In this document: positions 1 to 64,000 of the stretch, piece after piece | How positions within the stretch are numbered: position 1 is the first letter of the stretch | Layout of the letters: the number at the start of each line of letters is the position of its first letter | Source of the DNA: an uncultured Bdellovibrionales bacterium | GTDB taxonomy: Bacteria; Bdellovibrionota; Bdellovibrionia; Bdellovibrionales; Bdellovibrionaceae | Direction: 5' to 3' | DNA length: 64,000 bases | Assembly: GCA_903926205.1 (NCBI GenBank) | Contig: CAIYID010000078.1 | Location: 1 to 64,000 of the forward strand | Translations under genes and position numbers: made by a program | The notes under the pieces: generated by a model | What the model was told of the DNA's origin: nothing | Seen by the model: the letters and a program-made list of their open reading frames with translations, nothing else | Database searches by the model: none

Positions 1-225
1 ATCAGATTCTTGTATTCGGTCGAACCTGTTGAGTTTTTCTCGTGGAACTTATTAATAAGCCGAAGCCCAAATCCAAACAACTCGTATGAAACTGTAGCCT
101 CACGGGGGCGGTTCAGTAGGCTCTAAATCATCACCACGATAGGGGGCCAGTTTTATAAACACTAGCTCAAGGTCCAGTTCTCTAATCCAGCAATTCAAGC
201 TTTGTGGTTTAACAGAATACTTTTG
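1..225 (-). pseudogene. Decayed coding fragment, possibly transposon-related
   Basis: On the minus strand an open frame from about 225 down to 109 reads like protein (a segment around WIRELDLELVFIKLAPYR) and ends at a stop just after a run of five C (plus-strand GGGGG at about 105-109). Removing one C from that run joins it to a second protein-like frame (VSYELFGFGLRLINKF) that runs off the window start. No start codon is present; a stop precedes the fragment. The helix-turn-helix-like beginning followed by a short beta-rich tail loosely recalls accessory proteins of IS66-type elements, but this is a guess. It may equally be a decayed host gene. Confidence 0.35.
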
Positions 226-235
226 AAAAATCTAT

Positions 236-262
236 TAAGCAAAAACTCTTTTTTTCCGAGAT
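236..262 (+). promoter_or_regulatory. Possible sigma-28-like (FliA) promoter for the chemoreceptor gene
   Basis: TAAG at 236-239, a 15-base spacer, then TCCGAGAT at 255-262 resembles the flagellar sigma factor pattern TAAA-N15-GCCGATAA. It lies 45-70 bases before the chemoreceptor start, and chemoreceptor genes are often FliA-dependent. The match is imperfect, so this is a suggestion only. Confidence 0.25.
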
Positions 263-306
263 GACAGGTGAGATTTAATTTTGTGTATTTTTCTTAAGGA
301 GTCGGT

Positions 307-2073
307 ATGAGTTGGTTTAGTAGATTAGGATTCAAATCAAAGCTTTTCTCTCTCTGCATATTTCTTTTATTAATATCAGTAGGGGTGGGAGTTACCGCCT
401 TCGTACAACTGAAGTACGTATCCCAATCTTACCAAGATGTGGTTGAAACGGGTGTGCCGAAGCTAAAACTTTCCTATGAAATGATGATCGACTACCGACA
501 ATTTCGGATCAATCTCGATACGCTGGGACTAAGAAATCTTTCTCCCGAGGAAGCAAAAAAGGCCATCACCGCAGCGATGCGCTCGATCGATGATTATGAA
601 GATGACTCTGAGTCTTACTCAAAATTACCCACTGTTGACGGACAAAGAGAAATCGCTAGCAATATGACGAATGCTTGGCTTGAATTTAAAAAAATCGGTC
701 AGCAAATCATTGCACTTTCTAAAACTGGCACCAAAGAAGACATGGAAAAGATCAGTGAGCTTTTCCTGAAAGAATGTCCAGATAAAGATAAAGCTTATCG
801 CGCAGCGGGATTATCTACGATTTCTTTTCATCAAAGAGAGCTGAATGGTCGAGTTGATGAGGCTCAATCAGCAGTGAAACGCAGTCATGCGATCATTTTA
901 CTGTTAATTGGTTTTGGTTTATTAGCAGGTCTTTCTTTCGGATATTTATTTGCGGCTGGCATATCTAAAGCAATCAATGGTGTGGTGAAGAAATTATCTG
1001 ACAATGCCAATGCGATGACTTCGGCCTCTGGTCAAATTGCTTTAACTTCTCAATCTTTATCGCAAGCGACAGCGGAGCAAGCGGCCTCGTTAGAGGAAAC
1101 GGCTGCCAGTATTGAGGAACTGAGCTCAATGGTGACTCGAAGTGCAGACAATGCAAAAAGCACGGCGGATGCGACGTCTGAGGCTCAGCAAATTGCGAAT
1201 GAGGGAAAAATTGCTGTTGAAGAAATGAAAAAATCAATGAGTGAGATCACTGAGTCCAATGAAATGATCATGAAGCAAGTGAATGAAAGCAATAAAAAAA
1301 TGTCAGAGATCGTCAATGTCATTAAAGAAATCGGCGATAAAACGAAAATCATCAACGATATCGTTTTTCAAACGAAACTTTTATCTTTCAATGCTTCTGT
1401 TGAGGCCGCTCGTGCGGGAGAGCATGGTAAAGGCTTCGCCGTGGTCGCAGAGGAAATTGGTAGTCTGGCTCAATTGAGTGGTACGGCCGCAAAAGAGATT
1501 TCGCAAATCCTCGATGGTAGTATTCGAAAAGTGGGAGATATTGTTGCAGAGACTGAAACTCAAGTGGAAAGCCTGATTTCTCAAGGTAAGAAAAAAGTGG
1601 AAGCGGGAGTTTTAGTCGCTGAAAAATGTAGCGATGCTTTAAATGATATCGTGACTAATGTGGGAAGTGTTTCAAATATGGCGGTTGAAATTTCTAGCGC
1701 CAGTCAGGAACAGTCTCAAGGGATCACAGAGATCAACAAAGCCGTTTCACAATTAGGTGTGGTGACCCAGCAAAATGCGGCAGCAACCGAAGATTTGGCG
1801 CGTTCTGCGGAAGGTTTGTCGAGCCAAGCGGATTCACTGAATGCGGTGGTTGTTGAGCTCGAACGCACGATGACGGGTTCCGGCCATAACAAAAAGAATC
1901 GAAAAAAATCTAAAGACGAAAGCCAATCTGAAGGTGGAGAAAACCATGAATCCACCCAAAGTCCAGTGAGTGAATTAAAACCTTTGAAGAAATTTTCTTA
2001 TGAAGCATCAAAAATGAAAGTAGCAGCAGGGGAGTCTTTTCCAAGCCGTAATGATCCTAATTTCTCCGAGTAA
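307..2073 (+). CDS. Methyl-accepting chemotaxis protein
   Basis: Inner-membrane chemoreceptor that would pass a periplasmic signal to CheA/CheW. Residues about 13-33 form a first membrane helix; a periplasmic region of about 160 residues of four-helix-bundle type follows; a second membrane helix lies at about 194-218. The cytoplasmic part is a long coiled coil with the highly conserved signalling hairpin near residues 350-385 ([18 protein letters not shown]). I see no clear full HAMP domain after the second helix and no C-terminal NWETF-type tether. The C-terminus is a basic/acidic, low-complexity tail. The start has a good ribosome binding site (AAGGAGTCGGT). A bacteriohemerythrin gene follows 68 bases downstream, so the pair may share a transcript and an oxygen- or redox-related cue. 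The ligand is unknown. Confidence 0.93.
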
Positions 2074-2141
2074 GTAATCCAAAATTCTAGCGAGTGCAGA
2101 AGGTTTGTCAGAGTTGCAGTGATTTTTCAACAGTGGTGTTT

Positions 2142-2546
2142 ATGTCTTTTGTATGGCAAAAAGAATTCGAAACCGGCATTAAATCCATCGATGATCAGCA
2201 CAAGATTTTAGTCTCTATGATCGATGAGTTAGAGACGGCTGTCGTCGAAAAAAAGTCGGATGAATTTTTAGAAGTCATTTTGTCAAAAATGATTAAATAC
2301 GTGGCAAAACATTTTTCCCACGAAGAAAAAACTTTTATTTTTACTAAATACTCAGACGCCGACAATCACATGCGTGAACATGAAAAGTTGAAACAGCAGG
2401 TCTTGGATTTTCATACAAAGGTGCAGGCGAAAACGGCCAATGTTGATCAAACGATTCTCGACTTTTTAAAAACTTGGCTCACAGAGCACATTATGAAAAC
2501 GGACAAAAAATACATTGCTCATTTTAACAGCAAAAATGTGCAATAG
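2142..2546 (+). CDS. Bacteriohemerythrin
   Basis: Small soluble O2-binding protein of 134 residues with a non-haem di-iron centre in a four-helix bundle. The family pattern is visible: VWQKEFETGIKSIDDQH at the N-terminus (His20), HFSHEEKTF, HMREHEKL and a final WLTEHIMKTDKKY helix supplying His and Asp ligands. I chose the ATG at 2142 because the family normally begins just before this tryptophan; an in-frame GTG at 2094 would add 16 unrelated residues. It sits directly behind a chemoreceptor gene and ahead of cytochrome genes, which suggests a role in oxygen sensing, storage or delivery; that role is inferred. Confidence 0.92.
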   Translation: MSFVWQKEFETGIKSIDDQHKILVSMIDELETAVVEKKSDEFLEVILSKMIKYVAKHFSHEEKTFIFTKYSDADNHMREHEKLKQQVLDFHTKVQAKTANVDQTILDFLKTWLTEHIMKTDKKYIAHFNSKNVQ

Positions 2547-2616
2547 GCTTTTCAAATCACTCTGAAAGACAAACTCGAAACATAAGTTTTCATAAAATAT
2601 TTAAACTAAAATCATA

Positions 2617-2636
2617 GAAAATGATCTCTGATTATC
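2617..2636 (+). promoter_or_regulatory. Possible Fur-like operator upstream of the cytochrome-porin gene
   Basis: GAAAATGAT at 2617-2625 and ATTATC at 2631-2636 form an imperfect inverted repeat resembling the Fur box GATAATGATAATCATTATC. It lies about 180 bases before the next start codon, which is far for an operator, and one half is degenerate. Confidence 0.2.
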
Positions 2637-2815
2637 CCTCCCAAAGTCTGGAAAAAAAGACGAAGTTTTCATAGAAAAACAAACTAAAAACAAAAGAAAT
2701 TCAAACCTGCAAGACGAAAAAATTCTGCGCGAGGTCAAGCTATCGAATATATTCATTGCGAATTTAACTGATCGAGGGTTTAATTTTTGGATAAACAAAT
2801 CAAGGAGAATCATCA

Positions 2816-4132
2816 GTGATTAAACCAGTCAAAATTATTTTGTCGACAGTATTTCTGTGGGCAGCATTGACAGAAACGGCCTCGGCCCTTCCATCCTTCG
2901 CAAGACAAGAAGACGTGAACTGTTTTGCCTGCCATGCGATACCACCAAAATTGAATCGAGCCGGTTACGAATTCCGCGCGGCAGGTTACCGTGAGCCAGA
3001 AGAGATTGGTAAGCCCGCGTCCATCAGCGACGGAAGAAAAAGAGTGTCAGTGAGAGTCTCTGAGACCGCAACTTATACTCCGATGCCAATCGCCGGAGGA
3101 ACGACACCCGAAGTGATTCAAACTGGAGATACAGGTGGAACCACGGCTAAATTTTGGCCAGTGGCAGGAAGCTTCGGAGATAATTATGGACAGCGAACTG
3201 AAATAACGATTGCGACAAAACCAACCACAGGTGTTAATACAGCAACCCCTGCAAAAGGTACTGCGGTCACGACAGTTCCTCAAACGGCAGTGACTCTGAT
3301 TGATATTCGCTCTGCTTGGGGACAGTCTGATAACCATCTTAATGTTAGAGCTGGTGCGACAATGGGCCTAGTCAGTGGTTATGGAGCGGCAGACTCTTCA
3401 ATGTCTTCAAACAGTGTCGGAACTCCTGATCCTGTGTTTTTGTCAGGTACTAAAATAGGATCTAAGATCAGTTCCTCAAGCCCTGGCGTAGAAGTGGGTT
3501 ATACCTTTAAAGACCTCGATGTTGGTTTGGCCTCAGTGAATGGCTTGGAATATGATTACGTTGATCAGTCCTTGCATCCTAATAATAATGGTTATTCGGT
3601 GAGAGAAAACACGGATCCTTTGTACAACAGCCGAGATACTTATCTTCGATTCAATTACTTCCTTGGTAAGAAAAATGCCATCGGCGGGTATTACTATCAA
3701 GGAAATGTCAGCTTGCCGATCAATGCGACAGGGAAAACTCAAAAATACGCACTTGCCAATTATTCCGTTGATAATTTCACTCGCTATGCTCTGTATGGAA
3801 CTTATTATATCGATCGAAAAACGGCTTTGATGGGTGGAATGATTCAAGCAACGGATGCTTTCTATACCAATCCTTTGACGACTTCGAATAACTATTTCGT
3901 GTCACTTGATTTTTATAATGAGTGGGGCGCTTACGGAGTTCGTTATGATACCGGAACAGGAAATGTTGATGGAAATTTTGGTCTTACCTCAACGGACGCT
4001 TACATTGAGCTTTTCTCAAAATTGGGTTTTTGGGTTAAAGCGGATGTGTATTATAAAGATCAGCAAAATGGTAATACGACAGCAGATCTTATTACTGACG
4101 GTTTAACAATCACAGCAACTTATATATTTTAG
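2816..4132 (+). CDS. Fused monoheme cytochrome c / outer-membrane beta-barrel protein, Cyc2-like
   Basis: Protein of 438 residues with a GTG start preceded by AAGGAG. Residues 1-24 form a Sec signal peptide ending ASA. The mature N-terminus, LPSFARQ followed by C36-F-A-C39-H40 and then P-x-L-x-x-x-G-x-x-F-x-x-x-GY, binds one haem c. The remaining ~380 residues are Gly/Ser/Thr/aromatic-rich alternating strands and end in phenylalanine (TATYIF), as outer-membrane barrels do. This architecture, size and the FARQ...CxxCH...PxL block match the Cyc2 family of iron-oxidising outer-membrane cytochrome-porins; related barrels of unproved function also exist. A small cytochrome c follows 13 bases downstream, a plausible periplasmic electron partner. 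Extracellular Fe(II) or other electron uptake is inference. Confidence 0.72.
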   Translation: MIKPVKIILSTVFLWAALTETASALPSFARQEDVNCFACHAIPPKLNRAGYEFRAAGYREPEEIGKPASISDGRKRVSVRVSETATYTPMPIAGGTTPEVIQTGDTGGTTAKFWPVAGSFGDNYGQRTEITIATKPTTGVNTATPAKGTAVTTVPQTAVTLIDIRSAWGQSDNHLNVRAGATMGLVSGYGAADSSMSSNSVGTPDPVFLSGTKIGSKISSSSPGVEVGYTFKDLDVGLASVNGLEYDYVDQSLHPNNNGYSVRENTDPLYNSRDTYLRFNYFLGKKNAIGGYYYQGNVSLPINATGKTQKYALANYSVDNFTRYALYGTYYIDRKTALMGGMIQATDAFYTNPLTTSNNYFVSLDFYNEWGAYGVRYDTGTGNVDGNFGLTSTDAYIELFSKLGFWVKADVYYKDQQNGNTTADLITDGLTITATYIF

Positions 4133-4145
4133 AAAGGAAAAAAAT

Positions 4146-4499
4146 ATGAAGTTTTTATTATCAAGTTTAGTTCTAATGGCCATGACCTCCACAGCTTTTG
4201 CTGCAGGTAATGGAAAAGAGATTTTCGAGAGAAAATGCGCAAAATGCCATGGCGCCGGTGGTAAAGGTGACGGTCGACATTCTGATTCTTTGAAAACAAA
4301 GCCTCAAGATTTGACTGACAAAAACAAAATGTCCTCAATCACTGATGAGGAACTGAAAGTGTCAATCCAAAAAGGTGGAGCCGGTGTGACGAAAGAGAAA
4401 TTCGGTCACACGATTTCTACAGAGATGGAAGGTTACCCTGATCTCCCAGAGGCAGATGTGGGCGATTTGATCGCTTACATTCGCGCTTTCGCGAAATAG
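4146..4499 (+). CDS. Small periplasmic class I cytochrome c
   Basis: Soluble monoheme cytochrome of 117 residues. Signal peptide 1-19 ends AFA; the haem motif is CAKCH at residues 31-35, with conserved GGKGDG after it, as in cytochromes c6/c551-type. A methionine near residue 93 (TEMEGYP) is the likely axial ligand and DVGDLIAYIRAFAK is the typical C-terminal helix. It starts 13 bases after the fused cytochrome-barrel gene with AGAAAGGA as ribosome binding site, so the two are probably one operon, closed by a strong terminator. The likely job is carrying electrons across the periplasm between the barrel protein and the respiratory chain. Confidence 0.88.
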   Translation: MKFLLSSLVLMAMTSTAFAAGNGKEIFERKCAKCHGAGGKGDGRHSDSLKTKPQDLTDKNKMSSITDEELKVSIQKGGAGVTKEKFGHTISTEMEGYPDLPEADVGDLIAYIRAFAK

Positions 4500-4522
4500 T
4501 ATTTTAGCTTAAATGTTCGACG

Positions 4523-4567
4523 AATAAGAGCATTGCCTTTAACGGGTAATGCTCTTATTTTATTTTT
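4523..4567 (+). terminator. Strong intrinsic terminator after the cytochrome pair
   Basis: AATAAGAGCATT-x-CC at 4523-4537 pairs with GG-x-TAATGCTCTTATT at 4544-4559 around a short loop, followed by TTATTTTT. It cleanly ends the cytochrome operon. Confidence 0.85.
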
Positions 4568-5674
4568 ATGAATAGATATTTTTTATTTGCTCTCATTGTT
4601 GGACTTTTTTTTATTAATGTCGAGGCCTCTGCAGATAAAGATATTTGCCAGCAGCTAAAAAACTTCGTCGCAGCCGCAAAAACTTCTGAGGCAAAATTTC
4701 AAAAATTTATCGACACTCAGTGGAAATATGTGAAGAATTAATCAGTTATAATTTAGCGGTTCACAAGTTAGATTTGCAGCTGGAAGCCCAAGCCTTCGAT
4801 ACTGATTATTTGGTTTTAGATCAGTTGGGCGGTGTTCATCAGTCTTTGGCAGATATTTTAATCTCGATGACAACGGCGAATAAAAAAGATTATGAAAATA
4901 TGATTTCAAGGCTCAATAAATATCCAGTGTTGGTAGGGCAAAATCAAATTTTATTGAAGGAAGGGCTCCGCTGGAAAGTCACGGCGGTTAAAATGTTTTT
5001 ACAGAAAGTGCCGGCGCAGTTTGAACAGTTACTCACTGAGAAAGTCGAAGAAAGTCCTTTTTATAAACCATTTCTTGAAATGAATTCTTCGCTTTCAGAG
5101 GTAGATAAAAAAGAAATTCAAGGTCAAGCGCGGGAAGCTTTGGCTAACAAGGTTTATCCTGCTCTTAAGAAATTCAAAGAATTTGTCGTGCAAGATTATA
5201 TTCCTAACGCGCGGGAAGGAATTTCACAGATTGATTTACCGAAGGGTAAGGCTTGGTATCATTTTTTGGTCAAAATGCATACGACGACCAATAAAACCGC
5301 CGAGGAATTACACCAGAATTATGAGCAGGCTATAGAGACATCGCCAAACGGATAGATCCAGAGCTCCCCCGATTTTTTAAAGAATTACCTCGCTTGACCT
5401 ATGGTGTTCGTGAAATGTCTTCGTTCAAAGCAAAAGAATCTCCGGGCGCTTACTATGAGGGAGGAATTCTTGAAGCTGGGCGACCGGGTTTTTTTACCGC
5501 AAACACTTATGATTTATCGGCGCGGCCTTCAATATTCGTCTTTTCCATGACGAAGTTTTGCGCCACGGGGCTCTGCCTCTGGATGTTCTTGAAAGCCTCA
5601 TAATGAAATGGGTCGATGAACAAAAACAAGCACAGAAAAATAAAGCTCAGAAAGCAAAGTTTCTCCAGGATTAA
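4568..5674 (+). pseudogene. Frameshifted, internally deleted DUF885-family gene
   Basis: A secreted DUF885-type protein (a family with zinc-peptidase-like features) can be followed through four pieces in three frames. 4568-4741 gives a signal peptide and N-terminus; 4720-5355 the central helical part (LVGQNQILLKEGLRWKV, KGKAWYHFLVKMHTTTNKT); about 5350-5530 reads PRLTYGVREMSSFKAKESPGAYYEGG; and 5531-5674 reads NIRLFHDEVLRHGALPLDVLES, the family's C-terminal block. Between the last two pieces the expected stretch holding the HExxH-like motif is missing, so there is a deletion as well as three frame changes. The product cannot be functional. The initiating ATG overlaps the preceding terminator. 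Confidence 0.82.
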
Positions 5675-5709
5675 AATCAAGATAAAAAAATCAAGATAAA
5701 AACTAAAGG

Positions 5710-5798
5710 CTTTTTGTTTGTACGCAAACCAAAAGTTAAGTCGAGCCAGCGGGTGGCGGTAAATCACAAGAGGGCTTTTCGACTTATGAAAACTCATC
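5710..5798. repeat. Structured dispersed repeat, copy 1
   Basis: A hairpin (left arm 5710-5720, loop TACG, right arm 5725-5735, ten of eleven pairs) is followed by a 60-base core at 5739-5798. The core begins AGTCGAGCC and closes on itself with GGC...TCGACTT, and ends in GAAAACTCATC. The core is 54/60 identical, without gaps, to 27926-27985. Both copies lie between convergent genes. Confidence 0.75.
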
Positions 5799-5826
5799 AT
5801 TAGTCAAATTGGCACGAAGGTGGTCC

Positions 5827-5850
5827 ATCATCACTACGAAAGTGGGCCTG
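5827..5850. repeat. Short dispersed repeat related to 128-150
   Basis: ATCATCACTACGA followed by AAGTGGGCCTG matches 128-150 at 20 of 24 positions. It overlaps the last codons of the FAD-dependent dehydrogenase on the minus strand and lies just beyond the structured repeat. Confidence 0.4.
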
Positions 5851-7405
5851 ATTCCAAAACGTCTAGACTAGGCACCAAAACTTTGGCAATTTTCTCTGCG
5901 ACGCGAATGCCATCGCAGGCGGCGGAGGTGATTCCACCGGCGTAACCTGCGCCTTCACCGCAGGGGTAAAGTCCGAAATGGCTCACGGACTCCAAGGTAT
6001 TTTCATCGCGAGTCACTCGCACCGGGCAACTGGTTCTCGATTCAATACCGTAAAGTTGGGCGGTGGAGGAGATAAAACCGGGCATTTTATTTTCAAAGCT
6101 TTTTAGGCCTTGTTGAAAATATTGAGTCATAAATTTTGGCAATAAGTCATCCAGGCGCACCGCTTTTTCTCCGGAAGGCGAAGATCCTCGTCGTACCGTG
6201 CCTGTTTTGCCCGCAATAAAAGCTTGTAAGCTTTGCGCGGGGAGCTCTTTGGTGCCACCGGCTTTTTGCACCGCCAGGAAAGCTCTTTGCTCTAACTCCC
6301 GGCGAAATTCTAGGCCACCCAAAGTTTTTTTGCCAAAATTTAAATCATGATCGATCGTGATCACAATAGCGGAGTTCGCAAACGGGGAGTTTCGATTGAA
6401 GTTGCTCATGCCGTTGCAGACAAGGCCATCGGGCTCAGTGCCGCTGGAAAGAACATAGCCCCCCGGACACATGCAAAAGGAGTAGACTCCAGTTTTTGTT
6501 TTTTCATCATGATAAGTTAGGCGATAGTTGGCGGAGCCTAACTTTGGATGCGAAGCAAATTCGCGAAATTGAATTTGATTAATCTCTTGTTGTGAGTGCT
6601 CGATTCGAAGGCCCATCGCAAAAGATTTTCCTTCAAGAAAAACTCCTAACTCACTTAAATGTGTGAGCATATCCGTGGACGAATGCCCGGTAGCTAAGAT
6701 CACTTGCGAGCTTTGATACTCGAATCCTTTTTCTGTTTTGACTCCGGTGATTTGTTTTCCTTCAGTGAGAAGCTCGGTGACTTGCTCGTTAAATTTAATT
6801 TCGCAGCCATTCGCCAAAAGAAAATTTCGCAGTTGCGGAATCAAACGGCGGATTTTATCAGAGCCCACATGAGGATTGGAGAGATACTGGATTTCCTTCG
6901 GCGCACCAAATTTGACGAGGCGATGAAGAACATAAGGAATGTAGGGGCTCTTGATTCGGGTGATGAGTTTTCCATCCGAGTAAAGGCCCGCACCCCCCTC
7001 GCCAAAACAAACATTATTTCTACGATCAAGCTCCCCGTAGCGCCAAAACCGATTGATTCCGCGAATGCGTTCTTCGGACTGACTTCCGCGCTCGAGGAGT
7101 AAACAGGGGATACCTCGCTCTACTAAGCGAAGGGCCGCAAAAAGTCCCGCCGGGCCTGAGCCTATGATGATCGGTCGATTTGAAACTTTTTGATTCACTT
7201 TTTCGACCAAGTACTCAGGCTCAGGAAGGATTTCTCCTTTGCCTGCCACTTCGAGGGAGTACACAAATTTAGGTGAATGCCTTCGCCTTGCATCCACGCT
7301 TTGACGAAGAATGCGGTACGGCCCATGCTCTGGCACCATCCATTGCAGGCGTTCCTCAAGGTCTTCATCAATGCCTATTTCTAAATTTTGAATGATTCGC
7401 GACAT
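5834..7405 (-). CDS. FAD-dependent dehydrogenase of the COG2509 type
   Basis: Cytoplasmic flavoprotein of about 523 residues. A short N-terminal domain of about 70 residues precedes the Rossmann dinucleotide motif GSGPAGLFAALRLVERG near residue 80. Later conserved blocks include CFGEGGAGLYSDGKL, ILATGHSSTDM, CMCPGGYVLSSG and, at the C-terminus, LYPCGEGAGYAGGITSAACDGIRVAEKI, which closes the FAD site. This is the pattern of the widespread but uncharacterised FAD-dependent dehydrogenases. I start it at the ATG at 7405 (MSRIIQNL); an upstream in-frame start would add 16 residues without a clear ribosome binding site. The substrate is unknown. It is transcribed divergently from psd. Confidence 0.88.
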   Translation of the reverse strand: MSRIIQNLEIGIDEDLEERLQWMVPEHGPYRILRQSVDARRRHSPKFVYSLEVAGKGEILPEPEYLVEKVNQKVSNRPIIIGSGPAGLFAALRLVERGIPCLLLERGSQSEERIRGINRFWRYGELDRRNNVCFGEGGAGLYSDGKLITRIKSPYIPYVLHRLVKFGAPKEIQYLSNPHVGSDKIRRLIPQLRNFLLANGCEIKFNEQVTELLTEGKQITGVKTEKGFEYQSSQVILATGHSSTDMLTHLSELGVFLEGKSFAMGLRIEHSQQEINQIQFREFASHPKLGSANYRLTYHDEKTKTGVYSFCMCPGGYVLSSGTEPDGLVCNGMSNFNRNSPFANSAIVITIDHDLNFGKKTLGGLEFRRELEQRAFLAVQKAGGTKELPAQSLQAFIAGKTGTVRRGSSPSGEKAVRLDDLLPKFMTQYFQQGLKSFENKMPGFISSTAQLYGIESRTSCPVRVTRDENTLESVSHFGLYPCGEGAGYAGGITSAACDGIRVAEKIAKVLVPSLDVLESGPLS

Positions 7406-7506
7406 AGTCAGCTTATAGCACAGATTCGGAGTGATAAAACAGTTTATAAACAAGCCATTTGTGTTAGCTCTTGGCCTTTGGCTTTGGCTTTGCTAATTTG
7501 ACGGAC

Positions 7507-8340
7507 ATGCTTTGGATTCTAAAATTTTTACCACAAAATTGTTTAAGCACTTGGGTTGGGCGTCTCATGCATTGTCGATTGCCCGGACCCTTGCGACTTT
7601 TTTCCCTTAAGGCATTTGCCTCTTTTTACACGGTTAACTTGGCGGAGGCCGAAAATTCCATCGAAAGCTATCAAAGCATCGGGGCTTTTTTCGTGCGAAG
7701 ATTAAAGCCCGGAGCCCGACCTGTGGCTTCTGCAAAAGTTTTACATCCCGCCGATTCCGTGATCAGTGCGGCGGGAATTATCTCTCGAGGTGAAATGTTG
7801 CAAGTAAAGAGCCGTCCCTACTCGGTGGCACAAATTCTAGCTAGCTCTGCGCGCGCGCAAGCTTTGGAAGCGGGTTTCTTTGCCACCTATTATCTCTGTC
7901 CGACTGATTATCATCGAGTCCATTCGCCGGTGAGTGGAAAGATTATTTCCGTGGATCATCTTCCGGGAAGACTCTGGCCCGTTTTTAAAAAGAGTGTCGA
8001 AAGTATCGCGAATCTTTTTGCCGTGAATGAACGCATGGTGGTGACTATAGAAACTGAGCTTGGCTTGGTGTCTGTGGTTTTTGTCGGTGCTCTCAATGTG
8101 GGAAAAATCGAGCTGGCTTTTGATTCAGGGTTTTCTTCACAAGTTCCAGGCGTCAAAGAAAAGCGGACTCAGAACTACGCAATTCCAATTTCCATTCAAG
8201 CCGGTCAAGAGCTCGGGCTTTTTCAGATGGGCAGCACCGTGGTGGTTTTTTATCCGAAAGCTTTCGAATCGGTGCTGACAAAATCCCGCTGGGAAAGCCA
8301 AGTGGGCCAGGCCGTGAAAGTCGGATCTGGTTGTTATTAA
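7507..8340 (+). CDS. psd: Phosphatidylserine decarboxylase proenzyme
   Basis: Converts phosphatidylserine to phosphatidylethanolamine at the inner membrane. It is a proenzyme that cleaves itself at a Gly-Ser bond to create a pyruvoyl group; the site is visible as MGSTVVVFYPK near residues 240-250 (family LGST). Other family marks are ESIGAFFVRRLKPGARP, the PTDYHRVHSPVSGK block with its catalytic histidine, and FVGALNVGKIE. The length of 277 residues fits the family. I start at ATG 7507, matching the usual beginning of the enzyme; a TTG 36 bases upstream is in frame but less likely. No partner lipid gene is adjacent. Confidence 0.93.
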   Translation: MLWILKFLPQNCLSTWVGRLMHCRLPGPLRLFSLKAFASFYTVNLAEAENSIESYQSIGAFFVRRLKPGARPVASAKVLHPADSVISAAGIISRGEMLQVKSRPYSVAQILASSARAQALEAGFFATYYLCPTDYHRVHSPVSGKIISVDHLPGRLWPVFKKSVESIANLFAVNERMVVTIETELGLVSVVFVGALNVGKIELAFDSGFSSQVPGVKEKRTQNYAIPISIQAGQELGLFQMGSTVVVFYPKAFESVLTKSRWESQVGQAVKVGSGCY

Positions 8341-8398
8341 GAATATTATTTTGACAGTTATGTGAATTTTAAAAGGCATCGCCAAAATTCATTTTCAC

Positions 8399-8445
8399 TC
8401 CACGGTGAAGTACGGTGAAGCACGTCACGGTGAAGCTCAGCACAC
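8399..8445 (+). repeat. Short imperfect tandem repeats of CACGGTGAAG
   Basis: CACGGTGAAG, then TACGGTGAAG and CACGGTGAAG recur within about 45 bases downstream of psd, in a 160-base gap between convergent genes. No hairpin of terminator type is evident. Confidence 0.5.
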
Positions 8446-8500
8446 TTATTATGCACCTCCTCACTCATTATGGGTATCAATGGAGCGGAAAGAACCAGTT

Positions 8501-8860
8501 CTAAACTGGATAGGAACACTCCGTGGTCGTCGTTTCTGAAATCGAGACGCGACTCACAAGTGGCAGAGCCTTACGAGCATTTTCATAAAGCCAAACACAG
8601 AGGTTTTCTGTCGTGGGATTTTCTAAACCAAGGACCTCGTTAAGCACCTTGTGATCAATCAGTGCTAAAAGCGGTTTTAGCAGGGACTCGATTTCATTGT
8701 AATCAATGAGCCAACCCAAGCGAGGGTCCATTTCGCCCGTCAAAGTAAAGGTGATCTTAAATGAGTGCCCATGCATTTTGTGGCAGGGATGACTGACCGG
8801 CAAAAAAGGTAAAAACCTTGCGCTCTCAATTTGAAATTGCTGTTTTAGCTCAATTTTCAT
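8501..8860 (-). CDS. queD: 6-carboxy-5,6,7,8-tetrahydropterin synthase QueD
   Basis: Converts 7,8-dihydroneopterin triphosphate to 6-carboxytetrahydropterin, the second step of queuosine/7-deazaguanine synthesis. At 119 residues it has family length. The catalytic and zinc-binding residues are in place: HPCHKMHGHSF carries the active-site Cys and the zinc histidines, LIDHKVLNE carries Asp-His, and SETTTTEC carries the glutamate that binds the pterin. It faces a paralogue across only 14 bases between start codons, so the two promoters must overlap the opposing reading frames. Another queuosine gene, queG, lies about 21 kb away in this window. Confidence 0.93.
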   Translation of the reverse strand: MKIELKQQFQIESARFLPFLPVSHPCHKMHGHSFKITFTLTGEMDPRLGWLIDYNEIESLLKPLLALIDHKVLNEVLGLENPTTENLCVWLYENARKALPLVSRVSISETTTTECSYPV

Positions 8861-8874
8861 GATAATGACCTGAT

Positions 8875-9399
8875 ATGACGAATACTACACTTCATCTTTT
8901 TAAGCAAAATTTCAAATTTTCCAGCGCTCATTTTTTGATTTTTGACGAAAAAAGAGCGGAAAAACTTCATGGTCATAATTATCAAGTGGCGGTGGCTCTG
9001 CGAAGCGCTCCTGAAGGTAGCGCGCATCAAGGGGGCGTGCCTGATGCTGAGCTGCCCGAGCGTGGATATTTAGTCGATTTTAATGTTTTAAAAAAGTTCA
9101 TTCGTACCGAGCTTAATCAATGGAATGAGATGGTGCTTTTACCAAAACAACATCAGGACATGAAGATTTCAGAAAAGGGAGCTTCGCTGGAAGTGCATTT
9201 TCGCGAGAGATTTTATGTTTTTCCGAAAAACGAAGTCGTTTTACTTCCCGTCACGAACACGAGCGTGGAACAGCTTTCTCGGATTTTGGCGGAAAGTTTT
9301 TTTAAAGAGTTTAAAAAATACGGTCTGAGTCACGTGCGAGTTCGCGTGGAAGAAACTTCCGGTCAAGGCGCTTCGACCCTCGTTTCTACGGGTGCTTAA
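8875..9399 (+). CDS. PTPS/QueD paralogue lacking the catalytic cysteine (PTPS-III-like?)
   Basis: A 174-residue tunnelling-fold protein with the 6-pyruvoyltetrahydropterin synthase signature: FSSAHFLIFDEKRAEKLHGHNYQVAVAL supplies the zinc histidines, and RVRVEETSGQGAS near the C-terminus the pterin-binding glutamate. The cysteine that normally sits four residues before the first His of HGH is replaced (AEKLHGH), with a glutamate next to it. Replacement of Cys by Glu with an ExLHGHNY-type block is known in PTPS-III enzymes, which make 6-hydroxymethyldihydropterin and substitute for FolB in folate synthesis. That assignment is a hypothesis. It carries an extra loop (residues ~45-62). It is divergent from queD and converges on the next gene with a 4-base gap. 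Confidence 0.8.
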   Translation: MTNTTLHLFKQNFKFSSAHFLIFDEKRAEKLHGHNYQVAVALRSAPEGSAHQGGVPDAELPERGYLVDFNVLKKFIRTELNQWNEMVLLPKQHQDMKISEKGASLEVHFRERFYVFPKNEVVLLPVTNTSVEQLSRILAESFFKEFKKYGLSHVRVRVEETSGQGASTLVSTGA

Positions 9400-9403
9400 A
9401 AAT

Positions 9404-10498
9404 TCAGTTGAGTTTTCCTGATGAGATTTCCGAAGGCGTGAGCTCACGAAGAATTTTATAATTCCAAAAACAAATCACTCCAGGGTGAACCATCCAAGAA
9501 TTGACATTGTCTTCGACAATCGCGGGACTTCCGTCGCAGCTTTGACTGGCAAAGGTACCAAATTCTAAAACCTCAGAAATATGCCAGGACCAAGCGTTGT
9601 GAAGAGGATTTAAAAGATCTCGATTAAACTCTCCGTGACCTTGCTCAATTCTTCCGAAAAGAATTTTTCGCAGCTCGGGATTATTTATTTCTTTTCTGGC
9701 CTCCGCGATGAGTCGCGGGTCATGGGAATGAAAAACATAACTTTGGTCGTTCTCATGATTACTCATTAAAAAATACGTTTCCGCTGGATCAGGATTGAAA
9801 AGCTGTTCCGAAACGCTGGGCTTTAAAAATTGCTTTTGAGAATCATTTTTCCAATAAGCAGATAAAGGATATTGACCCTCTAGAGTGAACTGATCTCCCG
9901 GGTATAAGCGGAAATTAAGAGTGCGCTGCTCAAAACCATCCAGCGTGATTTCTTCGCCAGAGGGTTTTAGCCAAAGGTGCGTCCATTTCAAAATCACTTT
10001 TTGAGTGTTGGGTGAGAGATTAGCTAATTGCAATTGACCATCTTGTTCAGAAAGAACGCGAGGTAATTTCAAGGTTTCAGAACGACCTTCAGGTACCTTC
10101 AAAGTTTTTTCACCCATATTGGCTTTCGCGGTCACGGGTACAGATATATAGGACTTTACTTGAAACCAAGGCAAGGCTTTCACGGCGCTGATATCAATAG
10201 TTTTGCTTTCATGCGGAGCGAGCTCAATGATGGATTCTTCCACGAGGTGAGCAATGTCATCCGGAGAACTCAGCCAAAGACTTTGCGGCTGATCCGAATT
10301 ATTTTGTAAAAAAACGGAGTCCACCCCTTCCGTGGGGAGGAACCATGGCTGGGCCAGGCCTCGACAAACTGGTAGTAACAACATTATGAAGACCAAGACC
10401 TGGTGTAGCAGCCGAGGCTTGGACTTCAGTATGGGAATCGAGCTTATCTTTTGAGGAGGAAAGAGCTTGGCTCTTTCCTTTTGTCGAGTTTTGCTCAT
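9404..10498 (-). CDS. Secreted protein with BP74-like C-terminal domain
   Basis: Protein of 364 residues with a basic N-terminus and one hydrophobic segment near residues 32-50 ending GLAQ, probably a long signal peptide or signal anchor. The middle is beta-rich, with repeated stretches on attaching aliphatic and polar strands, and has no motif I recognise. The last ~110 residues (YVFHSHDPRLIAEARKE..., then HNAWSWHISEVLEFGTFASQSCDGSPAIVEDNV...) resemble the small domain found in secreted bacterial proteins and at the N-terminus of the Dictyostelium calmodulin-binding protein BP74. The start has an excellent ribosome binding site (AAGGAGGGG). Function is unknown; exposure at the cell surface is likely. 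Confidence 0.75.
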   Translation of the reverse strand: MSKTRQKERAKLFPPQKISSIPILKSKPRLLHQVLVFIMLLLPVCRGLAQPWFLPTEGVDSVFLQNNSDQPQSLWLSSPDDIAHLVEESIIELAPHESKTIDISAVKALPWFQVKSYISVPVTAKANMGEKTLKVPEGRSETLKLPRVLSEQDGQLQLANLSPNTQKVILKWTHLWLKPSGEEITLDGFEQRTLNFRLYPGDQFTLEGQYPLSAYWKNDSQKQFLKPSVSEQLFNPDPAETYFLMSNHENDQSYVFHSHDPRLIAEARKEINNPELRKILFGRIEQGHGEFNRDLLNPLHNAWSWHISEVLEFGTFASQSCDGSPAIVEDNVNSWMVHPGVICFWNYKILRELTPSEISSGKLN

Positions 10499-10596
10499 GG
10501 TACCCCTCCTTACGGCTGTCGGAGGAAAGTCCTAAAGGCCCATTCCACACCTTCCCAAGTCGAGGCACAAATCTAGTCCAAAGGACAGCAAGGGTC

Positions 10597-10658
10597 TTTT
10601 CATTCTCAATTGGTTTTCATTCTCAATAAGCTTTCAATCTCAATTCACTATCAATTTC
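10597..10658 (+). promoter_or_regulatory. Fur-like direct repeats upstream of feoAB
   Basis: TTTTCATTCTCAAT occurs at 10597-10610 and again at 10614-10627, then TTTCAATCTCAAT at 10632-10644 and a weaker TATCAATTTCTC after it, a period of 17-18 bases. Reverse-complemented, the unit ATTGAGAATGAAAA resembles overlapping Fur half sites (AATGAGAAT...). It lies 60-120 bases before feoA, where an iron-responsive operator is expected. Confidence 0.5.
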
Positions 10659-10713
10659 TCCACTGGGTGGTTTTTTCTATCCAGATTCTTACTTCATGCT
10701 TTAAATATGATTT

Positions 10714-11013
10714 ATGACAGACGAAAAAAACCCAGGAATAACACTATTTGATTTTTCTAAAAACGGCGACAGTGGCCCTTTATCAGGCCCGCAGGGGAGT
10801 TCAGAGTCTTTACAAAAGTCAGCCTTAATCCTTGGTTTTTCCGGCCCACGATTGGTCACAGATCGACTCCAGGAATTTGGTATGCACAGTGGTTTGATGA
10901 TTCGTTATGTGGGAAGAGCTCCTTTTCAAGGACCTTTATTGTATCGGATGGGTGCCACGGTCGTGGCTTTACGGGAAGAGGAGGCACAATGTATTCTGAT
11001 CAATCCGCTCTAG
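10714..11013 (+). CDS. feoA: FeoA-like SH3-domain protein
   Basis: Small cytoplasmic partner of the ferrous iron transporter FeoB. Of 99 residues, the last ~65 form the FeoA fold: LQKSALILGFSGPRLVTDRLQEFGMHSGLMIRYVGRAPFQGP followed by VVALREEEAQCILI. The first ~30 residues are an unconserved polar leader (Asp/Ser/Gly-rich), so translation might begin later; no strong ribosome binding site precedes the chosen ATG. The gene overlaps feoB by 25 bases, which implies translational coupling. Fur-like repeats upstream suggest induction by iron limitation. Confidence 0.85.
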   Translation: MTDEKNPGITLFDFSKNGDSGPLSGPQGSSESLQKSALILGFSGPRLVTDRLQEFGMHSGLMIRYVGRAPFQGPLLYRMGATVVALREEEAQCILINPL

Positions 11014-12872
11014 ATTTGGTGGCCTTGGTCGGCGCTCCGAATGTGGGTAAAACGACACTTTACAATTGGCTTACTAACTCTAAATTCAAAACAGTGAATT
11101 ATCCTGGGGCGACAGTGGAGTATGCGGTCGGTCGGTCGGCCGAACGTTTGGAGGCCAATTGTTACTTTATGGATACACCAGGAACATACAGCCTTTTTCC
11201 AAAAAGTTCGGATGAAGAAGTCACTTTGCGAGCGCTCTATGATCAGCACGAACAAGGTCAAGTGAAAAAAATTATTTGTGTGGTGGATGGCTCCCAATTG
11301 GATCGTCATCTTCTTCTTGCAGAGCAAATTTATTTATCAGGTTTTCCCATGGTGCTTGTTGTGACCATGGCCGACTTATTAACAAAAAATAATTTGAAAT
11401 TGAATATTGAAGCCCTCGAGCAAAAATTCAATGGACCCGTGGTTTTATTTGACGGTGTTTTGGGTGGTGGCTTGAAAGAGTTGATCCAAAAAATGAAAGA
11501 ATTAGAACTCACGCAACCAACCAAATTACCAGCTTGGAGCCATGACCAAATTCAAGAAAAAATTGAAATGATCAGGGAATTGTCTTCCCGGGTGTACGGA
11601 GATGCGGATTCAAAATCTGTATACAAAAGAACTGAACAAGTGGATCGCTGGCTTCTGCATCAATATTTTGGACTGGCTTTTTTCTTTGTGATCATGTCAC
11701 TTTTGTTTAGTTCCATATTTTGGTTAGCAAAGCCTTTTATGGGGATGATCGATTTCAGCTTCACTTGGCTTGGGAATCAGGCTGTCGCTTTGGCTCCGAA
11801 TTCGCTCCTGACGGACTTCTTAGCTCATGGACTTATTGCTAGCCTTGGAGCGGTTTCAGTTTTTGCACCACAAATTTTCATTTTGTTTTTCGGTATTGGA
11901 ATTTTAGAAAGTACAGGTTATTTAGCCAGAGCGGCAACTTTGATTGATAAACCTTTTTCTAAATTGGGTTTAAGTGGTCGCAGCTTTGTGCCAATCCTGT
12001 CAGGCTTTGCTTGTGCAGTTCCAGCGATGATGGCGACAAGGAATATCTCTTCCAAGCGTGATCGCATGATCACTAATTTTATCATTCCGCTCATGACATG
12101 TTCGGCACGACTTCCGGTTTATGCTTTGCTTTTAAGTTTTGCTTTTAAGGATGCGGCGGCTTGGAAGCAGGGAGTGGCCTTGGCTCTACTTTATTTGGGT
12201 TCTTTATTTTTAGGTTCATTGGTGGCGGGAATCTTGAATAAGATTTTAGCAAAATCAGAGATGAGTCTCTTTATGATGGAACTTCCGATCTATCGAATTC
12301 CTCGTTGGAAAATACTTTTCCATGATAGTCTTTCGCGCACGAAAACTTATCTTTTACGCGCAGGACCAGTGATTTTTGTTTTTGCGGTGATCATTTGGGC
12401 CGGCACAACTTTTCCAAATTACTCAACGGAAAATAAGAGTGAAAAAATGGAATCCAGTTATTTAGGCCAAGTGGGTCGCTCGATTGGACCGGTCTTTGAG
12501 CCCATGGGAATCGATTGGCGAGTGGGCGCAGGGCTTCTCTCCGCCTTTGCCGCGCGTGAAGTTTTTGTTTCTTCGATGGCCATTGTTTTCAATGTCTCTG
12601 GCGAAGATGAAGAATCCCAAGCGCAGGGTTTGTTGAAATCAATGAAAGAAGCAAAGCTGCCGAATGGTCAGTTGCTTTTTACTCTGGCATCGGTGAGCGG
12701 TTTGATTGTTTTTTTTATGATTGCGCTTCAATGCATGTCCACTTTCTCGGTGGCTATCAAGGAAAATGGCTCTTGGAAGTTTGCCCTGATTCAGTTGATC
12801 AGCTTCAATGTGATTGGCTATATTTTGGCGGTGAGCGTGGTGCAAGGGTTTAAAAGTTTGGGTTTAGGCTAA
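10989..12872 (+). CDS. feoB: Ferrous iron transporter FeoB
   Basis: GTP-dependent Fe(II) importer of the inner membrane, 627 residues, shorter than the ~770 of enterobacteria. The N-terminal G domain shows the P-loop GAPNVGKTT at residues 15-23, switch I VNYPGATVEY, and the G3 motif DTPGTYSL. The usual G4 NxxD reads TMAD, a departure worth noting. From residue ~225 there are two GATE-type membrane domains with the conserved blocks GRSFVPILSGFACAVPAMMATR and GIDWRVGAGLLSAFAAREVFVSSMAIVF. It overlaps feoA. Thirty-odd bases behind it begins an SD-masking hairpin before the next gene, so the kinase-like gene may be cotranscribed. Confidence 0.95.
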   Translation: MYSDQSALDLVALVGAPNVGKTTLYNWLTNSKFKTVNYPGATVEYAVGRSAERLEANCYFMDTPGTYSLFPKSSDEEVTLRALYDQHEQGQVKKIICVVDGSQLDRHLLLAEQIYLSGFPMVLVVTMADLLTKNNLKLNIEALEQKFNGPVVLFDGVLGGGLKELIQKMKELELTQPTKLPAWSHDQIQEKIEMIRELSSRVYGDADSKSVYKRTEQVDRWLLHQYFGLAFFFVIMSLLFSSIFWLAKPFMGMIDFSFTWLGNQAVALAPNSLLTDFLAHGLIASLGAVSVFAPQIFILFFGIGILESTGYLARAATLIDKPFSKLGLSGRSFVPILSGFACAVPAMMATRNISSKRDRMITNFIIPLMTCSARLPVYALLLSFAFKDAAAWKQGVALALLYLGSLFLGSLVAGILNKILAKSEMSLFMMELPIYRIPRWKILFHDSLSRTKTYLLRAGPVIFVFAVIIWAGTTFPNYSTENKSEKMESSYLGQVGRSIGPVFEPMGIDWRVGAGLLSAFAAREVFVSSMAIVFNVSGEDEESQAQGLLKSMKEAKLPNGQLLFTLASVSGLIVFFMIALQCMSTFSVAIKENGSWKFALIQLISFNVIGYILAVSVVQGFKSLGLG

Positions 12873-12879
12873 GTTCATA

Positions 12880-12915
12880 GGCCTCCTTCTTGCAATTCTC
12901 CTTTAGCAGGAGGCC
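12880..12915 (+). promoter_or_regulatory. Hairpin sequestering the ribosome binding site of the ABC1-like gene
   Basis: GGCCTCCT (12880-12887) is a perfect complement of AGGAGGCC (12908-12915), which contains the Shine-Dalgarno sequence; the ATG is at 12918. A second, local hairpin competes: CTCCT (12898-12902), loop TTAGC, AGGAG (12908-12912). Either fold would mask the ribosome binding site. No U-tract follows, so it is not an ordinary terminator of feoB. Confidence 0.65.
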
Positions 12916-12917
12916 AA

Positions 12918-15900
12918 ATGTATTGGCTTGTAGTCGGACTGACTATTTTCTATACAGCTGCTCAACCAATAGCGGCCCTTAGACGGTATAAGACTTATTT
13001 TTCAAAATACGTTTTTGCTGCTCTTCTTTTCTTCTCCTCTCATCTCCTCTCCTCAGTGGTATTAGGGGACTCAAATTTCGATTCCAAGAGCTCCTTAGGA
13101 GATTTTTTTAACTCTGTAGTGACTCAAATAAAAAACGCCAATCAAGAGCTGGGTGGCGAGAAATATTTATATTCTCCTGAGGTCGAAATTACCAATGACT
13201 TACAGCCTAATCTTCACTCCACTTTTTCATTTCCAAAAGGCGGGGAAAGAGAACTTGCTCAGAAAATTCAGTTAAGTCGAGGCTTCTTTGACGGGCTCCT
13301 TAGAGAATCAAGTGGTCACGAAAATATTCAACGAGGTCTTCATTTGTCCGTCGGTGCGATTGCGTTGGAAGTGGCCAAAGCCACCTTGGCGATTAAATCG
13401 GGAGCCATTCCACAGGCTTTACCTCAATCATCATCGGCAAAATTGACCGCTGAACAAATAATTAGAGCCGATCTTTTGGCGACCCAGTTTTTGCGTCATT
13501 CAAATCTTCCCATTGATGCTGTTTATGAATATCTTTCCTTTAAAAAGAATAATTCAAAAAATCAAAATCCTAATCCTTCTGCGACAAATTCTTCATCTCA
13601 AACCGATCTGCGATTGACCGCTTTACGTCTGTCAATTGGAACATCTCTTTTTGAATTTGGAGATAATGGAATTAAAAATATAAAAATTAGTACAAACGAA
13701 GAAGGTTTTTTATTACAAGAGCACACGGCTCAAATGCAGCAACTTCAGATGCAGCCCACTCAATTGAACGAAGCTGTGGATAAATTCACAGATACGAATG
13801 ATGCAAAACCACTGATAGATAAATTTCAATTATTAGCCAGACTTCCAGATCTGCTGAAAGCCAAAGTTTTCAACACCTCAATTCGAGACGAACTAATAAG
13901 AAAAATCCCAACAGCAAAATTAAATGTTATAAAACGTATGGTATTATTTAAGATATTTACTATTGTTCCTCCCACGACGAATACAGATTATTTTTTCCAA
14001 ACTCAGATTGAACCTTATTTGGGAGACCCCCGCCTGAACCCAGAGCAGAAAAGAAAGTTACTTGAAGCCATTTTAAAACAGAATAAACTTCTCTCAGATC
14101 GCCTGATTTCGCCTCTAGCAAAGCAGCTGGTCTTTCATAAATATTCGCAGCCAAAAACAGAAGCTGAAATTAAAGAGGCTTTTGCTTATTTGCAAGAATT
14201 GATGCCGACACCGTCTCAGGGAAAAGATAAGATTCTTGAAGCTTTGGGCTGGAAGTTCCAGCTTTCTGGGCAAAACTTAAAAAATTTAGTTGAGGACCAA
14301 AAATCTAAGAATGTCGATCAGGTAAAACTCAATGCTGAAAAATTCTTTTTTTTAAAATCAGAGGTTGTTTCTCACTTCTCCAGTGAATCAAAATTTGAAA
14401 TTTTGCGGTACCTTCAAGATCCCTTGGAAGCAAATTTCCGTCCCAAGCCAATTCGCCAAGAACTTTATCAAAACCTTCTTGCGGATCTGGCAAAAGCAGA
14501 GGGCGGAGGCCGGGTGACGGCGGAGGTTAACTACAAAGCCAAGTTCTTAATCGAGAAGTTACAGCTTTTTGCTTATCAATCAGAGCCAATGCAAAGAATT
14601 CCGGTCATTGATTATCTTCTTACTTCTTCTCAGGCGCCTCTTATTCAAGATTCTGGATTTCGAGATAAAATTTTAAGAGAGCTTTTGAATATCAAGCCTG
14701 GAACGATTGAAGAGGCTTCGCTGGCGGCGTATTTAGATATCTCTCGACCTGCTTATTTGAGCTTGGTTTATAGTTATCTTCTGAGTCAAAAGGCGAGCGG
14801 TTCAGCGGGCATTGCTCAAAGATTTGAAGTTTTTCAAGCTGTTGGAAAAAAATTTGGACAGCTGAGCTCAATCTGGAAAATTTTTGGAGAAGAAGTGGCA
14901 AAGGAGAGTAAGCATTTAAAAAATAATGCCGAAGCCTTGAGCTTGTATGAGATTCAAGAGATCGTAAATAGCACTCTTACGAAAGAGCAGCGAAGCCATA
15001 TTAAAAAATACATTCGGATTTTAGGTGCCGCCAGTATGAAGACCGTCGTACTCGTTGAGCTAACAAATGGCGAATTTGGAGCGCTGATGGTTCAGGGTAA
15101 AAATAATCCAGCCCAAATTGAATCAGGATTGAGGCTTGGTAAACAGTATATAGAAGCTTTTAGTCGCTATAAGTTTTTTGGTACATCGGTTTTATTTTCA
15201 ACCCTTATAGAGGCTCTCGAACAGCAAATGAGAGATGAAGTACGAATGAAACTAGAAGCTGAAAAGCAAAAACAAGCTAAAATACTCATCGAAAAAATAA
15301 ATCAAGAAATGGCTACTGAGCTGCAGGGATGGCAGTTTGAAGCACCAACTATTTACGAGGCCACAGGGATCTATGATAATGTCTACATTTCTAGTGTTGC
15401 CAACGGTCAGTCTTACGATGAACTGAACGAAATGGATAAAATGGTGACGGGTGAGCTCATTGTAAAGATGAAAATGAAAATGTTCTTTCACCATGGTTGG
15501 CTTGAACCTGATCGGCACACAGGGAATTGGATCATTGATGTAAAAAGCAAAAAAATTCGCATGATTGATTTTGGTCAATTGCAAAATTTTAGCGCCGAAG
15601 AAGCCTGGACAAAATGGGATGCGCGTTTGACCTTAGCAGGATTTCTACAAGCCATTAGCGAGAAAAAAGCAGCGGATATTGTTCGTTATGGAAACCAGAT
15701 GAAAAAAGATGAGCGGGTATTTGATAAATTGGCAATGCAGAACAAGATTCAATCAGTGTTAGATAAAAACTTAGAGCTTTCGGATCTTTTAACCGAAATT
15801 GTGCAAAGTTTTTCAGAGCAAGGGGTTTCTTTCGATAAAATATATAGTTTTGGTGCCTTGAAGGGTCTGATGGTTCTTTATGGTGAGCGCTATGTTACGG

Positions 15901-16133
15901 ATGAAAAGTTTCGAGAAATAGTTAAAACGGAATTAGTTTCTCTTTATAAGTCGAAAATTGGAGCAGTGGTTGGAGAAAATATTCAAAAATATTTTGAGAA
16001 AAAAGAAGAAAAGAAGAATAATTCAAAGCCTAAAGAGGCTGTTTCCTTGATACAAGAATCTGCTGCAAAAGAATCAATTACTAAATTTTCGACGACTTCA
16101 ACGGTCCGCTGTGAAAGGGTTCTCAGTCACTGA
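12918..16133 (+). CDS. Very large ABC1/ADCK (UbiB)-like atypical kinase with N-terminal membrane segment
   Basis: 1071 residues. Two hydrophobic stretches at ~1-20 and ~30-50 suggest a signal anchor or hairpin; ~550 residues of mostly helical, unassigned sequence follow. The last third carries UbiB-family landmarks in order: KFGQ near residue 645 (family KxGQ), LGAASMKTVVLVEL near 695 (family Ala-rich AAASIGQV loop), GALMVQGKN (family VAVKVQRPG, with the usual Lys replaced by Met), HHGWLEPDRHTGNW near 857 (family HADPHPGN, with Asp, His and Gly-Asn kept) and MIDFGQL near 882 (DFG). UbiB proteins bind nucleotide and support ubiquinone synthesis; this one is about twice their size. The lysine loss leaves catalysis doubtful. 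Translation may be controlled by the hairpin at its start. Confidence 0.75.
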   Translation: MYWLVVGLTIFYTAAQPIAALRRYKTYFSKYVFAALLFFSSHLLSSVVLGDSNFDSKSSLGDFFNSVVTQIKNANQELGGEKYLYSPEVEITNDLQPNLHSTFSFPKGGERELAQKIQLSRGFFDGLLRESSGHENIQRGLHLSVGAIALEVAKATLAIKSGAIPQALPQSSSAKLTAEQIIRADLLATQFLRHSNLPIDAVYEYLSFKKNNSKNQNPNPSATNSSSQTDLRLTALRLSIGTSLFEFGDNGIKNIKISTNEEGFLLQEHTAQMQQLQMQPTQLNEAVDKFTDTNDAKPLIDKFQLLARLPDLLKAKVFNTSIRDELIRKIPTAKLNVIKRMVLFKIFTIVPPTTNTDYFFQTQIEPYLGDPRLNPEQKRKLLEAILKQNKLLSDRLISPLAKQLVFHKYSQPKTEAEIKEAFAYLQELMPTPSQGKDKILEALGWKFQLSGQNLKNLVEDQKSKNVDQVKLNAEKFFFLKSEVVSHFSSESKFEILRYLQDPLEANFRPKPIRQELYQNLLADLAKAEGGGRVTAEVNYKAKFLIEKLQLFAYQSEPMQRIPVIDYLLTSSQAPLIQDSGFRDKILRELLNIKPGTIEEASLAAYLDISRPAYLSLVYSYLLSQKASGSAGIAQRFEVFQAVGKKFGQLSSIWKIFGEEVAKESKHLKNNAEALSLYEIQEIVNSTLTKEQRSHIKKYIRILGAASMKTVVLVELTNGEFGALMVQGKNNPAQIESGLRLGKQYIEAFSRYKFFGTSVLFSTLIEALEQQMRDEVRMKLEAEKQKQAKILIEKINQEMATELQGWQFEAPTIYEATGIYDNVYISSVANGQSYDELNEMDKMVTGELIVKMKMKMFFHHGWLEPDRHTGNWIIDVKSKKIRMIDFGQLQNFSAEEAWTKWDARLTLAGFLQAISEKKAADIVRYGNQMKKDERVFDKLAMQNKIQSVLDKNLELSDLLTEIVQSFSEQGVSFDKIYSFGALKGLMVLYGERYVTDEKFREIVKTELVSLYKSKIGAVVGENIQKYFEKKEEKKNNSKPKEAVSLIQESAAKESITKFSTTSTVRCERVLSH

Positions 16134-16175
16134 TGATCAAGGATTGTTTTAGCAAAAAATTTATTAACAAAAGCT

Positions 16176-16203
16176 ATAAACGATCTCTGATCGTTATTTT
16201 TTA
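16176..16203 (+). terminator. Intrinsic terminator after the ABC1-like gene
   Basis: AACGATC (16179-16185), loop TCT, GATCGTT (16189-16195), then ATTTTTTAAA. A perfect seven-pair stem with a T-rich tail, 45 bases beyond the stop codon. Confidence 0.75.
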
Positions 16204-16295
16204 AAGCTAACTGAAATCTAACATAAAAATTCTACTTGTTGTGGTAAAAGAGCTTTAAATTTATACCCTTATAATTTTAACAATGGAGTAAGTTT

Positions 16296-16754
16296 ATGAA
16301 ATCCGCTTTCCTTATCATTTCCCTTTCTTTTTTACCTAGTTTTTTTGTTTTTGCTTCTGAAAATAATTCAAATCAAAGCTGTTACACAGCAACAACTCAA
16401 ACTTGGGGATCTGTTCCAGCAAATTTTTGTCTCGACTCTGTTCATTTGGAAAAAAACAATGAACTGCTAATGATATCAGGAAAAGATTCAATGATGCCCG
16501 CTAGTTTAAAAATCAAATCAATTAGCCACATCTCAGACAAAAAAAATCAATTTGTTGCGGAATCAGTTATTTCAAATGAATGGAATTCATGGTGCGGACA
16601 CGGCGAACGTGTCACTTTAACAATTAGAGGAATTGCTGAAAATGAAATCATTAATTCAGATAAATTGGGAATTACTGTCGATTATTTTTCAACGTTTGAC
16701 ACCTGCCATGTACAAGCAGAATCAGAACTTATCGTTTATACTCTTCGCAAATAA
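16296..16754 (+). CDS. Small secreted protein, unknown function
   Basis: 152 residues. A Sec signal peptide of about 20 residues (hydrophobic core LIISLSFLPSFFVF, cleavage after FA-S) precedes a beta-rich mature chain with cysteines at SCYTAT, NFCLDS, SWCGHGE and DTCHVQ, suited to two disulphides. A ribosome binding site GGAG lies eight bases before the ATG. I do not recognise a family. It stands alone between the terminator at 16176-16203 and a weak hairpin at 16778-16811, so it is probably a single-gene unit. A periplasmic or exported location is inferred from the signal peptide. Confidence 0.8.
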   Translation: MKSAFLIISLSFLPSFFVFASENNSNQSCYTATTQTWGSVPANFCLDSVHLEKNNELLMISGKDSMMPASLKIKSISHISDKKNQFVAESVISNEWNSWCGHGERVTLTIRGIAENEIINSDKLGITVDYFSTFDTCHVQAESELIVYTLRK

Positions 16755-16777
16755 TTCGTGGATAGCAGAGTCTAGTC

Positions 16778-16811
16778 AATGCAGATGGCCCTAAACAGGG
16801 CTGTCATTGTT
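16778..16811 (+). terminator. Possible terminator hairpin
   Basis: GCCCT at about 16788-16792, loop AAAC, AGGGC at 16797-16801, extended outside an internal loop by AATG/CATT, then GTTTG. It has only a short T stretch, so efficiency is doubtful. Confidence 0.4.
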
Positions 16812-17384
16812 TGATGGACACTTCAATTGAAGTTCTATGGGCTTTCAAATCTCTTTGCACTGTTCAGATCAGGCCAGAGTGAAAGAAAATGTAAGTCTGA
16901 AAGAGATAGTTTTAATTCCTCATCGTTGCTGCTTGGCCCAATTATAATGATGGCAAAACTGATTTCTCGTTTCGTCCATTACCGATTTTTTGCGGCTTGC
17001 GAAGAATTTGAAAAAATCATTAATTTGCCTGCTCCCAATGAAAGACTTATCGTGGAGCTGCATCCAACGTGGTTATTTTATTTTTGTTGTACTTATTTCT
17101 TCAGGCGTCGTCCACTTGATTGGAATAATGGCAATCGTTTCAGATAGGATTACAGTGGCTAGACACCGATGATCAAGGGCCCAAATTTTGTCCATTGAGT
17201 CTTCCAACTCTGTTTAAATAATTTATGCAAAATCTTTTTAATAGAAAATTTGCTTAAAAAATCGTATTGTTAACTGATCGCTACCTTCACTAACAAAGCC
17301 ATGACAGTAAGTCTGGTTACTTTGTGTTATATCCAATCTTAAATAAAAATTGAAAATTTAAACTGATTAAAGGAGATTTATTTT
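16812..17384 (+). other. AT-rich gap of about 570 bases without a convincing gene
   Basis: Several short overlapping frames exist in all three phases (for example MMAKLISRFVHYRFF from 16947, and a membrane-helix-like stretch near 17090), but none has a ribosome binding site or runs far, and they switch phase. This may be a badly decayed gene. A good ribosome binding site at about 17370 belongs to the next gene. Confidence 0.5.
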
Positions 17385-17807
17385 ATGAAAAATATTATTT
17401 TAGCGAGCACAATATTACTTCTAGGAACTGCGACTTTTGCTGGACAAGGTTCTTGCAAAAATTCAAGTTTTTCCTGCAGTTCAGTATATCAACTTTTTGA
17501 TGATTCCACCCTGGATGGTCCAAGTGTTGAGTCAGCAGTTGTTGATCGTCAACCAAATCCATATTTACCCAGAGTTTGTGGCGCTTCAGTTATACTGGGC
17601 ACAGAAATTGGTGTTATTGTACTTAATTACGAAGAGGTTTCAGGAAAAGTTTCAGGTCTTTTTGATTATTTTGGGACGCAAACTCCAGTTGAAACAGATA
17701 AGGCGTTGAAAACATCGGTTCGCACGACCAAACCTGGTGACATTAGTCGTAACGATGCTCTGGACAATGAGTTTGTACATGTGAGTTGCAAAGTTATTCA
17801 GAAATAA
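17385..17807 (+). CDS. Small secreted protein, unknown function
   Basis: 140 residues with a clear Sec signal peptide (ILASTILLLGTATFA, cleavage before GQG) and a ribosome binding site AAAGGAG nine bases before the ATG. The mature chain has cysteines at GSCKNS, SFSCSS, RVCGAS and HVSCKV, probably two disulphides, and a central hydrophobic strand VILGTEIGVIVLNY. No family is recognised and it does not obviously resemble the neighbouring secreted protein at 16296. It is closed by a very strong terminator, so it is likely a well-expressed single-gene unit. Confidence 0.82.
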   Translation: MKNIILASTILLLGTATFAGQGSCKNSSFSCSSVYQLFDDSTLDGPSVESAVVDRQPNPYLPRVCGASVILGTEIGVIVLNYEEVSGKVSGLFDYFGTQTPVETDKALKTSVRTTKPGDISRNDALDNEFVHVSCKVIQK

Positions 17808-17843
17808 GAGTGTGATTGTAGTCGTCAGCTTGGTCCGTTCAAG

Positions 17844-17884
17844 AGATGGAGAAGCCTAATCTAATTAGGCTTCTCCATCTTTAG
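17844..17884 (+). terminator. Strong terminator, 17-pair perfect stem
   Basis: AGATGGAGAAGCCTAAT (17844-17860), loop CTA, and its exact complement (17864-17880), then TTTAG. It may work in both directions; the upstream side is less A-rich. Confidence 0.8.
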
Positions 17885-18309
17885 TTTTGAATCGTGCACT
17901 TATTAATGGCATCAATGTTAAGTAGGCCTGAATTGATAATTCAATCAAAGGTTTTGATCACAAACCAATCATTTTAGATTTTGAGCTTCCCTAAGGAGTG
18001 AGGAAGTGCAAGGAGTGGGATTCAGTTGAACTGAAATATTTTATTTTGAAGTTTAAATTCCTAAACTCCAGATACGCATTAAATTAAATTGGCTCTATAA
18101 CAAAAATACGTGAACCACAAAAAGAAGAAAGAACCTTTTTTTGATGTCTAATTATTGGACAGTCGTGAAAATTGGTGAAGAAATCTAGGTTTGTTTGAGA
18201 ATGAGAAGTGAATTGCAGCGATGTTGATGAAGAAATGAAAAAAATTGTGTATCTAAGCTAAGTCGATTCGTAATCTTGAAGATGTGTTAAGGAAAGAAGA
18301 GGATATAGT
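17885..18309 (+). other. Gap of about 425 bases without a convincing gene
   Basis: AT-rich sequence with short G/A-rich stretches (GGAGTGAGGAAGTGCAAGGAGTG near 18000, split here only as composition). I find no frame with a ribosome binding site and no clear structure. The last ~40 bases hold the purine-rich leader of the next gene. Confidence 0.5.
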
Positions 18310-18864
18310 ATGATGAGAAAAAGCCTGAAAATGACTTTTATCACAGTGATTGGCATTTTGCTGAGTCAGTTTGCTTTGGCTAATAATCTGAGCGAAGCAC
18401 AACGAACTTTAATAATTTCAAATGCGTATTTAAGGCAGATCCAAGCTCATCCTTCTCTTGCATTTAATATTAACATTGCCCGACAGTATGCTGCGATTGC
18501 GGACATGGTTTGTGAAGAAAAATCCTTGCCCCTTAAGATTAAAGCAGAGGGATGTGTGATTACTTCAGGGGTGTTAGGAATGATCGCAAATCAAAGAGGA
18601 CAGCCTGATGGGCGTGATGATGGCATCGAATCTTATAGAAAAGTTATTGAAGCCTTACATTATAACCCCGACAACAAAGAAGCGATCTTTGGGCATGCAG
18701 ACGCCTTGATTGGGGTTCATCAGGAGAATTTTCTTGTTAGATTTTTTGTAAAAAAGACATTACACACAACGATCAAAGTTGAAGCAGAAAGAGCTCGCGA
18801 TGGTTTAGCTCGAATTGGTGCACAGAATACTAATGAGTATCGACAGGTCTTGGAAATGCTATAA
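18310..18864 (+). CDS. Secreted helical protein, unknown, TPR-like
   Basis: 184 residues. A signal peptide (MTFITVIGILLSQFALA) precedes an all-helical mature chain. The segment DGIESYRKVIEALHYNPDNKEAIFGHADALIGVH has the spacing of a tetratricopeptide-type helix pair, with a second, weaker pair before it. Two cysteines (MVCEEKS, EGCVITS) could pair. The first of two adjacent ATGs is used; AAGAGG lies upstream. Function unknown; a periplasmic scaffolding role would fit a TPR fold but is not shown. Confidence 0.75.
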   Translation: MMRKSLKMTFITVIGILLSQFALANNLSEAQRTLIISNAYLRQIQAHPSLAFNINIARQYAAIADMVCEEKSLPLKIKAEGCVITSGVLGMIANQRGQPDGRDDGIESYRKVIEALHYNPDNKEAIFGHADALIGVHQENFLVRFFVKKTLHTTIKVEAERARDGLARIGAQNTNEYRQVLEML

Positions 18865-18915
18865 ACGGACCCGCTTTTATCGTGTTGGCTGAGAGCTTCA
18901 CCGCGCCCATTTTAG

Positions 18916-18934
18916 CACGATAGGGGGCCAGTTT
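18916..18934. repeat. Short dispersed repeat identical to 135-153
   Basis: CACGATAGGGGGCCAGTTT is present here and at 135-153 with all 19 bases identical. On the minus strand both copies can be read in the same phase as KLAPYR. It lies in the gap between two genes. Confidence 0.6.
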
Positions 18935-18983
18935 AAGCTTTGTCAGTCTGGACATTTTTTGGGCTCTGGTTCAAAATGAACTC

Positions 18984-19571
18984 ATGAAAAAAAATAAAAT
19001 CATACCTGTCGCGGGACTTTGTCTTTTTCTGTTACAAACTCAAAATCCGGCGCAAGCGCAAACCTCAGTTCAGGTTCCTGTTAATCAATTGATCAATAAT
19101 CAGCCAGCTCCTGGTGTGCCAGGAAACGCAGGTGCCGCGACGGCGAATTCAGGCGTGAATCATCCTGATTTTAATGGCAGAGTTTCCGGAACTCCCAGGC
19201 TGGTGCGCGATTATCCAGTGCCTCAAGTTTTTTTCTCCGATATTCCGGGAAGCTTTTATATACCTACAAACGGTGATTACAATCGAATCATGAATGCTTT
19301 GAATGCGGCTCTATCCAGAAAAATTTCAATAAAGATGGTGGTTGATAAAAACACTAAAATGATCACTGATCTCGAGGCGCCTAAATCCCAAAGTGGGAGT
19401 TCGCTTTATGAAGATGTTCCAGATGATTCTAGTGCGGGAAATAAAGCTGGTAATGGTGGAGGTGCAGCTGGTGGTGTGGGTCATCTTCAAGACGGGCCGT
19501 CGCCTTCAAACGCTCCCCCAGCCGGAGCTCCAGCAGCTCCGACCAAGGCACCTTCTGGTTGGGCGGATTAA
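18984..19571 (+). CDS. Secreted low-complexity protein, unknown function
   Basis: 195 residues. A signal peptide (IIPVAGLCLFLLQTQNPAQAQ) is followed by a Gln/Asn/Pro/Gly-rich region, then a conserved-looking core around residues 70-130 (RLVRDYPVPQVFFSDIPGSFYIPTNGDYNRIMNALNAALSRKISIKMVVDKNTKMI), and a Gly/Ala/Pro-rich C-terminal tail. I do not recognise the core. No strong ribosome binding site is visible before the ATG. It converges on the next gene with a gap of only six bases. The composition suggests an extracytoplasmic, partly disordered protein. Confidence 0.72.
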   Translation: MKKNKIIPVAGLCLFLLQTQNPAQAQTSVQVPVNQLINNQPAPGVPGNAGAATANSGVNHPDFNGRVSGTPRLVRDYPVPQVFFSDIPGSFYIPTNGDYNRIMNALNAALSRKISIKMVVDKNTKMITDLEAPKSQSGSSLYEDVPDDSSAGNKAGNGGGAAGGVGHLQDGPSPSNAPPAGAPAAPTKAPSGWAD

Positions 19572-19577
19572 ATGTTA

Positions 19578-20750
19578 TTAGTTAAATCTTCGGGCTGAGA
19601 GCCAAAGCGGAACTTCACGCCCAAAAATTCCATCAACCAAACTCTTTGTGGTGTTGAAGGCGAGTCCCATCCCGTGGCCAGTGTAACCCCCATTAAAAAA
19701 GATTTGATTGTCTTCTGGCAAGGAGCCTATCAGAGGCTGACCGTCGCGACTAAAACCCATGATGCCACCCCAACGATGAGATACTTTTTTATCTTTGTAC
19801 TGTGGAAGATGTGTGGTGACGAAACCATGAAGAGCATTTTGAATGAGCTCGGTGGTGTGATCCGAATAACCAACTTCTGTTTCTTTAGCGAGTTGACGAA
19901 ATCCACCAATGAGTAATGATCCGTCTGGCATTTGGCGAAAATAATCCAAATAAAAATTGGCGTAGCAAGGACCGTCCATAAACGCGGCGACGGGCTCCAT
20001 CATTAAAATTTGAGCACGAGTAGGATAAATCTTATCGGAAAAATAATTGTGCATTGCTGGCGAATAGCCATTCAAAGAAAAAACAATCATCGAGGCTTCA
20101 AAATCTCCGGCATCGGTTTTTAACACGCGAGTTCCATCTGGCGTCGCCTCGTAATGATAGGCTTCCGTTTGTTCGTAAAGATCGCATTTTATTTTTTTTT
20201 GCAGCAAATTTAAAAGCGCAATAGGATTCGTTTCGGCATCCGCCAAATATTTGATGCCACCAACAAAATTATTCGCACCGACACATTTTTGTAGCCGCTC
20301 ACTTTCATAAGTTTCCGTGGCGATTCCAAGCTCATTCATAATTTGAGCGACTTTTTTTAGTTCGGTAAATTCGGAATCTTGCGAAGCTAAAGAGTAGCAG
20401 CCCCGCTCACGAAACTCGATTTGATTTCCTTGGTCTTGAATGATGTGTTCTTTTAAAAGCTGAAGATTGGTTTCAGCAAATTTCCAAATTTCGATGGCTT
20501 CTTGTTTGCCGTGCTTGGAAATCATTCGATTAAAATGTTCCACGGAGCCGCAAGTGATAAAGCCCGCATTGCGTCCTGAGGCTCCAAAACCCACGCGCTG
20601 TTTTTCCACGAGCGCAATTTTGAGATTGGGATCTTCTTGATTGAGCCAATAAACGGTGGAAAGGCCTGAAATTCCTGCCCCGACCACAATCACGTCATAG
20701 TTTTTTTTGCCGATTTTTTTTGTTCGATCAAGCCAGTAAGACGTGCTCAT
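19578..20750 (-). CDS. FAD-dependent oxidoreductase of the DadA/GlpO (DAO) family
   Basis: 390 residues. The N-terminal Rossmann motif VIVVGAGISGLSTVYWLNQE binds FAD; GFGASGRNAGFITCGS is the substrate-domain entry block, and GGIMGFSRDGQPLIGSLPEDNQIFFNGGYTGHGMGLAFNTTKSL is the C-terminal FAD block. This is the D-amino acid/glycine oxidase fold, closest in pattern to gamma-glutamylputrescine oxidase-like members; the substrate cannot be assigned. Its ATG overlaps the stop of the GNAT gene (TGATG), so it is the last gene of an lgt-GNAT-oxidase operon. Confidence 0.88.
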   Translation of the reverse strand: MSTSYWLDRTKKIGKKNYDVIVVGAGISGLSTVYWLNQEDPNLKIALVEKQRVGFGASGRNAGFITCGSVEHFNRMISKHGKQEAIEIWKFAETNLQLLKEHIIQDQGNQIEFRERGCYSLASQDSEFTELKKVAQIMNELGIATETYESERLQKCVGANNFVGGIKYLADAETNPIALLNLLQKKIKCDLYEQTEAYHYEATPDGTRVLKTDAGDFEASMIVFSLNGYSPAMHNYFSDKIYPTRAQILMMEPVAAFMDGPCYANFYLDYFRQMPDGSLLIGGFRQLAKETEVGYSDHTTELIQNALHGFVTTHLPQYKDKKVSHRWGGIMGFSRDGQPLIGSLPEDNQIFFNGGYTGHGMGLAFNTTKSLVDGIFGREVPLWLSARRFN

Positions 20751-21340
20751 CAGGAACCTTTCTTAAAAAGATCCAAATACATTTCTTCCGCTGTACAAAG
20801 GCAAGGTTTGCCACAGCGAGTGCAAGCGTAATCAACTTCTTTCCAGTAATGAAGGTGCGTGGCAATTCGTTTAAAACCCAGAGAGCGTAAATAGCGACCA
20901 CTGGAATCTTGAGGAGAATCCTTCCAACTGTGGCAGGCGATGCCTTGGGCTTTAATTTTTTTAAGCTCTTCAATGGACTGTAAAGACATCTTTGTTCCCC
21001 AGCCTTGGGTGGTCAGGTCTGGATCGATAAAGAGACTTTGAAAATAAGCAGTTTTAGTTAGCAGATGAGGCCATTTTTCAGGAGTGAGTTCTCGGCCTTT
21101 TCCGTGACTCCATTGCCCTGGAGGATAGGTGATCCGCACGCCATAAATTTTTTTCCCCTTAGCTAAAACCAAAGTCATCATTTTTTCATCTTTTTTACTT
21201 TGATGATAAAGAGACTTTTTAAAAATTTGTTCTAGTTCGTCGAGTGAAAAATAGCCTTTGCCGATGGCTCGATCAGTGAACTTTTTTACGTTTGGTAAAT
21301 CGTTGAGAGTGAGCGGACGAATAAAAAAAGCTGATTTCAT
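20750..21340 (-). CDS. GNAT-family acetyltransferase with C-terminal cysteine cluster
   Basis: 196 residues. The FIRPLTLNDLPNVKKFTDRA opening and the core SLFIDPDLTTQGWGTKMSLQSIEELKKIKAQGIACHSW (acetyl-CoA-binding region with a degenerate Q/RxxGxG) followed by LGFKRI are typical of GNAT enzymes. The last 30 residues contain CTRCGKPCLC, a four-cysteine cluster not standard for the fold and possibly metal binding. The start at 21340 gives an ATGA overlap with the lgt stop, indicating translational coupling; longer starts would run inside lgt. The acetyl acceptor is unknown. Confidence 0.82.
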   Translation of the reverse strand: MKSAFFIRPLTLNDLPNVKKFTDRAIGKGYFSLDELEQIFKKSLYHQSKKDEKMMTLVLAKGKKIYGVRITYPPGQWSHGKGRELTPEKWPHLLTKTAYFQSLFIDPDLTTQGWGTKMSLQSIEELKKIKAQGIACHSWKDSPQDSSGRYLRSLGFKRIATHLHYWKEVDYACTRCGKPCLCTAEEMYLDLFKKGS

Positions 21341-22110
21341 TTTTTTCGAAGAGCTCGGATAAAGAAAAAGAGTCCCATCAGCAGCCAAGGAATCGACAAT
21401 AATTGACCCATGTTGAGGAGCCAGCCAGCCTCAAAGTCTTCTTGATTTTCTTTGAGGAATTCGATGAGTATTCTTCCTGTAAAAATAGCGGCGACGGTCC
21501 AACCAAATAAAAGGCCCATCGGTGGATTGTGTTTGTAGCGACGATAAAAATACAAGCCCCCGAGCCAAGTTGCCAGGTACCACAGGCTTTCATAAATCTG
21601 CGTGGGATGACGAGGAACTCGGTCGATTCTTTCAAAAACAAAAGACCAAGGAAGATTGGTCGGGCGTCCGATGATTTCTGAATTCATCAAATTTCCAATG
21701 CGAATAAGGGCTCCTGTAAATATGAGCGGAACCGCGGCTCGATCGCAAAGCCAGGAAAAACTAAATTCTGGATTTTTTCGAGAAAAAAGATAAAGGGCAA
21801 TGATGACGCCAGCTCCACCACCGTGAGAAGCCAGACCACCTTTCCAAATCATTAAAATTTCAAGAATATTATGACTGTAATAATCCCACTCGTAAAAAAG
21901 ACAGTGAGCCACTCGGGCGCCGATCGTTGTCCCTGCAATCACATAAATCAAAAGCGAATCCATTTTCATGGGTTCTTTGTTTTCGTAGACACAAGCTCGT
22001 TGCATAAAATAAAGACCAAGCCAAAAGCCTGTCAAAAATAAAAGGCCATACCAGCGAACTTGTAAGGGACCAAAACTTAGTAAAATGGGATCAACTGACC
22101 AGTGAATCAT
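21337..22110 (-). CDS. lgt: Prolipoprotein diacylglyceryl transferase
   Basis: Inner-membrane enzyme that moves diacylglycerol from phosphatidylglycerol to the lipobox cysteine of prolipoproteins. 257 residues with about seven membrane helices. The conserved blocks are visible: GLASHGGGAGVIIALYLFSRK (catalytic His region), RIGNLMNSEIIGRPTN (the Lgt signature, here GRPTN), and RHPTQIYESLWY. First gene of a tight three-gene operon with a GNAT protein and an FAD oxidase. Substrates in this window include the lipobox proteins at 31958, ActA and ActE. Confidence 0.95.
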   Translation of the reverse strand: MIHWSVDPILLSFGPLQVRWYGLLFLTGFWLGLYFMQRACVYENKEPMKMDSLLIYVIAGTTIGARVAHCLFYEWDYYSHNILEILMIWKGGLASHGGGAGVIIALYLFSRKNPEFSFSWLCDRAAVPLIFTGALIRIGNLMNSEIIGRPTNLPWSFVFERIDRVPRHPTQIYESLWYLATWLGGLYFYRRYKHNPPMGLLFGWTVAAIFTGRILIEFLKENQEDFEAGWLLNMGQLLSIPWLLMGLFFFIRALRKK

Positions 22111-22174
22111 GGATCTAGTGTATCGCCGGAGTTGAACTTGTCAATTATCTATTTTTTTTGGTCAAGAAATTTCT

Positions 22175-23401
22175 TTACACTTCATCAAGGCCTGGAATTC
22201 GACTGAAGGCAATTCTGGTGGGAGCGGAAGTTCTAAAATCATGCTGTGCTCCCAAGTAAACAGTGTCCCTTCCATACTTGGAATTCAGCGAATCAACGAC
22301 TTGAAATATCTTATTTTTCTTTTCGTCGTTAAAAAGGGAAAGTTGGTGCTCATTTTCTGGGATAAAATTTCCGAGCGTCACGCCAATTTTTAAGGGTTTT
22401 TTGATGGCAAGTTCAGAATGTATTTTTTTAAGCTCCCGCATAAGAAAACTAGTGTCTTGAGTTTCATCGAAAGAAATTCGTCGCTCATGGTTTAAGCCAT
22501 CCAGAGTTTTTATCAGAAGCTTCATGGACCGAGCCATCATCCGAGCTTGGCGAAGTCTCACGGCGACTTTCACAAGAAGTCGTTGCGCCACACCCAGCGA
22601 ATCATTCAAATTTCTTTGCACTGGAGGGAGCACGTGTTCATGTCCGATGGATTGAGGGGTGTTGCTCCCGTGAAAATACGCGGGCGTTGAAAGATCTTCA
22701 CCGCGAAGTAGGCGATACATTCTGGCTCCTAGAATGCCCCCCCAAAGGCCTCTCATCTGGGATTCATTTAATTTCAAGAGAGCTTCGACAGAGTGAACCC
22801 CTTGAGCCTGAATGCGCACCTCCATTTTTCGTCCCACACCTGGAATGTCCTGCAGTTTTAGCTCATGCAATCGCTGAGGTAACTCAGAAGCTGTGATCAC
22901 GGTGAGGCCATCGGGCTTTTGCATATCAGAGGCCATTTTTGCTAAAAGCGCATTGGGCCCGATACCAATGGACGCCGTCATGTATGCGCCGACTTGCTCT
23001 CGCAATGCCAGTTTAATTTTTAGCGCCAGCGCGCGTGCCTTGGTGAGGTCCTTCTGAGAGCCTGTGAGTTCACAAGCCACTTCATCAATCGAACAAACCG
23101 AATGAACAGGAACACAGGATTCCACGGCTTCAATGACTCGATGATGATAGCGAACATAGACATCATGTCTTGCCACCATAAATTTAATGCCTGGACACAT
23201 TTTTTTTGCATCACCCACACGAACGCCCGTCTTAACTCCAAAAGCTTTGGCGGAATAGCTAGCAGCAATGCAAAAAGTGGAGTCCGCCAGCATCGGAACA
23301 ATAGCTAAGGGTGAATGGCGAAGCTCTGGGTTTTCTTGTTGCTCACAAGAGGAAAAAAATGAATTCAGATCTAAATAAAGCCAGTGAGCTTGATGCGACA
23401 T
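22175..23401 (-). CDS. dinB: Y-family (translesion) DNA polymerase, Pol IV-like
   Basis: 408 residues. The catalytic carboxylates are present: LDLNSFFSSCEQ (first Asp, DxNSFFxS motif) and CSIDEVACEL (Asp-Glu pair of the palm). KPDGLTVI and LQDIPGVGRKMEVRIQAQGV form the helix-hairpin-helix, then the little-finger domain follows. Near residue 350 QLSLF matches the beta-clamp-binding peptide, and the tail TRIAFSRIPG is typical. It synthesises across damaged bases with low fidelity. It stands alone, divergent from a 420-base gap; no SOS box was identified. Confidence 0.88.
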   Translation of the reverse strand: MSHQAHWLYLDLNSFFSSCEQQENPELRHSPLAIVPMLADSTFCIAASYSAKAFGVKTGVRVGDAKKMCPGIKFMVARHDVYVRYHHRVIEAVESCVPVHSVCSIDEVACELTGSQKDLTKARALALKIKLALREQVGAYMTASIGIGPNALLAKMASDMQKPDGLTVITASELPQRLHELKLQDIPGVGRKMEVRIQAQGVHSVEALLKLNESQMRGLWGGILGARMYRLLRGEDLSTPAYFHGSNTPQSIGHEHVLPPVQRNLNDSLGVAQRLLVKVAVRLRQARMMARSMKLLIKTLDGLNHERRISFDETQDTSFLMRELKKIHSELAIKKPLKIGVTLGNFIPENEHQLSLFNDEKKNKIFQVVDSLNSKYGRDTVYLGAQHDFRTSAPTRIAFSRIPGLDEV

Positions 23402-23819
23402 CGCGTGACAGTATCCTTAAGGATATTTTTTCGCAACTAGGGAGTGGATGAATCGTGCTTAAAATCTTCGCACACAAAGAACCATGTTTACTCAGTTCCT
23501 TCCCAGGTGTGCCCAGCAAAATTTAAATAATGGGAATACATCTCGGCTGCGTTCAGGGCGTCGGCTCCGGTGTCTGCATGCTAATTTGTTCGTCATAAAA
23601 ATGAAAACTTCCTCTTTCTATAGGATAGATGAGCTGACTTTATATGACTTGTAAAGAATGAGCGCCGCTGGTGAATGACTCAAATAAATACTTTTTTGAA
23701 TAGAAAATCTCAATTTTGGAATTTTTTTAAATCGAAGAAGATCATTCATGAAAATATAATTGGCACCAAAGTTTCGTCAATCTTTTCTCAAATTTCACCG
23801 ATAGTTCCCTGGGGGTTGT
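23402..23819. other. Gap of about 420 bases; one short decayed frame
   Basis: On the minus strand 23577-23488 reads HADTGADALNAAEMYSHYLN... and ends at a stop, with a stop immediately upstream and no start codon, so it may be a relic of a gene end. The rest is AT-rich with no terminator or tRNA that I can see. Confidence 0.35.
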
Positions 23820-24368
23820 ATGAGATTTTTTATTTTTCTTTTGATTGGAAGTTTTCAAATTTCTTTAGCGCAAGCCGGCGAACTTCCTGTGACGAAGACG
23901 ATGACAGAGCATCGTTTTCATCAGGGAGAGACCCTTTGGTTCTTGTCTAATGTTTATTATGGCAAAGGAACTGAATACAAAAAAATCGTTGAAGCCAATC
24001 ATTTGACTGGCACCGAAAGTTTGAAAGACGGAATGGTCCTTCATATACCTGGCACCATTTGGAAAAATGACACCGCTGATTTTAAAGTTCATTACAAAGA
24101 AATTTGGGATCAGCGAGAGAATAAATTGTTTGGCTCTAACCATCATCCGGCGGTGGACTCAAGAATTCCTAAAGAGCCGACTCAAAAAATCACCAAAGAA
24201 AAATCAGTGACGAAAGCAGCATTCGTTGCAGGTACAAAAGAAGATGATTCCAGTATTTTGGTAGTTCCAATTCCAACATCGCCTATTTTTCCAGCAGGTC
24301 AGGTGCCAGCTCCGGGGTCTCAACAGGTTCCGAGTCATCGAAGTGCGACAGAGGGTGTGAATCACTAG
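23820..24368 (+). CDS. Secreted LysM-domain protein
   Basis: 182 residues. Signal peptide 1-19 (FFIFLLIGSFQISLAQA). A LysM peptidoglycan-binding domain spans about residues 29-78: HRFHQGETLWFLSNVYYGKGTEYKKIVEANHL...LKDGMVLHIPG, the classic G(E/D)TLW...I...N...L..G..L.IP pattern. The remaining ~100 residues are polar, Pro/Lys/Thr-rich and likely disordered. It probably binds the cell wall in the periplasm; no enzymatic domain is attached, so it may be an adaptor. It is followed by a terminator. Confidence 0.88.
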   Translation: MRFFIFLLIGSFQISLAQAGELPVTKTMTEHRFHQGETLWFLSNVYYGKGTEYKKIVEANHLTGTESLKDGMVLHIPGTIWKNDTADFKVHYKEIWDQRENKLFGSNHHPAVDSRIPKEPTQKITKEKSVTKAAFVAGTKEDDSSILVVPIPTSPIFPAGQVPAPGSQQVPSHRSATEGVNH

Positions 24369-24418
24369 CACAAGCTGATTCAAGAGACTCTTTTATCAAG
24401 AATGCTGAGGTGCGTTTG

Positions 24419-24448
24419 AAAGCTCATGTTTTGACATGAGCTTTTGTC
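24419..24448 (+). terminator. Intrinsic terminator after the LysM gene
   Basis: AAAGCTCATG (24419-24428), loop TTTTGA, CATGAGCTTT (24435-24444), then TTGTC. A perfect ten-pair stem; the T-tract is short. Confidence 0.7.
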
Positions 24449-24507
24449 ATTTCGTACACATAGAGAGCTTAATTTTAAGAAAGTCTTCAGCCAAAGGAGA
24501 ATCATCG

Positions 24508-26574
24508 ATGACTATGGAATCCTTCTTATTAACCCCCTTTCTTGCCGGTATAATCGGCTTGTTGATCGCTCTCGGATTTTATTTTCGAGTGAAAGCCCAG
24601 CCAGCGGGCAATGAAACCATGAACCGCATTGCGAACTATATTCGTGAAGGAGCATTAGCTTTCCTCGTTCGTGAATACAAAGTTCTTACAATTTACGCCG
24701 TGGTGGTGGGAATTGCCTTAGCACTCACTCTAGGGCCAATTGCGGCAGGGAGTTTTTTACTAGGAGCTTTCTTAAGTTTACTTGCAGGTTTTTTTGGTAT
24801 GAAGGCAGCGACTTACGCGAACGTTCGTACCACGCAAGCCGCAGCAACAGGCTCTAAGGGAGCCGCTCTTTTAGTGGCCCTCGATGGTGGCGCGGTGATG
24901 GGACTTGCAGTCGCAGGCCTTGGTTTGATCGGCCTCATGACGATTTATCTTTTATTCCGTGACAGTGAGAATGTCGGCACGGTTCTGCACTCTTTTGCCG
25001 TGGGAGCAAGTTCGATCGCGCTTTTTGCTCGTATCGGTGGCGGTATTTATACGAAGGCCGCTGATGTTGGTGCGGATATCGCAGGTAAAGTGGTGCAAGG
25101 AATTCCGGAAGATGATCCTCGCAATCCCGGTGTTATCGCGGACAACGTGGGCGACAATGTCGGCGACGTGGCGGGAATGGGTGCGGATATTTATGAGTCC
25201 ATGGTGGCGGCAATTGTTGCTGCGATGGCCATTGCACTGACCGTGCAACCAGCTCAGCTCAAACAATTAATGACCGATGGCACTCCTGAAAAAATTGTTC
25301 AGTGGACAGGTATTTTTCTTCCCTTGCTGCTTTCTGGTTTTGGTTTAGCGATTTCAATTGTAGTTATCTTTGCCGCGCGAGCTTTTCGCCAAGTGAAACC
25401 GGCCACGGTTTTGCGTAGCGCTTTGATGGTTCCTCCAGTGATTTTAACCATTGGTGCCGCGATGATTCTTCCGCTCTTTAATGTCACACAAGCGGTGACC
25501 ATTGCTTTAGCGGCAGGAGCTTTTGGTGGCGCGCTCATCGGTCTAGTCACAGAGTATTACACGGCATGGAAACCTATTCGCCAAGTGGCGGAAGCCAATC
25601 TTCAAGGCGGAGCGGCAACAGGTGTGATTCGTGGTTTGGCGGTAGGGATGGAGTCTGTGGCTCTTCCTCTGGCGATCGTTATTTTGGCGGCCTACATCGC
25701 AGACCATTTCCTTGGTTTGTATGGTATTGCGATTTCTGCAGTGGGTATGTTGGCAGGAACCGCGGTTGTGATGACCGTGGATGCTTATGGTCCAATTGCA
25801 GATAACGCTGGAGGAATTTCTGAGATGTCTGGTCTTGGAAAAGAAGTTCGGGATATCACAGACGAGTTGGATGCCGTAGGAAATACGACGGCAGCCATCG
25901 GTAAAGGCTTTGCAATAGGCTCTGCGGTGCTAACAGTGCTCGCACTGTTTTCCGCTTTTAATATGGAAGTGAATCATATTCGGGAGCTCAAGGGTTTAGC
26001 GAAAATGTCTTTGGATCTGACTTCTTCAGGTGTTTTGATCGGTCTTTTGATCGGTTCAATTTTACCTTATTTGGTGGGTTCAACAACCATGATTGCGGTA
26101 GGGAATGCAGCCCAAAAAATCGTGGGTGAAATTAAACGACAGTTTGCTGAAATTCCTGGTTTGATGGAATTAAAAGCAGAACCACAACCGAAAATCATCG
26201 TCGATATTGCGACTCAAGCGGCTTTAGTGGAAATGATCATTCCTGGTTTGATTGCGGTTTTAGCTCCAGTGTTTGTTGGTTTTATTTTAGGACCACAGGC
26301 TTTGGCTGGGATGCTCGCGGGAGCGCTTGCGGTGGGAGCGTCAATGGCACTCTTCATGGCAAATGCTGGTGGAGCTTGGGATAATGCTAAAAAATTCATC
26401 GAAAAGGGCGGACTTCCTGGTCACAAAAAAGGCTCTGAAGTTCATAAGGCCGCAGTCATCGGTGACACCGTTGGTGATCCCTTCAAAGACACTTCTGGTC
26501 CTGGGGTCGCGATTTTAATTAAAGTGATGTCAGTCGTGAGCCTTTTGATCGCACAATTGATCGCTACTTTTTAA
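24508..26574 (+). CDS. hppA: Membrane-bound ion-pumping pyrophosphatase, K+-dependent subtype
   Basis: Couples pyrophosphate hydrolysis to H+ and/or Na+ export at the inner membrane, 688 residues with about 16 helices. The catalytic blocks are [38 protein letters not shown] near residues 185-225, [16 protein letters not shown] near 430, and [14 protein letters not shown] plus [14 protein letters not shown] near the C-terminus. At the subtype-defining site the sequence is [16 protein letters not shown]: Ala rather than Lys, which marks K+-dependent enzymes. Pumped ion cannot be decided by eye. The ATG at 24508 follows AAAGGAGAA; an earlier in-frame start would overlap the terminator. Confidence 0.94.
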
Positions 26575-26593
26575 GTGAAAAAGAGGGCAGGTC

Positions 26594-27820
26594 ATGTCCC
26601 GCCGTTCTCTTAGATTAAGTCTATTTGACGTCTTTTTTTTCAGTATCATGGTTGGGGCCGGAGAATCTTATCTTCCGGCCTTTGCTCTTTCTGCCGGAAT
26701 GGGAGAAACCCTCGCTGGACTATTTTCGTCAGTTCCGCTTCTCGTTGCGGCCTTGGTTCAACTTGTTACACCTTTTGTGGTTCGACGAGTGGGCTCAATC
26801 AAAAAATATGTCGTTTCTTGTGCTGTTATTCAGGCGCTTTCCTTTTTGCCACTGATTTATTTTAGCCTTTACGGCACCTCCAATTTTCTTGTGCTGTTTT
26901 TAATTGCTACGGTCTATTGGGGTGCAGGTTTTGCGGCGGGTCCGACTTGGAATTTTTGGATGGGGCAATTGGTCGCAGACACGCAAAGTGCCGATTATTT
27001 TTCCCGTCGTACTCGAATTTCTCAGATGGGAATTCTTTTGGGCCTGGTGGGCGGAGGTTTGGCTCTTCAAAATAAAATTTCCGTTGGACCCTTCACGAGT
27101 GTTTTTTCGGTTTTGTTTGCGATTGCATTTATTAGTCGCGCTTCTTCTGGATTAATTCTTTCTGCAAAAAAATATGAGTCCCACTGGACTCACTCCAGCC
27201 AAGGAATTTCGCTGCGAGTGGTGGTCCGACGACTGTTTCAACAAAGATCTTATATAGATTTTTTTGGATTTTTATTTTTGTTCTATGTCGCAATCATGAT
27301 CACGAGTCCTTTTGTATCGCCTTTTTTTCTCGCTAAATTGCATTTGGATTATTTTCAATACATGGTGGCACTGGCCTCTTTGTTCTTGGCCAAAATTGTA
27401 ACTTTAAGTTTCACCTCTCAATTGATCAGGCGCTGGAATGCTCGCACTGTTTTATTTATCGGAGCTATTGGCATTTCGCCCCTTCCTGCGCTCTGGGGTG
27501 TTTCAGATCATTTCTGGTTTGTGATTTTAGTTCAAACGGTGAGTGGTGCTTTTTGGGGTCTTTTCGAAGTGGCGCTCACTGTGATTTTTTTTCAGCAAAT
27601 CAAGCATTCGGAAAAAATTCCAATTTTGACCTTTTATAATTTTTTTAATGCCTCAGCGACGATTTTAGGAAGTCTCATCGGAGCGCAAGTTCTTCATTCG
27701 TTGAATGAGAGCCTGAAAGCCTATACCTCTATTTTCATTTATGGTTCACTTCTTCGTTTGGTGATTGCAATTTATTATGCTCATCGATTTCGTGGTAAAG
27801 AAATTCTTTCGCTGCGCTAG
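26594..27820 (+). CDS. Major facilitator superfamily transporter
   Basis: 408 residues, about 12 membrane helices in two halves with a polar loop near residues 190-210. The first half shows GMGETLAGLFSSVPLLVAALVQLVTPFVVRRVGS, resembling the MFS motif A region. WGLFEVALTVIFFQ lies in the second half. No substrate-specific feature is recognised. It begins 19 bases after hppA and could share its transcript. A hairpin and a structured repeat follow. Confidence 0.85.
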   Translation: MSRRSLRLSLFDVFFFSIMVGAGESYLPAFALSAGMGETLAGLFSSVPLLVAALVQLVTPFVVRRVGSIKKYVVSCAVIQALSFLPLIYFSLYGTSNFLVLFLIATVYWGAGFAAGPTWNFWMGQLVADTQSADYFSRRTRISQMGILLGLVGGGLALQNKISVGPFTSVFSVLFAIAFISRASSGLILSAKKYESHWTHSSQGISLRVVVRRLFQQRSYIDFFGFLFLFYVAIMITSPFVSPFFLAKLHLDYFQYMVALASLFLAKIVTLSFTSQLIRRWNARTVLFIGAIGISPLPALWGVSDHFWFVILVQTVSGAFWGLFEVALTVIFFQQIKHSEKIPILTFYNFFNASATILGSLIGAQVLHSLNESLKAYTSIFIYGSLLRLVIAIYYAHRFRGKEILSLR

Positions 27821-27881
27821 GTTTTGATGAATAATTCGCGAAGGCACTCAAATTTCATTTAAAATTTATTGCCGTGACTTC

Positions 27882-27985
27882 AACTTTGGTTAGCTGACTA
27901 ACCAAAGTTTCTTCAAGAAAAACAGAGTCGAGCCAGTGAGTGGCGTTAAATCACAAGAGAGCTTCTCGACTTTTGAAAACTCATC
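27882..27985. repeat. Structured dispersed repeat, copy 2
   Basis: A perfect 12-pair hairpin (27882-27893, loop CTGA, 27898-27909) is followed after a spacer by the 60-base core at 27926-27985. The core starts AGTCGAGCC, carries the small hairpin GCCA-GTGAG-TGGC, and its ends pair (AGTCGAG with CTCGACT). It is 54/60 identical to 5739-5798 and ends exactly at the stop codon of the minus-strand HD-GYP-like gene. The hairpin may act as terminator for the MFS gene. Confidence 0.75.
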
Positions 27986-28969
27986 CTAGCCCTTGATGAT
28001 CTCGCTCAAGATTTGTAAATGCTCCAGCGGATGACAGCCGGTGTATCTCATCATGAGTTGTTTTGGGATTTCGCTTCGCGGTACTTTTTCAAAACTGAGT
28101 AGGCGATCCAATTTATTCGCCGAAGCGACAATGATAGATAAAATGTCTAATTTATTTTCCGGTAAACCCTGTGGAAAGCCCTTGCCGTCGATGAACTCTT
28201 CATGTTGAGCAATGATTTTAAGAACACTTTGATCAAAGTGCTTCTTGTCCTGCAGACGACGGCTGCCATTGATGGGATGCTGTTTATAGAGTTCTAATTC
28301 CTCCGGAGTGAATTGATCCAAAGGACGCGCTATGTTTAAGGGTTGATGGAAATGTTCATAATCGTGAAGAAGGGCGCCTAAGGACAATAACTGATTTTGT
28401 TTTGAATCTTTGAGTCCAAGCCTTGAAGCGAGCGTAATGGCAAGAGAAGAGACCGTCACGCCATGTTGAGCAATATTTTGATCTAAATTCTCCATAGTTA
28501 AAATTTGATGGAGAGCTTGATTCTCCCGATTGAGAAACTCAACAAACTTTGAAGCACCGGCTTTGGCATCATTATACACATCGACGTTATCGGCATTTTC
28601 TAGGACGTCTTCGGCTCGGGCTTGAGTGGCACCTTGAACAATTTCTGTTCTGGTCTCTATGGGTTTACCAGATTTTGGATCGAAGGCATTTTCGATATTT
28701 CGTTCGAGGTATTTGCGATAATTATGTTCATCATCTTGCAGAATGAACATTTTTTTGAGTTTTTTTTCTTTGAGTCGGCTGAGGCGAGCTCCTTCAAAGC
28801 TATCTCCACGGCGCAGGAATAAAATATGTTTGTCATTGATCTTTACATAAGCATCAAACTCAATGGGCTGATCACCTCTAAGGGTACTAACGCGTATCGG
28901 AACGTGACTCATGAGTTTGCTCACTTTCAGAGGTCTGCCGCTCATCGTAAGAAAAAAATAGTTTGTCAT
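27986..28969 (-). CDS. Degenerate HD-GYP-domain protein
   Basis: 327 residues. Residues 1-90 form a beta-rich N-terminal domain (VPIRVSTLRGDQPIEFDAYVKIN...) resembling those on HD-GYP proteins; the rest is an HD-GYP-type domain: HGVTVSSLA, LLHDYEHF (HD), ELYKQHPINGSRRL, then QHEEFIDGKGFPQGL. In active c-di-GMP phosphodiesterases this last block reads HHExxDGxGYPxG; here the first His is Gln and GYP is GFP. The later (A)DxxDAL block reads ANKLDRLL. One or more metal ligands are therefore lost, and it may be a binding or regulatory protein. It is divergent, by 33 bases, from the gene at 29003. Confidence 0.8.
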   Translation of the reverse strand: MTNYFFLTMSGRPLKVSKLMSHVPIRVSTLRGDQPIEFDAYVKINDKHILFLRRGDSFEGARLSRLKEKKLKKMFILQDDEHNYRKYLERNIENAFDPKSGKPIETRTEIVQGATQARAEDVLENADNVDVYNDAKAGASKFVEFLNRENQALHQILTMENLDQNIAQHGVTVSSLAITLASRLGLKDSKQNQLLSLGALLHDYEHFHQPLNIARPLDQFTPEELELYKQHPINGSRRLQDKKHFDQSVLKIIAQHEEFIDGKGFPQGLPENKLDILSIIVASANKLDRLLSFEKVPRSEIPKQLMMRYTGCHPLEHLQILSEIIKG

Positions 28970-29002
28970 AAAAGGGGAGGTTGCTGGTAACCTGATCCTA
29001 TT

Positions 29003-29527
29003 ATGAGTATAGCTAATGATCCAATTGTAGAGGATTTTATCACAGAGTCCAAGAATATCCTTGTTGATCTCAATGAGGCTCTAGAGCATGCCGAAGGCGG
29101 TGGTAAGTATAGCTCTCATCTTGAGACTTACGGCCAGATGGTGGATCGTATTTTGGGGGGTGCAAAAACCCTGGCAATGACGATGGAGGGAGGTCATCCC
29201 ACCATCGAAAAAATCGGTGATTACGCTGGAATTTGTAAGGCCGTAGGCTATAAGGCTTCACAGATTAAAAATAACGAAGGATTTTACTCGGTTTGTGTGG
29301 CGCTCCTGATGGATGCGACAGAAATTCTTGAAGAAATGCTGAATATGTTAGAGAGCGATCAACCCATCAATGCCAAAGACGTCATTTCCAAAACTTTGAT
29401 TGAGCGTTTGAAATGGGTCTCGAGTAAATTTTCTGCTGAATACCGCGAGTCCGTCGCTGTGAAAAGACAACCAAAGATGAATCAGGATGAAATTGATTCG
29501 CTTTTGGCGAAGTTAGGTCTTAGTTAA
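29003..29527 (+). CDS. Helical protein with a CheY-binding-like C-terminal peptide
   Basis: 174 residues, all-helical, no signal peptide. The opening DPIVEDFITESKNILVDLNEALEHAEGG resembles the first helix of HPt/CheA-P1-type domains, but no phosphoacceptor His is evident in the expected second-helix position (RILGGAKTLAMTM). The extreme C-terminus, MNQDEIDSLLAKLGLS after a basic linker, closely resembles the CheY-P-binding peptides at the FliM N-terminus (LSQAEIDALL) and CheZ C-terminus (QDQVDDLLDSLGF). The CheZ catalytic QDLTG block is not seen. It is probably a chemotaxis or response-regulator accessory protein; divergent from an HD-GYP-like gene. Confidence 0.65.
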   Translation: MSIANDPIVEDFITESKNILVDLNEALEHAEGGGKYSSHLETYGQMVDRILGGAKTLAMTMEGGHPTIEKIGDYAGICKAVGYKASQIKNNEGFYSVCVALLMDATEILEEMLNMLESDQPINAKDVISKTLIERLKWVSSKFSAEYRESVAVKRQPKMNQDEIDSLLAKLGLS

Positions 29528-29539
29528 ACGAAATTTTAG

Positions 29540-30622
29540 TTAGATCTTTTCTGTGCTAATTTCTTGTAAGGTCCAGTTAGCGAGTTCTCCAAGTTTAGGA
29601 TCCTTGGACCATTTTTCAACTTCAGGTTTAAGACGAGATAGTTTTTTATTCGCGATAAATATGAGAGCATTTCGACGAAGTCCAAAGGGGCCGGCTCTTT
29701 TTAAGGCGGTGCCAAAGATACGTTTTTCAATTTGCTTGCCAGAGGCCGTGAGTAAAAAACGAAGATCTTCGATCAAATCCTGTTCATTCGAAGTTTCAGT
29801 CTTATTGTGAACATTAGTTTTCGATAAAATTTCGATATTTTTTGAAAACTTAAAAATCTTTTCATTCCAGGGACAAAGGGTTTGGCAGATATCGCAGCCA
29901 AAAAAACAATCTTGAAATTTTTTGCGAAGATTTTCAGGTGCAATCTGTCGAGACTCGATTGTCCAATAAGAAATGCAAAGCCTGGCATCAACTTCTTTGG
30001 CTTTAGTGATCGCTTGAGTGGGACACGCTTCCAGGCAACGGGTGCAGTTTCCGCAAAAGTCTGGAATTGGCTTAGAGTTTGTCGGTAAATCTAAGCTCGT
30101 TAAAATTTCACCAATAAAAAACAAACTTCCTTTTTTGGGGTGAATGAGACAAGTGTTTTTTCCCACCCAGCCAATTCCTGCTTGCGCTGCCAAATCTCTT
30201 TCTAAAATGGGTCCAGAATCTGTGAAAACAAGAAAGTTCTCCTCAGGGAAATGCTCTTTCAAGTTTTCTGCGATTTTATCGAGCTTTTCTTTGAACCAAA
30301 AATGATAGTCTTCACCTTGAGCATAAAGTGCAAGAGGGAGTTGCTTGAAAATTTTTTGGGAGTGAGGATGAGGAAAGTAATCTTGTGCGATCACCAAAGC
30401 AGTTTTGAGTTTTTTTATCTGTTTTTCATTCAAGTGTTCTGCGAGTCTTTCAGGCTCGGCTTTCAGCGCCAAATGTTCTTTGAGGTATTGCATTTCAGCA
30501 TGTTTACCTTCCTCAAGCCAATTCCGATAGATATCCAGACTGAGGGGACGTTGCAAGGCGGTCACTCCATATTGAAAAACACCTTGGGATTTTAGAATTT
30601 CAGTAATTGTTGTCATTCCCAT
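29540..30622 (-). CDS. queG: Epoxyqueuosine reductase QueG
   Basis: Cobalamin- and Fe-S-dependent enzyme for the last step of tRNA queuosine synthesis. About 360 residues. Visible: IAQDYFPH, the DSGPILERDLAAQAGIGWVGKNTCLIHPKKGSLFFIGEIL block with the active-site Asp, then two [4Fe-4S] motifs CGNCTRCLEACPTQAI and CFFGCDICQTLCPWNE. Start chosen at the ATG at 30622 (or the next at 30616), close to a GAG-rich site; an upstream TTG would add five residues. It converges on the gene at 29003 with a 12-base gap. Complements queD in the same window. Confidence 0.94.
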   Translation of the reverse strand: MGMTTITEILKSQGVFQYGVTALQRPLSLDIYRNWLEEGKHAEMQYLKEHLALKAEPERLAEHLNEKQIKKLKTALVIAQDYFPHPHSQKIFKQLPLALYAQGEDYHFWFKEKLDKIAENLKEHFPEENFLVFTDSGPILERDLAAQAGIGWVGKNTCLIHPKKGSLFFIGEILTSLDLPTNSKPIPDFCGNCTRCLEACPTQAITKAKEVDARLCISYWTIESRQIAPENLRKKFQDCFFGCDICQTLCPWNEKIFKFSKNIEILSKTNVHNKTETSNEQDLIEDLRFLLTASGKQIEKRIFGTALKRAGPFGLRRNALIFIANKKLSRLKPEVEKWSKDPKLGELANWTLQEISTEKI

Positions 30623-30650
30623 TCGCTCTTTTATCAAGTAATCTGAGGAA

Positions 30651-31901
30651 ATGAAAGCGATGAAATCACACCCCGATTTTCTAACAGTTTTTGAAATTTA
30701 TCAGAAAATTCATTCTCAGGGGTATCAAGTATTTTTGGCAGGAGGCTGCGTTCGGGATGGGCTTTTAGGTTTAACGCCCAATGATTTTGATTTAGCGACG
30801 AATGCGACTCCCGACCAAATCATCGGACTTTTTGAAAAAACCGTTTCCGTCGGAAAGGCTTACGGCGTGATCATCGTCATCGAGGCCGGCATTGAGGTCG
30901 AGGTAACGACTTTTCGCTCTGATGGAATCTACGAAGATGGTCGCAGACCCGCCGCTGTTGAGTTTTCCAGTCCAGAAATGGATGCCGAACGCCGAGATTT
31001 TACAATCAATGCGCTTTTTTACGATTTAGCCAATGACCAAGTTTTGGATTACGTCGAGGGTGTGACCGACTTGAATCAAAGGCTTCTTCGTGCCGTGGGT
31101 GAGCCCGCAAAGCGTTTTAGGGAGGATCACCTCCGCATGCTTCGCGCTGTCCGTTTTGTTGGACAGCTGGCTTTTGAATTAGAGAGTGCCACTCGTCAAG
31201 CCATTGTCGAAAATGTTCGACAAATCATGACGGTCAGTCGAGAACGAATTCATGCCGAAGTTCAAAAACTTTTATTGAGTCAAAATCAAATTCGCGGCCT
31301 TCAAGAATTTCAGGCTTTGGGTTTTTCTGAAATTTTATTTCCTGCTCAGCCGTTCAATTTGCCGCTTTGGCAGGAAGTGTGGCAAAAGCAAAGGAAAAAT
31401 CTTTCTTTGGTGGATGATGGCCGCCTTTTTAAAGAAAAAAGCATTTTGCTTAATTGGTTTATTTTTTGGAACGTGATTTGGACTCCGGCTTTAGCCTCCG
31501 AATTTGAAAAAGTTCTGAGTGAATGGAAATTTTCTAACCAGGAAAAACAAAATCTTCTAAAGATGTTGTTTTGGCGTGGCCAAACAAAAACTTTCGAGAA
31601 GAAATCCTTAGGTGAACTGGTGGAAATTTGTTTTGATCAAAATCAATTATTGGCATTAAATATCTACGCACAGCAAAAAATCTTGGACGAGAAAAAAACA
31701 ATCTTAGTGAAAAATCAATTTTTAAAATTCAAAGGCCAAAAGCCGGAGGCTATTTTGAAAGCCAAAGATCTACCCAAGGAAATTCAAGGGCCCGAAATTG
31801 GTCGGATTTTGCGTCTCTGTTATTGGGCACAACTAGAGTCCAAAATTTCAAATTTAGAGCAGGCCCGAGCTTTTCTTAAAGCGCAGGTTAAATCGTCCTG
31901 A
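30651..31901 (+). CDS. cca: CCA tRNA nucleotidyltransferase / poly(A) polymerase family
   Basis: Class II nucleotidyltransferase of 416 residues. Motif A, FLAGGCVRDGLLGLTPNDFDLATNA, carries the catalytic Asp pair; EVTTFRSDGIYEDGRRPAAVEF, DAERRDFTINALFYD, and FREDHLRMLRAVRFVGQLAFELE are the next family blocks. The C-terminal ~200 residues are helical. CCA-adding enzymes and bacterial poly(A) polymerases share these motifs, so the exact reaction is not certain; the absence of a long basic C-terminal tail favours CCA addition. It is divergent from queG with a short spacer. Confidence 0.85.
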   Translation: MKAMKSHPDFLTVFEIYQKIHSQGYQVFLAGGCVRDGLLGLTPNDFDLATNATPDQIIGLFEKTVSVGKAYGVIIVIEAGIEVEVTTFRSDGIYEDGRRPAAVEFSSPEMDAERRDFTINALFYDLANDQVLDYVEGVTDLNQRLLRAVGEPAKRFREDHLRMLRAVRFVGQLAFELESATRQAIVENVRQIMTVSRERIHAEVQKLLLSQNQIRGLQEFQALGFSEILFPAQPFNLPLWQEVWQKQRKNLSLVDDGRLFKEKSILLNWFIFWNVIWTPALASEFEKVLSEWKFSNQEKQNLLKMLFWRGQTKTFEKKSLGELVEICFDQNQLLALNIYAQQKILDEKKTILVKNQFLKFKGQKPEAILKAKDLPKEIQGPEIGRILRLCYWAQLESKISNLEQARAFLKAQVKSS

Positions 31902-31923
31902 GGCGCTGAACTTAACTTTTTGC

Positions 31924-31948
31924 GGTATCGGTCACAATTTATAGAAGT
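31924..31948. repeat. Short dispersed repeat, copy 1
   Basis: GGTATCGGTCACA followed by ATTTATAGAAGT matches 61299-61323 at 21 of 25 positions. It lies in a 56-base gap between convergent genes. Confidence 0.4.
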
Positions 31949-31957
31949 AAACTTGAG

Positions 31958-32272
31958 CTAGTCGTTCTCATCACTGGAACACACTTCTAAAATTTGATTC
32001 GAGCCTTGTTCTTCAATGAAATGAACTTGATAAGTTTTTCCGGATTCTGCAAACCACAAGGGCTCATCTTTGGGTTGAGTCCAGCAATTTGTTTCTGGTT
32101 TTTTTTGACCTAAAACGGGAAAGGTCGGCGAGCCCACACTGTTTGTCGGTGTTGGCGCAGCACTTTCAAACAAGTTACGTCCGTTATTGCGATACACCTG
32201 ACAGGAGGTTAGGAAAACCAGGAGTGAGGGAAAAAGAAAAAAATTAAGCTTGCGAGGATAAGCTGTTTTCAT
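31958..32272 (-). CDS. Small lipoprotein, unknown function
   Basis: 104 residues. N-terminal basic residues, a hydrophobic stretch FFLFPSLLVFLT and the lipobox LTSC identify an Lgt/LspA substrate with Cys at about residue 24. The mature chain is Pro/Thr/Ser-rich, then a short beta-like segment (WFAESGKTYQVHFIEEQ) with two more cysteines (NCWTQ, EVCSS). No family is recognised. It is the only gene between cca and ssb. Confidence 0.78.
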   Translation of the reverse strand: MKTAYPRKLNFFLFPSLLVFLTSCQVYRNNGRNLFESAAPTPTNSVGSPTFPVLGQKKPETNCWTQPKDEPLWFAESGKTYQVHFIEEQGSNQILEVCSSDEND

Positions 32273-32314
32273 TCACTTCTATGTTAAGGCGTAGTTGAAA
32301 AAAAAGAAAGTTTT

Positions 32315-32347
32315 AAAAAAAGCCCTACGGGTCTCGTAGGGCTTTTT
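32315..32347 (-). terminator. Strong bidirectional terminator downstream of ssb
   Basis: AAAAAAAGCCCTAC at 32315-32327 pairs with GTAGGGCTTTTTTT from 32335 on. Because it has an A-run on one side and a T-run on the other it can act on both strands; it lies just past the ssb stop on the minus strand. Confidence 0.88.
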
Positions 32348-32387
32348 TTATTTAGTAAACTTTAAAATTTGATAAGTTTTTAAAAAT

Positions 32388-32822
32388 CTAGAACGGAATT
32401 TCGTCCGCAGCATCAAACTGAGGCTCTGGTCCAAAATCCTGATAAGAATTATCAGCGCCAGTTGTTCTTTCCGTCGTAGAGCCACGTTCTGCTCCGCCAC
32501 CTAAGAACTGAACATTGTTAGCAACGATCTCAGTTGCATAACGTTTTTGTCCTTGTTGATCTTCCCAACTACGAGTTTGTAGACGACCTTCTACAAACAC
32601 TTGGCGACCTTTTGAAAGATGTTTGGCACAGTTTTCAGCCTGACGTCCCCATACCACCACGCGATGCCACTCGGTGCGCTCTTGCTTTTGACCATCTTTA
32701 CCGGTCCAGTTTTCACTTGTAGCAATGCTCAATCGAGCCACATTTTGCCCGTTACCGACGCTTTTCAATTCTGGATCAGCACCCAAACGACCAACGATGA
32801 TGACTTTATTTACTCCTGACAT
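32388..32822 (-). CDS. ssb: Single-stranded DNA-binding protein
   Basis: OB-fold protein that coats single-stranded DNA and recruits repair enzymes. 144 residues: [35 protein letters not shown], then [37 protein letters not shown] are the conserved OB strands; a Gly/Thr/Glu-rich linker follows, and the acidic tip DADEIPF is the protein-interaction peptide. The ATG at 32822 follows AAGGAGATATT; a longer in-frame start lacks homology. Confidence 0.95.
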
Positions 32823-33054
32823 AATATCTCCTTTTCCGCCCACGAACTCCTCGTGAGTCTTAGTGGTAATCAACATGGTCTAGGCTTAACTTTCAACCTA
32901 AATCCATTGTTATAAAAAGTTTTGTTTAAGCTCTAATCACAGCGAGGGAGGCTGCTAACCCGGCGCCAGGCTTAAATATTTGAATTTCTATGAAGAAGTG
33001 AGTCCACTGTCCGAAATTAGGAATAATGCGCCGCACTTATGCTCTTGCTTGAGG

Positions 33055-34014
33055 TTAATGTAAAGCGCTCATGGAAGGGGGTGTGAAGGCATTCAAACCC
33101 GTGACTTTAAATTTGTATCGACTGGAATCTCCAACACTGCTCTTGAATTGACTAATAGCAACAAGAAATAAGCTTAAGCGATCTTCTAAAGTTGATTTGA
33201 TGGTCAGGTCAACATCAAAAGAATAAGCGCCCATCTGAGTTTGGATGCCACCTTGATTAAGAATATTCAGAGCTAAATTTCCCTTGATGGTTCCACGAAG
33301 TTCATCGTTTTCTCGTCCAATATTACCTTCCTCAATCACTAATTTTCCTGCGGACAAATGCCCTTTGAGTTCAAGAGCGCTCACCTTTAAATCTGGTAAA
33401 TTAATCGGGCCCATCATGGTGTTCACCGTTTGAGAGGGGAATTCGAATTTTTCCGCTTTGATCAAAAGGTCAGCTTCGGGTTGTTCGGCGAGAGCCAAAT
33501 CAGTCAGGACGGAGCCATCCACATTCAATTGCCCCTTCATGGTCAGCGGTATTTGTCCAAGCTCGCGTAAATCCTGGAGGCTAAGATGAACCGCGTGAAT
33601 TTCGATTTTTTGTCGTTCAATGCCAGTGTCTGATTTGGTGCCGGGTTTAAGGCTGATATCAACATCACCACGAAAAAGCCCACGAGCGGAAATATTTCCA
33701 GCGGGCACTTTAGAAAAAAGACTTGCGGGAGAGGGCGAGATCGTCAGCTCTTTGGCATCAATAGTGCCTGTCATAGTGGTGTCGACACTCATGTCGTGGA
33801 ATTTAATTCCAGGAGGGAAAACTGAGAGTTGAATATTGGAAAATTGTAAAAAAAACTGATTTTGAGTGAAGGCGGCGACTTTTGTTCCAACGAGATCCGA
33901 AAGATCTCCGAAAGGAAAGATAAAAAAAGCCCAACCGATGACAGAGATAATAAAAACAAAAATCAAAGAGAGATTTTTTTTCAATAGCGCAAAGAACTTG
34001 AAGATGAACTTCAT
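33055..34014 (-). CDS. gspN: Type II secretion protein GspN
   Basis: Accessory inner-membrane component of the type II secretion system, 319 residues. One membrane helix near residues 17-38, then a large periplasmic beta-rich domain (FSNIQLSVFPPGIKFHDMSV...ELTISPSPASLFSKVPAGNISARGLFRGDVDISLKPG) typical of GspN. It is the last gene of the gsp operon; its ATG overlaps the gspM stop. No terminator is evident beyond its stop. Confidence 0.85.
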   Translation of the reverse strand: MKFIFKFFALLKKNLSLIFVFIISVIGWAFFIFPFGDLSDLVGTKVAAFTQNQFFLQFSNIQLSVFPPGIKFHDMSVDTTMTGTIDAKELTISPSPASLFSKVPAGNISARGLFRGDVDISLKPGTKSDTGIERQKIEIHAVHLSLQDLRELGQIPLTMKGQLNVDGSVLTDLALAEQPEADLLIKAEKFEFPSQTVNTMMGPINLPDLKVSALELKGHLSAGKLVIEEGNIGRENDELRGTIKGNLALNILNQGGIQTQMGAYSFDVDLTIKSTLEDRLSLFLVAISQFKSSVGDSSRYKFKVTGLNAFTPPSMSALH

Positions 34015-34712
34015 TCGTCACTTCCTTTAGGCTCTTTAGACTTCGGCTTAATTCCTTTTTTTGCTTTTCCGCCAGTGTCTTCTTCGGGAGGAGGCGGTAC
34101 GTATACAGGAATTTTTAAAGTGACGAATTTGTAAATAACATCGTAGTAGCGAGAATCTTGAGCATTGGCTTCCATGGATAAATCAACCATTTTGAGTGCG
34201 GGATGAAGGCTCGACATTTGATGTCCTAAATCCACCACTTGTCGTAAGTTAAGTTTTTTAAGAATCACTTGCAGCGAGTTCTCAATATGATCCTTCGGAA
34301 GCGTCTTTGGAATTTCAGCAATAGACACGCTGCTAATTTGTTCTGGTAAAAGCATGGCTTTGGTGAATTCATCTTCAATTTGAGCTTTTAAAGACTCTGC
34401 GGGCGGCGCGGGGTTCATGCCCGTGGAGTTTTGCGCATCTTGCTGAATTTTAAAAAGATCACGAATGAGGTCCCGCTGATTTTCATAAGTCGCAATGGAC
34501 TCAGAGCTACTGAAATAAGAGGTCAGTGGATAGGAAATCAGGAGACCAAGGAGAGCAAAAGCGATACCGACGATGATCAGTTTTTGAATGATCGGGCTTA
34601 GATTTTCAAAACGATCACGAACTTGGTTGAAGGTCGAACTTTCTTGAATTCGCTCAACCACACGGCTCACTTCAGATTTTATGCGTTCCTTAAGGTCTTC
34701 AAAATTCGCCAT
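34011..34712 (-). CDS. gspM: Type II secretion protein GspM-like
   Basis: 233 residues. An N-terminal cytoplasmic helix of about 45 residues precedes a single membrane segment (LIIVGIAFALLGLLISYPLTSYF), then a coiled-coil and a ferredoxin-like periplasmic domain (SLQVILKKLNLRQVVDLGHQMSSL...). In type II systems GspM binds GspL and stabilises it. The C-terminal tail is Pro/Lys/Glu-rich. The assignment rests mainly on position between gspL and gspN. Confidence 0.78.
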   Translation of the reverse strand: MANFEDLKERIKSEVSRVVERIQESSTFNQVRDRFENLSPIIQKLIIVGIAFALLGLLISYPLTSYFSSSESIATYENQRDLIRDLFKIQQDAQNSTGMNPAPPAESLKAQIEDEFTKAMLLPEQISSVSIAEIPKTLPKDHIENSLQVILKKLNLRQVVDLGHQMSSLHPALKMVDLSMEANAQDSRYYDVIYKFVTLKIPVYVPPPPEEDTGGKAKKGIKPKSKEPKGSDE

Positions 34713-34713
34713 A

Positions 34714-36390
34714 TTATTTTTTCACTTTTTCTGTTGTGCCACTGATTCCCCGGTCCACGTTGAGACTAAAAGCGAAGGGAACTCTTCCTGGACTTTGCAC
34801 GGTGGACTTCAGGATTTCTAATTTTCCAGTGATCGATAAGCTGGTCAGCGAAGCCTGAAGAACAGTCAATTCTTGCGCGCGGCCGACCGAACCTTCGATT
34901 TCCACATGTTGATTTTGAATATTGAGTCGTCGGACTAAAACGCTGCTGTTAGTTTTTCCGGGGGCGACATCGCTGATCTTGCGAAGAACATCTAGGGCGG
35001 AGTTCATTTTGGCTAAATTTTGGATGGCTTTAATATCTTGAGTGCGCAATCGTTGTTCTTTGATGAATTTTTTTACTCCAGTTTCATTGGATTGCTTCGA
35101 GGGTAATTTTGCGACCGCCTTGGCTTGGTTTTTCAGAGCTTCGGTGGATTTTTCAACCAAAGCTAAAGCCACTTGATCGCGAATAACTGAATACGCGGTG
35201 AAGGCGACAAAAGCGACAACGGCTAATTTGGCAAAGCGACCCCAGTTTTCCCAAAGTTTTTGGTATCTAAGATTTTGTTTCTGGAATTCATTTTTGAGAA
35301 AGTTTAAAGCGGGATTACGAGGTTTTTTTAAACCTTCGATGGCAAGTCCTAAAGCCACTCCGCAAGTTGAATCGATATGAGGAGTGACTTCAAAACCCAC
35401 CGTGAAATTCCCATTCAGAATTTGCACGGGATTGACTGGCACTTCTAATATTTGAGTCATGTAAGCATTTAAGTTTTGAATGAGAGAAATTCCTCCGGTG
35501 AGAGAAACTCCCATGACTTTTCCATTGAACTCACTTTGAAATTCGAGCAGAGTCATCTGCACATCGCGGGCAAGTTCATTTAAACCCTCAGTGATCGTTT
35601 GTGAGAAAACAATTTGATCATAAGAGGAATTTTCCTGATTCAAGAGCACAAAAGATTTTGTTTGTAAAACATTGAGCGCTTCCACATAAGGCAACTCATA
35701 TTTTCGCATCAGAGTTTCGGCTAAGTTTTTCCCACCCCAGAGAATGGAGCGAAGCCCAATCAAGTGATTGTCTTCGAAGGCGCAAACCAAAGTGCGAGTG
35801 TGTCCAATGTCGAGAAGAATTCGCATATGACGTTCTGGACGATCTTCGCCCTCGAGTTGCAAGGGCGCATTGCTAATCGAGGCGGGCGCTTCATTCCATT
35901 TTTCCCAGCAATTCGCCAGAGCTAATCCCTCGCAAGAAAGAAGAGAGATGTCGATGTTGGCATCTTGCATTTTTGCCATCAACTCAGTGATGCGCAATTT
36001 GGGGGCGGCGCAGGCGAGGACCTCTGCGGAGTGGCCCAGGACTTTGACGATCTTAGCATCATAGATAGCATTTTCAGGAGAAAAAGGAATGTCTTCCTCA
36101 AGTTCAAAGGGAAGGCTTTTTAAAATTTTGATTCGATCGGAAAAAGGAAAAATCTTATTTCGTACGGCCACCATTTCCTGGCGCAAGCCGACCACAATTC
36201 GAGTTTGCTCTGGATTGTATTGGATGGAGACTGAACGTAAAAATTCAATAATTTCAATATTGGGATCAAAGCCAGGGTTTTGGCCAAGCGCAAATTCATT
36301 GTACTGGCTAACAACTAATCCCTTATTGGTAAGATTAACCTCAGCCACTTTGATGCTAGCTGAACCGATATCAATTCCGACTGACTTCAT
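34714..36390 (-). CDS. gspL: Type II secretion protein GspL with PilM-like cytoplasmic domain
   Basis: 558 residues. Residues 1-340 form an actin-like PilM/GspL domain: VGIDIGSASIKVAEVNL, ILLDIGHTRTLVCAFEDNHL and SLTGGISLIQNLNAYM are the phosphate and adenosine loops of that fold. One membrane helix lies near residues 400-420, followed by a coiled-coil and a periplasmic ferredoxin-like domain (NSSVLVRRLNIQNQHVEIEGSV...). GspL links the ATPase GspE to the inner-membrane platform. The cytoplasmic part looks closer to PilM of type IV pili than to enterobacterial GspL. The ATG at 36390 follows AAGGATG. Confidence 0.88.
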   Translation of the reverse strand: MKSVGIDIGSASIKVAEVNLTNKGLVVSQYNEFALGQNPGFDPNIEIIEFLRSVSIQYNPEQTRIVVGLRQEMVAVRNKIFPFSDRIKILKSLPFELEEDIPFSPENAIYDAKIVKVLGHSAEVLACAAPKLRITELMAKMQDANIDISLLSCEGLALANCWEKWNEAPASISNAPLQLEGEDRPERHMRILLDIGHTRTLVCAFEDNHLIGLRSILWGGKNLAETLMRKYELPYVEALNVLQTKSFVLLNQENSSYDQIVFSQTITEGLNELARDVQMTLLEFQSEFNGKVMGVSLTGGISLIQNLNAYMTQILEVPVNPVQILNGNFTVGFEVTPHIDSTCGVALGLAIEGLKKPRNPALNFLKNEFQKQNLRYQKLWENWGRFAKLAVVAFVAFTAYSVIRDQVALALVEKSTEALKNQAKAVAKLPSKQSNETGVKKFIKEQRLRTQDIKAIQNLAKMNSALDVLRKISDVAPGKTNSSVLVRRLNIQNQHVEIEGSVGRAQELTVLQASLTSLSITGKLEILKSTVQSPGRVPFAFSLNVDRGISGTTEKVKK

Positions 36391-36413
36391 TAGGCAAACA
36401 TCCTTGTTTAGCG

Positions 36414-37640
36414 CTATCTCTCGTACCAATATACAATTCGTGGAGGGCCTTTGGAAGCAGAATTATTGCTATTTTTGGAATTCGGTTGTGAAGTTCCCGC
36501 ACCAGAAGAACTTCCACCGCCGGGAATTGAGGAACTCACTTCTGTTTTTAATAAAGTGTAGCTCTGTGAGGCGGATTTGGCGACATCAAAGACGACCGCA
36601 ACGATTTCGCTGGTGGTGTTTTTGTAAGAGCCCGTCGAAGTGATTCTAAAATTGTAAACAGTGTCAGTAAGAATGGGAATCATTTTTTGTTTGTTTGAAT
36701 CGATTCTTACACCTTGAGAACTCACGAAACTCCAGAAATCATTTGGATCTTTAAAGGGCCCACCGGCATTCGCTTCTTCTCTGCGTTTGATGATTTCATC
36801 AGCGACTTTACTGGTGATCGAGGCGTCCAAGGCCATCAAAACATCTTTTGAAGCATTGTTTGGATTGATTCCTTTCATTCCGAAAACCGTGACTTGATCT
36901 CGAATGAGTTCAAAAGCTTCTTCAGTCATACCTGGTACTAATCGAATTTCATCCACCGTTCGAAAACCACGATTCGGAGGAAAATATTCTCCCAAACTAG
37001 AAAATTTTGAAGCTTTATCTCCACCCTTGGCGCTTTGATTGCTCGGAGTGACCCAATCTTGAATAGCATCCACTAAATCTCCGGGACTTAGGTCTTGATG
37101 AGAGCGAGCCCATTTTTCATCATCTCGATTTTTATTTTCAAAAATACGAAGCAGTTGTTCGCGGGTGGCATCGCGAACGCCTTTGCTTGGCCCCCACAAA
37201 GAATTGATATCAATTTTTGAACCCTCGTCAGAGATCGTGGCCATGTAATTGCCATCCATTGAACTGTCTTTGGTTTTTTCTTCAATCATTTCTTTTTGCA
37301 CTTGATTGAGACCATCTGGAGTCATTGGTGGCCAGGAAAAAGGCATTTTCCAAATCATGTCGAGGAGCTCTTGTTTCACCAGGCCTTTGGCTTGTGCGGC
37401 CACTTGACTATTCACCTGAGAATAAATTTTGATGCGTAAGAGTGATAATTCCATGCCTGCACGAGCCGCGTAATAAGCTTTCACGCGATTCACGGCTGCA
37501 GAGTTGACTAAATATTCCACGTTAGTTTCATAAGCGAGCTCTGTGGCAAGATAGCTCACCAACAAGATAGTGAACATCGCTAAAATCAAGGCGACTCCGC
37601 GTTCAGAGTTTTGATTATGACTTCGTTTAAAAAACCTCAT
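36414..37640 (-). CDS. gspK: Type II secretion minor pseudopilin GspK
   Basis: 408 residues. The prepilin-like N-terminus ERGVALILAMFTILLVSYLATELAYE is cut after Gly and lacks Glu5, as usual in GspK. DEGSKIDINSLWG, PGDLVDAIQDWVTPSNQSAKGGD and NRGFRTVDEIRLVPGMTEEAFELI followed by GINPNNASKDVLMAL are the characteristic GspK helical-insert blocks. The C-terminus carries a Ser/Gly/Asn-rich tail (GGGSSSGAGTSQPN) before a final hydrophobic strand. GspK caps the pseudopilus tip with GspI and GspJ. Its start overlaps gspJ's stop. Confidence 0.9.
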   Translation of the reverse strand: MRFFKRSHNQNSERGVALILAMFTILLVSYLATELAYETNVEYLVNSAAVNRVKAYYAARAGMELSLLRIKIYSQVNSQVAAQAKGLVKQELLDMIWKMPFSWPPMTPDGLNQVQKEMIEEKTKDSSMDGNYMATISDEGSKIDINSLWGPSKGVRDATREQLLRIFENKNRDDEKWARSHQDLSPGDLVDAIQDWVTPSNQSAKGGDKASKFSSLGEYFPPNRGFRTVDEIRLVPGMTEEAFELIRDQVTVFGMKGINPNNASKDVLMALDASITSKVADEIIKRREEANAGGPFKDPNDFWSFVSSQGVRIDSNKQKMIPILTDTVYNFRITSTGSYKNTTSEIVAVVFDVAKSASQSYTLLKTEVSSSIPGGGSSSGAGTSQPNSKNSNNSASKGPPRIVYWYER

Positions 37641-38548
37641 GGACCAGTCCCTCCAGGCGTTGGCATTCCGCCAGCAGCGCCAGTGGTGGCGGTTTGTGGC
37701 GAGGGATTGTTTGGAAAACGAACAGGCGCAATGATTTGCATCGAGACTTTTTTCTTTTTATCGCCTTCACCTTTAGTGATCGCTAAAGAAATTTCCACGG
37801 TTTCAGGGAAATAACCTTTTGTTCCGGCGTCGCCAATTTTTGAATTCCAGTCGGTGACCCATTCTTGCTTATTAACACCAATGTAGCGCAATTTATATTC
37901 AGAAATATTCTCTAATAAAACAGAGGCCGGTCCATTGATCGTGATGTCGCCTTCGACAAGAGGGGAGGCGCTTCGCAAAAGGCATTTGCTGGTGTGTCCG
38001 GTTTCTCCAGGTTTTTTACAATCAGAAAGATAATAGCCCACCTTAATAAAATCAGCTTGAGGAATATCTTCGGAAAGTCGTGGGGCATTCATTGTAACAA
38101 AGTGAACTTCTTCATTGCTCCCGATAAAATCGGTGGTCGGATCCCGCCGTTTGGGGTCCATCGCCATCCATTGATTGAGAGAAGCTTGCATCATTTGCTG
38201 TGCTTGCGCTTGGCCCGATGAGGCTCCGGAGGTACCAGCCGATCCTGAGGAGGCTCCGGGAGAGGTTCCAGAAGCCACTCCCGGTGATTGAGGGGTGGTA
38301 CTTCCTGATTTTTGCACGGCTTGTTTGAATTCCATTTCAATATCGCGATAGTGCATGGCAAGGTTAATATCTTTTTCCATGACTCGCAAAGCATCGCGGA
38401 CAGACGACATGTCTTCCACTTGCTCTTGAATTTTTACTTTCGCTTTAAGTCCATTTTGAATGCTTTGATTGGAAAAAAGCATCAATGTCGCCAAAATCGT
38501 GATGGCGATCATCAATTCTAAAAGAGTAAAACCCTGCTGCTTTTGCAT
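37637..38548 (-). CDS. gspJ: Type II secretion minor pseudopilin GspJ
   Basis: 303 residues. The prepilin peptidase site QQGFTLLELMIAITILATLMLF is canonical, with Phe at +1 and Glu at +5. A globular domain follows, interrupted at about residues 82-112 by a Ser/Gly/Ala/Pro low-complexity stretch not normal for the family. LRYIGVNKQEWVTDWNSKIG and the P-x-x-VEISLAIT block are typical of GspJ. The C-terminus ends in a Pro/Gly/Thr-rich tail. It forms the pseudopilus tip complex with GspI and GspK. Confidence 0.88.
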   Translation of the reverse strand: MQKQQGFTLLELMIAITILATLMLFSNQSIQNGLKAKVKIQEQVEDMSSVRDALRVMEKDINLAMHYRDIEMEFKQAVQKSGSTTPQSPGVASGTSPGASSGSAGTSGASSGQAQAQQMMQASLNQWMAMDPKRRDPTTDFIGSNEEVHFVTMNAPRLSEDIPQADFIKVGYYLSDCKKPGETGHTSKCLLRSASPLVEGDITINGPASVLLENISEYKLRYIGVNKQEWVTDWNSKIGDAGTKGYFPETVEISLAITKGEGDKKKKVSMQIIAPVRFPNNPSPQTATTGAAGGMPTPGGTGP

Positions 38549-39061
38549 TTAGGGCCCCGTTCCGGGCAAGCCAATGGGTTTGTCATAATCCACAAAGTAA
38601 GTGGTGGCCGATACCGAGATACTTTTTTTGGGATGTTTATAGGTCACCGTGACTTTAACTTCTTTGATGCATTTTGAAAGTTGGTCCGTCAGTTGCTTGA
38701 CGATTTGTAGAGTCATCTGGTCAACACCGCCATCACGAGCCGAAAGCGTCGAAGCAAGATCTGGAAACTCCATTTTTTTTGAATTCATTTTCCAAGAATA
38801 TTGAGGATAATTATCTCCAAAATCGTCGGACTCTTCCTCTTGAATTTGATCCAAGGGTTTTCCTTTGTATTGGCGCACATAATCGTCCATTTTTCGTTCG
38901 AGAAGTGAAGCTAATTCAAAACGGACTTGAGTTTTTTTTACGCGATTAAAGGCCGCCGACCAGCTTTCGGAGAGCAGGACTAATGCTGTTGAAAGTAAAA
39001 CCATCGCTAGTAAAACTTCAAGTAAGGAAAATCCAGATTTATGAGTGAGAGTTTTATTCAT
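38549..39061 (-). CDS. gspI: Type II secretion minor pseudopilin GspI
   Basis: 170 residues. Prepilin site KSGFSLLEVLLAMVLLSTALVLLSES; the hydrophobic helix is followed by a globular domain with KKTQVRFELASLLERKMDDYV, then a long insertion and a beta-rich end. The ATG at 39061 overlaps the gspH stop as ATGA, showing translational coupling; longer readings lie inside gspH. The protein nucleates the pseudopilus tip. Confidence 0.85.
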   Translation of the reverse strand: MNKTLTHKSGFSLLEVLLAMVLLSTALVLLSESWSAAFNRVKKTQVRFELASLLERKMDDYVRQYKGKPLDQIQEEESDDFGDNYPQYSWKMNSKKMEFPDLASTLSARDGGVDQMTLQIVKQLTDQLSKCIKEVKVTVTYKHPKKSISVSATTYFVDYDKPIGLPGTGP

Positions 39062-39648
39062 TTTATTTCTAACTCTTGTAACGTAACTGGTTTTGAAATC
39101 ATATCGGCGTGTCCGGTGAGGGGATTGAAAACTAAGGACCAAGTCAGGTCTTTGCCATCAGTCAGTTGGACCACCGACTGATCCACGAGGCCTTCAGGAG
39201 AAAAATAAATGTAGGCGGTGCCTTTAGTGATGGGCTCTGCGTGAGATTTGGTTTCGACACTTTTTATAAAAAGATTGCTCGGAAGAAATCTTTCTTGTTT
39301 GAGCGGCTTATCAACTTTGCTAAACGGAGAAGAGGGTTTGTCTTCCTTGTTCATTTCATCTTCTAATTTTTGATGAGCCGCTGATTTTACCATGACCGCA
39401 TGATTCGATGCCTCGACAAAATAAGAATCCTCTTTGCCTTTGAGATTAAAAACGATGCGATAGGTGGCATTTTTTAGTCGGGCATAGTGACGAACTTCGA
39501 TAGATAAAACGGAAAGTTCGCGCATAAAAGATTTGATGTTAGAATTACTTTTCTTGAGTTTGGGGACCGCGATACCCATGATGGCGGCCAGAATTGCAAC
39601 CACCAACATGATTTCAACAAGGGTGAAGCCTCGTGAATTTCTCCCCAA
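39058..39648 (-). CDS. gspH: Type II secretion minor pseudopilin GspH
   Basis: 196 residues. Prepilin site NSRGFTLVEIMLVVAILAAIMGIAVPKL, then a beta-rich domain with the GspH/FimT-like RELSVLSIEVRHYARLKNATYRIVFNL. A charged loop of about 30 residues (EDEMNKEDKPSSPFSKVDK) is longer than usual. Start is adjacent to gspG's stop. GspH joins the tip to the GspG shaft. Confidence 0.88.
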   Translation of the reverse strand: MGRNSRGFTLVEIMLVVAILAAIMGIAVPKLKKSNSNIKSFMRELSVLSIEVRHYARLKNATYRIVFNLKGKEDSYFVEASNHAVMVKSAAHQKLEDEMNKEDKPSSPFSKVDKPLKQERFLPSNLFIKSVETKSHAEPITKGTAYIYFSPEGLVDQSVVQLTDGKDLTWSLVFNPLTGHADMISKPVTLQELEIK

Positions 39649-40074
39649 TTAATTCATGTCCTCATTGGTAATTTCTTTTCCCTTATAGGTGGTCTTGAGC
39701 AAGGGAGAACCGTTGGAAACTTCGTAGGTGAAGTCGTGACCCCAGCCATCTTTGGGGATCTTTTTCAAATAGGGATCTGGTCCCCAGTTCGGACAGTCCG
39801 CATCCGGTTTTGATAAAGCATCCAAAGTTGTTGGAATTTTTTGACAATCGATTTGATAGCCGTTGATCGCTTGCGTGATTTGGCTCATCGCAATTTTGGT
39901 TTCCTTCATACTGGCGCGATTCATGGCGCCTTGAATTTGCGGCAAGAGCATGGCCATCAAAGCACCAATGATGGCTAACACGATCATGATTTCCATCAAA
40001 GTCATACCGGACTGGTTGAGTGAGTTATTATTTTTTTGATTTGGATTTTTTTGAGTTAATTTAAATTGCAGCAT
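39649..40074 (-). CDS. gspG: Type II secretion major pseudopilin GspG
   Basis: 141 residues; main pseudopilus subunit. The leader of about 22 residues is long and Asn/Gln-rich. Cleavage after SG leaves Met at +1 (MTLMEIMIVLAIIGALMAMLLP), with Glu at +5; Phe is commoner at +1. PDADCPNWGPDPYLKKIPKDGWGHDFTYEVS is the conserved calcium-binding C-terminal segment of GspG. The ribosome binding site is AGAGGGG. Confidence 0.93.
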   Translation of the reverse strand: MLQFKLTQKNPNQKNNNSLNQSGMTLMEIMIVLAIIGALMAMLLPQIQGAMNRASMKETKIAMSQITQAINGYQIDCQKIPTTLDALSKPDADCPNWGPDPYLKKIPKDGWGHDFTYEVSNGSPLLKTTYKGKEITNEDMN

Positions 40075-40106
40075 AATCCCCTCTGTGTAGAGCGTTTGAT
40101 TCTAAA

Positions 40107-41327
40107 TTAACCAGCAAGATTTGTCATCTCAAACATCGGAACCATGATGGCCATGACGATCACGCCCACGACGAGACCCATAATGACTAAAACCACCGGC
40201 CCCATCAAACTGGTCATAGAATCGACCTTATTTTTAACTTGAAAATCGAAGGCGTCAGCCACTTGCAGGAGCATATTTTCTAGATCGCCAGTTTTTTCTC
40301 CAATATTGACCATGTGAATCACAATCGGAGGAAATTGTCCGGATTTTTTTAAAGGTCCAGCGATGGATTCCCCTTCACTGATGTTGTTCCTTGCGTCATC
40401 AACAGCCTTGGCAATGATGTCATTGTCGACCACATTACGGACAATTTGAAGTGCTGCCAACATAGGCACTCCACCAGTGAGCAGAGTGGCTAAAGTCCGT
40501 GTGAATCGCGCCACGGCCACCAAGCGATTCATCGCTCCAAAAAGAGGAAGTTTCAGCGAAATAGCATCCCACTGAGTTTTTCCTCGGGGAGTTTTTTTCC
40601 AATTGGAAAATAAAAGAAAAAGAAAAAAAGCAGCGCCCACAATAACGTACCAGTACTTCACCATAAAACCGCTGATGTTAATCACAAGCTCTGAATACCA
40701 AGGGAGGACCATGTCTGGATTTGATTCAAAAACCGTAACCATTTTTGGAACCACAAAAATAAACAGAAAAAACAAAAGACCGATCGTCACGGTGAGCATG
40801 ATGATCGGATAAGTCATCGCGCCTTTCACTTTGGCTCGCAGTTCATTGGCGGCCTCCGTGAATTCAGCAAGACGAATCAGGATGATATCTAAAGTTCCTG
40901 ACATCTCTCCGGCTTCGCACATAGAAATGTAAATGGTGTTAAAAATATTTGGATATTTGGATAAAGATTTATGAAAGTTTCCACCTTCGTTCACCGAGTT
41001 ACGAATCTCAGAAAGAGCCTCTGAAAGAACGGGGTTTTCAACTTGTTCCGAAACTGCACTTAGAGAATCCACCAGTGGAATATTGGCCTTCAGCAAGGTG
41101 GCCAATTGTCTGGTCATCAAAGCTAAATCTTTAATGGGAACAGCTTTATTATTACCAATTTTTTTCTTGATGACACCTTCGGAAGTTCGCTTTTTATCTT
41201 TGATGTCGGTAACAAAAATGCCGTCTTTTTTTAATTTGATTCGGGCCGCACGAATATTATCGGAATCAATGATTCCCTTCGTGTTTCGTCCATCTTTAAT
41301 TAAACCTTTGTATTCAAAAACTGGCAT
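40107..41327 (-). CDS. gspF: Type II secretion inner-membrane platform protein GspF
   Basis: 406 residues; polytopic platform protein. Two cytoplasmic helical domains (each with the T2SSF signature, e.g. LTRQLATLLKANIPLVDSLSAV and FTRTLATLLTGGVPMLAALQIV) and three membrane helices (near 170-195, 220-245 and 375-400). ISMCEAGEMSGTLDIIL and MVNIGEKTGDLENMLLQVADAF are the repeated family blocks. GspF couples GspE rotation to pseudopilin loading. Confidence 0.94.
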   Translation of the reverse strand: MPVFEYKGLIKDGRNTKGIIDSDNIRAARIKLKKDGIFVTDIKDKKRTSEGVIKKKIGNNKAVPIKDLALMTRQLATLLKANIPLVDSLSAVSEQVENPVLSEALSEIRNSVNEGGNFHKSLSKYPNIFNTIYISMCEAGEMSGTLDIILIRLAEFTEAANELRAKVKGAMTYPIIMLTVTIGLLFFLFIFVVPKMVTVFESNPDMVLPWYSELVINISGFMVKYWYVIVGAAFFLFLLFSNWKKTPRGKTQWDAISLKLPLFGAMNRLVAVARFTRTLATLLTGGVPMLAALQIVRNVVDNDIIAKAVDDARNNISEGESIAGPLKKSGQFPPIVIHMVNIGEKTGDLENMLLQVADAFDFQVKNKVDSMTSLMGPVVLVIMGLVVGVIVMAIMVPMFEMTNLAG

Positions 41328-41352
41328 TCAATTAAGTCTGAGCTGGAAAACA

Positions 41353-43047
41353 TCAGATATCAAGCTGAGTATTCGACAAAAGCTCTTCAATGGTGGTGAT
41401 TCCCGCGAGAACTTTTGAAATACCGTGATCACGGAAGGTTTTCATGCCTTTTTGCACAGCTAAACGACGAATCGCAGCACCGTCTTTTCTTTGCATAATC
41501 AGAGAGCGAATATCATCGTCGATGACTAAAAGTTCACCAATCAGAGTTCGGCCACTATAACCCTTTTGATTGCATTTATCACAACCCATGGCTTTACAAA
41601 CATTGGCGCTTTTTGCTTGTTCTGGTGTGATGCCCAGCATGTTTAATTCCAAGGCTGAGGGTTCTGTTTTAACTTTGCAATGAGGACAAAGCACTCGTAA
41701 AAGTCGTTGCGCCACCACTCCTAAAACGGAAGTGGCAATCAGAAAGGGTTCAGCTCCGATATCGATCATACGAGGGAAAGCTCCTGAGGAGTCATTCGCA
41801 TGGATGGTGGAAAGCACCAAGTGACCGGTGAGGGAAGCTTGAATTGCAAGTTCAGCAGTTTCTAAGTCGCGAATCTCACCGATCATGATCACATCAGGAT
41901 CTTGCCGGAGAAAGGCTCGCAGACCAGCCGCAAAAGTTAAACCTATCTTGGAATTCACTTGCACTTGACCCAAACCATGAAGGCGTTGCTCGACAGGATC
42001 TTCGATGGTCAAAATATTAATATCGGGAGCATTGATGCGTGAAAGACCCGCATATAAAGTGGTTGATTTACCAGAGCCCGTAGGACCTGTGACAATTAAA
42101 ATTCCATAGGAGCGATGGATTAAATCGTCCAATTTAATGAGCATCTCTTCTGGAAAACCGAGTTGCTCTAATTCAAGAACGACATTGGATCTATCTTGCA
42201 AACGCATCACGATGCGTTCGCCAAAGGCGGTGGGAACAGTGTTGAAACGAATATCGATATCTTTACCACCAACTTTTAAGGGAATTCGACCATCTTGCGG
42301 CAAGCGTTTTTCTGCGATATTCAAATTCGCCATAACTTTCAAGCGACTAGTGATGGAATTTTGCAGTTTTTTGGGTGGTTTGAAAATATCAAAAAGCACA
42401 CCGTCGATGCGTAAACGCACGGACATGTCTTTTTCGTAAGGTTCCACGTGAATATCGGAGGCCTTTTCTTTCACGGCTCGGAACAGAAGTGAATTGACCA
42501 GCTTGATCACAGGAGCATCATCCTCACCAGCTTCTAATAAGTCGATGATCGGATCTTCAAGATCGTACTCTTCTTGATCAATGTCTTCCATGCCAGCTAA
42601 ATTCGCCGTGCTTTTTTCATAAACCCGATTGATGGCATCTTGAATTTTCTGCGCGGTGCTCACCAGCGGTCGAATGCGTTTACCGAAAATCACCCGTAAA
42701 TCATCGAGCGCTCGCACATTGAGGGGATTGGAAGTTAAGGCAATGATTTGATCCTGTTCTTCTTTGAAGGGGAGGACATGGTGAGTTTTGGCGTAATTGA
42801 TCGGTAAATCTCGAATCAAATCCACTGGGATATCATTCACGGGAATGTCTTTGATAAAATCAAAGCCCATTTCTTTGCAGAGTTCAGAAACTAATTCGTC
42901 CGCGGTGGAAAACTCTTTTGTTGAAAGAGATTCTCCAATGGATAAATATTTTTTAATCAGTGACGGATTCGCCAGAACAGACTTCGTCTGCTCTGGCGAA
43001 AGAGAGGTCGCTTTGGTCAAAATATTAAAAACATCCATTGTCGCCAT
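41353..43047 (-). CDS. gspE: Type II secretion ATPase GspE
   Basis: 564 residues; cytoplasmic hexameric ATPase. An MshEN-like N-terminal domain is followed by the ATPase: Walker A GPTGSGKSTT near residue 320, the Asp box TIEDPVE, Walker B DPDVIMIGEIRDLETA, and the His box STIHANDSS. A CPHC...CDKC zinc module lies near residues 452-487. It starts 14 bases after gspD stops. Confidence 0.96.
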   Translation of the reverse strand: MATMDVFNILTKATSLSPEQTKSVLANPSLIKKYLSIGESLSTKEFSTADELVSELCKEMGFDFIKDIPVNDIPVDLIRDLPINYAKTHHVLPFKEEQDQIIALTSNPLNVRALDDLRVIFGKRIRPLVSTAQKIQDAINRVYEKSTANLAGMEDIDQEEYDLEDPIIDLLEAGEDDAPVIKLVNSLLFRAVKEKASDIHVEPYEKDMSVRLRIDGVLFDIFKPPKKLQNSITSRLKVMANLNIAEKRLPQDGRIPLKVGGKDIDIRFNTVPTAFGERIVMRLQDRSNVVLELEQLGFPEEMLIKLDDLIHRSYGILIVTGPTGSGKSTTLYAGLSRINAPDINILTIEDPVEQRLHGLGQVQVNSKIGLTFAAGLRAFLRQDPDVIMIGEIRDLETAELAIQASLTGHLVLSTIHANDSSGAFPRMIDIGAEPFLIATSVLGVVAQRLLRVLCPHCKVKTEPSALELNMLGITPEQAKSANVCKAMGCDKCNQKGYSGRTLIGELLVIDDDIRSLIMQRKDGAAIRRLAVQKGMKTFRDHGISKVLAGITTIEELLSNTQLDI

Positions 43048-43061
43048 GTGACTCGTTTTTC

Positions 43062-45425
43062 CTATTTTTGCTCAGTGTTTTTATCGCCATTAACCGGAGC
43101 CGCAGCTCGCACTCCTTGGATCTCGTCAATTTTATAACCATAAGGATCACGACCGCCCATATCTTTAATAAAGCCTAAACGTTGATCCACTTTTTTATTC
43201 AGGATATCTTTGGCATCGGTCGGGCTACGAATAATTTTTGGAGTCAAAAAGACCACCAAATTTGTTTTATCTTTTGAAGTTGTTCGTGATTTGAAGAGCC
43301 AACCAATGATTGGAATATCACCTAAAAGTGGCACTTTTTGCACGGTTTCTGACTCACTGTCTTTCATCAAACCACCAAGAACCGCCGTGTCTCCATTAGG
43401 CACTACGATATTGGTTTTAATTAATCGCGTGGCTAAGGGTTGAACATCGCCAGCAAAGTTTTGTGGCACGGGAGCGGCTGAGAGTTGAGCGATAGAATTT
43501 TCGACTTCCATACGAATCGAATTCGAAGCGGGACTGATAAAGGGTTTGATTTTCAATTTGATTTTTGCATCTTCTAGGTTTGGAGTTTTAATGGTCACGC
43601 CGGTGGTGCCTGTGCTTTGAGTCGTTGAAGTGATGACTTTGTCTCCCACTTCAATGATGGACTCTTGATTATTCAAAGCCAAAATCTGCGGAGTGGAAAG
43701 CACATTTCCATGGGCATTGGTTTTTAAAAAATTAACGAAAGAAATCAAAGAAGGAATTTTAATTCCCGAAGCGGCGGCGGTGGTAGAGCTTCCACTTGAG
43801 ATTGGGTTTAAGGTCAGAGCATTGCCTGAACCAAAGCCCAAAATAGCGCCAGTTCCACCGGTTGGACTCATCATCGAGGTCAAATCAGCTTGGCTAAATC
43901 CACCAAAACCCGAATGAAGACCTGAAGTTGTTCCGTCTCCGTTGTCTGCATATTGGTAAAAACCAACTTGCCAGTTCAGAGCATCTTTTGAACTCATCTC
44001 CATAATAATAGCTTCAACATAAACTTGATCGCTTGGTATATCCAATTTTCCAAGTAGTCCTAAAACCACTTCGTAGTCTTGTTTGCTGGCGACCACCACG
44101 AGGGAATTGGTGCCTTTGTCGGCGGTGATTTTCACATCACCACCAAAAATTTCTTGAGGAGTTTGCACACCCTGGGAAGTGATTTGTGGTGGCATTCCTG
44201 GACCAGCTCCTCCTGAGGTCGGTTTTGGCGAGGCATCTTTTGCAATGCCCGTGAGCGTTTGTGCGATTTTTTCCGCGTCACCGTATTTCAAATAATAAAC
44301 ATGCACTCCGCCGCTGTCTTCAGCACGGATTCGGAAATCAAGTTGGGCAACCAGTTTGCGCACGCGCGCGATGCCGGCAACATTTCCAACCACGATCAAG
44401 GAATTGGTTCGATCATCAGGGAATACCATGAAATAAGCAGAGCCTTTGTTTTGAGGAGAGCTCGACATTGGCTGAGAGAATCTAGGCACGCCGGCGGAGA
44501 ATCCGCCGGTGGTCGATGATTTGCTATCCCCTTTATTGACGATTTTCATCACTAGTTCTGCGATGTCTTTTGATTTTGCGAAGCGAATGGGTACCACTTC
44601 TAATTGGTCTTCAAAGCCTGGAACATCTAATTGATTTAAAATTTTCATGATCCGTTCAATATTAGAACCGTAGTCAGAAATAATTAATGAGTTGGTGGCC
44701 GTGTAAGGGGACAATTCACCATCTTTCGATGTTAAAATCCGTAAATCCCGGTTCACCATTTCAGCGGAAATATGTTTCAGATGCACAATGCGTGTGATCA
44801 TTTGATCGGCATTGGGATAATAATTTCCAGAATAAGTTTCAATGCCGTCTCGTTGGGCATTCCTAGCTGAGCGAATTTTTAAAAATTTTCCAGAAGGAAC
44901 TACGGCAAAACCGTTGATTGCTAAAGCAGATAAAAAGGCTTTGTAAGCTTCTGCTACAGTGATTTTTGAAGGCGCAATGACGGTGATTTTACCACGCACG
45001 CCAGGATCAACGATAAAGTTTTTGCCCGTCAATTCACTGATGGCTTTAACAATGTCGGTGATCTCTGCATTTGGAAAATCGAAGGACTCAATAGTGTCAG
45101 GAAAATTAGTATTAGTGATGTCTTCAATGGCCGCTTGAGCCATCTGCGCTTTTTTGTCAGCTGGTTTTGCCGGAGCACTGCCCGTGCGACTGGCGCTAGG
45201 TCCGCCGATAGGGCCACTAGGAACTCCGCTTTTTCCCAGAGCGGAATCATTGACTCCAGGAGCCGCTCGGCCCGGATTAGTGAGTTCGCCAGTTTCAAGC
45301 GGCGGCGGCGGAAAATCATCATCTTCAAATTGAGCCCAGGCGGGCATTGAAGTGGTCAGTGCTATCACCGGAGCCATCAAAAATTGGCAGCTCTTTTTTG
45401 CACGTGATCGGGATTTTAATGACAT
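43062..45425 (-). CDS. gspD: Type II secretion outer-membrane secretin GspD
   Basis: 787 residues. Signal peptide near 16-31 (MAPVIALTTSMPAWA), then a Pro/Gly/Ala-rich linker, N0 domain (FPNAEITDIVKAISELTGKNFIVDPGVRGKITV), N1-N3 domains (IVHLKHISAEMVNRDLRIL, VVPIRFAKSKDIAELV, VHVYYLKYGDAEKIAQTL), and the secretin barrel with VYVEAIIMEMSSKDALNWQVGFYQ, NVLSTPQILALNNQESII and VPLLGDIPIIGWLFKSRTTSKDKTNLVVFLTPKII. N2-N3 hold a Ser/Gly-rich insert. It forms the exit pore. Ribosome binding site AGGAG. Confidence 0.96.
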   Translation of the reverse strand: MSLKSRSRAKKSCQFLMAPVIALTTSMPAWAQFEDDDFPPPPLETGELTNPGRAAPGVNDSALGKSGVPSGPIGGPSASRTGSAPAKPADKKAQMAQAAIEDITNTNFPDTIESFDFPNAEITDIVKAISELTGKNFIVDPGVRGKITVIAPSKITVAEAYKAFLSALAINGFAVVPSGKFLKIRSARNAQRDGIETYSGNYYPNADQMITRIVHLKHISAEMVNRDLRILTSKDGELSPYTATNSLIISDYGSNIERIMKILNQLDVPGFEDQLEVVPIRFAKSKDIAELVMKIVNKGDSKSSTTGGFSAGVPRFSQPMSSSPQNKGSAYFMVFPDDRTNSLIVVGNVAGIARVRKLVAQLDFRIRAEDSGGVHVYYLKYGDAEKIAQTLTGIAKDASPKPTSGGAGPGMPPQITSQGVQTPQEIFGGDVKITADKGTNSLVVVASKQDYEVVLGLLGKLDIPSDQVYVEAIIMEMSSKDALNWQVGFYQYADNGDGTTSGLHSGFGGFSQADLTSMMSPTGGTGAILGFGSGNALTLNPISSGSSTTAAASGIKIPSLISFVNFLKTNAHGNVLSTPQILALNNQESIIEVGDKVITSTTQSTGTTGVTIKTPNLEDAKIKLKIKPFISPASNSIRMEVENSIAQLSAAPVPQNFAGDVQPLATRLIKTNIVVPNGDTAVLGGLMKDSESETVQKVPLLGDIPIIGWLFKSRTTSKDKTNLVVFLTPKIIRSPTDAKDILNKKVDQRLGFIKDMGGRDPYGYKIDEIQGVRAAAPVNGDKNTEQK

Positions 45426-45434
45426 TTCCGACTC

Positions 45435-46376
45435 CTATTCAATGGTGTAATCTTTTTGCACATCTCGACCGTCTGATTCCACGGTCAACTTGATGGATGA
45501 AGAAGTTTTAAAAGCATTGTAAATTTCCATGGCTTTTGCTGGGCTGTCGATGGGTTCACCATTCACAGATTTAATGCAATCGCCTTGATTAACCCCCAGA
45601 TCAGCAAAGATGCTATCCGGCTTAAAAGAGGTCAGGATATAGCACTCAATATCGCCATTCGCTTTTCTGCGTGGCACGGTTGAGGCTTGCATCAGTAAAC
45701 TCGACAAATCCGAAGTGTGTTTAAGAAGGGTCTCGCGTTTAAGAATATATTTGTTAGGTGCCACTTGCTTCACTTCGCCAGGACCTTTAGGGGCCGCCAG
45801 GGGAGCGGGATTATTAAAACTCAATTTATTTTGGTTTTTGATTTCAATGTATTCCAGTCGCCCTAGGTTGGTATTGCGAATGATGGCTTTGTTGCGCTCC
45901 ACTTTCACCAAGGTCGCAATATTGTCAATTTCACGATTTGGCATCAGCGCAATGACCATGTTCTTGGATTTCACTTCGATATTAGCAATGGATTTTTCCG
46001 GTTTTGTTAAAACCACAGTCCCAATCAAATTGAGCGGAAGTTGAGAGAGCACGGGAGGAGCTTCCACTCCGGCTCGGTTGGGGTCATTGGGATTTGCTTT
46101 TAAAGCCAAAGCATCAGGAATCATACCGTCTTGATTAAAAAGATTTCGACTGATAATGCTTTGATAAGAAGCTTTGTTGCTCGTATTGAATTGCGCAGGT
46201 TTTGGCGGCTTAGCCGGTGGCGCTTTTTGTGGCAACATTAAATCTCTGATGCTCATGATTCCTACGTCAGAAACCGTGTAGCCAATCAAGGCGATCAATA
46301 CATAAGGAGCCAAACCTTCGGCAAGAAGGCGAGCTTTTGATTTTACTTTGGAATGTCGTCCTACTGATGAATTCAC
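45435..46376 (-). CDS. gspC: Type II secretion protein GspC with PDZ domain
   Basis: 313 residues; inner-membrane protein that contacts the secretin. A membrane helix near residues 22-45, a Pro/Lys-rich linker, an HR domain near 110-180 (LPLNLIGTVVLTKPEKSIANIEVKSKNMVIALMPNREIDN), and a C-terminal PDZ (YILTSFKPDSIFADLGVNQGDCIKSVNGEPIDSPAKAMEIYNAFKTSS). It is the first gene of the twelve-gene operon, so a promoter should lie in the 133-base gap before it. Confidence 0.92.
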   Translation of the reverse strand: MNSSVGRHSKVKSKARLLAEGLAPYVLIALIGYTVSDVGIMSIRDLMLPQKAPPAKPPKPAQFNTSNKASYQSIISRNLFNQDGMIPDALALKANPNDPNRAGVEAPPVLSQLPLNLIGTVVLTKPEKSIANIEVKSKNMVIALMPNREIDNIATLVKVERNKAIIRNTNLGRLEYIEIKNQNKLSFNNPAPLAAPKGPGEVKQVAPNKYILKRETLLKHTSDLSSLLMQASTVPRRKANGDIECYILTSFKPDSIFADLGVNQGDCIKSVNGEPIDSPAKAMEIYNAFKTSSSIKLTVESDGRDVQKDYTIE

Positions 46377-46509
46377 GCTGTCATCGTCCTTGATGAACTA
46401 TTTTATGGAGCGTATCAGGCCTAGCCTCAGGGTTTAAGTAAAAAGTCTATCAGACCAAGGACGAAGGTCGGGTTTTAAGTAAAATAAGTTTTTTGCGATA
46501 TTCTAACCC
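46377..46509 (-). promoter_or_regulatory. Upstream region of the gsp operon with a repeated motif
   Basis: GGGTTTAAGTAAAA at about 46431-46444 recurs as GGGTTTTAAGTAAAA at about 46473-46487. The pair is 42 bases apart and lies where the gsp promoter must be. It could be a binding site for a regulator; I cannot name one. Confidence 0.3.
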
Positions 46510-47655
46510 CTAGATAAAAATTCCCTCGATCTCAGGATTCATGACTTCGCTAGGATGTAGAAACGCGGGAATTTCTTGTGTCGGGGGCATGATCGAATAC
46601 ATGGAGTAGGGAAGTTGTGCCGAGATCCACGCTTTTGGCGGACGCGTGCGAAAATCGGGTTCAATGTGAGTGTAAGCCAAAAATTCATTTTTATTGAGTT
46701 GCTCGTAAGCTCTCCATAAAAGACTTTCAAAAACATCTTCATTGTCGATAGCGAGGTTTGTGAGCCAGCGAAAAGCCAGTGGAGTTTCTTTGCCTGTGGA
46801 TTTGACCGGTTTTGCAAGAGGATGCGACCACCCAAGCAGTTGTCCAAATTTTAAAAATTGCCGAAAATTGTGTGCGTGCAATTCAAAAGAATAGGGGATG
46901 AATTTTTGAACTAATTGCGGGCTCCACGTGGAGAGGCAACCGACAATTTGATCATGACGATCAAAGGCGATGAGAAAATCTGAAAGATTAAAACCTGTGA
47001 GTCTACGAATTTTTTTTTCAAAACTTTGACCATCCCAAACACTAGCAAAGGGGCGAAAACGAAATTTTTTAAATAAATAGGCAAGTAGCGCATCCAGATT
47101 TGATTCGTTGCCTTCGCGAATTCGTAGGCTTGATATGGGTGCCGGAGCCCACGGAAATCGTCCATGCAAAGTGTTCACTTTAAATTTTCGATATAAATAA
47201 TACCGAGGCAGCGTTCGGCGCATATTGCGAGGTCGCAAAAAGATATTGGTCATGGCGGTTTCAGTAAAATCGATAAAGGAGAAAAAATGTTGAACACCCA
47301 TTTGAGTTTTAACATCTTCCATTGTCGGCAAGAAATGTTGAGACCATTCTAAAATCGCGCGCCTTGAAGATGAAACTCGAAGATCCGTGGCGTAGGCAAT
47401 TTTCTGAATTTCATCGCCCAACTTGACGTCTCTGGCGATAAAAGAAGCGCAGGCTTCGATTTTACCACTTTGCTGATTGCGCATCACATAGGTTCTGAAT
47501 TGATCGCTCTGAGTTTTATACAAACCAAAAAAATCATTGAGCCGATCAATTTTTAAATCGACCCAGCCGCTCGTATGAAACTGAGAAAAAAATTGCAAAA
47601 GTTCAAGATTGATCGCCGGGGTGATGTTGGAGGGCTCGACGACCTCTAGATTCAC
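46510..47655 (-). CDS. GNAT-fold-like protein, unknown function
   Basis: 381 residues. Two segments with acetyltransferase-like character: residues ~55-130 (FRTYVMRNQQSGKIEACASFIARDV...IAYATDLRVSSSRRAILEWSQHFL) and ~185-260 (SSLRIREGNESNLDALLAYLFKKF...DFLIAFDRHDQIVGCLSTWSPQ). No canonical acetyl-CoA P-loop is clear. It begins with a GTG that overlaps the adenosyltransferase stop (GTGA), so it is translationally coupled to it. The acceptor is unknown. Confidence 0.65.
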   Translation of the reverse strand: MNLEVVEPSNITPAINLELLQFFSQFHTSGWVDLKIDRLNDFFGLYKTQSDQFRTYVMRNQQSGKIEACASFIARDVKLGDEIQKIAYATDLRVSSSRRAILEWSQHFLPTMEDVKTQMGVQHFFSFIDFTETAMTNIFLRPRNMRRTLPRYYLYRKFKVNTLHGRFPWAPAPISSLRIREGNESNLDALLAYLFKKFRFRPFASVWDGQSFEKKIRRLTGFNLSDFLIAFDRHDQIVGCLSTWSPQLVQKFIPYSFELHAHNFRQFLKFGQLLGWSHPLAKPVKSTGKETPLAFRWLTNLAIDNEDVFESLLWRAYEQLNKNEFLAYTHIEPDFRTRPPKAWISAQLPYSMYSIMPPTQEIPAFLHPSEVMNPEIEGIFI

Positions 47656-48224
47656 GAGCGACTCCAGAGCTGATCCGGTTGGCCCAGAGTTTTATTGCAC
47701 CATCTTGCACAAGTAAAAAGATGATCACTTAAACGATTGAGATATTTTATATAAATATCGAGCTCGCTCAAATTCTCTGGCAAGGAGGAAATCAAATGAA
47801 CACAATTTCTTTCGGCGCGACGAGTGACGGTTCGTGCGATATGAAGAAGGCTGGCGATTTCATCGCCTCCAGGAAGAATAAAATTTTTGAGTGGCGGAAG
47901 CTCGAGGGTCATTTCGTCGATTTCACGTTCCAAAAAATCAATATGACTTTGTTGAAGAGCGGGAAGTTGATGAAGAGTGGTGAGGTCTTCGCAAGCGAGC
48001 GCTCCGCCAACAATAAAAAGCTCAGATTGAATCCTTAGTATAGACGTTGAAATTTTCTGCAATTTCGCCGAATGCAAAGTGGATTTTTTGTGAATGAGTC
48101 CGAGCAAGGCATTGATTTCATCCACGGTTCCATAAGCCTCGACCCGAAGATGGTTTTTAGGCACTGTCGTACCGCCGACTAAACGAGTTTTTCCTTGATC
48201 ACCTTGGCGCGTATATATTTTCAT
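47652..48224 (-). CDS. pduO: PduO-type cob(I)alamin adenosyltransferase
   Basis: Transfers adenosine from ATP to cob(I)alamin, giving coenzyme B12. 190 residues. YTRQGDQGKTRLVGGTTVPKNHLRVEAYGTVDEINALLG is the ATP-binding start; FILPGGDEIASLLHIARTVTRRAERNCVHL and KYLNRLSDHLFTCARWCNK the conserved core of the five-helix bundle. The ATG at 48224 is used because the family begins at MKIYTR. A corrinoid supply matches the cobalamin-dependent QueG elsewhere in the window. Confidence 0.93.
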   Translation of the reverse strand: MKIYTRQGDQGKTRLVGGTTVPKNHLRVEAYGTVDEINALLGLIHKKSTLHSAKLQKISTSILRIQSELFIVGGALACEDLTTLHQLPALQQSHIDFLEREIDEMTLELPPLKNFILPGGDEIASLLHIARTVTRRAERNCVHLISSLPENLSELDIYIKYLNRLSDHLFTCARWCNKTLGQPDQLWSRS

Positions 48225-48272
48225 TCTTTCATCTTGACCAGTAGTTCGGCGCGAGTCAAAGATTGAGCGCAT

Positions 48273-49106
48273 ATGAACTCAACACAGCCTCAAAATCCGG
48301 TGCCTTTTTTTGTAACGATTCCTCATTCCGGCGAAAAAGTTCCCGAGGAATGTTCTTGGCTAAAAGCTTTGCCAGAAGAGATTCTCATGTGTGATGTGGA
48401 TCGATTCGTTGATCGGCTTTATGAGCCCGCTTTAGGGATGCTTAAAATTTCCTCAATAAAAACCGAATGGCATCGCTATGCGGCAGACTTGAATCGAATT
48501 CCAGAAGATGTGGACGCGGCCTCTGTGCAAGAGCATCTTAATGCAGCGGGTCTGCATAATCGCGGATTTCATTGGCAGATCACGACAAAAAAACAAGCCT
48601 TGATGAAGTCTCCAATGCCTTTGGAATTGCATGAAAAATTAATCAAACTTATTTATGAACCTTTTCATGAAAGTATTCGAAATCAGTACAGAATGTTTAA
48701 CAGCAGCTCATTGAAATCTGTTTTTCAATTGGACGCGCACAGCATGCCTTCCTTGGGCACTTCAGAGCACCGTGATCCCGGTCAACAACGTGCCGAAATT
48801 GTTGTCAGTGATTGCAAGGGACTTTCCTCTTGTCCACAATTTGTCGATTTAGTGATCGCGGCCTATGCCAAAGCAGGCTTCAAGGTGGGATATAATTGGC
48901 CTTATTTTGGTGGAAGAGTGAGTGAACAATATGGCGATCCAAAGCGGGGTCAGCATGTTGTACAGGTCGAAATGAACCGAGCTCTTTATATGAATGAAGA
49001 GACTAAAAAACTCTTGCCGGATTCAAGTGCCATTCAGCAAATTCAGGAAAAGCTTCAAAAAGCCCTGGCTTATATTCAAGACCATTTAATTCTTGGCCTC
49101 AATTAG
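48273..49106 (+). CDS. N-formylglutamate amidohydrolase-like protein
   Basis: 277 residues. PFFVTIPHSGEKVPEECSWL, CDVDRFVDRLYEPAL, WHRYAADLNRIPED, QLDAHSMPSLGTSEHRDPGQQRAEIVVSD and YFGGRVSEQYGDPKRGQHVVQVEMNRALYM follow the N-formylglutamate amidohydrolase order, including the HSG and D-H-S/P metal sites. No other histidine-degradation gene is near, so the substrate may be another N-formyl or N-acyl compound. It is divergent from the adenosyltransferase gene. Confidence 0.85.
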   Translation: MNSTQPQNPVPFFVTIPHSGEKVPEECSWLKALPEEILMCDVDRFVDRLYEPALGMLKISSIKTEWHRYAADLNRIPEDVDAASVQEHLNAAGLHNRGFHWQITTKKQALMKSPMPLELHEKLIKLIYEPFHESIRNQYRMFNSSSLKSVFQLDAHSMPSLGTSEHRDPGQQRAEIVVSDCKGLSSCPQFVDLVIAAYAKAGFKVGYNWPYFGGRVSEQYGDPKRGQHVVQVEMNRALYMNEETKKLLPDSSAIQQIQEKLQKALAYIQDHLILGLN

Positions 49107-49131
49107 ACGCTGTGTTATTCGTTTTCACCTC

Positions 49132-50523
49132 ATGCAAAAAAAAATCATTAAATTTCTCGCCTCATTGAAGCTTTCGGTCATTATCATCATCCTTCTTTGT
49201 ATTTTGATCGCAATAGGGACCATCATTGAATCGCAATACAATGCCACCGTCGCGACCAAATTGGTTTATCGAAGTTGGTGGATGTTTGCGACGATGTTGG
49301 CTCTTGTGATCAGTTTGACTTCAGTGATGGTGGATCGTTGGCCGTGGAAGTCTCGACATGCTCCCTTTGTTTTAGCTCATATCGGAATTATCATTTTGTT
49401 GTTCGGAGCTTTACTTACAATGAAATTTGGTTTGGATGGTTCTCTTCGTGTTCCTATGAATGAGTCCAGTCGCTCCGTGGTTGTGAATAACACCGAGTTT
49501 TCGGTCTATGCTTCTGTGGAAGGAAAAGATTATACCAAAGTCTTTCAGCAAGAAGTTGATTTTTATTTGGCATCGCCAGAAAAAAATCCTCTTCGTGTTT
49601 CGACTGAGGCCGGAGTGCTTCAAGTTGAGCGTTATTTGCCCTACGCTTTACCTGAGCGAAAAATTCGTCCTGCCACTGACGCGAGTCCGGCCATTCGTTT
49701 TCAGATTGCGAATGATCGCGCTAATTTCACGGAATGGATGGTTGCCACTCCAACGCGAACAAAAATCGAAAAAAACTTAGGCCCAGCGAAGGTGACCTTT
49801 TTGACCACAGAGGAAATTCCTTCAAAGCCCACGGGTGCCAACGAAATTTTTCTGCAAGCCAAACCAGGCCAAGTGAAACTTAATTATGCCATTTTTTACC
49901 AAGATCAAAAACGCAAAACTCTGCGTGGACAAATTGAAGAGGGTGGAAAAGTGGCGACGGGCTGGGTCGGGTTGGAATTAAGACTCCTTCGTTATTTTCC
50001 GAGTGCAGAAGAAGTTTATGAGTTTAAACCTGAAGAACGTCCAACGGAGTTAAACACAGAAGCCATCGAAGTGTCCTTGAATGGGAAAAAGCAATGGCTC
50101 TCACTTGATGATGTCGTGCATTTTTATACTCCCAAAGTCACCTACGCCGTTTTTTACGGACATCAAAAAATTGAATTGGCGTTTGATGTGCATTTGAAAA
50201 AATTTGAGATTGGCCGTCATTTGGGAACCATGAGAGCCATGAGTTATCAAAGTTTAGTGAATGTGGCTGGCGATCCTTCGGGTGATCATTTGATTGCGAT
50301 GAATGAGCCAATGAAATACCAAGGACTCACTTTTTATCAAGCGAGTTTTCAAGAGGATCCGGCGACGGGGAATCCTGTGGCGAGTGTTTTTTCGGTGAAC
50401 GCCGATCCAGGTCGCTGGTTTAAATATTTTGGTTCGTTTTTGATCGTCGTTGGTACGATACTTATATTTTATAATAAACGAAAAGCGGCACGGGCGCAGG
50501 CTCCGGCCTCTGGTACAAACTGA
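49132..50523 (+). CDS. resB: System II cytochrome c maturation protein Ccs1/ResB
   Basis: 463 residues. The ATG at 49132 begins MQKKIIKFLASLKLSVIIIILLCILIAIGTIIES, the ResB opening; an earlier in-frame start lacks a homologous leader. Three membrane helices lie near 10-30, 45-65 and 75-100, a large periplasmic beta domain runs from ~100 to 400, and the C-terminal helix YFGSFLIVVGTILIFY follows PMKYQGLTFYQASFQED. With CcsA it brings reduced haem to apocytochromes. The stop is 23 bases before ccsA. Confidence 0.9.
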   Translation: MQKKIIKFLASLKLSVIIIILLCILIAIGTIIESQYNATVATKLVYRSWWMFATMLALVISLTSVMVDRWPWKSRHAPFVLAHIGIIILLFGALLTMKFGLDGSLRVPMNESSRSVVVNNTEFSVYASVEGKDYTKVFQQEVDFYLASPEKNPLRVSTEAGVLQVERYLPYALPERKIRPATDASPAIRFQIANDRANFTEWMVATPTRTKIEKNLGPAKVTFLTTEEIPSKPTGANEIFLQAKPGQVKLNYAIFYQDQKRKTLRGQIEEGGKVATGWVGLELRLLRYFPSAEEVYEFKPEERPTELNTEAIEVSLNGKKQWLSLDDVVHFYTPKVTYAVFYGHQKIELAFDVHLKKFEIGRHLGTMRAMSYQSLVNVAGDPSGDHLIAMNEPMKYQGLTFYQASFQEDPATGNPVASVFSVNADPGRWFKYFGSFLIVVGTILIFYNKRKAARAQAPASGTN

Positions 50524-50546
50524 AAAGGCGAAAGCAGTCAGGTGAT

Positions 50547-52226
50547 ATGATGATAAAACAGTGTTGGTTTTTTCTGGTATTTTTGATTTTGAGTTCCCCC
50601 TTGGCTCACTCGAAGGAAGATGTTTTGGCTTCGCTTAAACGTCTGCCAATTCAAGAAGGTGGTCGAATTAAACCTTTAGACACTTTTGCCAGAGAATCTT
50701 TGGCCCTGATTTACGGTAAGGAAACCTACGAGCATAAACCTGCCATTGAAGTGATGATGACCTGGGCCCTTGAACCGCAGATTTGGGAGACGAAAGAATT
50801 TGTCGAGATTCGCTATAATTTGGTGAAAAAGGCGCTTCATTTCGAGGAAACTCAGAATTATTTTACGCTCAAGAAAATCCTGGGAAATGACCGATTATCC
50901 TACGTGTTGCAAGAACTTCAAAGCAAAAGAGAATCCAAAGCCAAATTAGATCCTTATTTTCAAGCCCTGCAAAGACTCGAAGGGCAGATGGGAGTTTTTC
51001 AGTCCATTGCCTCGGGAGATTTGCTCCACTTAGTGCCGCCTGATAAATCTGAGACTTCACCGAGTGCTCCTTGGTGGGGGCCTAGTCGGTGGACTCCGGA
51101 GCAAAGGGAGGCGTTTGGTCAGGTGAATCGGAGCTTTGTGAAATTTTTGTTGGCATTAAGTCCTAATAAAAATATCAGCGAAGACGAGTTGCGCCAGTTG
51201 AAAGAAAATATGGATAAATCCGTGACGCAATTTTCTGCCTTGGCTCGTGCGAACAATCTTGAGAAATATCCGGATTATTCAAGGATTGATATGGAGCTCA
51301 CTTACACGGAATGGCATCCTTTTCAAAAGGCCTGGATTCTCTATTTGTGTTCCGTGTTGATGATTATTTGTCTCTGGATTTTTAAATGGAAAAAATTCTA
51401 TTTCTTGTCTTGGTTATTTGCTTCAGCAGGCCTGGTGGCCCATCTGGCCGGTTTTATTCTTCGAATTTATCTCACCGGGCGTCCGCCGGTTTCGAATATG
51501 TATGAAACCGTGATTTGGGTTTCTTTTGGAGCGATGGTTTTTGCGATGGCGATTGAGTCCATCTATCGTTGGCGATTTATTTTACTTGCGGGAGCTTTAG
51601 TCTCTGCATTTTGTTTGATCTTGTCTGATAATGCTCCGGTGATTTTAGATCCGACGCTGCAGCCTTTGGAAGCTGTGCTCAATTCGCAGTTCTGGCTCAC
51701 CACTCATGTTTTGACCATCACGATCAGTTATGCCGCTTTCTTTTTGGCCTTTGCATTGGGTGATTTTGGTCTCTATTTTTATTTTAAAGGCGAGAGTGAG
51801 CAAGATCCGAAACTTCGCGCTATTACATTATCTATATATAGAGCAATGCAAATTGGAGTGGCGCTTTTGGCTCCCGGAATTATTTTAGGTGGAGTGTGGG
51901 CAGATTATTCTTGGGGTCGCTTTTGGGGTTGGGATCCAAAAGAAACTTGGGCCTTGATTGCCCTTTTGGGATATGTGGCGGTGTTGCATGCTCGCATGGC
52001 AGGACTGCTGAAGGGTTTTGGTCTTGTCGCTAGTGCGGTAGTGACTTTCTCTTTGGTGATTATGGCGTGGTATGGGGTGAACTTTATTCTTGGAGCGGGG
52101 CTTCATTCCTATGGCTTTGGAGCCGGAGGAGTTGAGTACGTTGCTGGTTTTGTCGGTCTTCATCTGGTCGCTGTGATATTCATCGCAGTTTTGCATCAAT
52201 CAAGACAGAAAATGCGCAAACATTAA
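50547..52226 (+). CDS. ccsA: System II haem export/ligation protein CcsA
   Basis: 559 residues. A signal-anchor and a periplasmic helical extension of about 250 residues (RLPIQEGGRIKPLDTFARESL, as in CcsA of related groups) precede an eight-helix membrane domain with the haem-binding WWD block GRFWGWDPKETWALIA near residue 460 and conserved His at TTHVLTITISYA and GLHSYGFGAGG. With Ccs1 it attaches haem to CxxCH motifs. Directly upstream of the ACIII genes, which contain at least six haem c motifs. Confidence 0.92.
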   Translation: MMIKQCWFFLVFLILSSPLAHSKEDVLASLKRLPIQEGGRIKPLDTFARESLALIYGKETYEHKPAIEVMMTWALEPQIWETKEFVEIRYNLVKKALHFEETQNYFTLKKILGNDRLSYVLQELQSKRESKAKLDPYFQALQRLEGQMGVFQSIASGDLLHLVPPDKSETSPSAPWWGPSRWTPEQREAFGQVNRSFVKFLLALSPNKNISEDELRQLKENMDKSVTQFSALARANNLEKYPDYSRIDMELTYTEWHPFQKAWILYLCSVLMIICLWIFKWKKFYFLSWLFASAGLVAHLAGFILRIYLTGRPPVSNMYETVIWVSFGAMVFAMAIESIYRWRFILLAGALVSAFCLILSDNAPVILDPTLQPLEAVLNSQFWLTTHVLTITISYAAFFLAFALGDFGLYFYFKGESEQDPKLRAITLSIYRAMQIGVALLAPGIILGGVWADYSWGRFWGWDPKETWALIALLGYVAVLHARMAGLLKGFGLVASAVVTFSLVIMAWYGVNFILGAGLHSYGFGAGGVEYVAGFVGLHLVAVIFIAVLHQSRQKMRKH

Positions 52227-52340
52227 GCAAAAATAGATTAGAAATTGTTATTGTTTTCAACGTCTTTGAAAAAAGTTCGTTGATTTCAATTTCATTTCAG
52301 CCTTTAAATATTACCTGCTCGAAAAAAAGAAGGATAAGAC

Positions 52341-52925
52341 ATGCATCTTAGACAGAATTCAACGGGTCGGTGGAGAAGCTTGCAAGGTCGCTCAGACGTC
52401 GTATCACGCGTGCGTGCGTGGATGATGATTGTTGGAATTTGCACAACCACTTTATTTTTATCAGGTTGTAAATGGCAATTTGGATGGGGTTACAATCAGG
52501 GTTACGCCCCTGAACAACCACTTCCTTTCAATCATGAGTTGCATGTGGGACTTCATAAAATTCAATGTCTCTATTGTCATAATCAAGCCGAGCGTTCGCC
52601 GAATGCCTCAATTCCTGCTTTGTCCACTTGCATGAACTGTCATTTATTGGTGAAAGCCGAAAGTCCTTTCATTCAAAAATTGCGAGAAGCTTCTGATAAA
52701 GGTGAAAGTATTCCTTGGGTGAAAGTGCACATGCTTCCTGATCATGTAAAATTCAGCCACTCAGCCCATTTGGCAAAGGGAGTGAATTGTGAAGTCTGTC
52801 ACGGTCAGGTCGAAAAAATGATCGTACTTAAGCAAGATTCTGATTTATCCATGGGCTGGTGTATTAATTGTCATCGTGAACCTAAATACAATGCGCCTCT
52901 GAACTGTTCGACTTGTCACCACTAA
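52341..52925 (+). CDS. actA: Alternative complex III pentahaem cytochrome ActA
   Basis: 194 residues with five CxxCH motifs: CLYCH, CMNCH, CEVCH, CINCH and CSTCH, the last at the C-terminus. An N-terminal membrane stretch ends in the lipobox LSGC near residue 43, so it may be lipid-anchored. FNHELHVGLHKIQC and FSHSAHLAKGVNC provide distal histidines. A ribosome binding site (AGAAGGA) precedes the ATG. ActA accepts electrons from the quinol site and passes them to ActE or an oxidase. Confidence 0.9.
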   Translation: MHLRQNSTGRWRSLQGRSDVVSRVRAWMMIVGICTTTLFLSGCKWQFGWGYNQGYAPEQPLPFNHELHVGLHKIQCLYCHNQAERSPNASIPALSTCMNCHLLVKAESPFIQKLREASDKGESIPWVKVHMLPDHVKFSHSAHLAKGVNCEVCHGQVEKMIVLKQDSDLSMGWCINCHREPKYNAPLNCSTCHH

Positions 52926-52947
52926 AATTATAAGTGTGGAAGGTTTT

Positions 52948-55900
52948 ATGTCTGAAATAAACAAGGATATTGTTCAAAAGCAAACACAACCAGAGGCTCT
53001 GCAACCAGAGGCTCTGCAACCAGAGGCTCTGCAACCAGAGGCTCTGCAACCTGCTCAATTTGGTTATTGGAAGTCTTTAGCTCAGTGGAATCAGGATTCT
53101 GAATTTCAAAAGGCCGCAGCTCAAGAATTTCAAAGTTCACCTTTGCGTGAAGAAGAATTGACCGAGGAAGACCGCGATGGAGGTTGGGCTCGGCGCGAAT
53201 TTCTGAAATTGATGGGCGCTTCCTTAGCAATGGCAAGCACGGCCTGCATTCGTCGACCGGTTCAAAAAATTGTTCCCTATAATAAAGCTGTGGAAGAAAT
53301 CACTTTTGGTCTTCCAAATTATTACACCTCTTCTTATTTTGACGGTGCTGAATCCTTGGGATTATTAGTTAAAACGCGCGAAGGTCGTCCGATTAAAATC
53401 GATGGAAATCCAAAGCATCCTTTGAATGGCGGAGCTTCCTCGACTCGCGCCCAGGGTTCTATTTTATCTCTTTATGATCCAGAACGATTGCACGGACCGC
53501 GCAAAATTTCTTCAGGCACCGCCGTAGAAACAACTTGGGCCGAGGCGGATGCAAGCATAGTGGCGCAACTTCAAAAAGGTGGAGTGGTCGTTTTGACCGG
53601 AGCTTTGAATTCGCCGGCAACGACGGCGTTGGTGAAGGAATTTACCCAAGGCTTTAAAGCAAAACATGTTCAATATGAGGCTTTGTCTTCAGAAGAAATT
53701 CGAGAAGGCCAAAAAGCGAGTTACGGTGATGAGGCTGTGCCATTCTATCACTTTGAAAAAGCTAAAATTATCGTGTCTGTGGATGCTGACTTCTTAGGAA
53801 CTTGGCTTGCGCCAACAGCTTTCACTCGGCAGTTTGCGGCAGGTAGAAAAGATCCTGCGACCATGAATAAATTGGTTTCCTTTGACTCAAATTACTCTTT
53901 AACAGGAGCCAACGCCGACATTCGCGTAAAAATTAAACCATCGCAACAAGTGGATGTTGTGATGGGACTGGCGCATGAAATCGTGGTTAAAAAAGGAGCC
54001 AGCAAATTTGCGGCTCAAAGTAGCGTGAAGTCAGCTCTCGCTGCCTTTGCTGAAACTCCTACAAAGCTTGGAATTTCCCACGAATTATTCTCTCGCTTGG
54101 CAGAGGATCTTTGGAAGCACAAAGGTCAGAGTTTGATTGTGGCGGGTGGTTTGGTGACCCAAACTGAGGCCGCAAAAGATTTGCAAGTGGCCGTGAATTT
54201 CTTGAACTCCGTTCTAGAAAATGACGGAGCCACTGTCGACGGTCGTTCGGGATTCAGTGGTTTGAAGGCTTCGACAAAAGCGATTTTTGAGCTAATTGAA
54301 GAAATGAAAAAAGGCTCTGTCAAAACGCTGGTCATTCATGGAGTGAACCCAAATTATACTTTACCAAGCGCTGCGGGCTTTCGCGAAGCGGTAAAAAATG
54401 TCGGTATGATTATTTCTTCTAGCGATCGAGTCGATGAGACCGGTACTGTTTCTTCTTATGTATTGCCAGACAATCATCCGATGGAATCTTGGGGCGATGC
54501 GGAGATTATTGATGGTGTTTACACGATTCAGCAGCCGACCATTCGACCTATGTACGACACTCGAAGTTTTCAATTGTCTTTAATGACTTGGGCCAAAATT
54601 GCAAAAGTAGGAGGAAAGAGAATTTCTTCCTCTGATTCTTACTACGATTATGTGCAAGCCATTTGGAAAGACGAAATTTATTCTCAAGTTGCCAAAGCGG
54701 CGGCTAAAGGCACGAATAAAGCTGCCGGCTTTGAGTCTTTCTGGGATCAAGCTCTGCAAACGGGTGTGGTGGATTTAGGAAAACAAACAAAGTCGAGCCC
54801 GGCTAGAACTTTTAAACTGGATGCTTTAAATTCAGTGAAAGCCAAATCAGCGAGCGGTCTAGAACTTGTTTTGTATCCGACCGTTAATTTAGGAGATGGC
54901 AGATTTGCTAATATTTCTTGGCTGCAAGAACTTCCTGATCCAGTTTCAAAAATTTGCTGGGATAATTTCGCGGCGGTTTCTTTAGCGACGGCGGAAAAGC
55001 TTCAACTCAAAGAGAAAACTTTGGTGGAGCTTGTGATCGGTGGACGTTCCGTAAAAATTCCACTTTATATTCAACCCGGCCTTCACAATGACGTGGTGAC
55101 CGTGGCGATTGGTTACGGTCGCACCGCGGCTGGAAAAATTGCAAACAATGTTGGCGTGAATGCTTTTGATTTTGCAAAAATTGAAAAAGGGGCCTTGATT
55201 GCGTCTGGCTTGATTGTGGAGTTAAAGCCAACTCAAGAAGCTTATAAATTAGCTTGTGTGGCGGGCAATGCCACCATGGAAGGTCGGAAGATTGTCGCAG
55301 AAGCGACTTTGACGGAGTACCTCAAAGAAAAAGGGGCCAACAACCATCGCCATAAAACCTTCTCTATTTGGAGTGGGCATCAATACAATGGCAATAAGTG
55401 GGGCATGGCCGTTGATCTCAACAGTTGTACTGGTTGCTCCGCCTGCATGATTGCATGCCAAGCCGAAAATAATATTCCTGTCGTTGGTAAAAAATATGTT
55501 CTTCAAGGTCGTGAGATGCACTGGATGCGAGTGGATCGATATTATGTTGGAAATCCTGAAAATGCCGAAGCGGTTTTCCAGCCAGTGATGTGTCAGCAAT
55601 GTGACAATGCTCCTTGTGAAACGGTTTGTCCTGTCTTGGCGACCGTGCATTCGAGCGAAGGTCTGAATGATATGACCTACAATCGTTGTGTGGGAACAAG
55701 GTATTGCTCAAATAACTGTCCTTATAAAGTACGACGCTTTAATTGGTTTAATTTCACCGGACCGGTGGAAAAACCTTTGAATTTACAATACAACCCAGAT
55801 GTGACGGTCCGACCTCGAGGGGTCATGGAAAAATGCACTTTCTGTGTTCATCGTATTAAGGCAGCTCGTAATCAATCGCGCTTGGAAAATCGCGAATTGA

Positions 55901-56148
55901 AAGAGGGCGATATTCAAACAGCTTGTGAGCAAGTCTGCCCGGCGAAAGCCATCATTTTTGGTGATTTGAATGATCCAGAAAGTCGCGTGGCCAAAATTTT
56001 CAAAGAGGAGCCTCGAGCTTATGGCTTGTTGGAAGAGTTCAACGCCGCTCCCGCTGTTCGATATCTGACAAAAATTAGAAATAATGATCAAGAGAAACGA
56101 TTCCCAGGAACTGAAGGGGCTTCTCACAACAAGGGTGGTCATGCATGA
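52948..56148 (+). CDS. actB: Alternative complex III subunit ActB (molybdopterin-fold plus Fe-S domain)
   Basis: 1066 residues, fusing an ActB1 domain of molybdopterin-oxidoreductase fold with an ActB2 ferredoxin-like domain. The N-terminus has four exact EALQP repeats, then a Tat-like [23 protein letters not shown] near residue 80. The Fe-S half holds [61 protein letters not shown] and [11 protein letters not shown], ligands for several clusters (up to four expected in ACIII). In known ACIII the first domain lacks a molybdenum cofactor. Start chosen at ATG 52948, after GGAAGG. Confidence 0.95.
52991..53050 (+). repeat. Perfect 15-base tandem repeat, four copies
   Basis: CAGAGGCTCTGCAAC occurs four times without error at 52991-53005, 53006-53020, 53021-53035 and 53036-53050, inside actB. 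Each unit contains the palindrome CAGAG-G-CTCTG. The unit is a multiple of three, so copy-number change would lengthen or shorten the EALQP repeats without a frameshift. Confidence 0.95.
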
Positions 56149-57533
56149 TGAAGAGAAAAGCTCTCGTTATAGGTCATAAAACGCTTCAAGAGGTGACTGA
56201 GGACATCGTTGCACCAGTGGAAACAATGCCTGGCAAAGGATGGATCAGTTTATTTTTGAGCGCGAAATTATTATTTTTGTTTTACATCATTACCATTGCC
56301 ATCGTCGTGTCGACGGGGATGGGACTTCTGGGTGTGAATCATCCGGTGGGCTGGGGAACAATGATTGTGACCTTCGTCTTCTGGATCGGTATCGGTCACG
56401 CCGGAACCTTGATCTCTGCCATTCTTTTCTTGTTCCGTCAGAAATGGAGAACTTCTGTCGCAAGAACGGCGGAAGCTATGACCGTTTTTGCTGTTATGAC
56501 TGCGGGAATTTTCCCTCTGATTCACACTGGCCGACCTTGGTTGGATTACTGGTTATTTCCTTATCCTAATCAGCGGGGACCATTGTGGACGAACTTTCGA
56601 TCGCCTCTTTTGTGGGACGTCTTTGCCGTGTCAACGTATGCCACTGTTTCGATGGTCTTTTGGTACATCGGTTTAGTGCCAGATTTTGCCACCATTCGCG
56701 ATCGCGCTCGACATAAAATTCGTCGTAAAGTTTATGGAGCCTTATCGCTCGGTTGGCGAGGACGAGCTCGTGACTGGAGTCATTACGAAATGTTGTATCT
56801 GTTGCTCGCGGGACTTTCAACTCCGCTGGTGCTTTCGGTTCACACTATCGTCAGTTTTGACTTCGCAGTTTCGAATGTTCCTGGCTGGCACACCACGATT
56901 TTCCCTCCCTATTTCGTTGCGGGAGCGATATTCTCTGGTTTTGGAATGGTCGTCACTTTGATGACCTTGGTGCGAATTGGATTTCCTAAGTTCAAAGACT
57001 ATATCACTATCGATCATATGGAAGTGATGAATAAGATCATCATGGCCACCGGGATGATGGTGGGTTACGCCTATGCCTGTGAGTTTTTCATCGCTTGGTA
57101 CTCTGGCAATATGTATGAAAAATTCACCTTCATTAACCGTGCTTTTGGTCCTTACTCTTGGGCTTACTGGATCATGGTTTCTTGCAATGTTCTGATTCCT
57201 CAGATTTTCTGGTTCAAGAAATTACGCCGAAGTATTCCGATCATGTTTGCCGTTTCAATTTTTGTGAATATCGGAATGTGGTTCGAACGCTTTGTGATCA
57301 CAGTTACTTCTTTGCATCGCGATTTCTTGCCTGCTAACTGGGGAAATTATGCTTGGAGTAATTACGATGCGGCCATTTTATTCGGCAGCTTCGGAATGTT
57401 TCTTACCTTATTCTTGTTGTACTTGCGTTTGTTTCCCGCCATCTCTATTGCGGAGATCAAACCAGTGATACACGTTGGTCAAGAGGATTGTAGAAAACCT
57501 GATCAAAAAGTGGATCATAAAGGGGGTCATTAA
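56145..57533 (+). CDS. actC: Alternative complex III membrane subunit ActC (NrfD-like)
   Basis: 462 residues, about ten membrane helices in the NrfD/PsrC manner. [41 protein letters not shown] holds the quinol-site region, and [67 protein letters not shown] is a strongly conserved ActC block. [18 protein letters not shown] follows. It is the quinol-oxidising membrane subunit; the start overlaps actB's stop (ATGA). Confidence 0.95.
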
Positions 57534-58054
57534 TGGGAGGCTCAAAAACTGGAATGGCGGCAATTTTTCTTACCGAAGCTCAAGTTTTAGTCGCAGCAAA
57601 GAAAACTCATGATATGGGTTTTGTAAAATATGATGCGATCACTCCTTACCCTGTTCATGGAATGGAAGAAGCTTGCGCTCTTAAGCGCTCGTGGATTCCC
57701 TATGTCACATTTGGAGCGGGTTTTTGTGGGTTGAGTCTTGCACTTTGGTTCACCTGGTGGACTTCTGCTGTGAACTGGGCCATCAATGTGGGTGGTAAAC
57801 CTTTTTTCTCTCTGCCAGCTTTTGTACCGATCATGTTTGAGTTAACAGTTTTATTTGCGGCCTTAAGTTCTGTGGTGGCCTTATTTTATGCGGCGGGATT
57901 GCCAAGAATAAATCCGCCGATTTTGGATAAAGACCTGACTTGTCACAAATTTGCTATTTTTATTCCTTCTGATGATGTCGGTTATGATGAGAAGAAAATC
58001 GAAGCGATGTTTCGAGCTCTTGGCGCATCCGAAGTTAAGAAAGCAGAGTTTTAA
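57533..58054 (+). CDS. actD: Alternative complex III subunit ActD
   Basis: 173 residues. DUF3341-type: a cytoplasmic-side N-terminal domain (VAAKKTHDMGFVKYDAITPYPVHGMEEAC), two membrane helices near 60-80 and 100-125, and PFFSLPAFVPIMFELTVLFAALSSVVALFYAAGLPR, the family hallmark. The start overlaps actC (TAATG). It is thought to support assembly or conformational coupling in ACIII. Confidence 0.92.
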   Translation: MGGSKTGMAAIFLTEAQVLVAAKKTHDMGFVKYDAITPYPVHGMEEACALKRSWIPYVTFGAGFCGLSLALWFTWWTSAVNWAINVGGKPFFSLPAFVPIMFELTVLFAALSSVVALFYAAGLPRINPPILDKDLTCHKFAIFIPSDDVGYDEKKIEAMFRALGASEVKKAEF

Positions 58055-58055
58055 G

Positions 58056-58607
58056 ATGAAAAAGCTAATCATTTTTTCCGCCTGTGCATTGGGAATTTCG
58101 GCTCTGTCAGGTTGCGGACCGCGTGGTAATCAGCCAAATGTAGAGATTTTGCAAGACATGATGGTTCAGCCCGCGATCAAAGCTCAAAGATATGATGATT
58201 TTTTCAAAGATGGAGTTTCAGCGCTAGTTCCACCAGAGCACACCGTTCCTGTTGGATTTACTCCTTACAAATACGGATTTAATGCAGACTTAGCCGACAA
58301 AGAATTGAAAAATCCTTATGCGGGTCTTATGACCCCAGAAGTATTAAATATAGGACAAAAATTCTTTGAATCGAACTGCATGGCCTGTCATGGAGTGGGC
58401 GGTCAAGGGGATGGTCCCATCGCAGCCAAATTTCCTTTGAAAATTCCAGCTTTGGTTTCAGATAAAATTAAGGGTTGGTCCGATGGTCGAATTTTTCATA
58501 CGATCACGATGGGTCAAGGGGTGATGGGCCCTTATGCCTCCCATGTTCCTCAAAAGTATCGTTGGCAAGTGGTCAATTACGTTCGCACTCTTCAGAAGAA
58601 GCAATAG
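58056..58607 (+). CDS. actE: Alternative complex III monohaem cytochrome c ActE
   Basis: 183 residues. Lipobox LSGC near residue 19 makes it a lipoprotein. One haem motif, CMACH, lies near residue 108, followed by GQGDGPIAAKFP and a probable axial Met in MGPYASHVPQ. The conserved pre-haem segment EHTVPVGFTPYKYGFNADLADKELKNPY is typical of ActE. The ATG at 58056 is one base beyond the actD stop; longer starts lie inside actD. Confidence 0.92.
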   Translation: MKKLIIFSACALGISALSGCGPRGNQPNVEILQDMMVQPAIKAQRYDDFFKDGVSALVPPEHTVPVGFTPYKYGFNADLADKELKNPYAGLMTPEVLNIGQKFFESNCMACHGVGGQGDGPIAAKFPLKIPALVSDKIKGWSDGRIFHTITMGQGVMGPYASHVPQKYRWQVVNYVRTLQKKQ

Positions 58608-58614
58608 GTGAAAT

Positions 58615-59820
58615 ATGACAGTCACACATCATGATCAAAAATTACACGTGGGAAAATTCAAGCCTTCAAAAGGTTTGAAAACGGCTGCTTATGTAGGAAC
58701 TGGCATTGGCATCATCGGTTTTGCGATCGGCTTACTTAAGAATCCAGAGCATATGTGGCCAGCTTATTTGACCGCTTTGTTTTTTATCAGCCTGCTCGGT
58801 TTGGGTGGGCTTTTTTGGATTGCGGTTAATATTATTAGTAATGCCGGTTGGAGTGTGAGCATTCGTCGTTTGGCCGAAGGCATGACTTCCTTTATTCCGG
58901 TCATGGTGATTGGTTCTTTGGTGTTGGCGCTACTGGGTTTGAAAACTCTTTATCCTTGGGCGCGGCCAGAAGAAGTGGCGGGGGATCCTGTGATTGCAAG
59001 TAAAGCAGGATACTTGAATCAAACTTTTCTTATTGTTCGCCTATTGGTTTTTGGAATAGGAATGTACCTCTTCCGTCGAACCATTGTTGGCAATTCTTTA
59101 AAGCAAGATGCCACTGGTGAAGAATCCTACACACACAAGAACGTAGCCGCAGGAGTTGCTTTTCTCATTTTCTTTGCCTTATCTTTTACGATGTTCAGTA
59201 TGGATCTTTTAATGAGCCTATTGCCTACGTGGTATAGTACCATTTTTGGAATATACTGTTTTTCAGGAATGTTTCAGTCCTCGCTCGCCTTGTTAATTTT
59301 GATTCTTTTTTATATGAAAAAGAAGGGTTTCATTCAAGGTTACTACTCAGCAGAGCACATTCATGATGTGGCCAAATTTCTTAAAGGCTTCACTGTGTTT
59401 TGGGCTTATATTGCCTTTTCGCAATTCATGCTGATTTGGTACGCAAATATTCCGGAGGAAACTGAGTACTTCTTGATGCGCGCGCAAAATGGTTGGATGG
59501 GTGTTTCGATGCTCCTCTTAGTAGGAAAATTCATTATTCCGTTCTTGGCTTTGTTGCCTCGAGGGAATAAACGTAGTCCTGTGGTTTTGGTATCGATTTC
59601 CATTTGGATTTTGATCATGCAGTATGTTGATGTGTATTGGATGGTCGCACCAAACTTCAATGAAAACCAAATGAGCTGGAACGGATACGACTTCAGTTTG
59701 TTGGTCGGATTTGCAGGGATTTTTCTTTTGGTGTTATCAAACTTTTTTTCGAAAAACAGTTTAGTGGCTCAAAAAGACCCTCGAATGCACGAGGCTTTAT
59801 CGCATCATGTGAGTTATTAA
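58615..59820 (+). CDS. actF: Alternative complex III membrane subunit ActF
   Basis: 401 residues, about ten membrane helices. WSVSIRRLAEGMTSFIPVMVIG, FTMFSMDLLMSLLPTWYSTIFGIYCFSGMFQSSLAL and FWAYIAFSQFMLIWYANIPEETEYFLMR are the family blocks; it is related to the ActC-type fold but lacks the quinol site. It is the last act gene. No cox or other oxidase gene follows, so the electron acceptor of this ACIII is encoded elsewhere. Confidence 0.93.
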   Translation: MTVTHHDQKLHVGKFKPSKGLKTAAYVGTGIGIIGFAIGLLKNPEHMWPAYLTALFFISLLGLGGLFWIAVNIISNAGWSVSIRRLAEGMTSFIPVMVIGSLVLALLGLKTLYPWARPEEVAGDPVIASKAGYLNQTFLIVRLLVFGIGMYLFRRTIVGNSLKQDATGEESYTHKNVAAGVAFLIFFALSFTMFSMDLLMSLLPTWYSTIFGIYCFSGMFQSSLALLILILFYMKKKGFIQGYYSAEHIHDVAKFLKGFTVFWAYIAFSQFMLIWYANIPEETEYFLMRAQNGWMGVSMLLLVGKFIIPFLALLPRGNKRSPVVLVSISIWILIMQYVDVYWMVAPNFNENQMSWNGYDFSLLVGFAGIFLLVLSNFFSKNSLVAQKDPRMHEALSHHVSY

Positions 59821-59871
59821 GCTGTTAAAAGATGTGATGAATTGGGATATGAAGCCTTAGAAAAGGCGCTG

Positions 59872-59898
59872 TAAAAGAGATATAAAAAGAGATATAAA
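59872..59898 (+). repeat. Short tandem repeat before icd
   Basis: AAAAGAGATATA is repeated directly twice, followed by a partial third (AAATTTGGTTATAAATA), in the AT-rich leader between actF and icd. It may be part of the icd promoter. Confidence 0.5.
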
Positions 59899-59921
59899 TT
59901 TGGTTATAAATAGGAGTCGCA

Positions 59922-61154
59922 ATGAAAAAAATTAAAGTGCAAAATCCAGTGGTTGATTTAGATGGCGATGAGATGACCAGAATTATTTGGTCCTTTATCA
60001 AAGAAAAACTCATCCTTCCCTATCTTGATATTGATATTAAATATTATGACCTCGGAATGGAAAATCGGGATAAAACCGAAGATAAAGTGACTGTTGACGC
60101 TGCCGAAGCGATCAAAAAATACAATGTGGGAATCAAATGCGCGACGATCACTCCAGATGAAGCGCGGGTGAAAGAATTCAACTTGAAAAAAATGTGGAAG
60201 TCTCCGAATGGAACTATCCGAAATATTTTGGATGGCACCGTGTTTCGAGAGCCAATCATTTGCAAAAATGTTCCGCGTTTAGTGCCGAACTGGACTCATC
60301 CTATCGTGATTGGTCGACATGCTTTTGGCGATCAATACCGCGCCACCGATGTGAAGCTGAAAGGAAAAGGCAAGCTCACGATGACTTTTACTCCGAGTGA
60401 CAGCACCGTGAAGGCTCAAACTTGGGATGTGTATGATTTTGAAGATGATGGCATTGCTATGGGAATGTACAACACCAAAAAATCCATCGAAGGTTTTGCA
60501 AGATCTTGCTTTAACTATGCTTTAATGAAGGGCTGGCCTCTTTATTTCAGTTCCAAAAATACGATTTTGAAACAGTACGATGGATTTTTCAAAGATATTT
60601 TCCAAGAGCTTTATGAGACCGAGTTTAAAGCAAAGTTCGAAGAAAAAAAGATCACTTATGAACATCGTTTGATTGATGACATGGTGGCCAGCTGCTTGAA
60701 AATGCATGGTGAGTTTGTTTGGGCTTGTAAGAATTACGATGGCGACGTTCAGTCCGACACGGTGGCGCAGGGCTTTGGCTCTTTAGGCTTGATGACTTCA
60801 GTACTTATTACTCCAGATGGAAAAACCATTGAAGCGGAAGCGGCTCATGGAACTGTGACACGTCACTACCGTCAGCATCAGCAAGGAAAACCCACTTCGA
60901 CAAATCCGATCGCAAGTATTTTTGCTTGGACTCGTGGATTGGCTCATCGTGGTCTGCTGGATAAAAACCAAGAGCTCGTGCATTTTGCAAACACTTTGGA
61001 AAAAGTCTGCATTGAAACTGTTGAAAGTGGAAAAATGACCAAAGATCTTGCGGTTTGTGTAAAAGGTAATAATTTGAAAGACAGTGATTATCTGAACACG
61101 GAAACTTTCCTTCAAGCGATCGCAAATAATCTAGAAAAGGCCCTTCAGAAATAA
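59922..61154 (+). CDS. icd: NADP-dependent isocitrate dehydrogenase
   Basis: TCA-cycle enzyme turning isocitrate into 2-oxoglutarate with NADPH. 410 residues, homodimeric type resembling eukaryotic cytosolic/mitochondrial forms: [117 protein letters not shown] and [35 protein letters not shown]. The metal-binding Asp residues and the NADP-binding HGTVTRHYR are present. AGGAG precedes the ATG. Confidence 0.96.
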
Positions 61155-61166
61155 GGGGCTTTTTTC
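61137..61166 (+). terminator. Terminator overlapping the end of icd
   Basis: GGCCCTT (61138-61144) pairs imperfectly with AAGGGGC across the stop codon, followed by TTTTTTCCCC. It probably ends the icd transcript. Confidence 0.65.
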
Positions 61167-61654
61167 CCCTAATAGCTATTTAACGAGTTTTTTTTGGACG
61201 CTCGATCACTGATGTCCATGATCATTTGAGGATCATTTATAACTACTTGAAAAAAAGCGGAAACTTTCATTATTTTTCTTTGCCAAGTTTTCCAATGGGG
61301 TACCGGTCACATTTTTCAGAAGTGTGATTGAGTCGGGGTTTCTTCTCTTTCTTCATTTTGTGTTTTCGCGCAACGATGGCGCGAAAAACAGCACTTTTAT
61401 GGACGAATAGACTTACATTTCATCTCGATCAGCTGAACTGAAGAATGTTATTTCGGTGACTCGTACATTAAAAAATCAATCACTTATACCTTTCAGACAG
61501 AGAGCCTGTTTAAGATGCGAAAGTCATGCACGTTTTTTGCATAAGATGCGTCCAGAAAAAAGAATCGAGCCCAGAGGCCGTTTAATTCGAAGATTTCAAG
61601 AATTTGGACGCCCAAAAAAGGCTCTTGAACAAAAACTAGACAAGGAGATGTTCC
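61167..61654. other. Gap of about 490 bases without a convincing gene
   Basis: Contains the repeat copy at 61299-61323 and a basic, Arg/Lys-rich open frame from 61456 (86 codons) that overlaps the next gene's start in another phase and has no good ribosome binding site. I do not accept it as a gene. The segment GATCATTTGAGGATCAT near 61225 is partly palindromic. Confidence 0.45.
61299..61323. repeat. Short dispersed repeat, copy 2
   Basis: GGTACCGGTCACA followed by TTTTTCAGAAGT matches 31924-31948 at 21 of 25 positions. No open reading frame or inverted repeat flanks it clearly. Confidence 0.4.
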
Positions 61655-62212
61655 ATGAAAACAGCCGCAAATCGAAGATTTTTATTTTTATCGCTTTTAT
61701 CAACAGTGATAATTAATTGTTTTTCCGTATGGGCTCAAGCCGAGATTCATGATGAGATTGATATCCTGAATCCTGTGAATGATTGCCATTATAATGCTCA
61801 TACCGATCTTCGACTTATGCCAGAAGCTCAGGCAAAAATTGAAGCTATTAATGCCGATGTAACGCGTATTAGTTTCAATCTTCGTTTTGGGACTTGCGAA
61901 GATAGCAAGTTGAAGATTGATAAAATTCCAGATTCTATGTCTGCCGGAATTGAAAGACAGCCATTTAATTGGAAAGGTTTTGCTCGTAGGGCTGATGCTA
62001 TAGAGGCTTCTGATTCGTCACATTATGTTTTAAGTATTGATGTTTCGATTCCTGAAATTTTAAAAAAGGTTGATGAGTCAGAAACTAAATCTGTTTATGT
62101 GCTTGTACACTATGGGTTTAATTGGGATCTTGCTCGCAGGTATCTTAATGCTGCCTATGTTTTTTATAAAGACAAGGACAACAACCTTAAGGTCGTTCAG
62201 AATTTCCGATGA
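61655..62212 (+). CDS. Secreted protein, unknown function
   Basis: 185 residues. Signal peptide (FLFLSLLSTVIINCFSVWAQA, cleavage before EIH). The mature chain is beta-rich, with Cys at VNDCHYN and GTCEDSK and a closing YVLVHYGFNWDLARRYLNAAYVFYKDKDNN. No family is recognised. The ribosome binding site AAGGAG lies six bases before the ATG. It converges on glnS with a 27-base gap. Confidence 0.8.
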   Translation: MKTAANRRFLFLSLLSTVIINCFSVWAQAEIHDEIDILNPVNDCHYNAHTDLRLMPEAQAKIEAINADVTRISFNLRFGTCEDSKLKIDKIPDSMSAGIERQPFNWKGFARRADAIEASDSSHYVLSIDVSIPEILKKVDESETKSVYVLVHYGFNWDLARRYLNAAYVFYKDKDNNLKVVQNFR

Positions 62213-62239
62213 GGCACTGATAGAAGGTTTAAGTACAAT

Positions 62240-63961
62240 CTATTTTAGATCAACCACCATATTAAATACGTGGGCTCCGGGTTTGGAGTCCACATTATCC
62301 AAACAGAAATAGCCCACGCGTTCAAATTGATATCGGTGTTCTAGCGTGGCGCTCGCTAAACTTGATTCCAATTTAGCATTTTTAATCACTTCCAAAGAAT
62401 TCGGATTTAAATTCTGTTTGAAATCTTGTCCTTCAGGAACATTATCAGGGTCGGCCACTTTGAATAATCTTCCGTACAATCGAACTTCGGCATTCACACA
62501 AGTCTCTGCACTCACCCAGTGAATAATTCCTTTGATTTTTCTTCCATCCGCTGGGGGTTTTCCTCCCAAAGTGATGGGATCATAGGTGCAACGCAGTTCT
62601 GTGACTTGACCTGAGGTGTCCTTGATCACTTTTTCACATTTGATGACATAGGCGTTGCGCAAACGAACTTCGCCGCCAGGTTTCAAACGAAAAAAATCTG
62701 CGTCCGGAGTTTCCATAAAATCTGAAGCTTCAATATATAAAGTTTTAGTGAAATGAATGGCTCTTTTTCCAAGTTCTTCTTTTTTTGGATGCACACTGGG
62801 ATGAAGTTCTTCGCGGTGATTCTCGGGAAGATTTTCGATCACCACTTTGAGCGGACGAATAACTGCCATCGCTCGGTGAGCAGAATCATCAAGGTCTTCT
62901 CTCACACAGGCCTCTAAAATCTCGTAATCAATTAAACTTTCAGCTTTCGCAACACCAATTCGGTGAGCAAATTTTTTGATCGCAGAAGAAGTAATTCCTC
63001 TTCGACGGAGTCCTGAAATGGTCGGCAGACGGGGATCATTCCAACCGGACACAAAGTTTTCTTTCACAAGTTGCAGAAGCTTTCGTTTGCTCATCACGAG
63101 ATATGTCATATTGAGTCTGGCAAACTCGTATTGATGTGGATGCGCGGGAACTGTGCAATTTTCTATGGACCAATCATAAAAAGGACGATGATCCTGAAAT
63201 TCGAGAGTGCAAATGGAGTGCGTGATCTGCTCGATCGCGTCTGAAAGTGGATGTGCAAAATCGTACATAGGATAGATCACCCATTTATCACCAGTGCGAT
63301 GATGATGAGTCTTTCGAATCCGATACAAAAGAGGATCTCTCATATTCATATTTGGCGAGGCCATATCGATTTTTGCTCTTAAGGTGTGAGCTCCTTCGTA
63401 GAATTCACCAGCACGCATCCGAGCAAAAAGATCCAAATTCTCTTCGACACTGCGGTCACGATAAGGACTATTTTTTCCAGAATGAGTGAAATCGCCGCGA
63501 TATTCTCGAAGCTCTTCTTCATTGAGGCTACAAACATAGGCTTTTCCTTGGCGAATAAGATCTTGAGCCCAGCTGTAGATTTGTTCGAAATAATCACTGG
63601 CGTAGTAGAGGTGAGTTCCCCAATCAAAACCTAACCATTTGACGTCAGCTTTAATGGACTCAATGTACTCGATCTCTTCCACTTCTGGGTTAGTGTCATC
63701 AAAACGCAAATGACAACGACCCTTAAATTCCTCCGCCAAGCCGAAATTGAGGCAGATCGCCTTTGCGTGGCCGATATGTAAATAGCCATTAGGTTCAGGA
63801 GGGAATCTTGTGATCACTTGTCCACCATGCTTGCCAGTCGCAATATCTTTTTCAATGATCTGCTTGAGGAAGTTAGGAGCTTCCACTGGTGCAGACTTGC
63901 CGCCAGGTTTTATGTTTTTTGAAGAAGCCTCTGTTGAATGTGTGTTTTTCGAATGTGTCAT
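62240..63961 (-). CDS. glnS: Glutamine--tRNA ligase
   Basis: Class I aminoacyl-tRNA synthetase, 573 residues. RFPPEPNGYLHIGHAKAICLNFGLA holds the HIGH motif, RFDDTNPEVEE, EFQDHRPFYDW and VMSKRKLLQLV (KMSKS-type loop) follow, then the anticodon-binding beta-barrels with LFKVADPDNVPEGQDF. The ATG at 63961 begins MTHSKNTHS. An N-terminal polar extension of about 35 residues precedes the core. Presence of GlnRS means Gln-tRNA need not be made only by transamidation. Confidence 0.95.
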   Translation of the reverse strand: MTHSKNTHSTEASSKNIKPGGKSAPVEAPNFLKQIIEKDIATGKHGGQVITRFPPEPNGYLHIGHAKAICLNFGLAEEFKGRCHLRFDDTNPEVEEIEYIESIKADVKWLGFDWGTHLYYASDYFEQIYSWAQDLIRQGKAYVCSLNEEELREYRGDFTHSGKNSPYRDRSVEENLDLFARMRAGEFYEGAHTLRAKIDMASPNMNMRDPLLYRIRKTHHHRTGDKWVIYPMYDFAHPLSDAIEQITHSICTLEFQDHRPFYDWSIENCTVPAHPHQYEFARLNMTYLVMSKRKLLQLVKENFVSGWNDPRLPTISGLRRRGITSSAIKKFAHRIGVAKAESLIDYEILEACVREDLDDSAHRAMAVIRPLKVVIENLPENHREELHPSVHPKKEELGKRAIHFTKTLYIEASDFMETPDADFFRLKPGGEVRLRNAYVIKCEKVIKDTSGQVTELRCTYDPITLGGKPPADGRKIKGIIHWVSAETCVNAEVRLYGRLFKVADPDNVPEGQDFKQNLNPNSLEVIKNAKLESSLASATLEHRYQFERVGYFCLDNVDSKPGAHVFNMVVDLK

Positions 63962-64000
63962 AATCCAGCCGTTTCCCAATGTTTTACAGTGTGAAGTCGC

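Follow-up and report, generated by a model that had tools for sequence, protein, structure and literature searches.

The cytochrome-porin locus

The window, a 64,000-nt stretch of a contig from an uncultured Bdellovibrionales bacterium, carries a gene for a Cyc2-like protein that joins a small monohaem cytochrome to a porin, followed by a gene for a periplasmic cytochrome c and an intrinsic terminator (Table 1). The porin reading frame opens with GTG, ca. 8 nt downstream of AAGGAG. Its product begins with a putative signal peptide, MIKPVKIILSTVFLWAALTETASA (residues 1–23, ending in ASA and recognized by eye), and the mature protein starts with LPSFARQEDVNCFACHAIPPKLNRAGYEFRAAGYREP and continues into a long barrel region. 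A single haem motif, CFACH, occupies residues 36–40 of the N-terminal stretch ALPSFARQEDVNCFACHAIPPKL, and the protein ends in ATYIF, with Phe as the last residue. The signal peptide, the haem motif and the terminal Phe noticed at the first-pass annotation of this DNA are all present in the 438-aa reading frame.

The cytochrome c gene begins 14 bases past the porin stop codon. When the partner cytochromes of homologues were aligned, the Met that corresponds to Met94 was invariant, as expected of a distal haem ligand. The surroundings described at first pass (a monohaem cytochrome as the next gene, a strong terminator behind it, an adjacent bacteriohemerythrin and, in the same genome, alternative complex III) were likewise recovered, though 270 bp separate the end of the bacteriohemerythrin gene from the porin gene. 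A chemoreceptor gene is also among the neighbours, and the GC and GC3 values of the porin/cytochrome pair are near those of this gene. The DUF885 gene next to the terminator appears to be broken: a 211-aa reading frame covers profile positions 50–243 of 532, and its apparent continuation seems to sit in a different frame. Type II secretion genes are found farther along the window.

Table 1. Features of the window discussed in the text.
Feature	Position	Strand	Basis or remark
Bacteriohemerythrin gene	2094–2546		NF033749, 3e-37
Ribosome binding site AAGGAG ahead of GTG start	2802–2807	+	Sequence
Cyc2-like fused monohaem cytochrome-porin, 438 aa	2816–4132	+	ORF, AlphaFold2 model, Foldseek, hhalign to Gallionellaceae Cyc2, tree
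Cytochrome domain of the porin protein, ALPSFARQEDVNCFACHAIPPKLNRAGYEFRAAGYREPEEIGKP...	2885–3040	+	Best-conserved portion of the protein
Class-I monohaem periplasmic cytochrome c, 117 aa, CAKCH, distal Met94	4146–4499	+	PF00034, E 1.6e-12; alignment with homologues' partners
Intrinsic terminator closing the pair	4522–4560	+	17-bp stem, then T-rich tail; −23 kcal/mol, z −7.5
DUF885 gene, apparently broken	4569–5603		
DUF885 gene, 211-aa ORF	4720–5355		
DUF885 gene, apparent continuation	5394–5603		
Type II secretion genes	41353–46376		Secretin, GspE, GspC
ResB and cytochrome c assembly genes	49093–52226		Adjoining alternative complex III genes
Alternative complex III genes	52936–59820		Molybdopterin/Fe-S protein, NrfD, cytochrome c

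Relationship to Cyc2

No family model in Pfam or NCBIfam covers the porin, and a PDB sequence search with it found no relative. Matches in plasmid records were partial and N-terminal only, and the FARQT pattern was absent from the five genomes tested. A scan of GTDB genomes yielded 46 relatives of about 350–590 aa, and almost all of these contain FAR-x, CxxCH and PxL. Gallionellaceae genomes yielded 19 Cyc2 proteins, mostly with FARQ-T/V and CHxQHFP; since published Gallionellaceae Cyc2 belong to Cluster 1 (PMC7029218, PMC8406198), these 19 sequences were taken as the Cluster 1 reference. Comparison of the window family profile with them by hhalign gave a probability of 99.2% (E 2.2e-19) over 337 columns, at an identity of only 14%. 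Because this homology extends over its length, the window porin, judged by its sequence, is a Cyc2-like fused cytochrome-porin.

Iron-oxidizing bacteria take up electrons through Cyc2, an outer-membrane pore with one haem, and most of the traits by which it is recognized are present in the window porin. Besides the signal peptide, assigned by inspection, and the single N-terminal CxxCH, the window protein has a PxL (PKL) a few residues after the haem motif, and its 438 aa exceed the lower limit of 365 aa. The published motif AxPxFAR[Q/K][T/Y] is matched by ALPSFARQE at all but the last position, which is E and not T/Y; the full motif is also missed by 7 of the 19 Gallionellaceae proteins. Chance origin of the motif was rejected, as the same motif and length recur in homologues from several phyla and the genome holds two paralogues.

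The AlphaFold2 model of the mature porin (pLDDT 81.4, pTM 0.83) contains 16 main strands, the number given for the Cyc2 barrel by Keffer et al. (PMC8406198). The barrel starts at about residue 78, and the helical haem domain is modelled with confidence. Foldseek matched the model to the PDB porins OmpT, PorB and OmpU (E ~1e-10). A model of a Gallionellaceae Cyc2 is a barrel with the same kind of porin matches, and its haem domain is of low confidence. Thus, the Cyc2 architecture and family relation proposed at first pass, including the barrel, are supported by the sequence profile, the predicted fold and the gene pairing.

The CxxCH motif keeps its two Cys and its His without exception in 38 diverse family members whose barrels are poorly conserved. 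No conserved second His or Met haem ligand is present in the window family alignment; in Gallionellaceae Cyc2 a His stands at column 20 in 89% of sequences and is likewise not invariant.

Two variants were seen beside the main family. In a further Bdellovibrionota type (L092, L093, L096 and L098), S-Q-W-[ST]-R-K-Y replaces PxFAR, and in several cases a small monohaem cytochrome follows. Another locus, L091, has two tandem cytochrome-porin genes of a variant that lacks PxL (AVPAFGRAMGG...CNACH).

Phylogenetic placement

The main tree (72 rows, 359 columns) represented Clusters 2 and 3 by likely members only, with the Leptospirillum (Cyt572) and Acidithiobacillus references left out. The window porin paired with its paralogue L005 (100/100); the clade around this pair (100/97) has 11 members, from Bdellovibrionota, one Myxococcales MAG (L008) and one Elusimicrobia MAG (L009). 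This clade fell on the side of Nitrospira and Gemmatimonadota, apart from Gallionellaceae (99/97). Trees of the N-terminal part and of the barrel concur in placing the window protein nearest L005 and then L012, and both recover the clade, with 95% support from the barrel and only 33% from the 46 N-terminal columns.

Membership in Cluster 1, that of the neutrophilic iron-oxidase Cyc2, was rejected (AU p 0.0025), as was grouping of the window/L005 pair with Cluster 1 plus the plasmid FARQTG proteins (AU p 0.0002). Also rejected was a single clade of the three cyc2-like copies of the genome (AU p 0.001); the third copy, L006, groups with homologues from other genomes. The placement among Cyc2 clusters implied by the first-pass annotation therefore holds in part: the protein lies outside Cluster 1, is distant from the plasmid proteins with FARQTG (probable Cluster 2) and falls on the Nitrospira side. 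The latter is the side most like Cluster 3, an affinity suggested by proximity only. Cluster 3 is considered functionally the most uncertain by Keffer et al. (PMC8406198).

With Cluster 1 (Gallionellaceae, Zetaproteobacteria and Chlorobi), the window porin shares the signal peptide, AxPxFAR, the single CxxCH, PxL, a similar length and a modelled barrel that matches the same kind of PDB porins, but it lacks the CHxQHFP signature. With the FARKY cytochrome-porins of the Cluster 3/Nitrospira type (the Leptospirillum Cyt572 group), it shares the side of the tree, FAR[KRQ] and a PxL three residues after CxxCH, whereas its own subclade has FAR-x-E/Y and an NRxGYEYRxAGFR-like stretch. As in Cluster 2 (Acidithiobacillus Cyc2-Cyc1 and, probably, the plasmid homologues of Methylocystis, Caballeronia and Ideonella), the cyc2-like gene is followed by a c-type cytochrome, but the partner there has two CxxCH motifs and the window partner is monohaem. 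MtrAB, MtoAB and PioAB are also outer-membrane electron conduits that contain a barrel; they differ in that the barrel has 26 strands and the cytochrome ten haems (PMC8406198), and the MtrB family was not found in the window genome.

Gene context across the family

By a crude count of ORFs with CxxCH, which are not verified genes, 29 of the 65 family members with enough sequence have the start of a c-type cytochrome ORF no more than 400 bp downstream, compared with 0/65 on the antisense strand and 7/72 upstream. Within the window clade, L005, L002, L003, L081 and L009 have such a downstream ORF and L006, L013 and L082 do not; L008 has a cytochrome upstream of the porin, and in L012 the upstream cytochrome is divergently oriented.

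Two loci of this clade include further respiratory genes. In the Myxococcales MAG (L008:1949–5030), genes for a cytochrome c, the porin, a Rieske protein and cytochrome b are arranged in series. In the Elusimicrobia MAG (L009:3491–7295), the porin and a cytochrome c are followed by a Rieske-like stretch, recognized by tblastn to the L008 Rieske protein, and by cytochrome b fused to a cytochrome c. Possibly, these loci are a unit that couples a haem porin of the outer membrane with a bc complex. On the opposite side of the tree, L044 lies near alternative complex III genes.

Distribution in the genome and phylum

The genome of 3.34 Mb (99.96% complete) has three cyc2-like genes, two of them with a cytochrome partner. 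The second pair (L005) shows about 40% and 43% identity to the window pair, and in the 400 bp downstream of the third copy there is no cytochrome. Genes for a cbb3 oxidase (CcoNO/CcoP) are present; the RuBisCO large chain was not found in the genome.

Cyc2-like matches were obtained in 4 of 60 near genomes, the window genome counted. Across the phylum, 32 of 369 genomes were positive, with 24/369 at E below 1e-6 as the safer count, since the other eight positives are weak (E above 1e-6), with a different haem motif in at least one of them (G008). G009, a genome of the same family as the window genome, has a homologue whose first 60 residues equal those of the homologue in a MAG named Bdellovibrio sp. 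(L010), so that Bdellovibrionaceae is the likely family. One Bdellovibrionota MAG is listed among those carrying iron-oxidation genes (PMC12501874), so the presence of cyc2-type genes in this phylum is not wholly new.

A putative outer-membrane electron conduit

We propose, with a probability of about 0.7, that the pair encodes a Cyc2-type outer-membrane electron conduit leading from a small redox donor through the porin haem and the partner cytochrome to the cbb3 oxidase or to quinone-linked complexes. The porin, presumably lodged in the outer membrane, would hold at the periplasmic mouth of its 16-strand barrel the small N-terminal cytochrome, with haem presumably attached at CFACH. By analogy with Cyc2 (PMC8406198), a small soluble donor (Fe(II), another reduced metal or a small molecule) would come into the pore from outside and reduce this haem. 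The electron would then pass to the class-I cytochrome c of the next gene, which is likely co-transcribed, and from there to the cbb3 oxidase, for accessory respiration, or to quinone-linked complexes. Electron uptake of this kind would supplement heterotrophic growth. As the genome gave no match for the RuBisCO large chain, we envisage accessory energy and not Calvin-cycle autotrophy on iron, which is unlikely.

This proposal is supported by the profile match, the AlphaFold2 barrel and haem domain, the downstream cytochromes, the second pair, the L008 and L009 loci, and the presence of CcoNO/CcoP, alternative complex III and ResB/cytochrome c assembly genes. It also draws on the demonstration of Fe(II) oxidation for three Cyc2 proteins, one per cluster (PMC8406198). 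It is weakened by the position outside Cluster 1, the 14% identity, the lack of a conserved second ligand, the third copy without a cytochrome and the absence of the RuBisCO large chain. On balance, there is good support for an electron conduit across the outer membrane, and the bacterium can probably pass electrons through that membrane by means of the porin and a small carrier; that Fe(II) is the donor and that flow is inward we infer.

A true Fe(II) oxidase, by which the bacterium would carry out dissimilatory iron oxidation in the manner of Gallionella and Mariprofundus, would have the same architecture, and the full-length homology, the partner cytochrome and the cbb3 oxidase agree with it. 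We nevertheless regard it as rather unlikely, given that the porin lies outside Cluster 1, that the RuBisCO large chain was not found and that the gene is mostly missing in close relatives. Less likely still is an outward redox porin that dumps electrons on an acceptor outside the cell, or a protein linked to the periplasmic cytochrome c for redox sensing or detoxification (e.g., of reactive oxygen, Fe(II) or Mn(II)). The direction of electron flow is not set by sequence, a chemoreceptor and a bacteriohemerythrin are among the neighbours, and the presence of two pairs and a third copy suggests differing donors or conditions; however, flow was inward in the biochemically tested family members (PMC8406198), and the cbb3 oxidase is an obvious electron sink. 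A further reading, in which the protein is an ordinary solute porin and its small haem domain transfers no electrons but acts as a gate or persists as a relic, would fit the general porins among the PDB matches and the lack of an invariant sixth ligand, but it is very improbable in view of the invariant CxxCH beside a poorly conserved barrel and the recurrence of c-type cytochrome genes downstream.

As to the family, Bdellovibrionota and some Myxococcota and Elusimicrobia may, tentatively, have Cyc2-type conduits that form a distinct lineage and connect to class-I cytochrome c and to complexes of the bc type, which would give some relatives of Bdellovibrio a previously unrecognized source of energy from extracellular donors. 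Cyc2-like matches outside Clusters 1 and 2 represent separate lineages, and motif searches alone are no ground for the label "iron oxidase". Because this two-gene unit is compact and occurs twice in one genome, it opens the function of the uncharacterized side of the family to direct testing. If the conduit is confirmed, some members of a lineage known mostly for predation and scavenging would be able to gain energy from extracellular electron donors.

Follow-up and report, generated by a model that had tools for sequence, protein, structure and literature searches.

We found that a gene of an uncultured Bdellovibrionales bacterium (positions 12918–16133, forward strand, of the 64,000-nucleotide stretch of DNA analysed, hereafter the window) encodes a 1071-residue protein in which an export signal or membrane anchor, a decayed M48 metallopeptidase domain, a helical middle region and a UbiB/COQ8-type kinase domain appear to follow one another, and in which K708, a lysine of the Ala-rich loop, probably replaces the missing β3 lysine (for this reading as a whole we estimate a probability of roughly 0.6). 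The predicted domains and their order, the loss of the β3 lysine shared with relatives and the conservation of K708 follow from sequence comparisons and structure models. The frame, placed by the first-pass annotation at the same positions, starts with ATG and is open through all 1071 codons, and a Shine-Dalgarno-like AGGAGG (12908–12913) lies just 5′ of it; all features of the gene given here are on the forward strand. A FeoB-like ferrous iron transporter gene (10989–12872, same strand) stops 45 bases upstream of the ATG, and the two genes may be on one transcript.

The C-terminal part of the protein is recognized by the Pfam ABC1 profile (PF03109; residues 667–895, positions 14916–15602) with a score of 50.4 bits (cut-off 22.9; E = 2.2e-13). 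The motifs of the family appear in the family order: KxGQ (K645-F-G-Q648; 14850–14861), the Ala-rich loop (G703-A-A-S706), the β3 segment (G721-A-L-M724-V-Q), the catalytic loop (P864-D-R-H-T-G-N870, 15507–15527, including the DxHxGN motif D865-R-H-T-G-N870) and DFG (D884-F-G886; 15567–15575). The catalytic Asp and Asn, D865 and N870, and the DFG Asp D884 are thus all present. The ExD motif, however, reads E774-V-R776, with the Glu kept and the Asp lost, and M724 (15087–15089) replaces the lysine of the β3 VAVK motif (PKA position 72). An AlphaFold2 model of residues 590–1040, computed from a six-row alignment, reached a pLDDT of 82.3 and a pTM of 0.82. Foldseek placed COQ8A structures best (E down to 4.6e-13), and VIA-align superposed the model on COQ8A over 354 residues (model residues 38–424; Z 26.8, rmsd 3.9), the next family being the RIO kinases (Z 11.9); identity in the structural alignments with UbiB/COQ8/ABC1 kinases was 13–16%. 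The model has a kinase-like fold with the UbiB-type helical N-terminal extension. A profile of 12 family members searched against PDB sequences likewise found COQ8B, COQ8A, Rv3197 and MSMEG_1954 (E 1.6e-17 to 1.3e-11). The first-pass annotation had read a UbiB-like fold in the last third, the motif order and the lost VAVK lysine from the letters, and had named a C-terminal third lacking a kinase fold as the outcome that would speak against it; since the model has such a fold, with COQ8A as its best match, that observation stands.

The same annotation had called the protein an unusual form of its family, and comparison with known members (COQ8A structures 4PED, 5I35 and 7UDP; MSMEG_1954; Rv3197) supports this. 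The protein shares with them the fold including the helical KxGQ extension, the KxGQ motif itself, the place of the Ala-rich loop, the αC Glu, the Glu of ExD, the catalytic loop and DFG. Unlike them, it is predicted to be exported, carries an M48-like domain and helical repeats on the same chain, lacks the β3 lysine and the Asp of ExD, and has a lysine at loop position 55. Against the NCBIfam UbiB equivalog (2-polyprenylphenol 6-hydroxylase, TIGR01982) it scored 45.9 bits, far below the cut-off of 487.55.

In an alignment with one COQ8A, K708 (15039–15041) falls opposite the Gly of AAASIG, and M724 opposite its Lys. K708 occupies PKA position 55, the position of the catalytic lysine in WNK1; the WNK1 stretch reads GRGSFKTV and that of the window protein GAASMKTV, both within G-x-x-S-x-K-T-V, and M724 and K708 together give the WNK-type arrangement of no lysine at 72 and a lysine at 55. 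According to the available text of PMC4718504, the catalytic lysine of WNK1 is K233, and COQ8A has KxGQ, ExD, the Ala-rich loop and a K358–E411 bridge; the available text of PMC1821047 describes how, in WNK, the charge has moved from position 72 to position 55, and gives UbiB as G55-to-A (COQ8A and WNK1 numbering is from these two sources). The latter text also describes Met at 72 with Arg at 55 in CAK-chloro, which the Met72 and positive residue 55 of the window protein resemble, and, for choline kinase, the pair Asn55/Arg72, which recurs in a sister clade of the window protein (see below). WNKs, however, are protein kinases of eukaryotes and belong to a different family, and CAK-chloro and choline kinases are other kinase-like families of small-molecule kinases, whereas the swap seen here sits in a UbiB-type fold. 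In the portions available to us of the literature on UbiB together with WNK1, we found no report of a lysine move in UbiB.

Across an alignment of 12 members of the family, 16 columns do not vary, among them those of K708, E774, E780, N870 and D884; the β3 column does. We then tallied the loop and β3 residues over 46 rows, 32 from the family and 14 of the ordinary UbiB-type rows. Ala or Gly in the loop with a β3 lysine was found in 16 rows (all 14 ordinary ones and two of the family), lysine at both positions in seven, all of the family, and a loop lysine with another residue at β3 in 15; loop Asn accompanied β3 Arg in five rows and Thr, Leu or Asn in three. None of the 46 rows combined the ordinary small loop residue with absence of the β3 lysine. 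On a tree of the 14 ordinary rows and 32 of the 35 family rows (L059, a near copy of L058, and the fragments L061 and L062 were omitted, and L018 was used as it is, with its 5′ side cut by an insertion-sequence-like gene), the window protein lies in a 14-row clade (support 99/98) where the β3 lysine is found in none and the loop lysine in 13. Both lysines are absent from L107, within this clade, and from L057, outside it; L055 and L060 also lack the β3 lysine, though nested in a clade of double-lysine relatives. In the sister clade (L104, L109, L111, L112, L113 and L117) position 55 is Asn, and β3 carries Arg in five of the six. The counts of loop/β3 pairs are not independent, because the β3 loss is common by descent: there are three state changes at β3 and five at the loop, and a sign test on independent pairs gave p = 1, having no power. 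Given the seven rows with both lysines, the loop lysine alone does not prove replacement. The loop lysine at the WNK position, together with N55/R72 in the sister clade, nevertheless makes the nucleotide site look rebuilt, not lost, and, as judged from these alignments, WNK-like and choline-kinase-like solutions both occur within the family.

The first-pass annotation had suggested a pseudokinase, which these data make no longer the best reading. In its strict form, the UbiB fold would serve an exported scaffold only for binding or for handling lipids, and the loop lysine would have some other role; we regard this as unlikely, while taking it as a serious rival. The absence of the β3 lysine from all 14 rows of the clade, the two relatives with neither lysine, the replaced Asp of ExD and the loss of HExxH from the window protein as well (see below) would all fit, as would export to an ATP-poor compartment; the periplasm normally contains little ATP, which counts against any nucleotide-using kinase there. 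It is, however, difficult to see why a dead site should hold K708, E774, E780, N870 and D884 invariant across 12 divergent members, place its loop lysine at the one position used by WNK kinases and, in the sister clade, acquire the N55/R72 pair of choline kinases, since compensating pairs are not expected to persist in a dead site. If, as we prefer, K708 replaces the β3 lysine, it would take over that residue's job, in a presumed geometry comparable to that of K233 in WNK1, by forming a salt bridge to E780 and contacting phosphate. The domain would still bind nucleotide and would probably turn it over or phosphorylate a small molecule or lipid, and the KxGQ extension would bar protein substrates, as described for COQ8A.

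The approximately 600 residues ahead of the kinase motifs, which the first-pass annotation left unassigned, can now be attributed to a degenerate M48 domain (by profile) and helical repeats (in a model). They are preceded by a 19-residue hydrophobic stretch (residues 31–49; 13008–13064), located directly after RRYKTYFSKY. A second, weaker hydrophobic stretch can be read at residues 2–20, and the topology with an exported C-terminal part is thus likely but not certain. Among 30 family rows taken as 5′-complete, a hydrophobic stretch close to the N-terminus is present in 29, and hardly any row has a further one (L110 has no obvious signal in the frame used), which supports an exported or anchored N-terminus. 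A profile of the N-termini of five relatives matched the window protein at residues 108–297 (13239–13808) with 33.5 (domain) to 35.0 (whole) bits, ranking it first of 842 frames and shuffles, the next best of which scored 9.3 bits. The window protein itself did not match Pfam M48 (PF01435); seven of 13 relatives scanned are above the cut-off of that profile, and 10 of the same 13 are above that of ABC1. HExxH occurs within the first 260 residues in 19 of the 30 family rows; among the long frames of the window's own genome, it does so in 1 of 127. At this place (13365–13379) the window protein reads L150-E-V-A-K154; unlike M48 metallopeptidases it has lost both histidines, and residues ~108–297 are therefore a putatively dead M48 domain. 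The peptidase domain of relatives may be live.

In the full-length AlphaFold2 model, about residues 320–620 (13875–14777) form solenoid-like helical repeats (pLDDT about 49–87 per 10-residue block), and the N-terminal 286 residues are at low confidence; a fold search with this model returned nearly all kinases among the best 50 rows, and one weak Vps34-complex row was set aside. Binding of a substrate or partner would fall to the helical repeats together with the putatively inactive peptidase domain, and the protein would act in the periplasm or farther out, for instance on other cells. The window also contains type II secretion genes (36414–45425, reverse strand; GspK-like and the secretin GspD), a possible export route for the protein. 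A loose functional parallel, for lipid-related work, is offered by plant plastoglobules, where, in the available text of PMC3635846 and PMC12587418, ABC1K kinases and the M48 peptidase PGM48 share a lipid droplet; those, however, are separate plastid proteins.

The only cysteine of the window protein, C1065 (16110–16112), is the seventh residue from its end. This is a family-wide feature: 29 of the 33 family rows with a complete 3′ end have a Cys among their final 20 residues (the exceptions being L018, L106, L115 and L116), and in nine rows, the window protein among them, the translated stretch contains no other Cys. The base rate is 66 of 392 ORFs, which a simple script predicted in the window and in 20 stretches of the same genome; the naive binomial p is 7e-19, a value that ignores kinship. 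The wider idea that such a Cys marks exported proteins in general gained no support: 23 of 130 export-like ORFs carry one, about as many as expected by chance. One guess is that the terminal Cys ties the protein to a partner or surface, through a disulfide or otherwise.

Among 59 near genomes, 10 had some match, and besides the genome of the window only three (G006, G042 and G040) hold a clear relative (E 4.7e-39 or better). Wider profile searches were run at the level of the order (140 genomes) and of the phylum (368 genomes); at least 285 of the 368 matched, which is not a count of the family because ordinary UbiB genes match too. The family set analysed comprises 35 ORFs or pieces, the window protein included, from 29 genomes of Bdellovibrionota, and further long open frames lie outside it (for example, 1482 residues in G171 and 1707 in G174). 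The loop pattern LG[SAG][AG]S[IMV]K[TS]V[VT], run over the species collection, found 17 stretches, five of which are relatives; named members are metagenome-assembled genomes of Bdellovibrionales (two), Bdellovibrionaceae, Bdellovibrionia and one 'Proteobacteria bacterium'. The single-protein search for related loci yielded 53 stretches matching a pattern and no relatives, none of 49 viral contigs had a relative, and we found no literature linking Bdellovibrio, ABC1 and M48. The family is a divergent, patchy group of large, putatively exported proteins in Bdellovibrionota. No neighbour gene recurs around it in more than two genomes. In the window itself we also noted a protein with a BP74 N-terminal domain (9404–10498; 77.5 bits), a membrane proton-pumping pyrophosphatase (24436–26574; H_PPase, 789 bits) and a 438-residue ORF with no Pfam match at 1e-5 (2816–4132). 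The genome has a second ABC1-like gene (positions 6029–7805 of locus L020, reverse strand), which is split over two frames, apparently frameshifted, and whose product ends in VYCKSLF, like family members.

At 1071 residues, the window protein is the shortest complete member; the others have 1380 to 3350 residues, most about 1550–1750. One could therefore suppose that its gene is a decaying copy, a shortened, half-dead remnant with no present function. Besides its length (most relatives have about 1650 residues), the lost HExxH, the lack of a match in the sole other genome of the genus (54% complete) and the interruption of the G042 relative (positions 6183–8520 of locus L018, reverse strand, with the catalytic Asp also changed to Glu) by an insertion-sequence-like gene point that way. 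We nevertheless think this improbable: the 1071 codons are open and have a ribosome-binding site, all kinase-domain invariants and the terminal Cys are retained, and L102, L103, L055 and L056 also lack HExxH, yet are long and intact. Finally, an ordinary, N-terminally anchored UbiB-like protein facing the cytoplasm and serving quinone biosynthesis, to which the UbiB fold and a possible hairpin of the two N-terminal hydrophobic stretches would be suited, was rejected as very improbable, because the NCBIfam cut-off is missed, the genome already has a separate ordinary UbiB-like gene (L021, 557 residues, E = 2.8e-74), the positive linker RRYKTYFSKY favours an exported C-terminus, and nearly all family rows have a single N-terminal hydrophobic stretch.

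Extended from the window protein to its relatives, the reading we prefer leads to a more speculative proposal, in which we place little confidence: that Bdellovibrionota have an exported UbiB-fold family whose ATP site was rebuilt twice (WNK-like with K55, and choline-kinase-like with Asn55/Arg72), coupled to M48, fixed by the terminal Cys and acting outside the cytoplasm on substrates of the periplasm, the envelope or foreign cells. What chemistry the widespread UbiB/COQ8 proteins carry out is still a matter of debate. A family in which the canonical lysine is lost, most residues of the site are kept and natural double-lysine members exist alongside offers a ready test of how this lysine functions in a UbiB fold. 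If true, the export of a UbiB-type kinase linked to an M48 protease would give the fold a new place of work.
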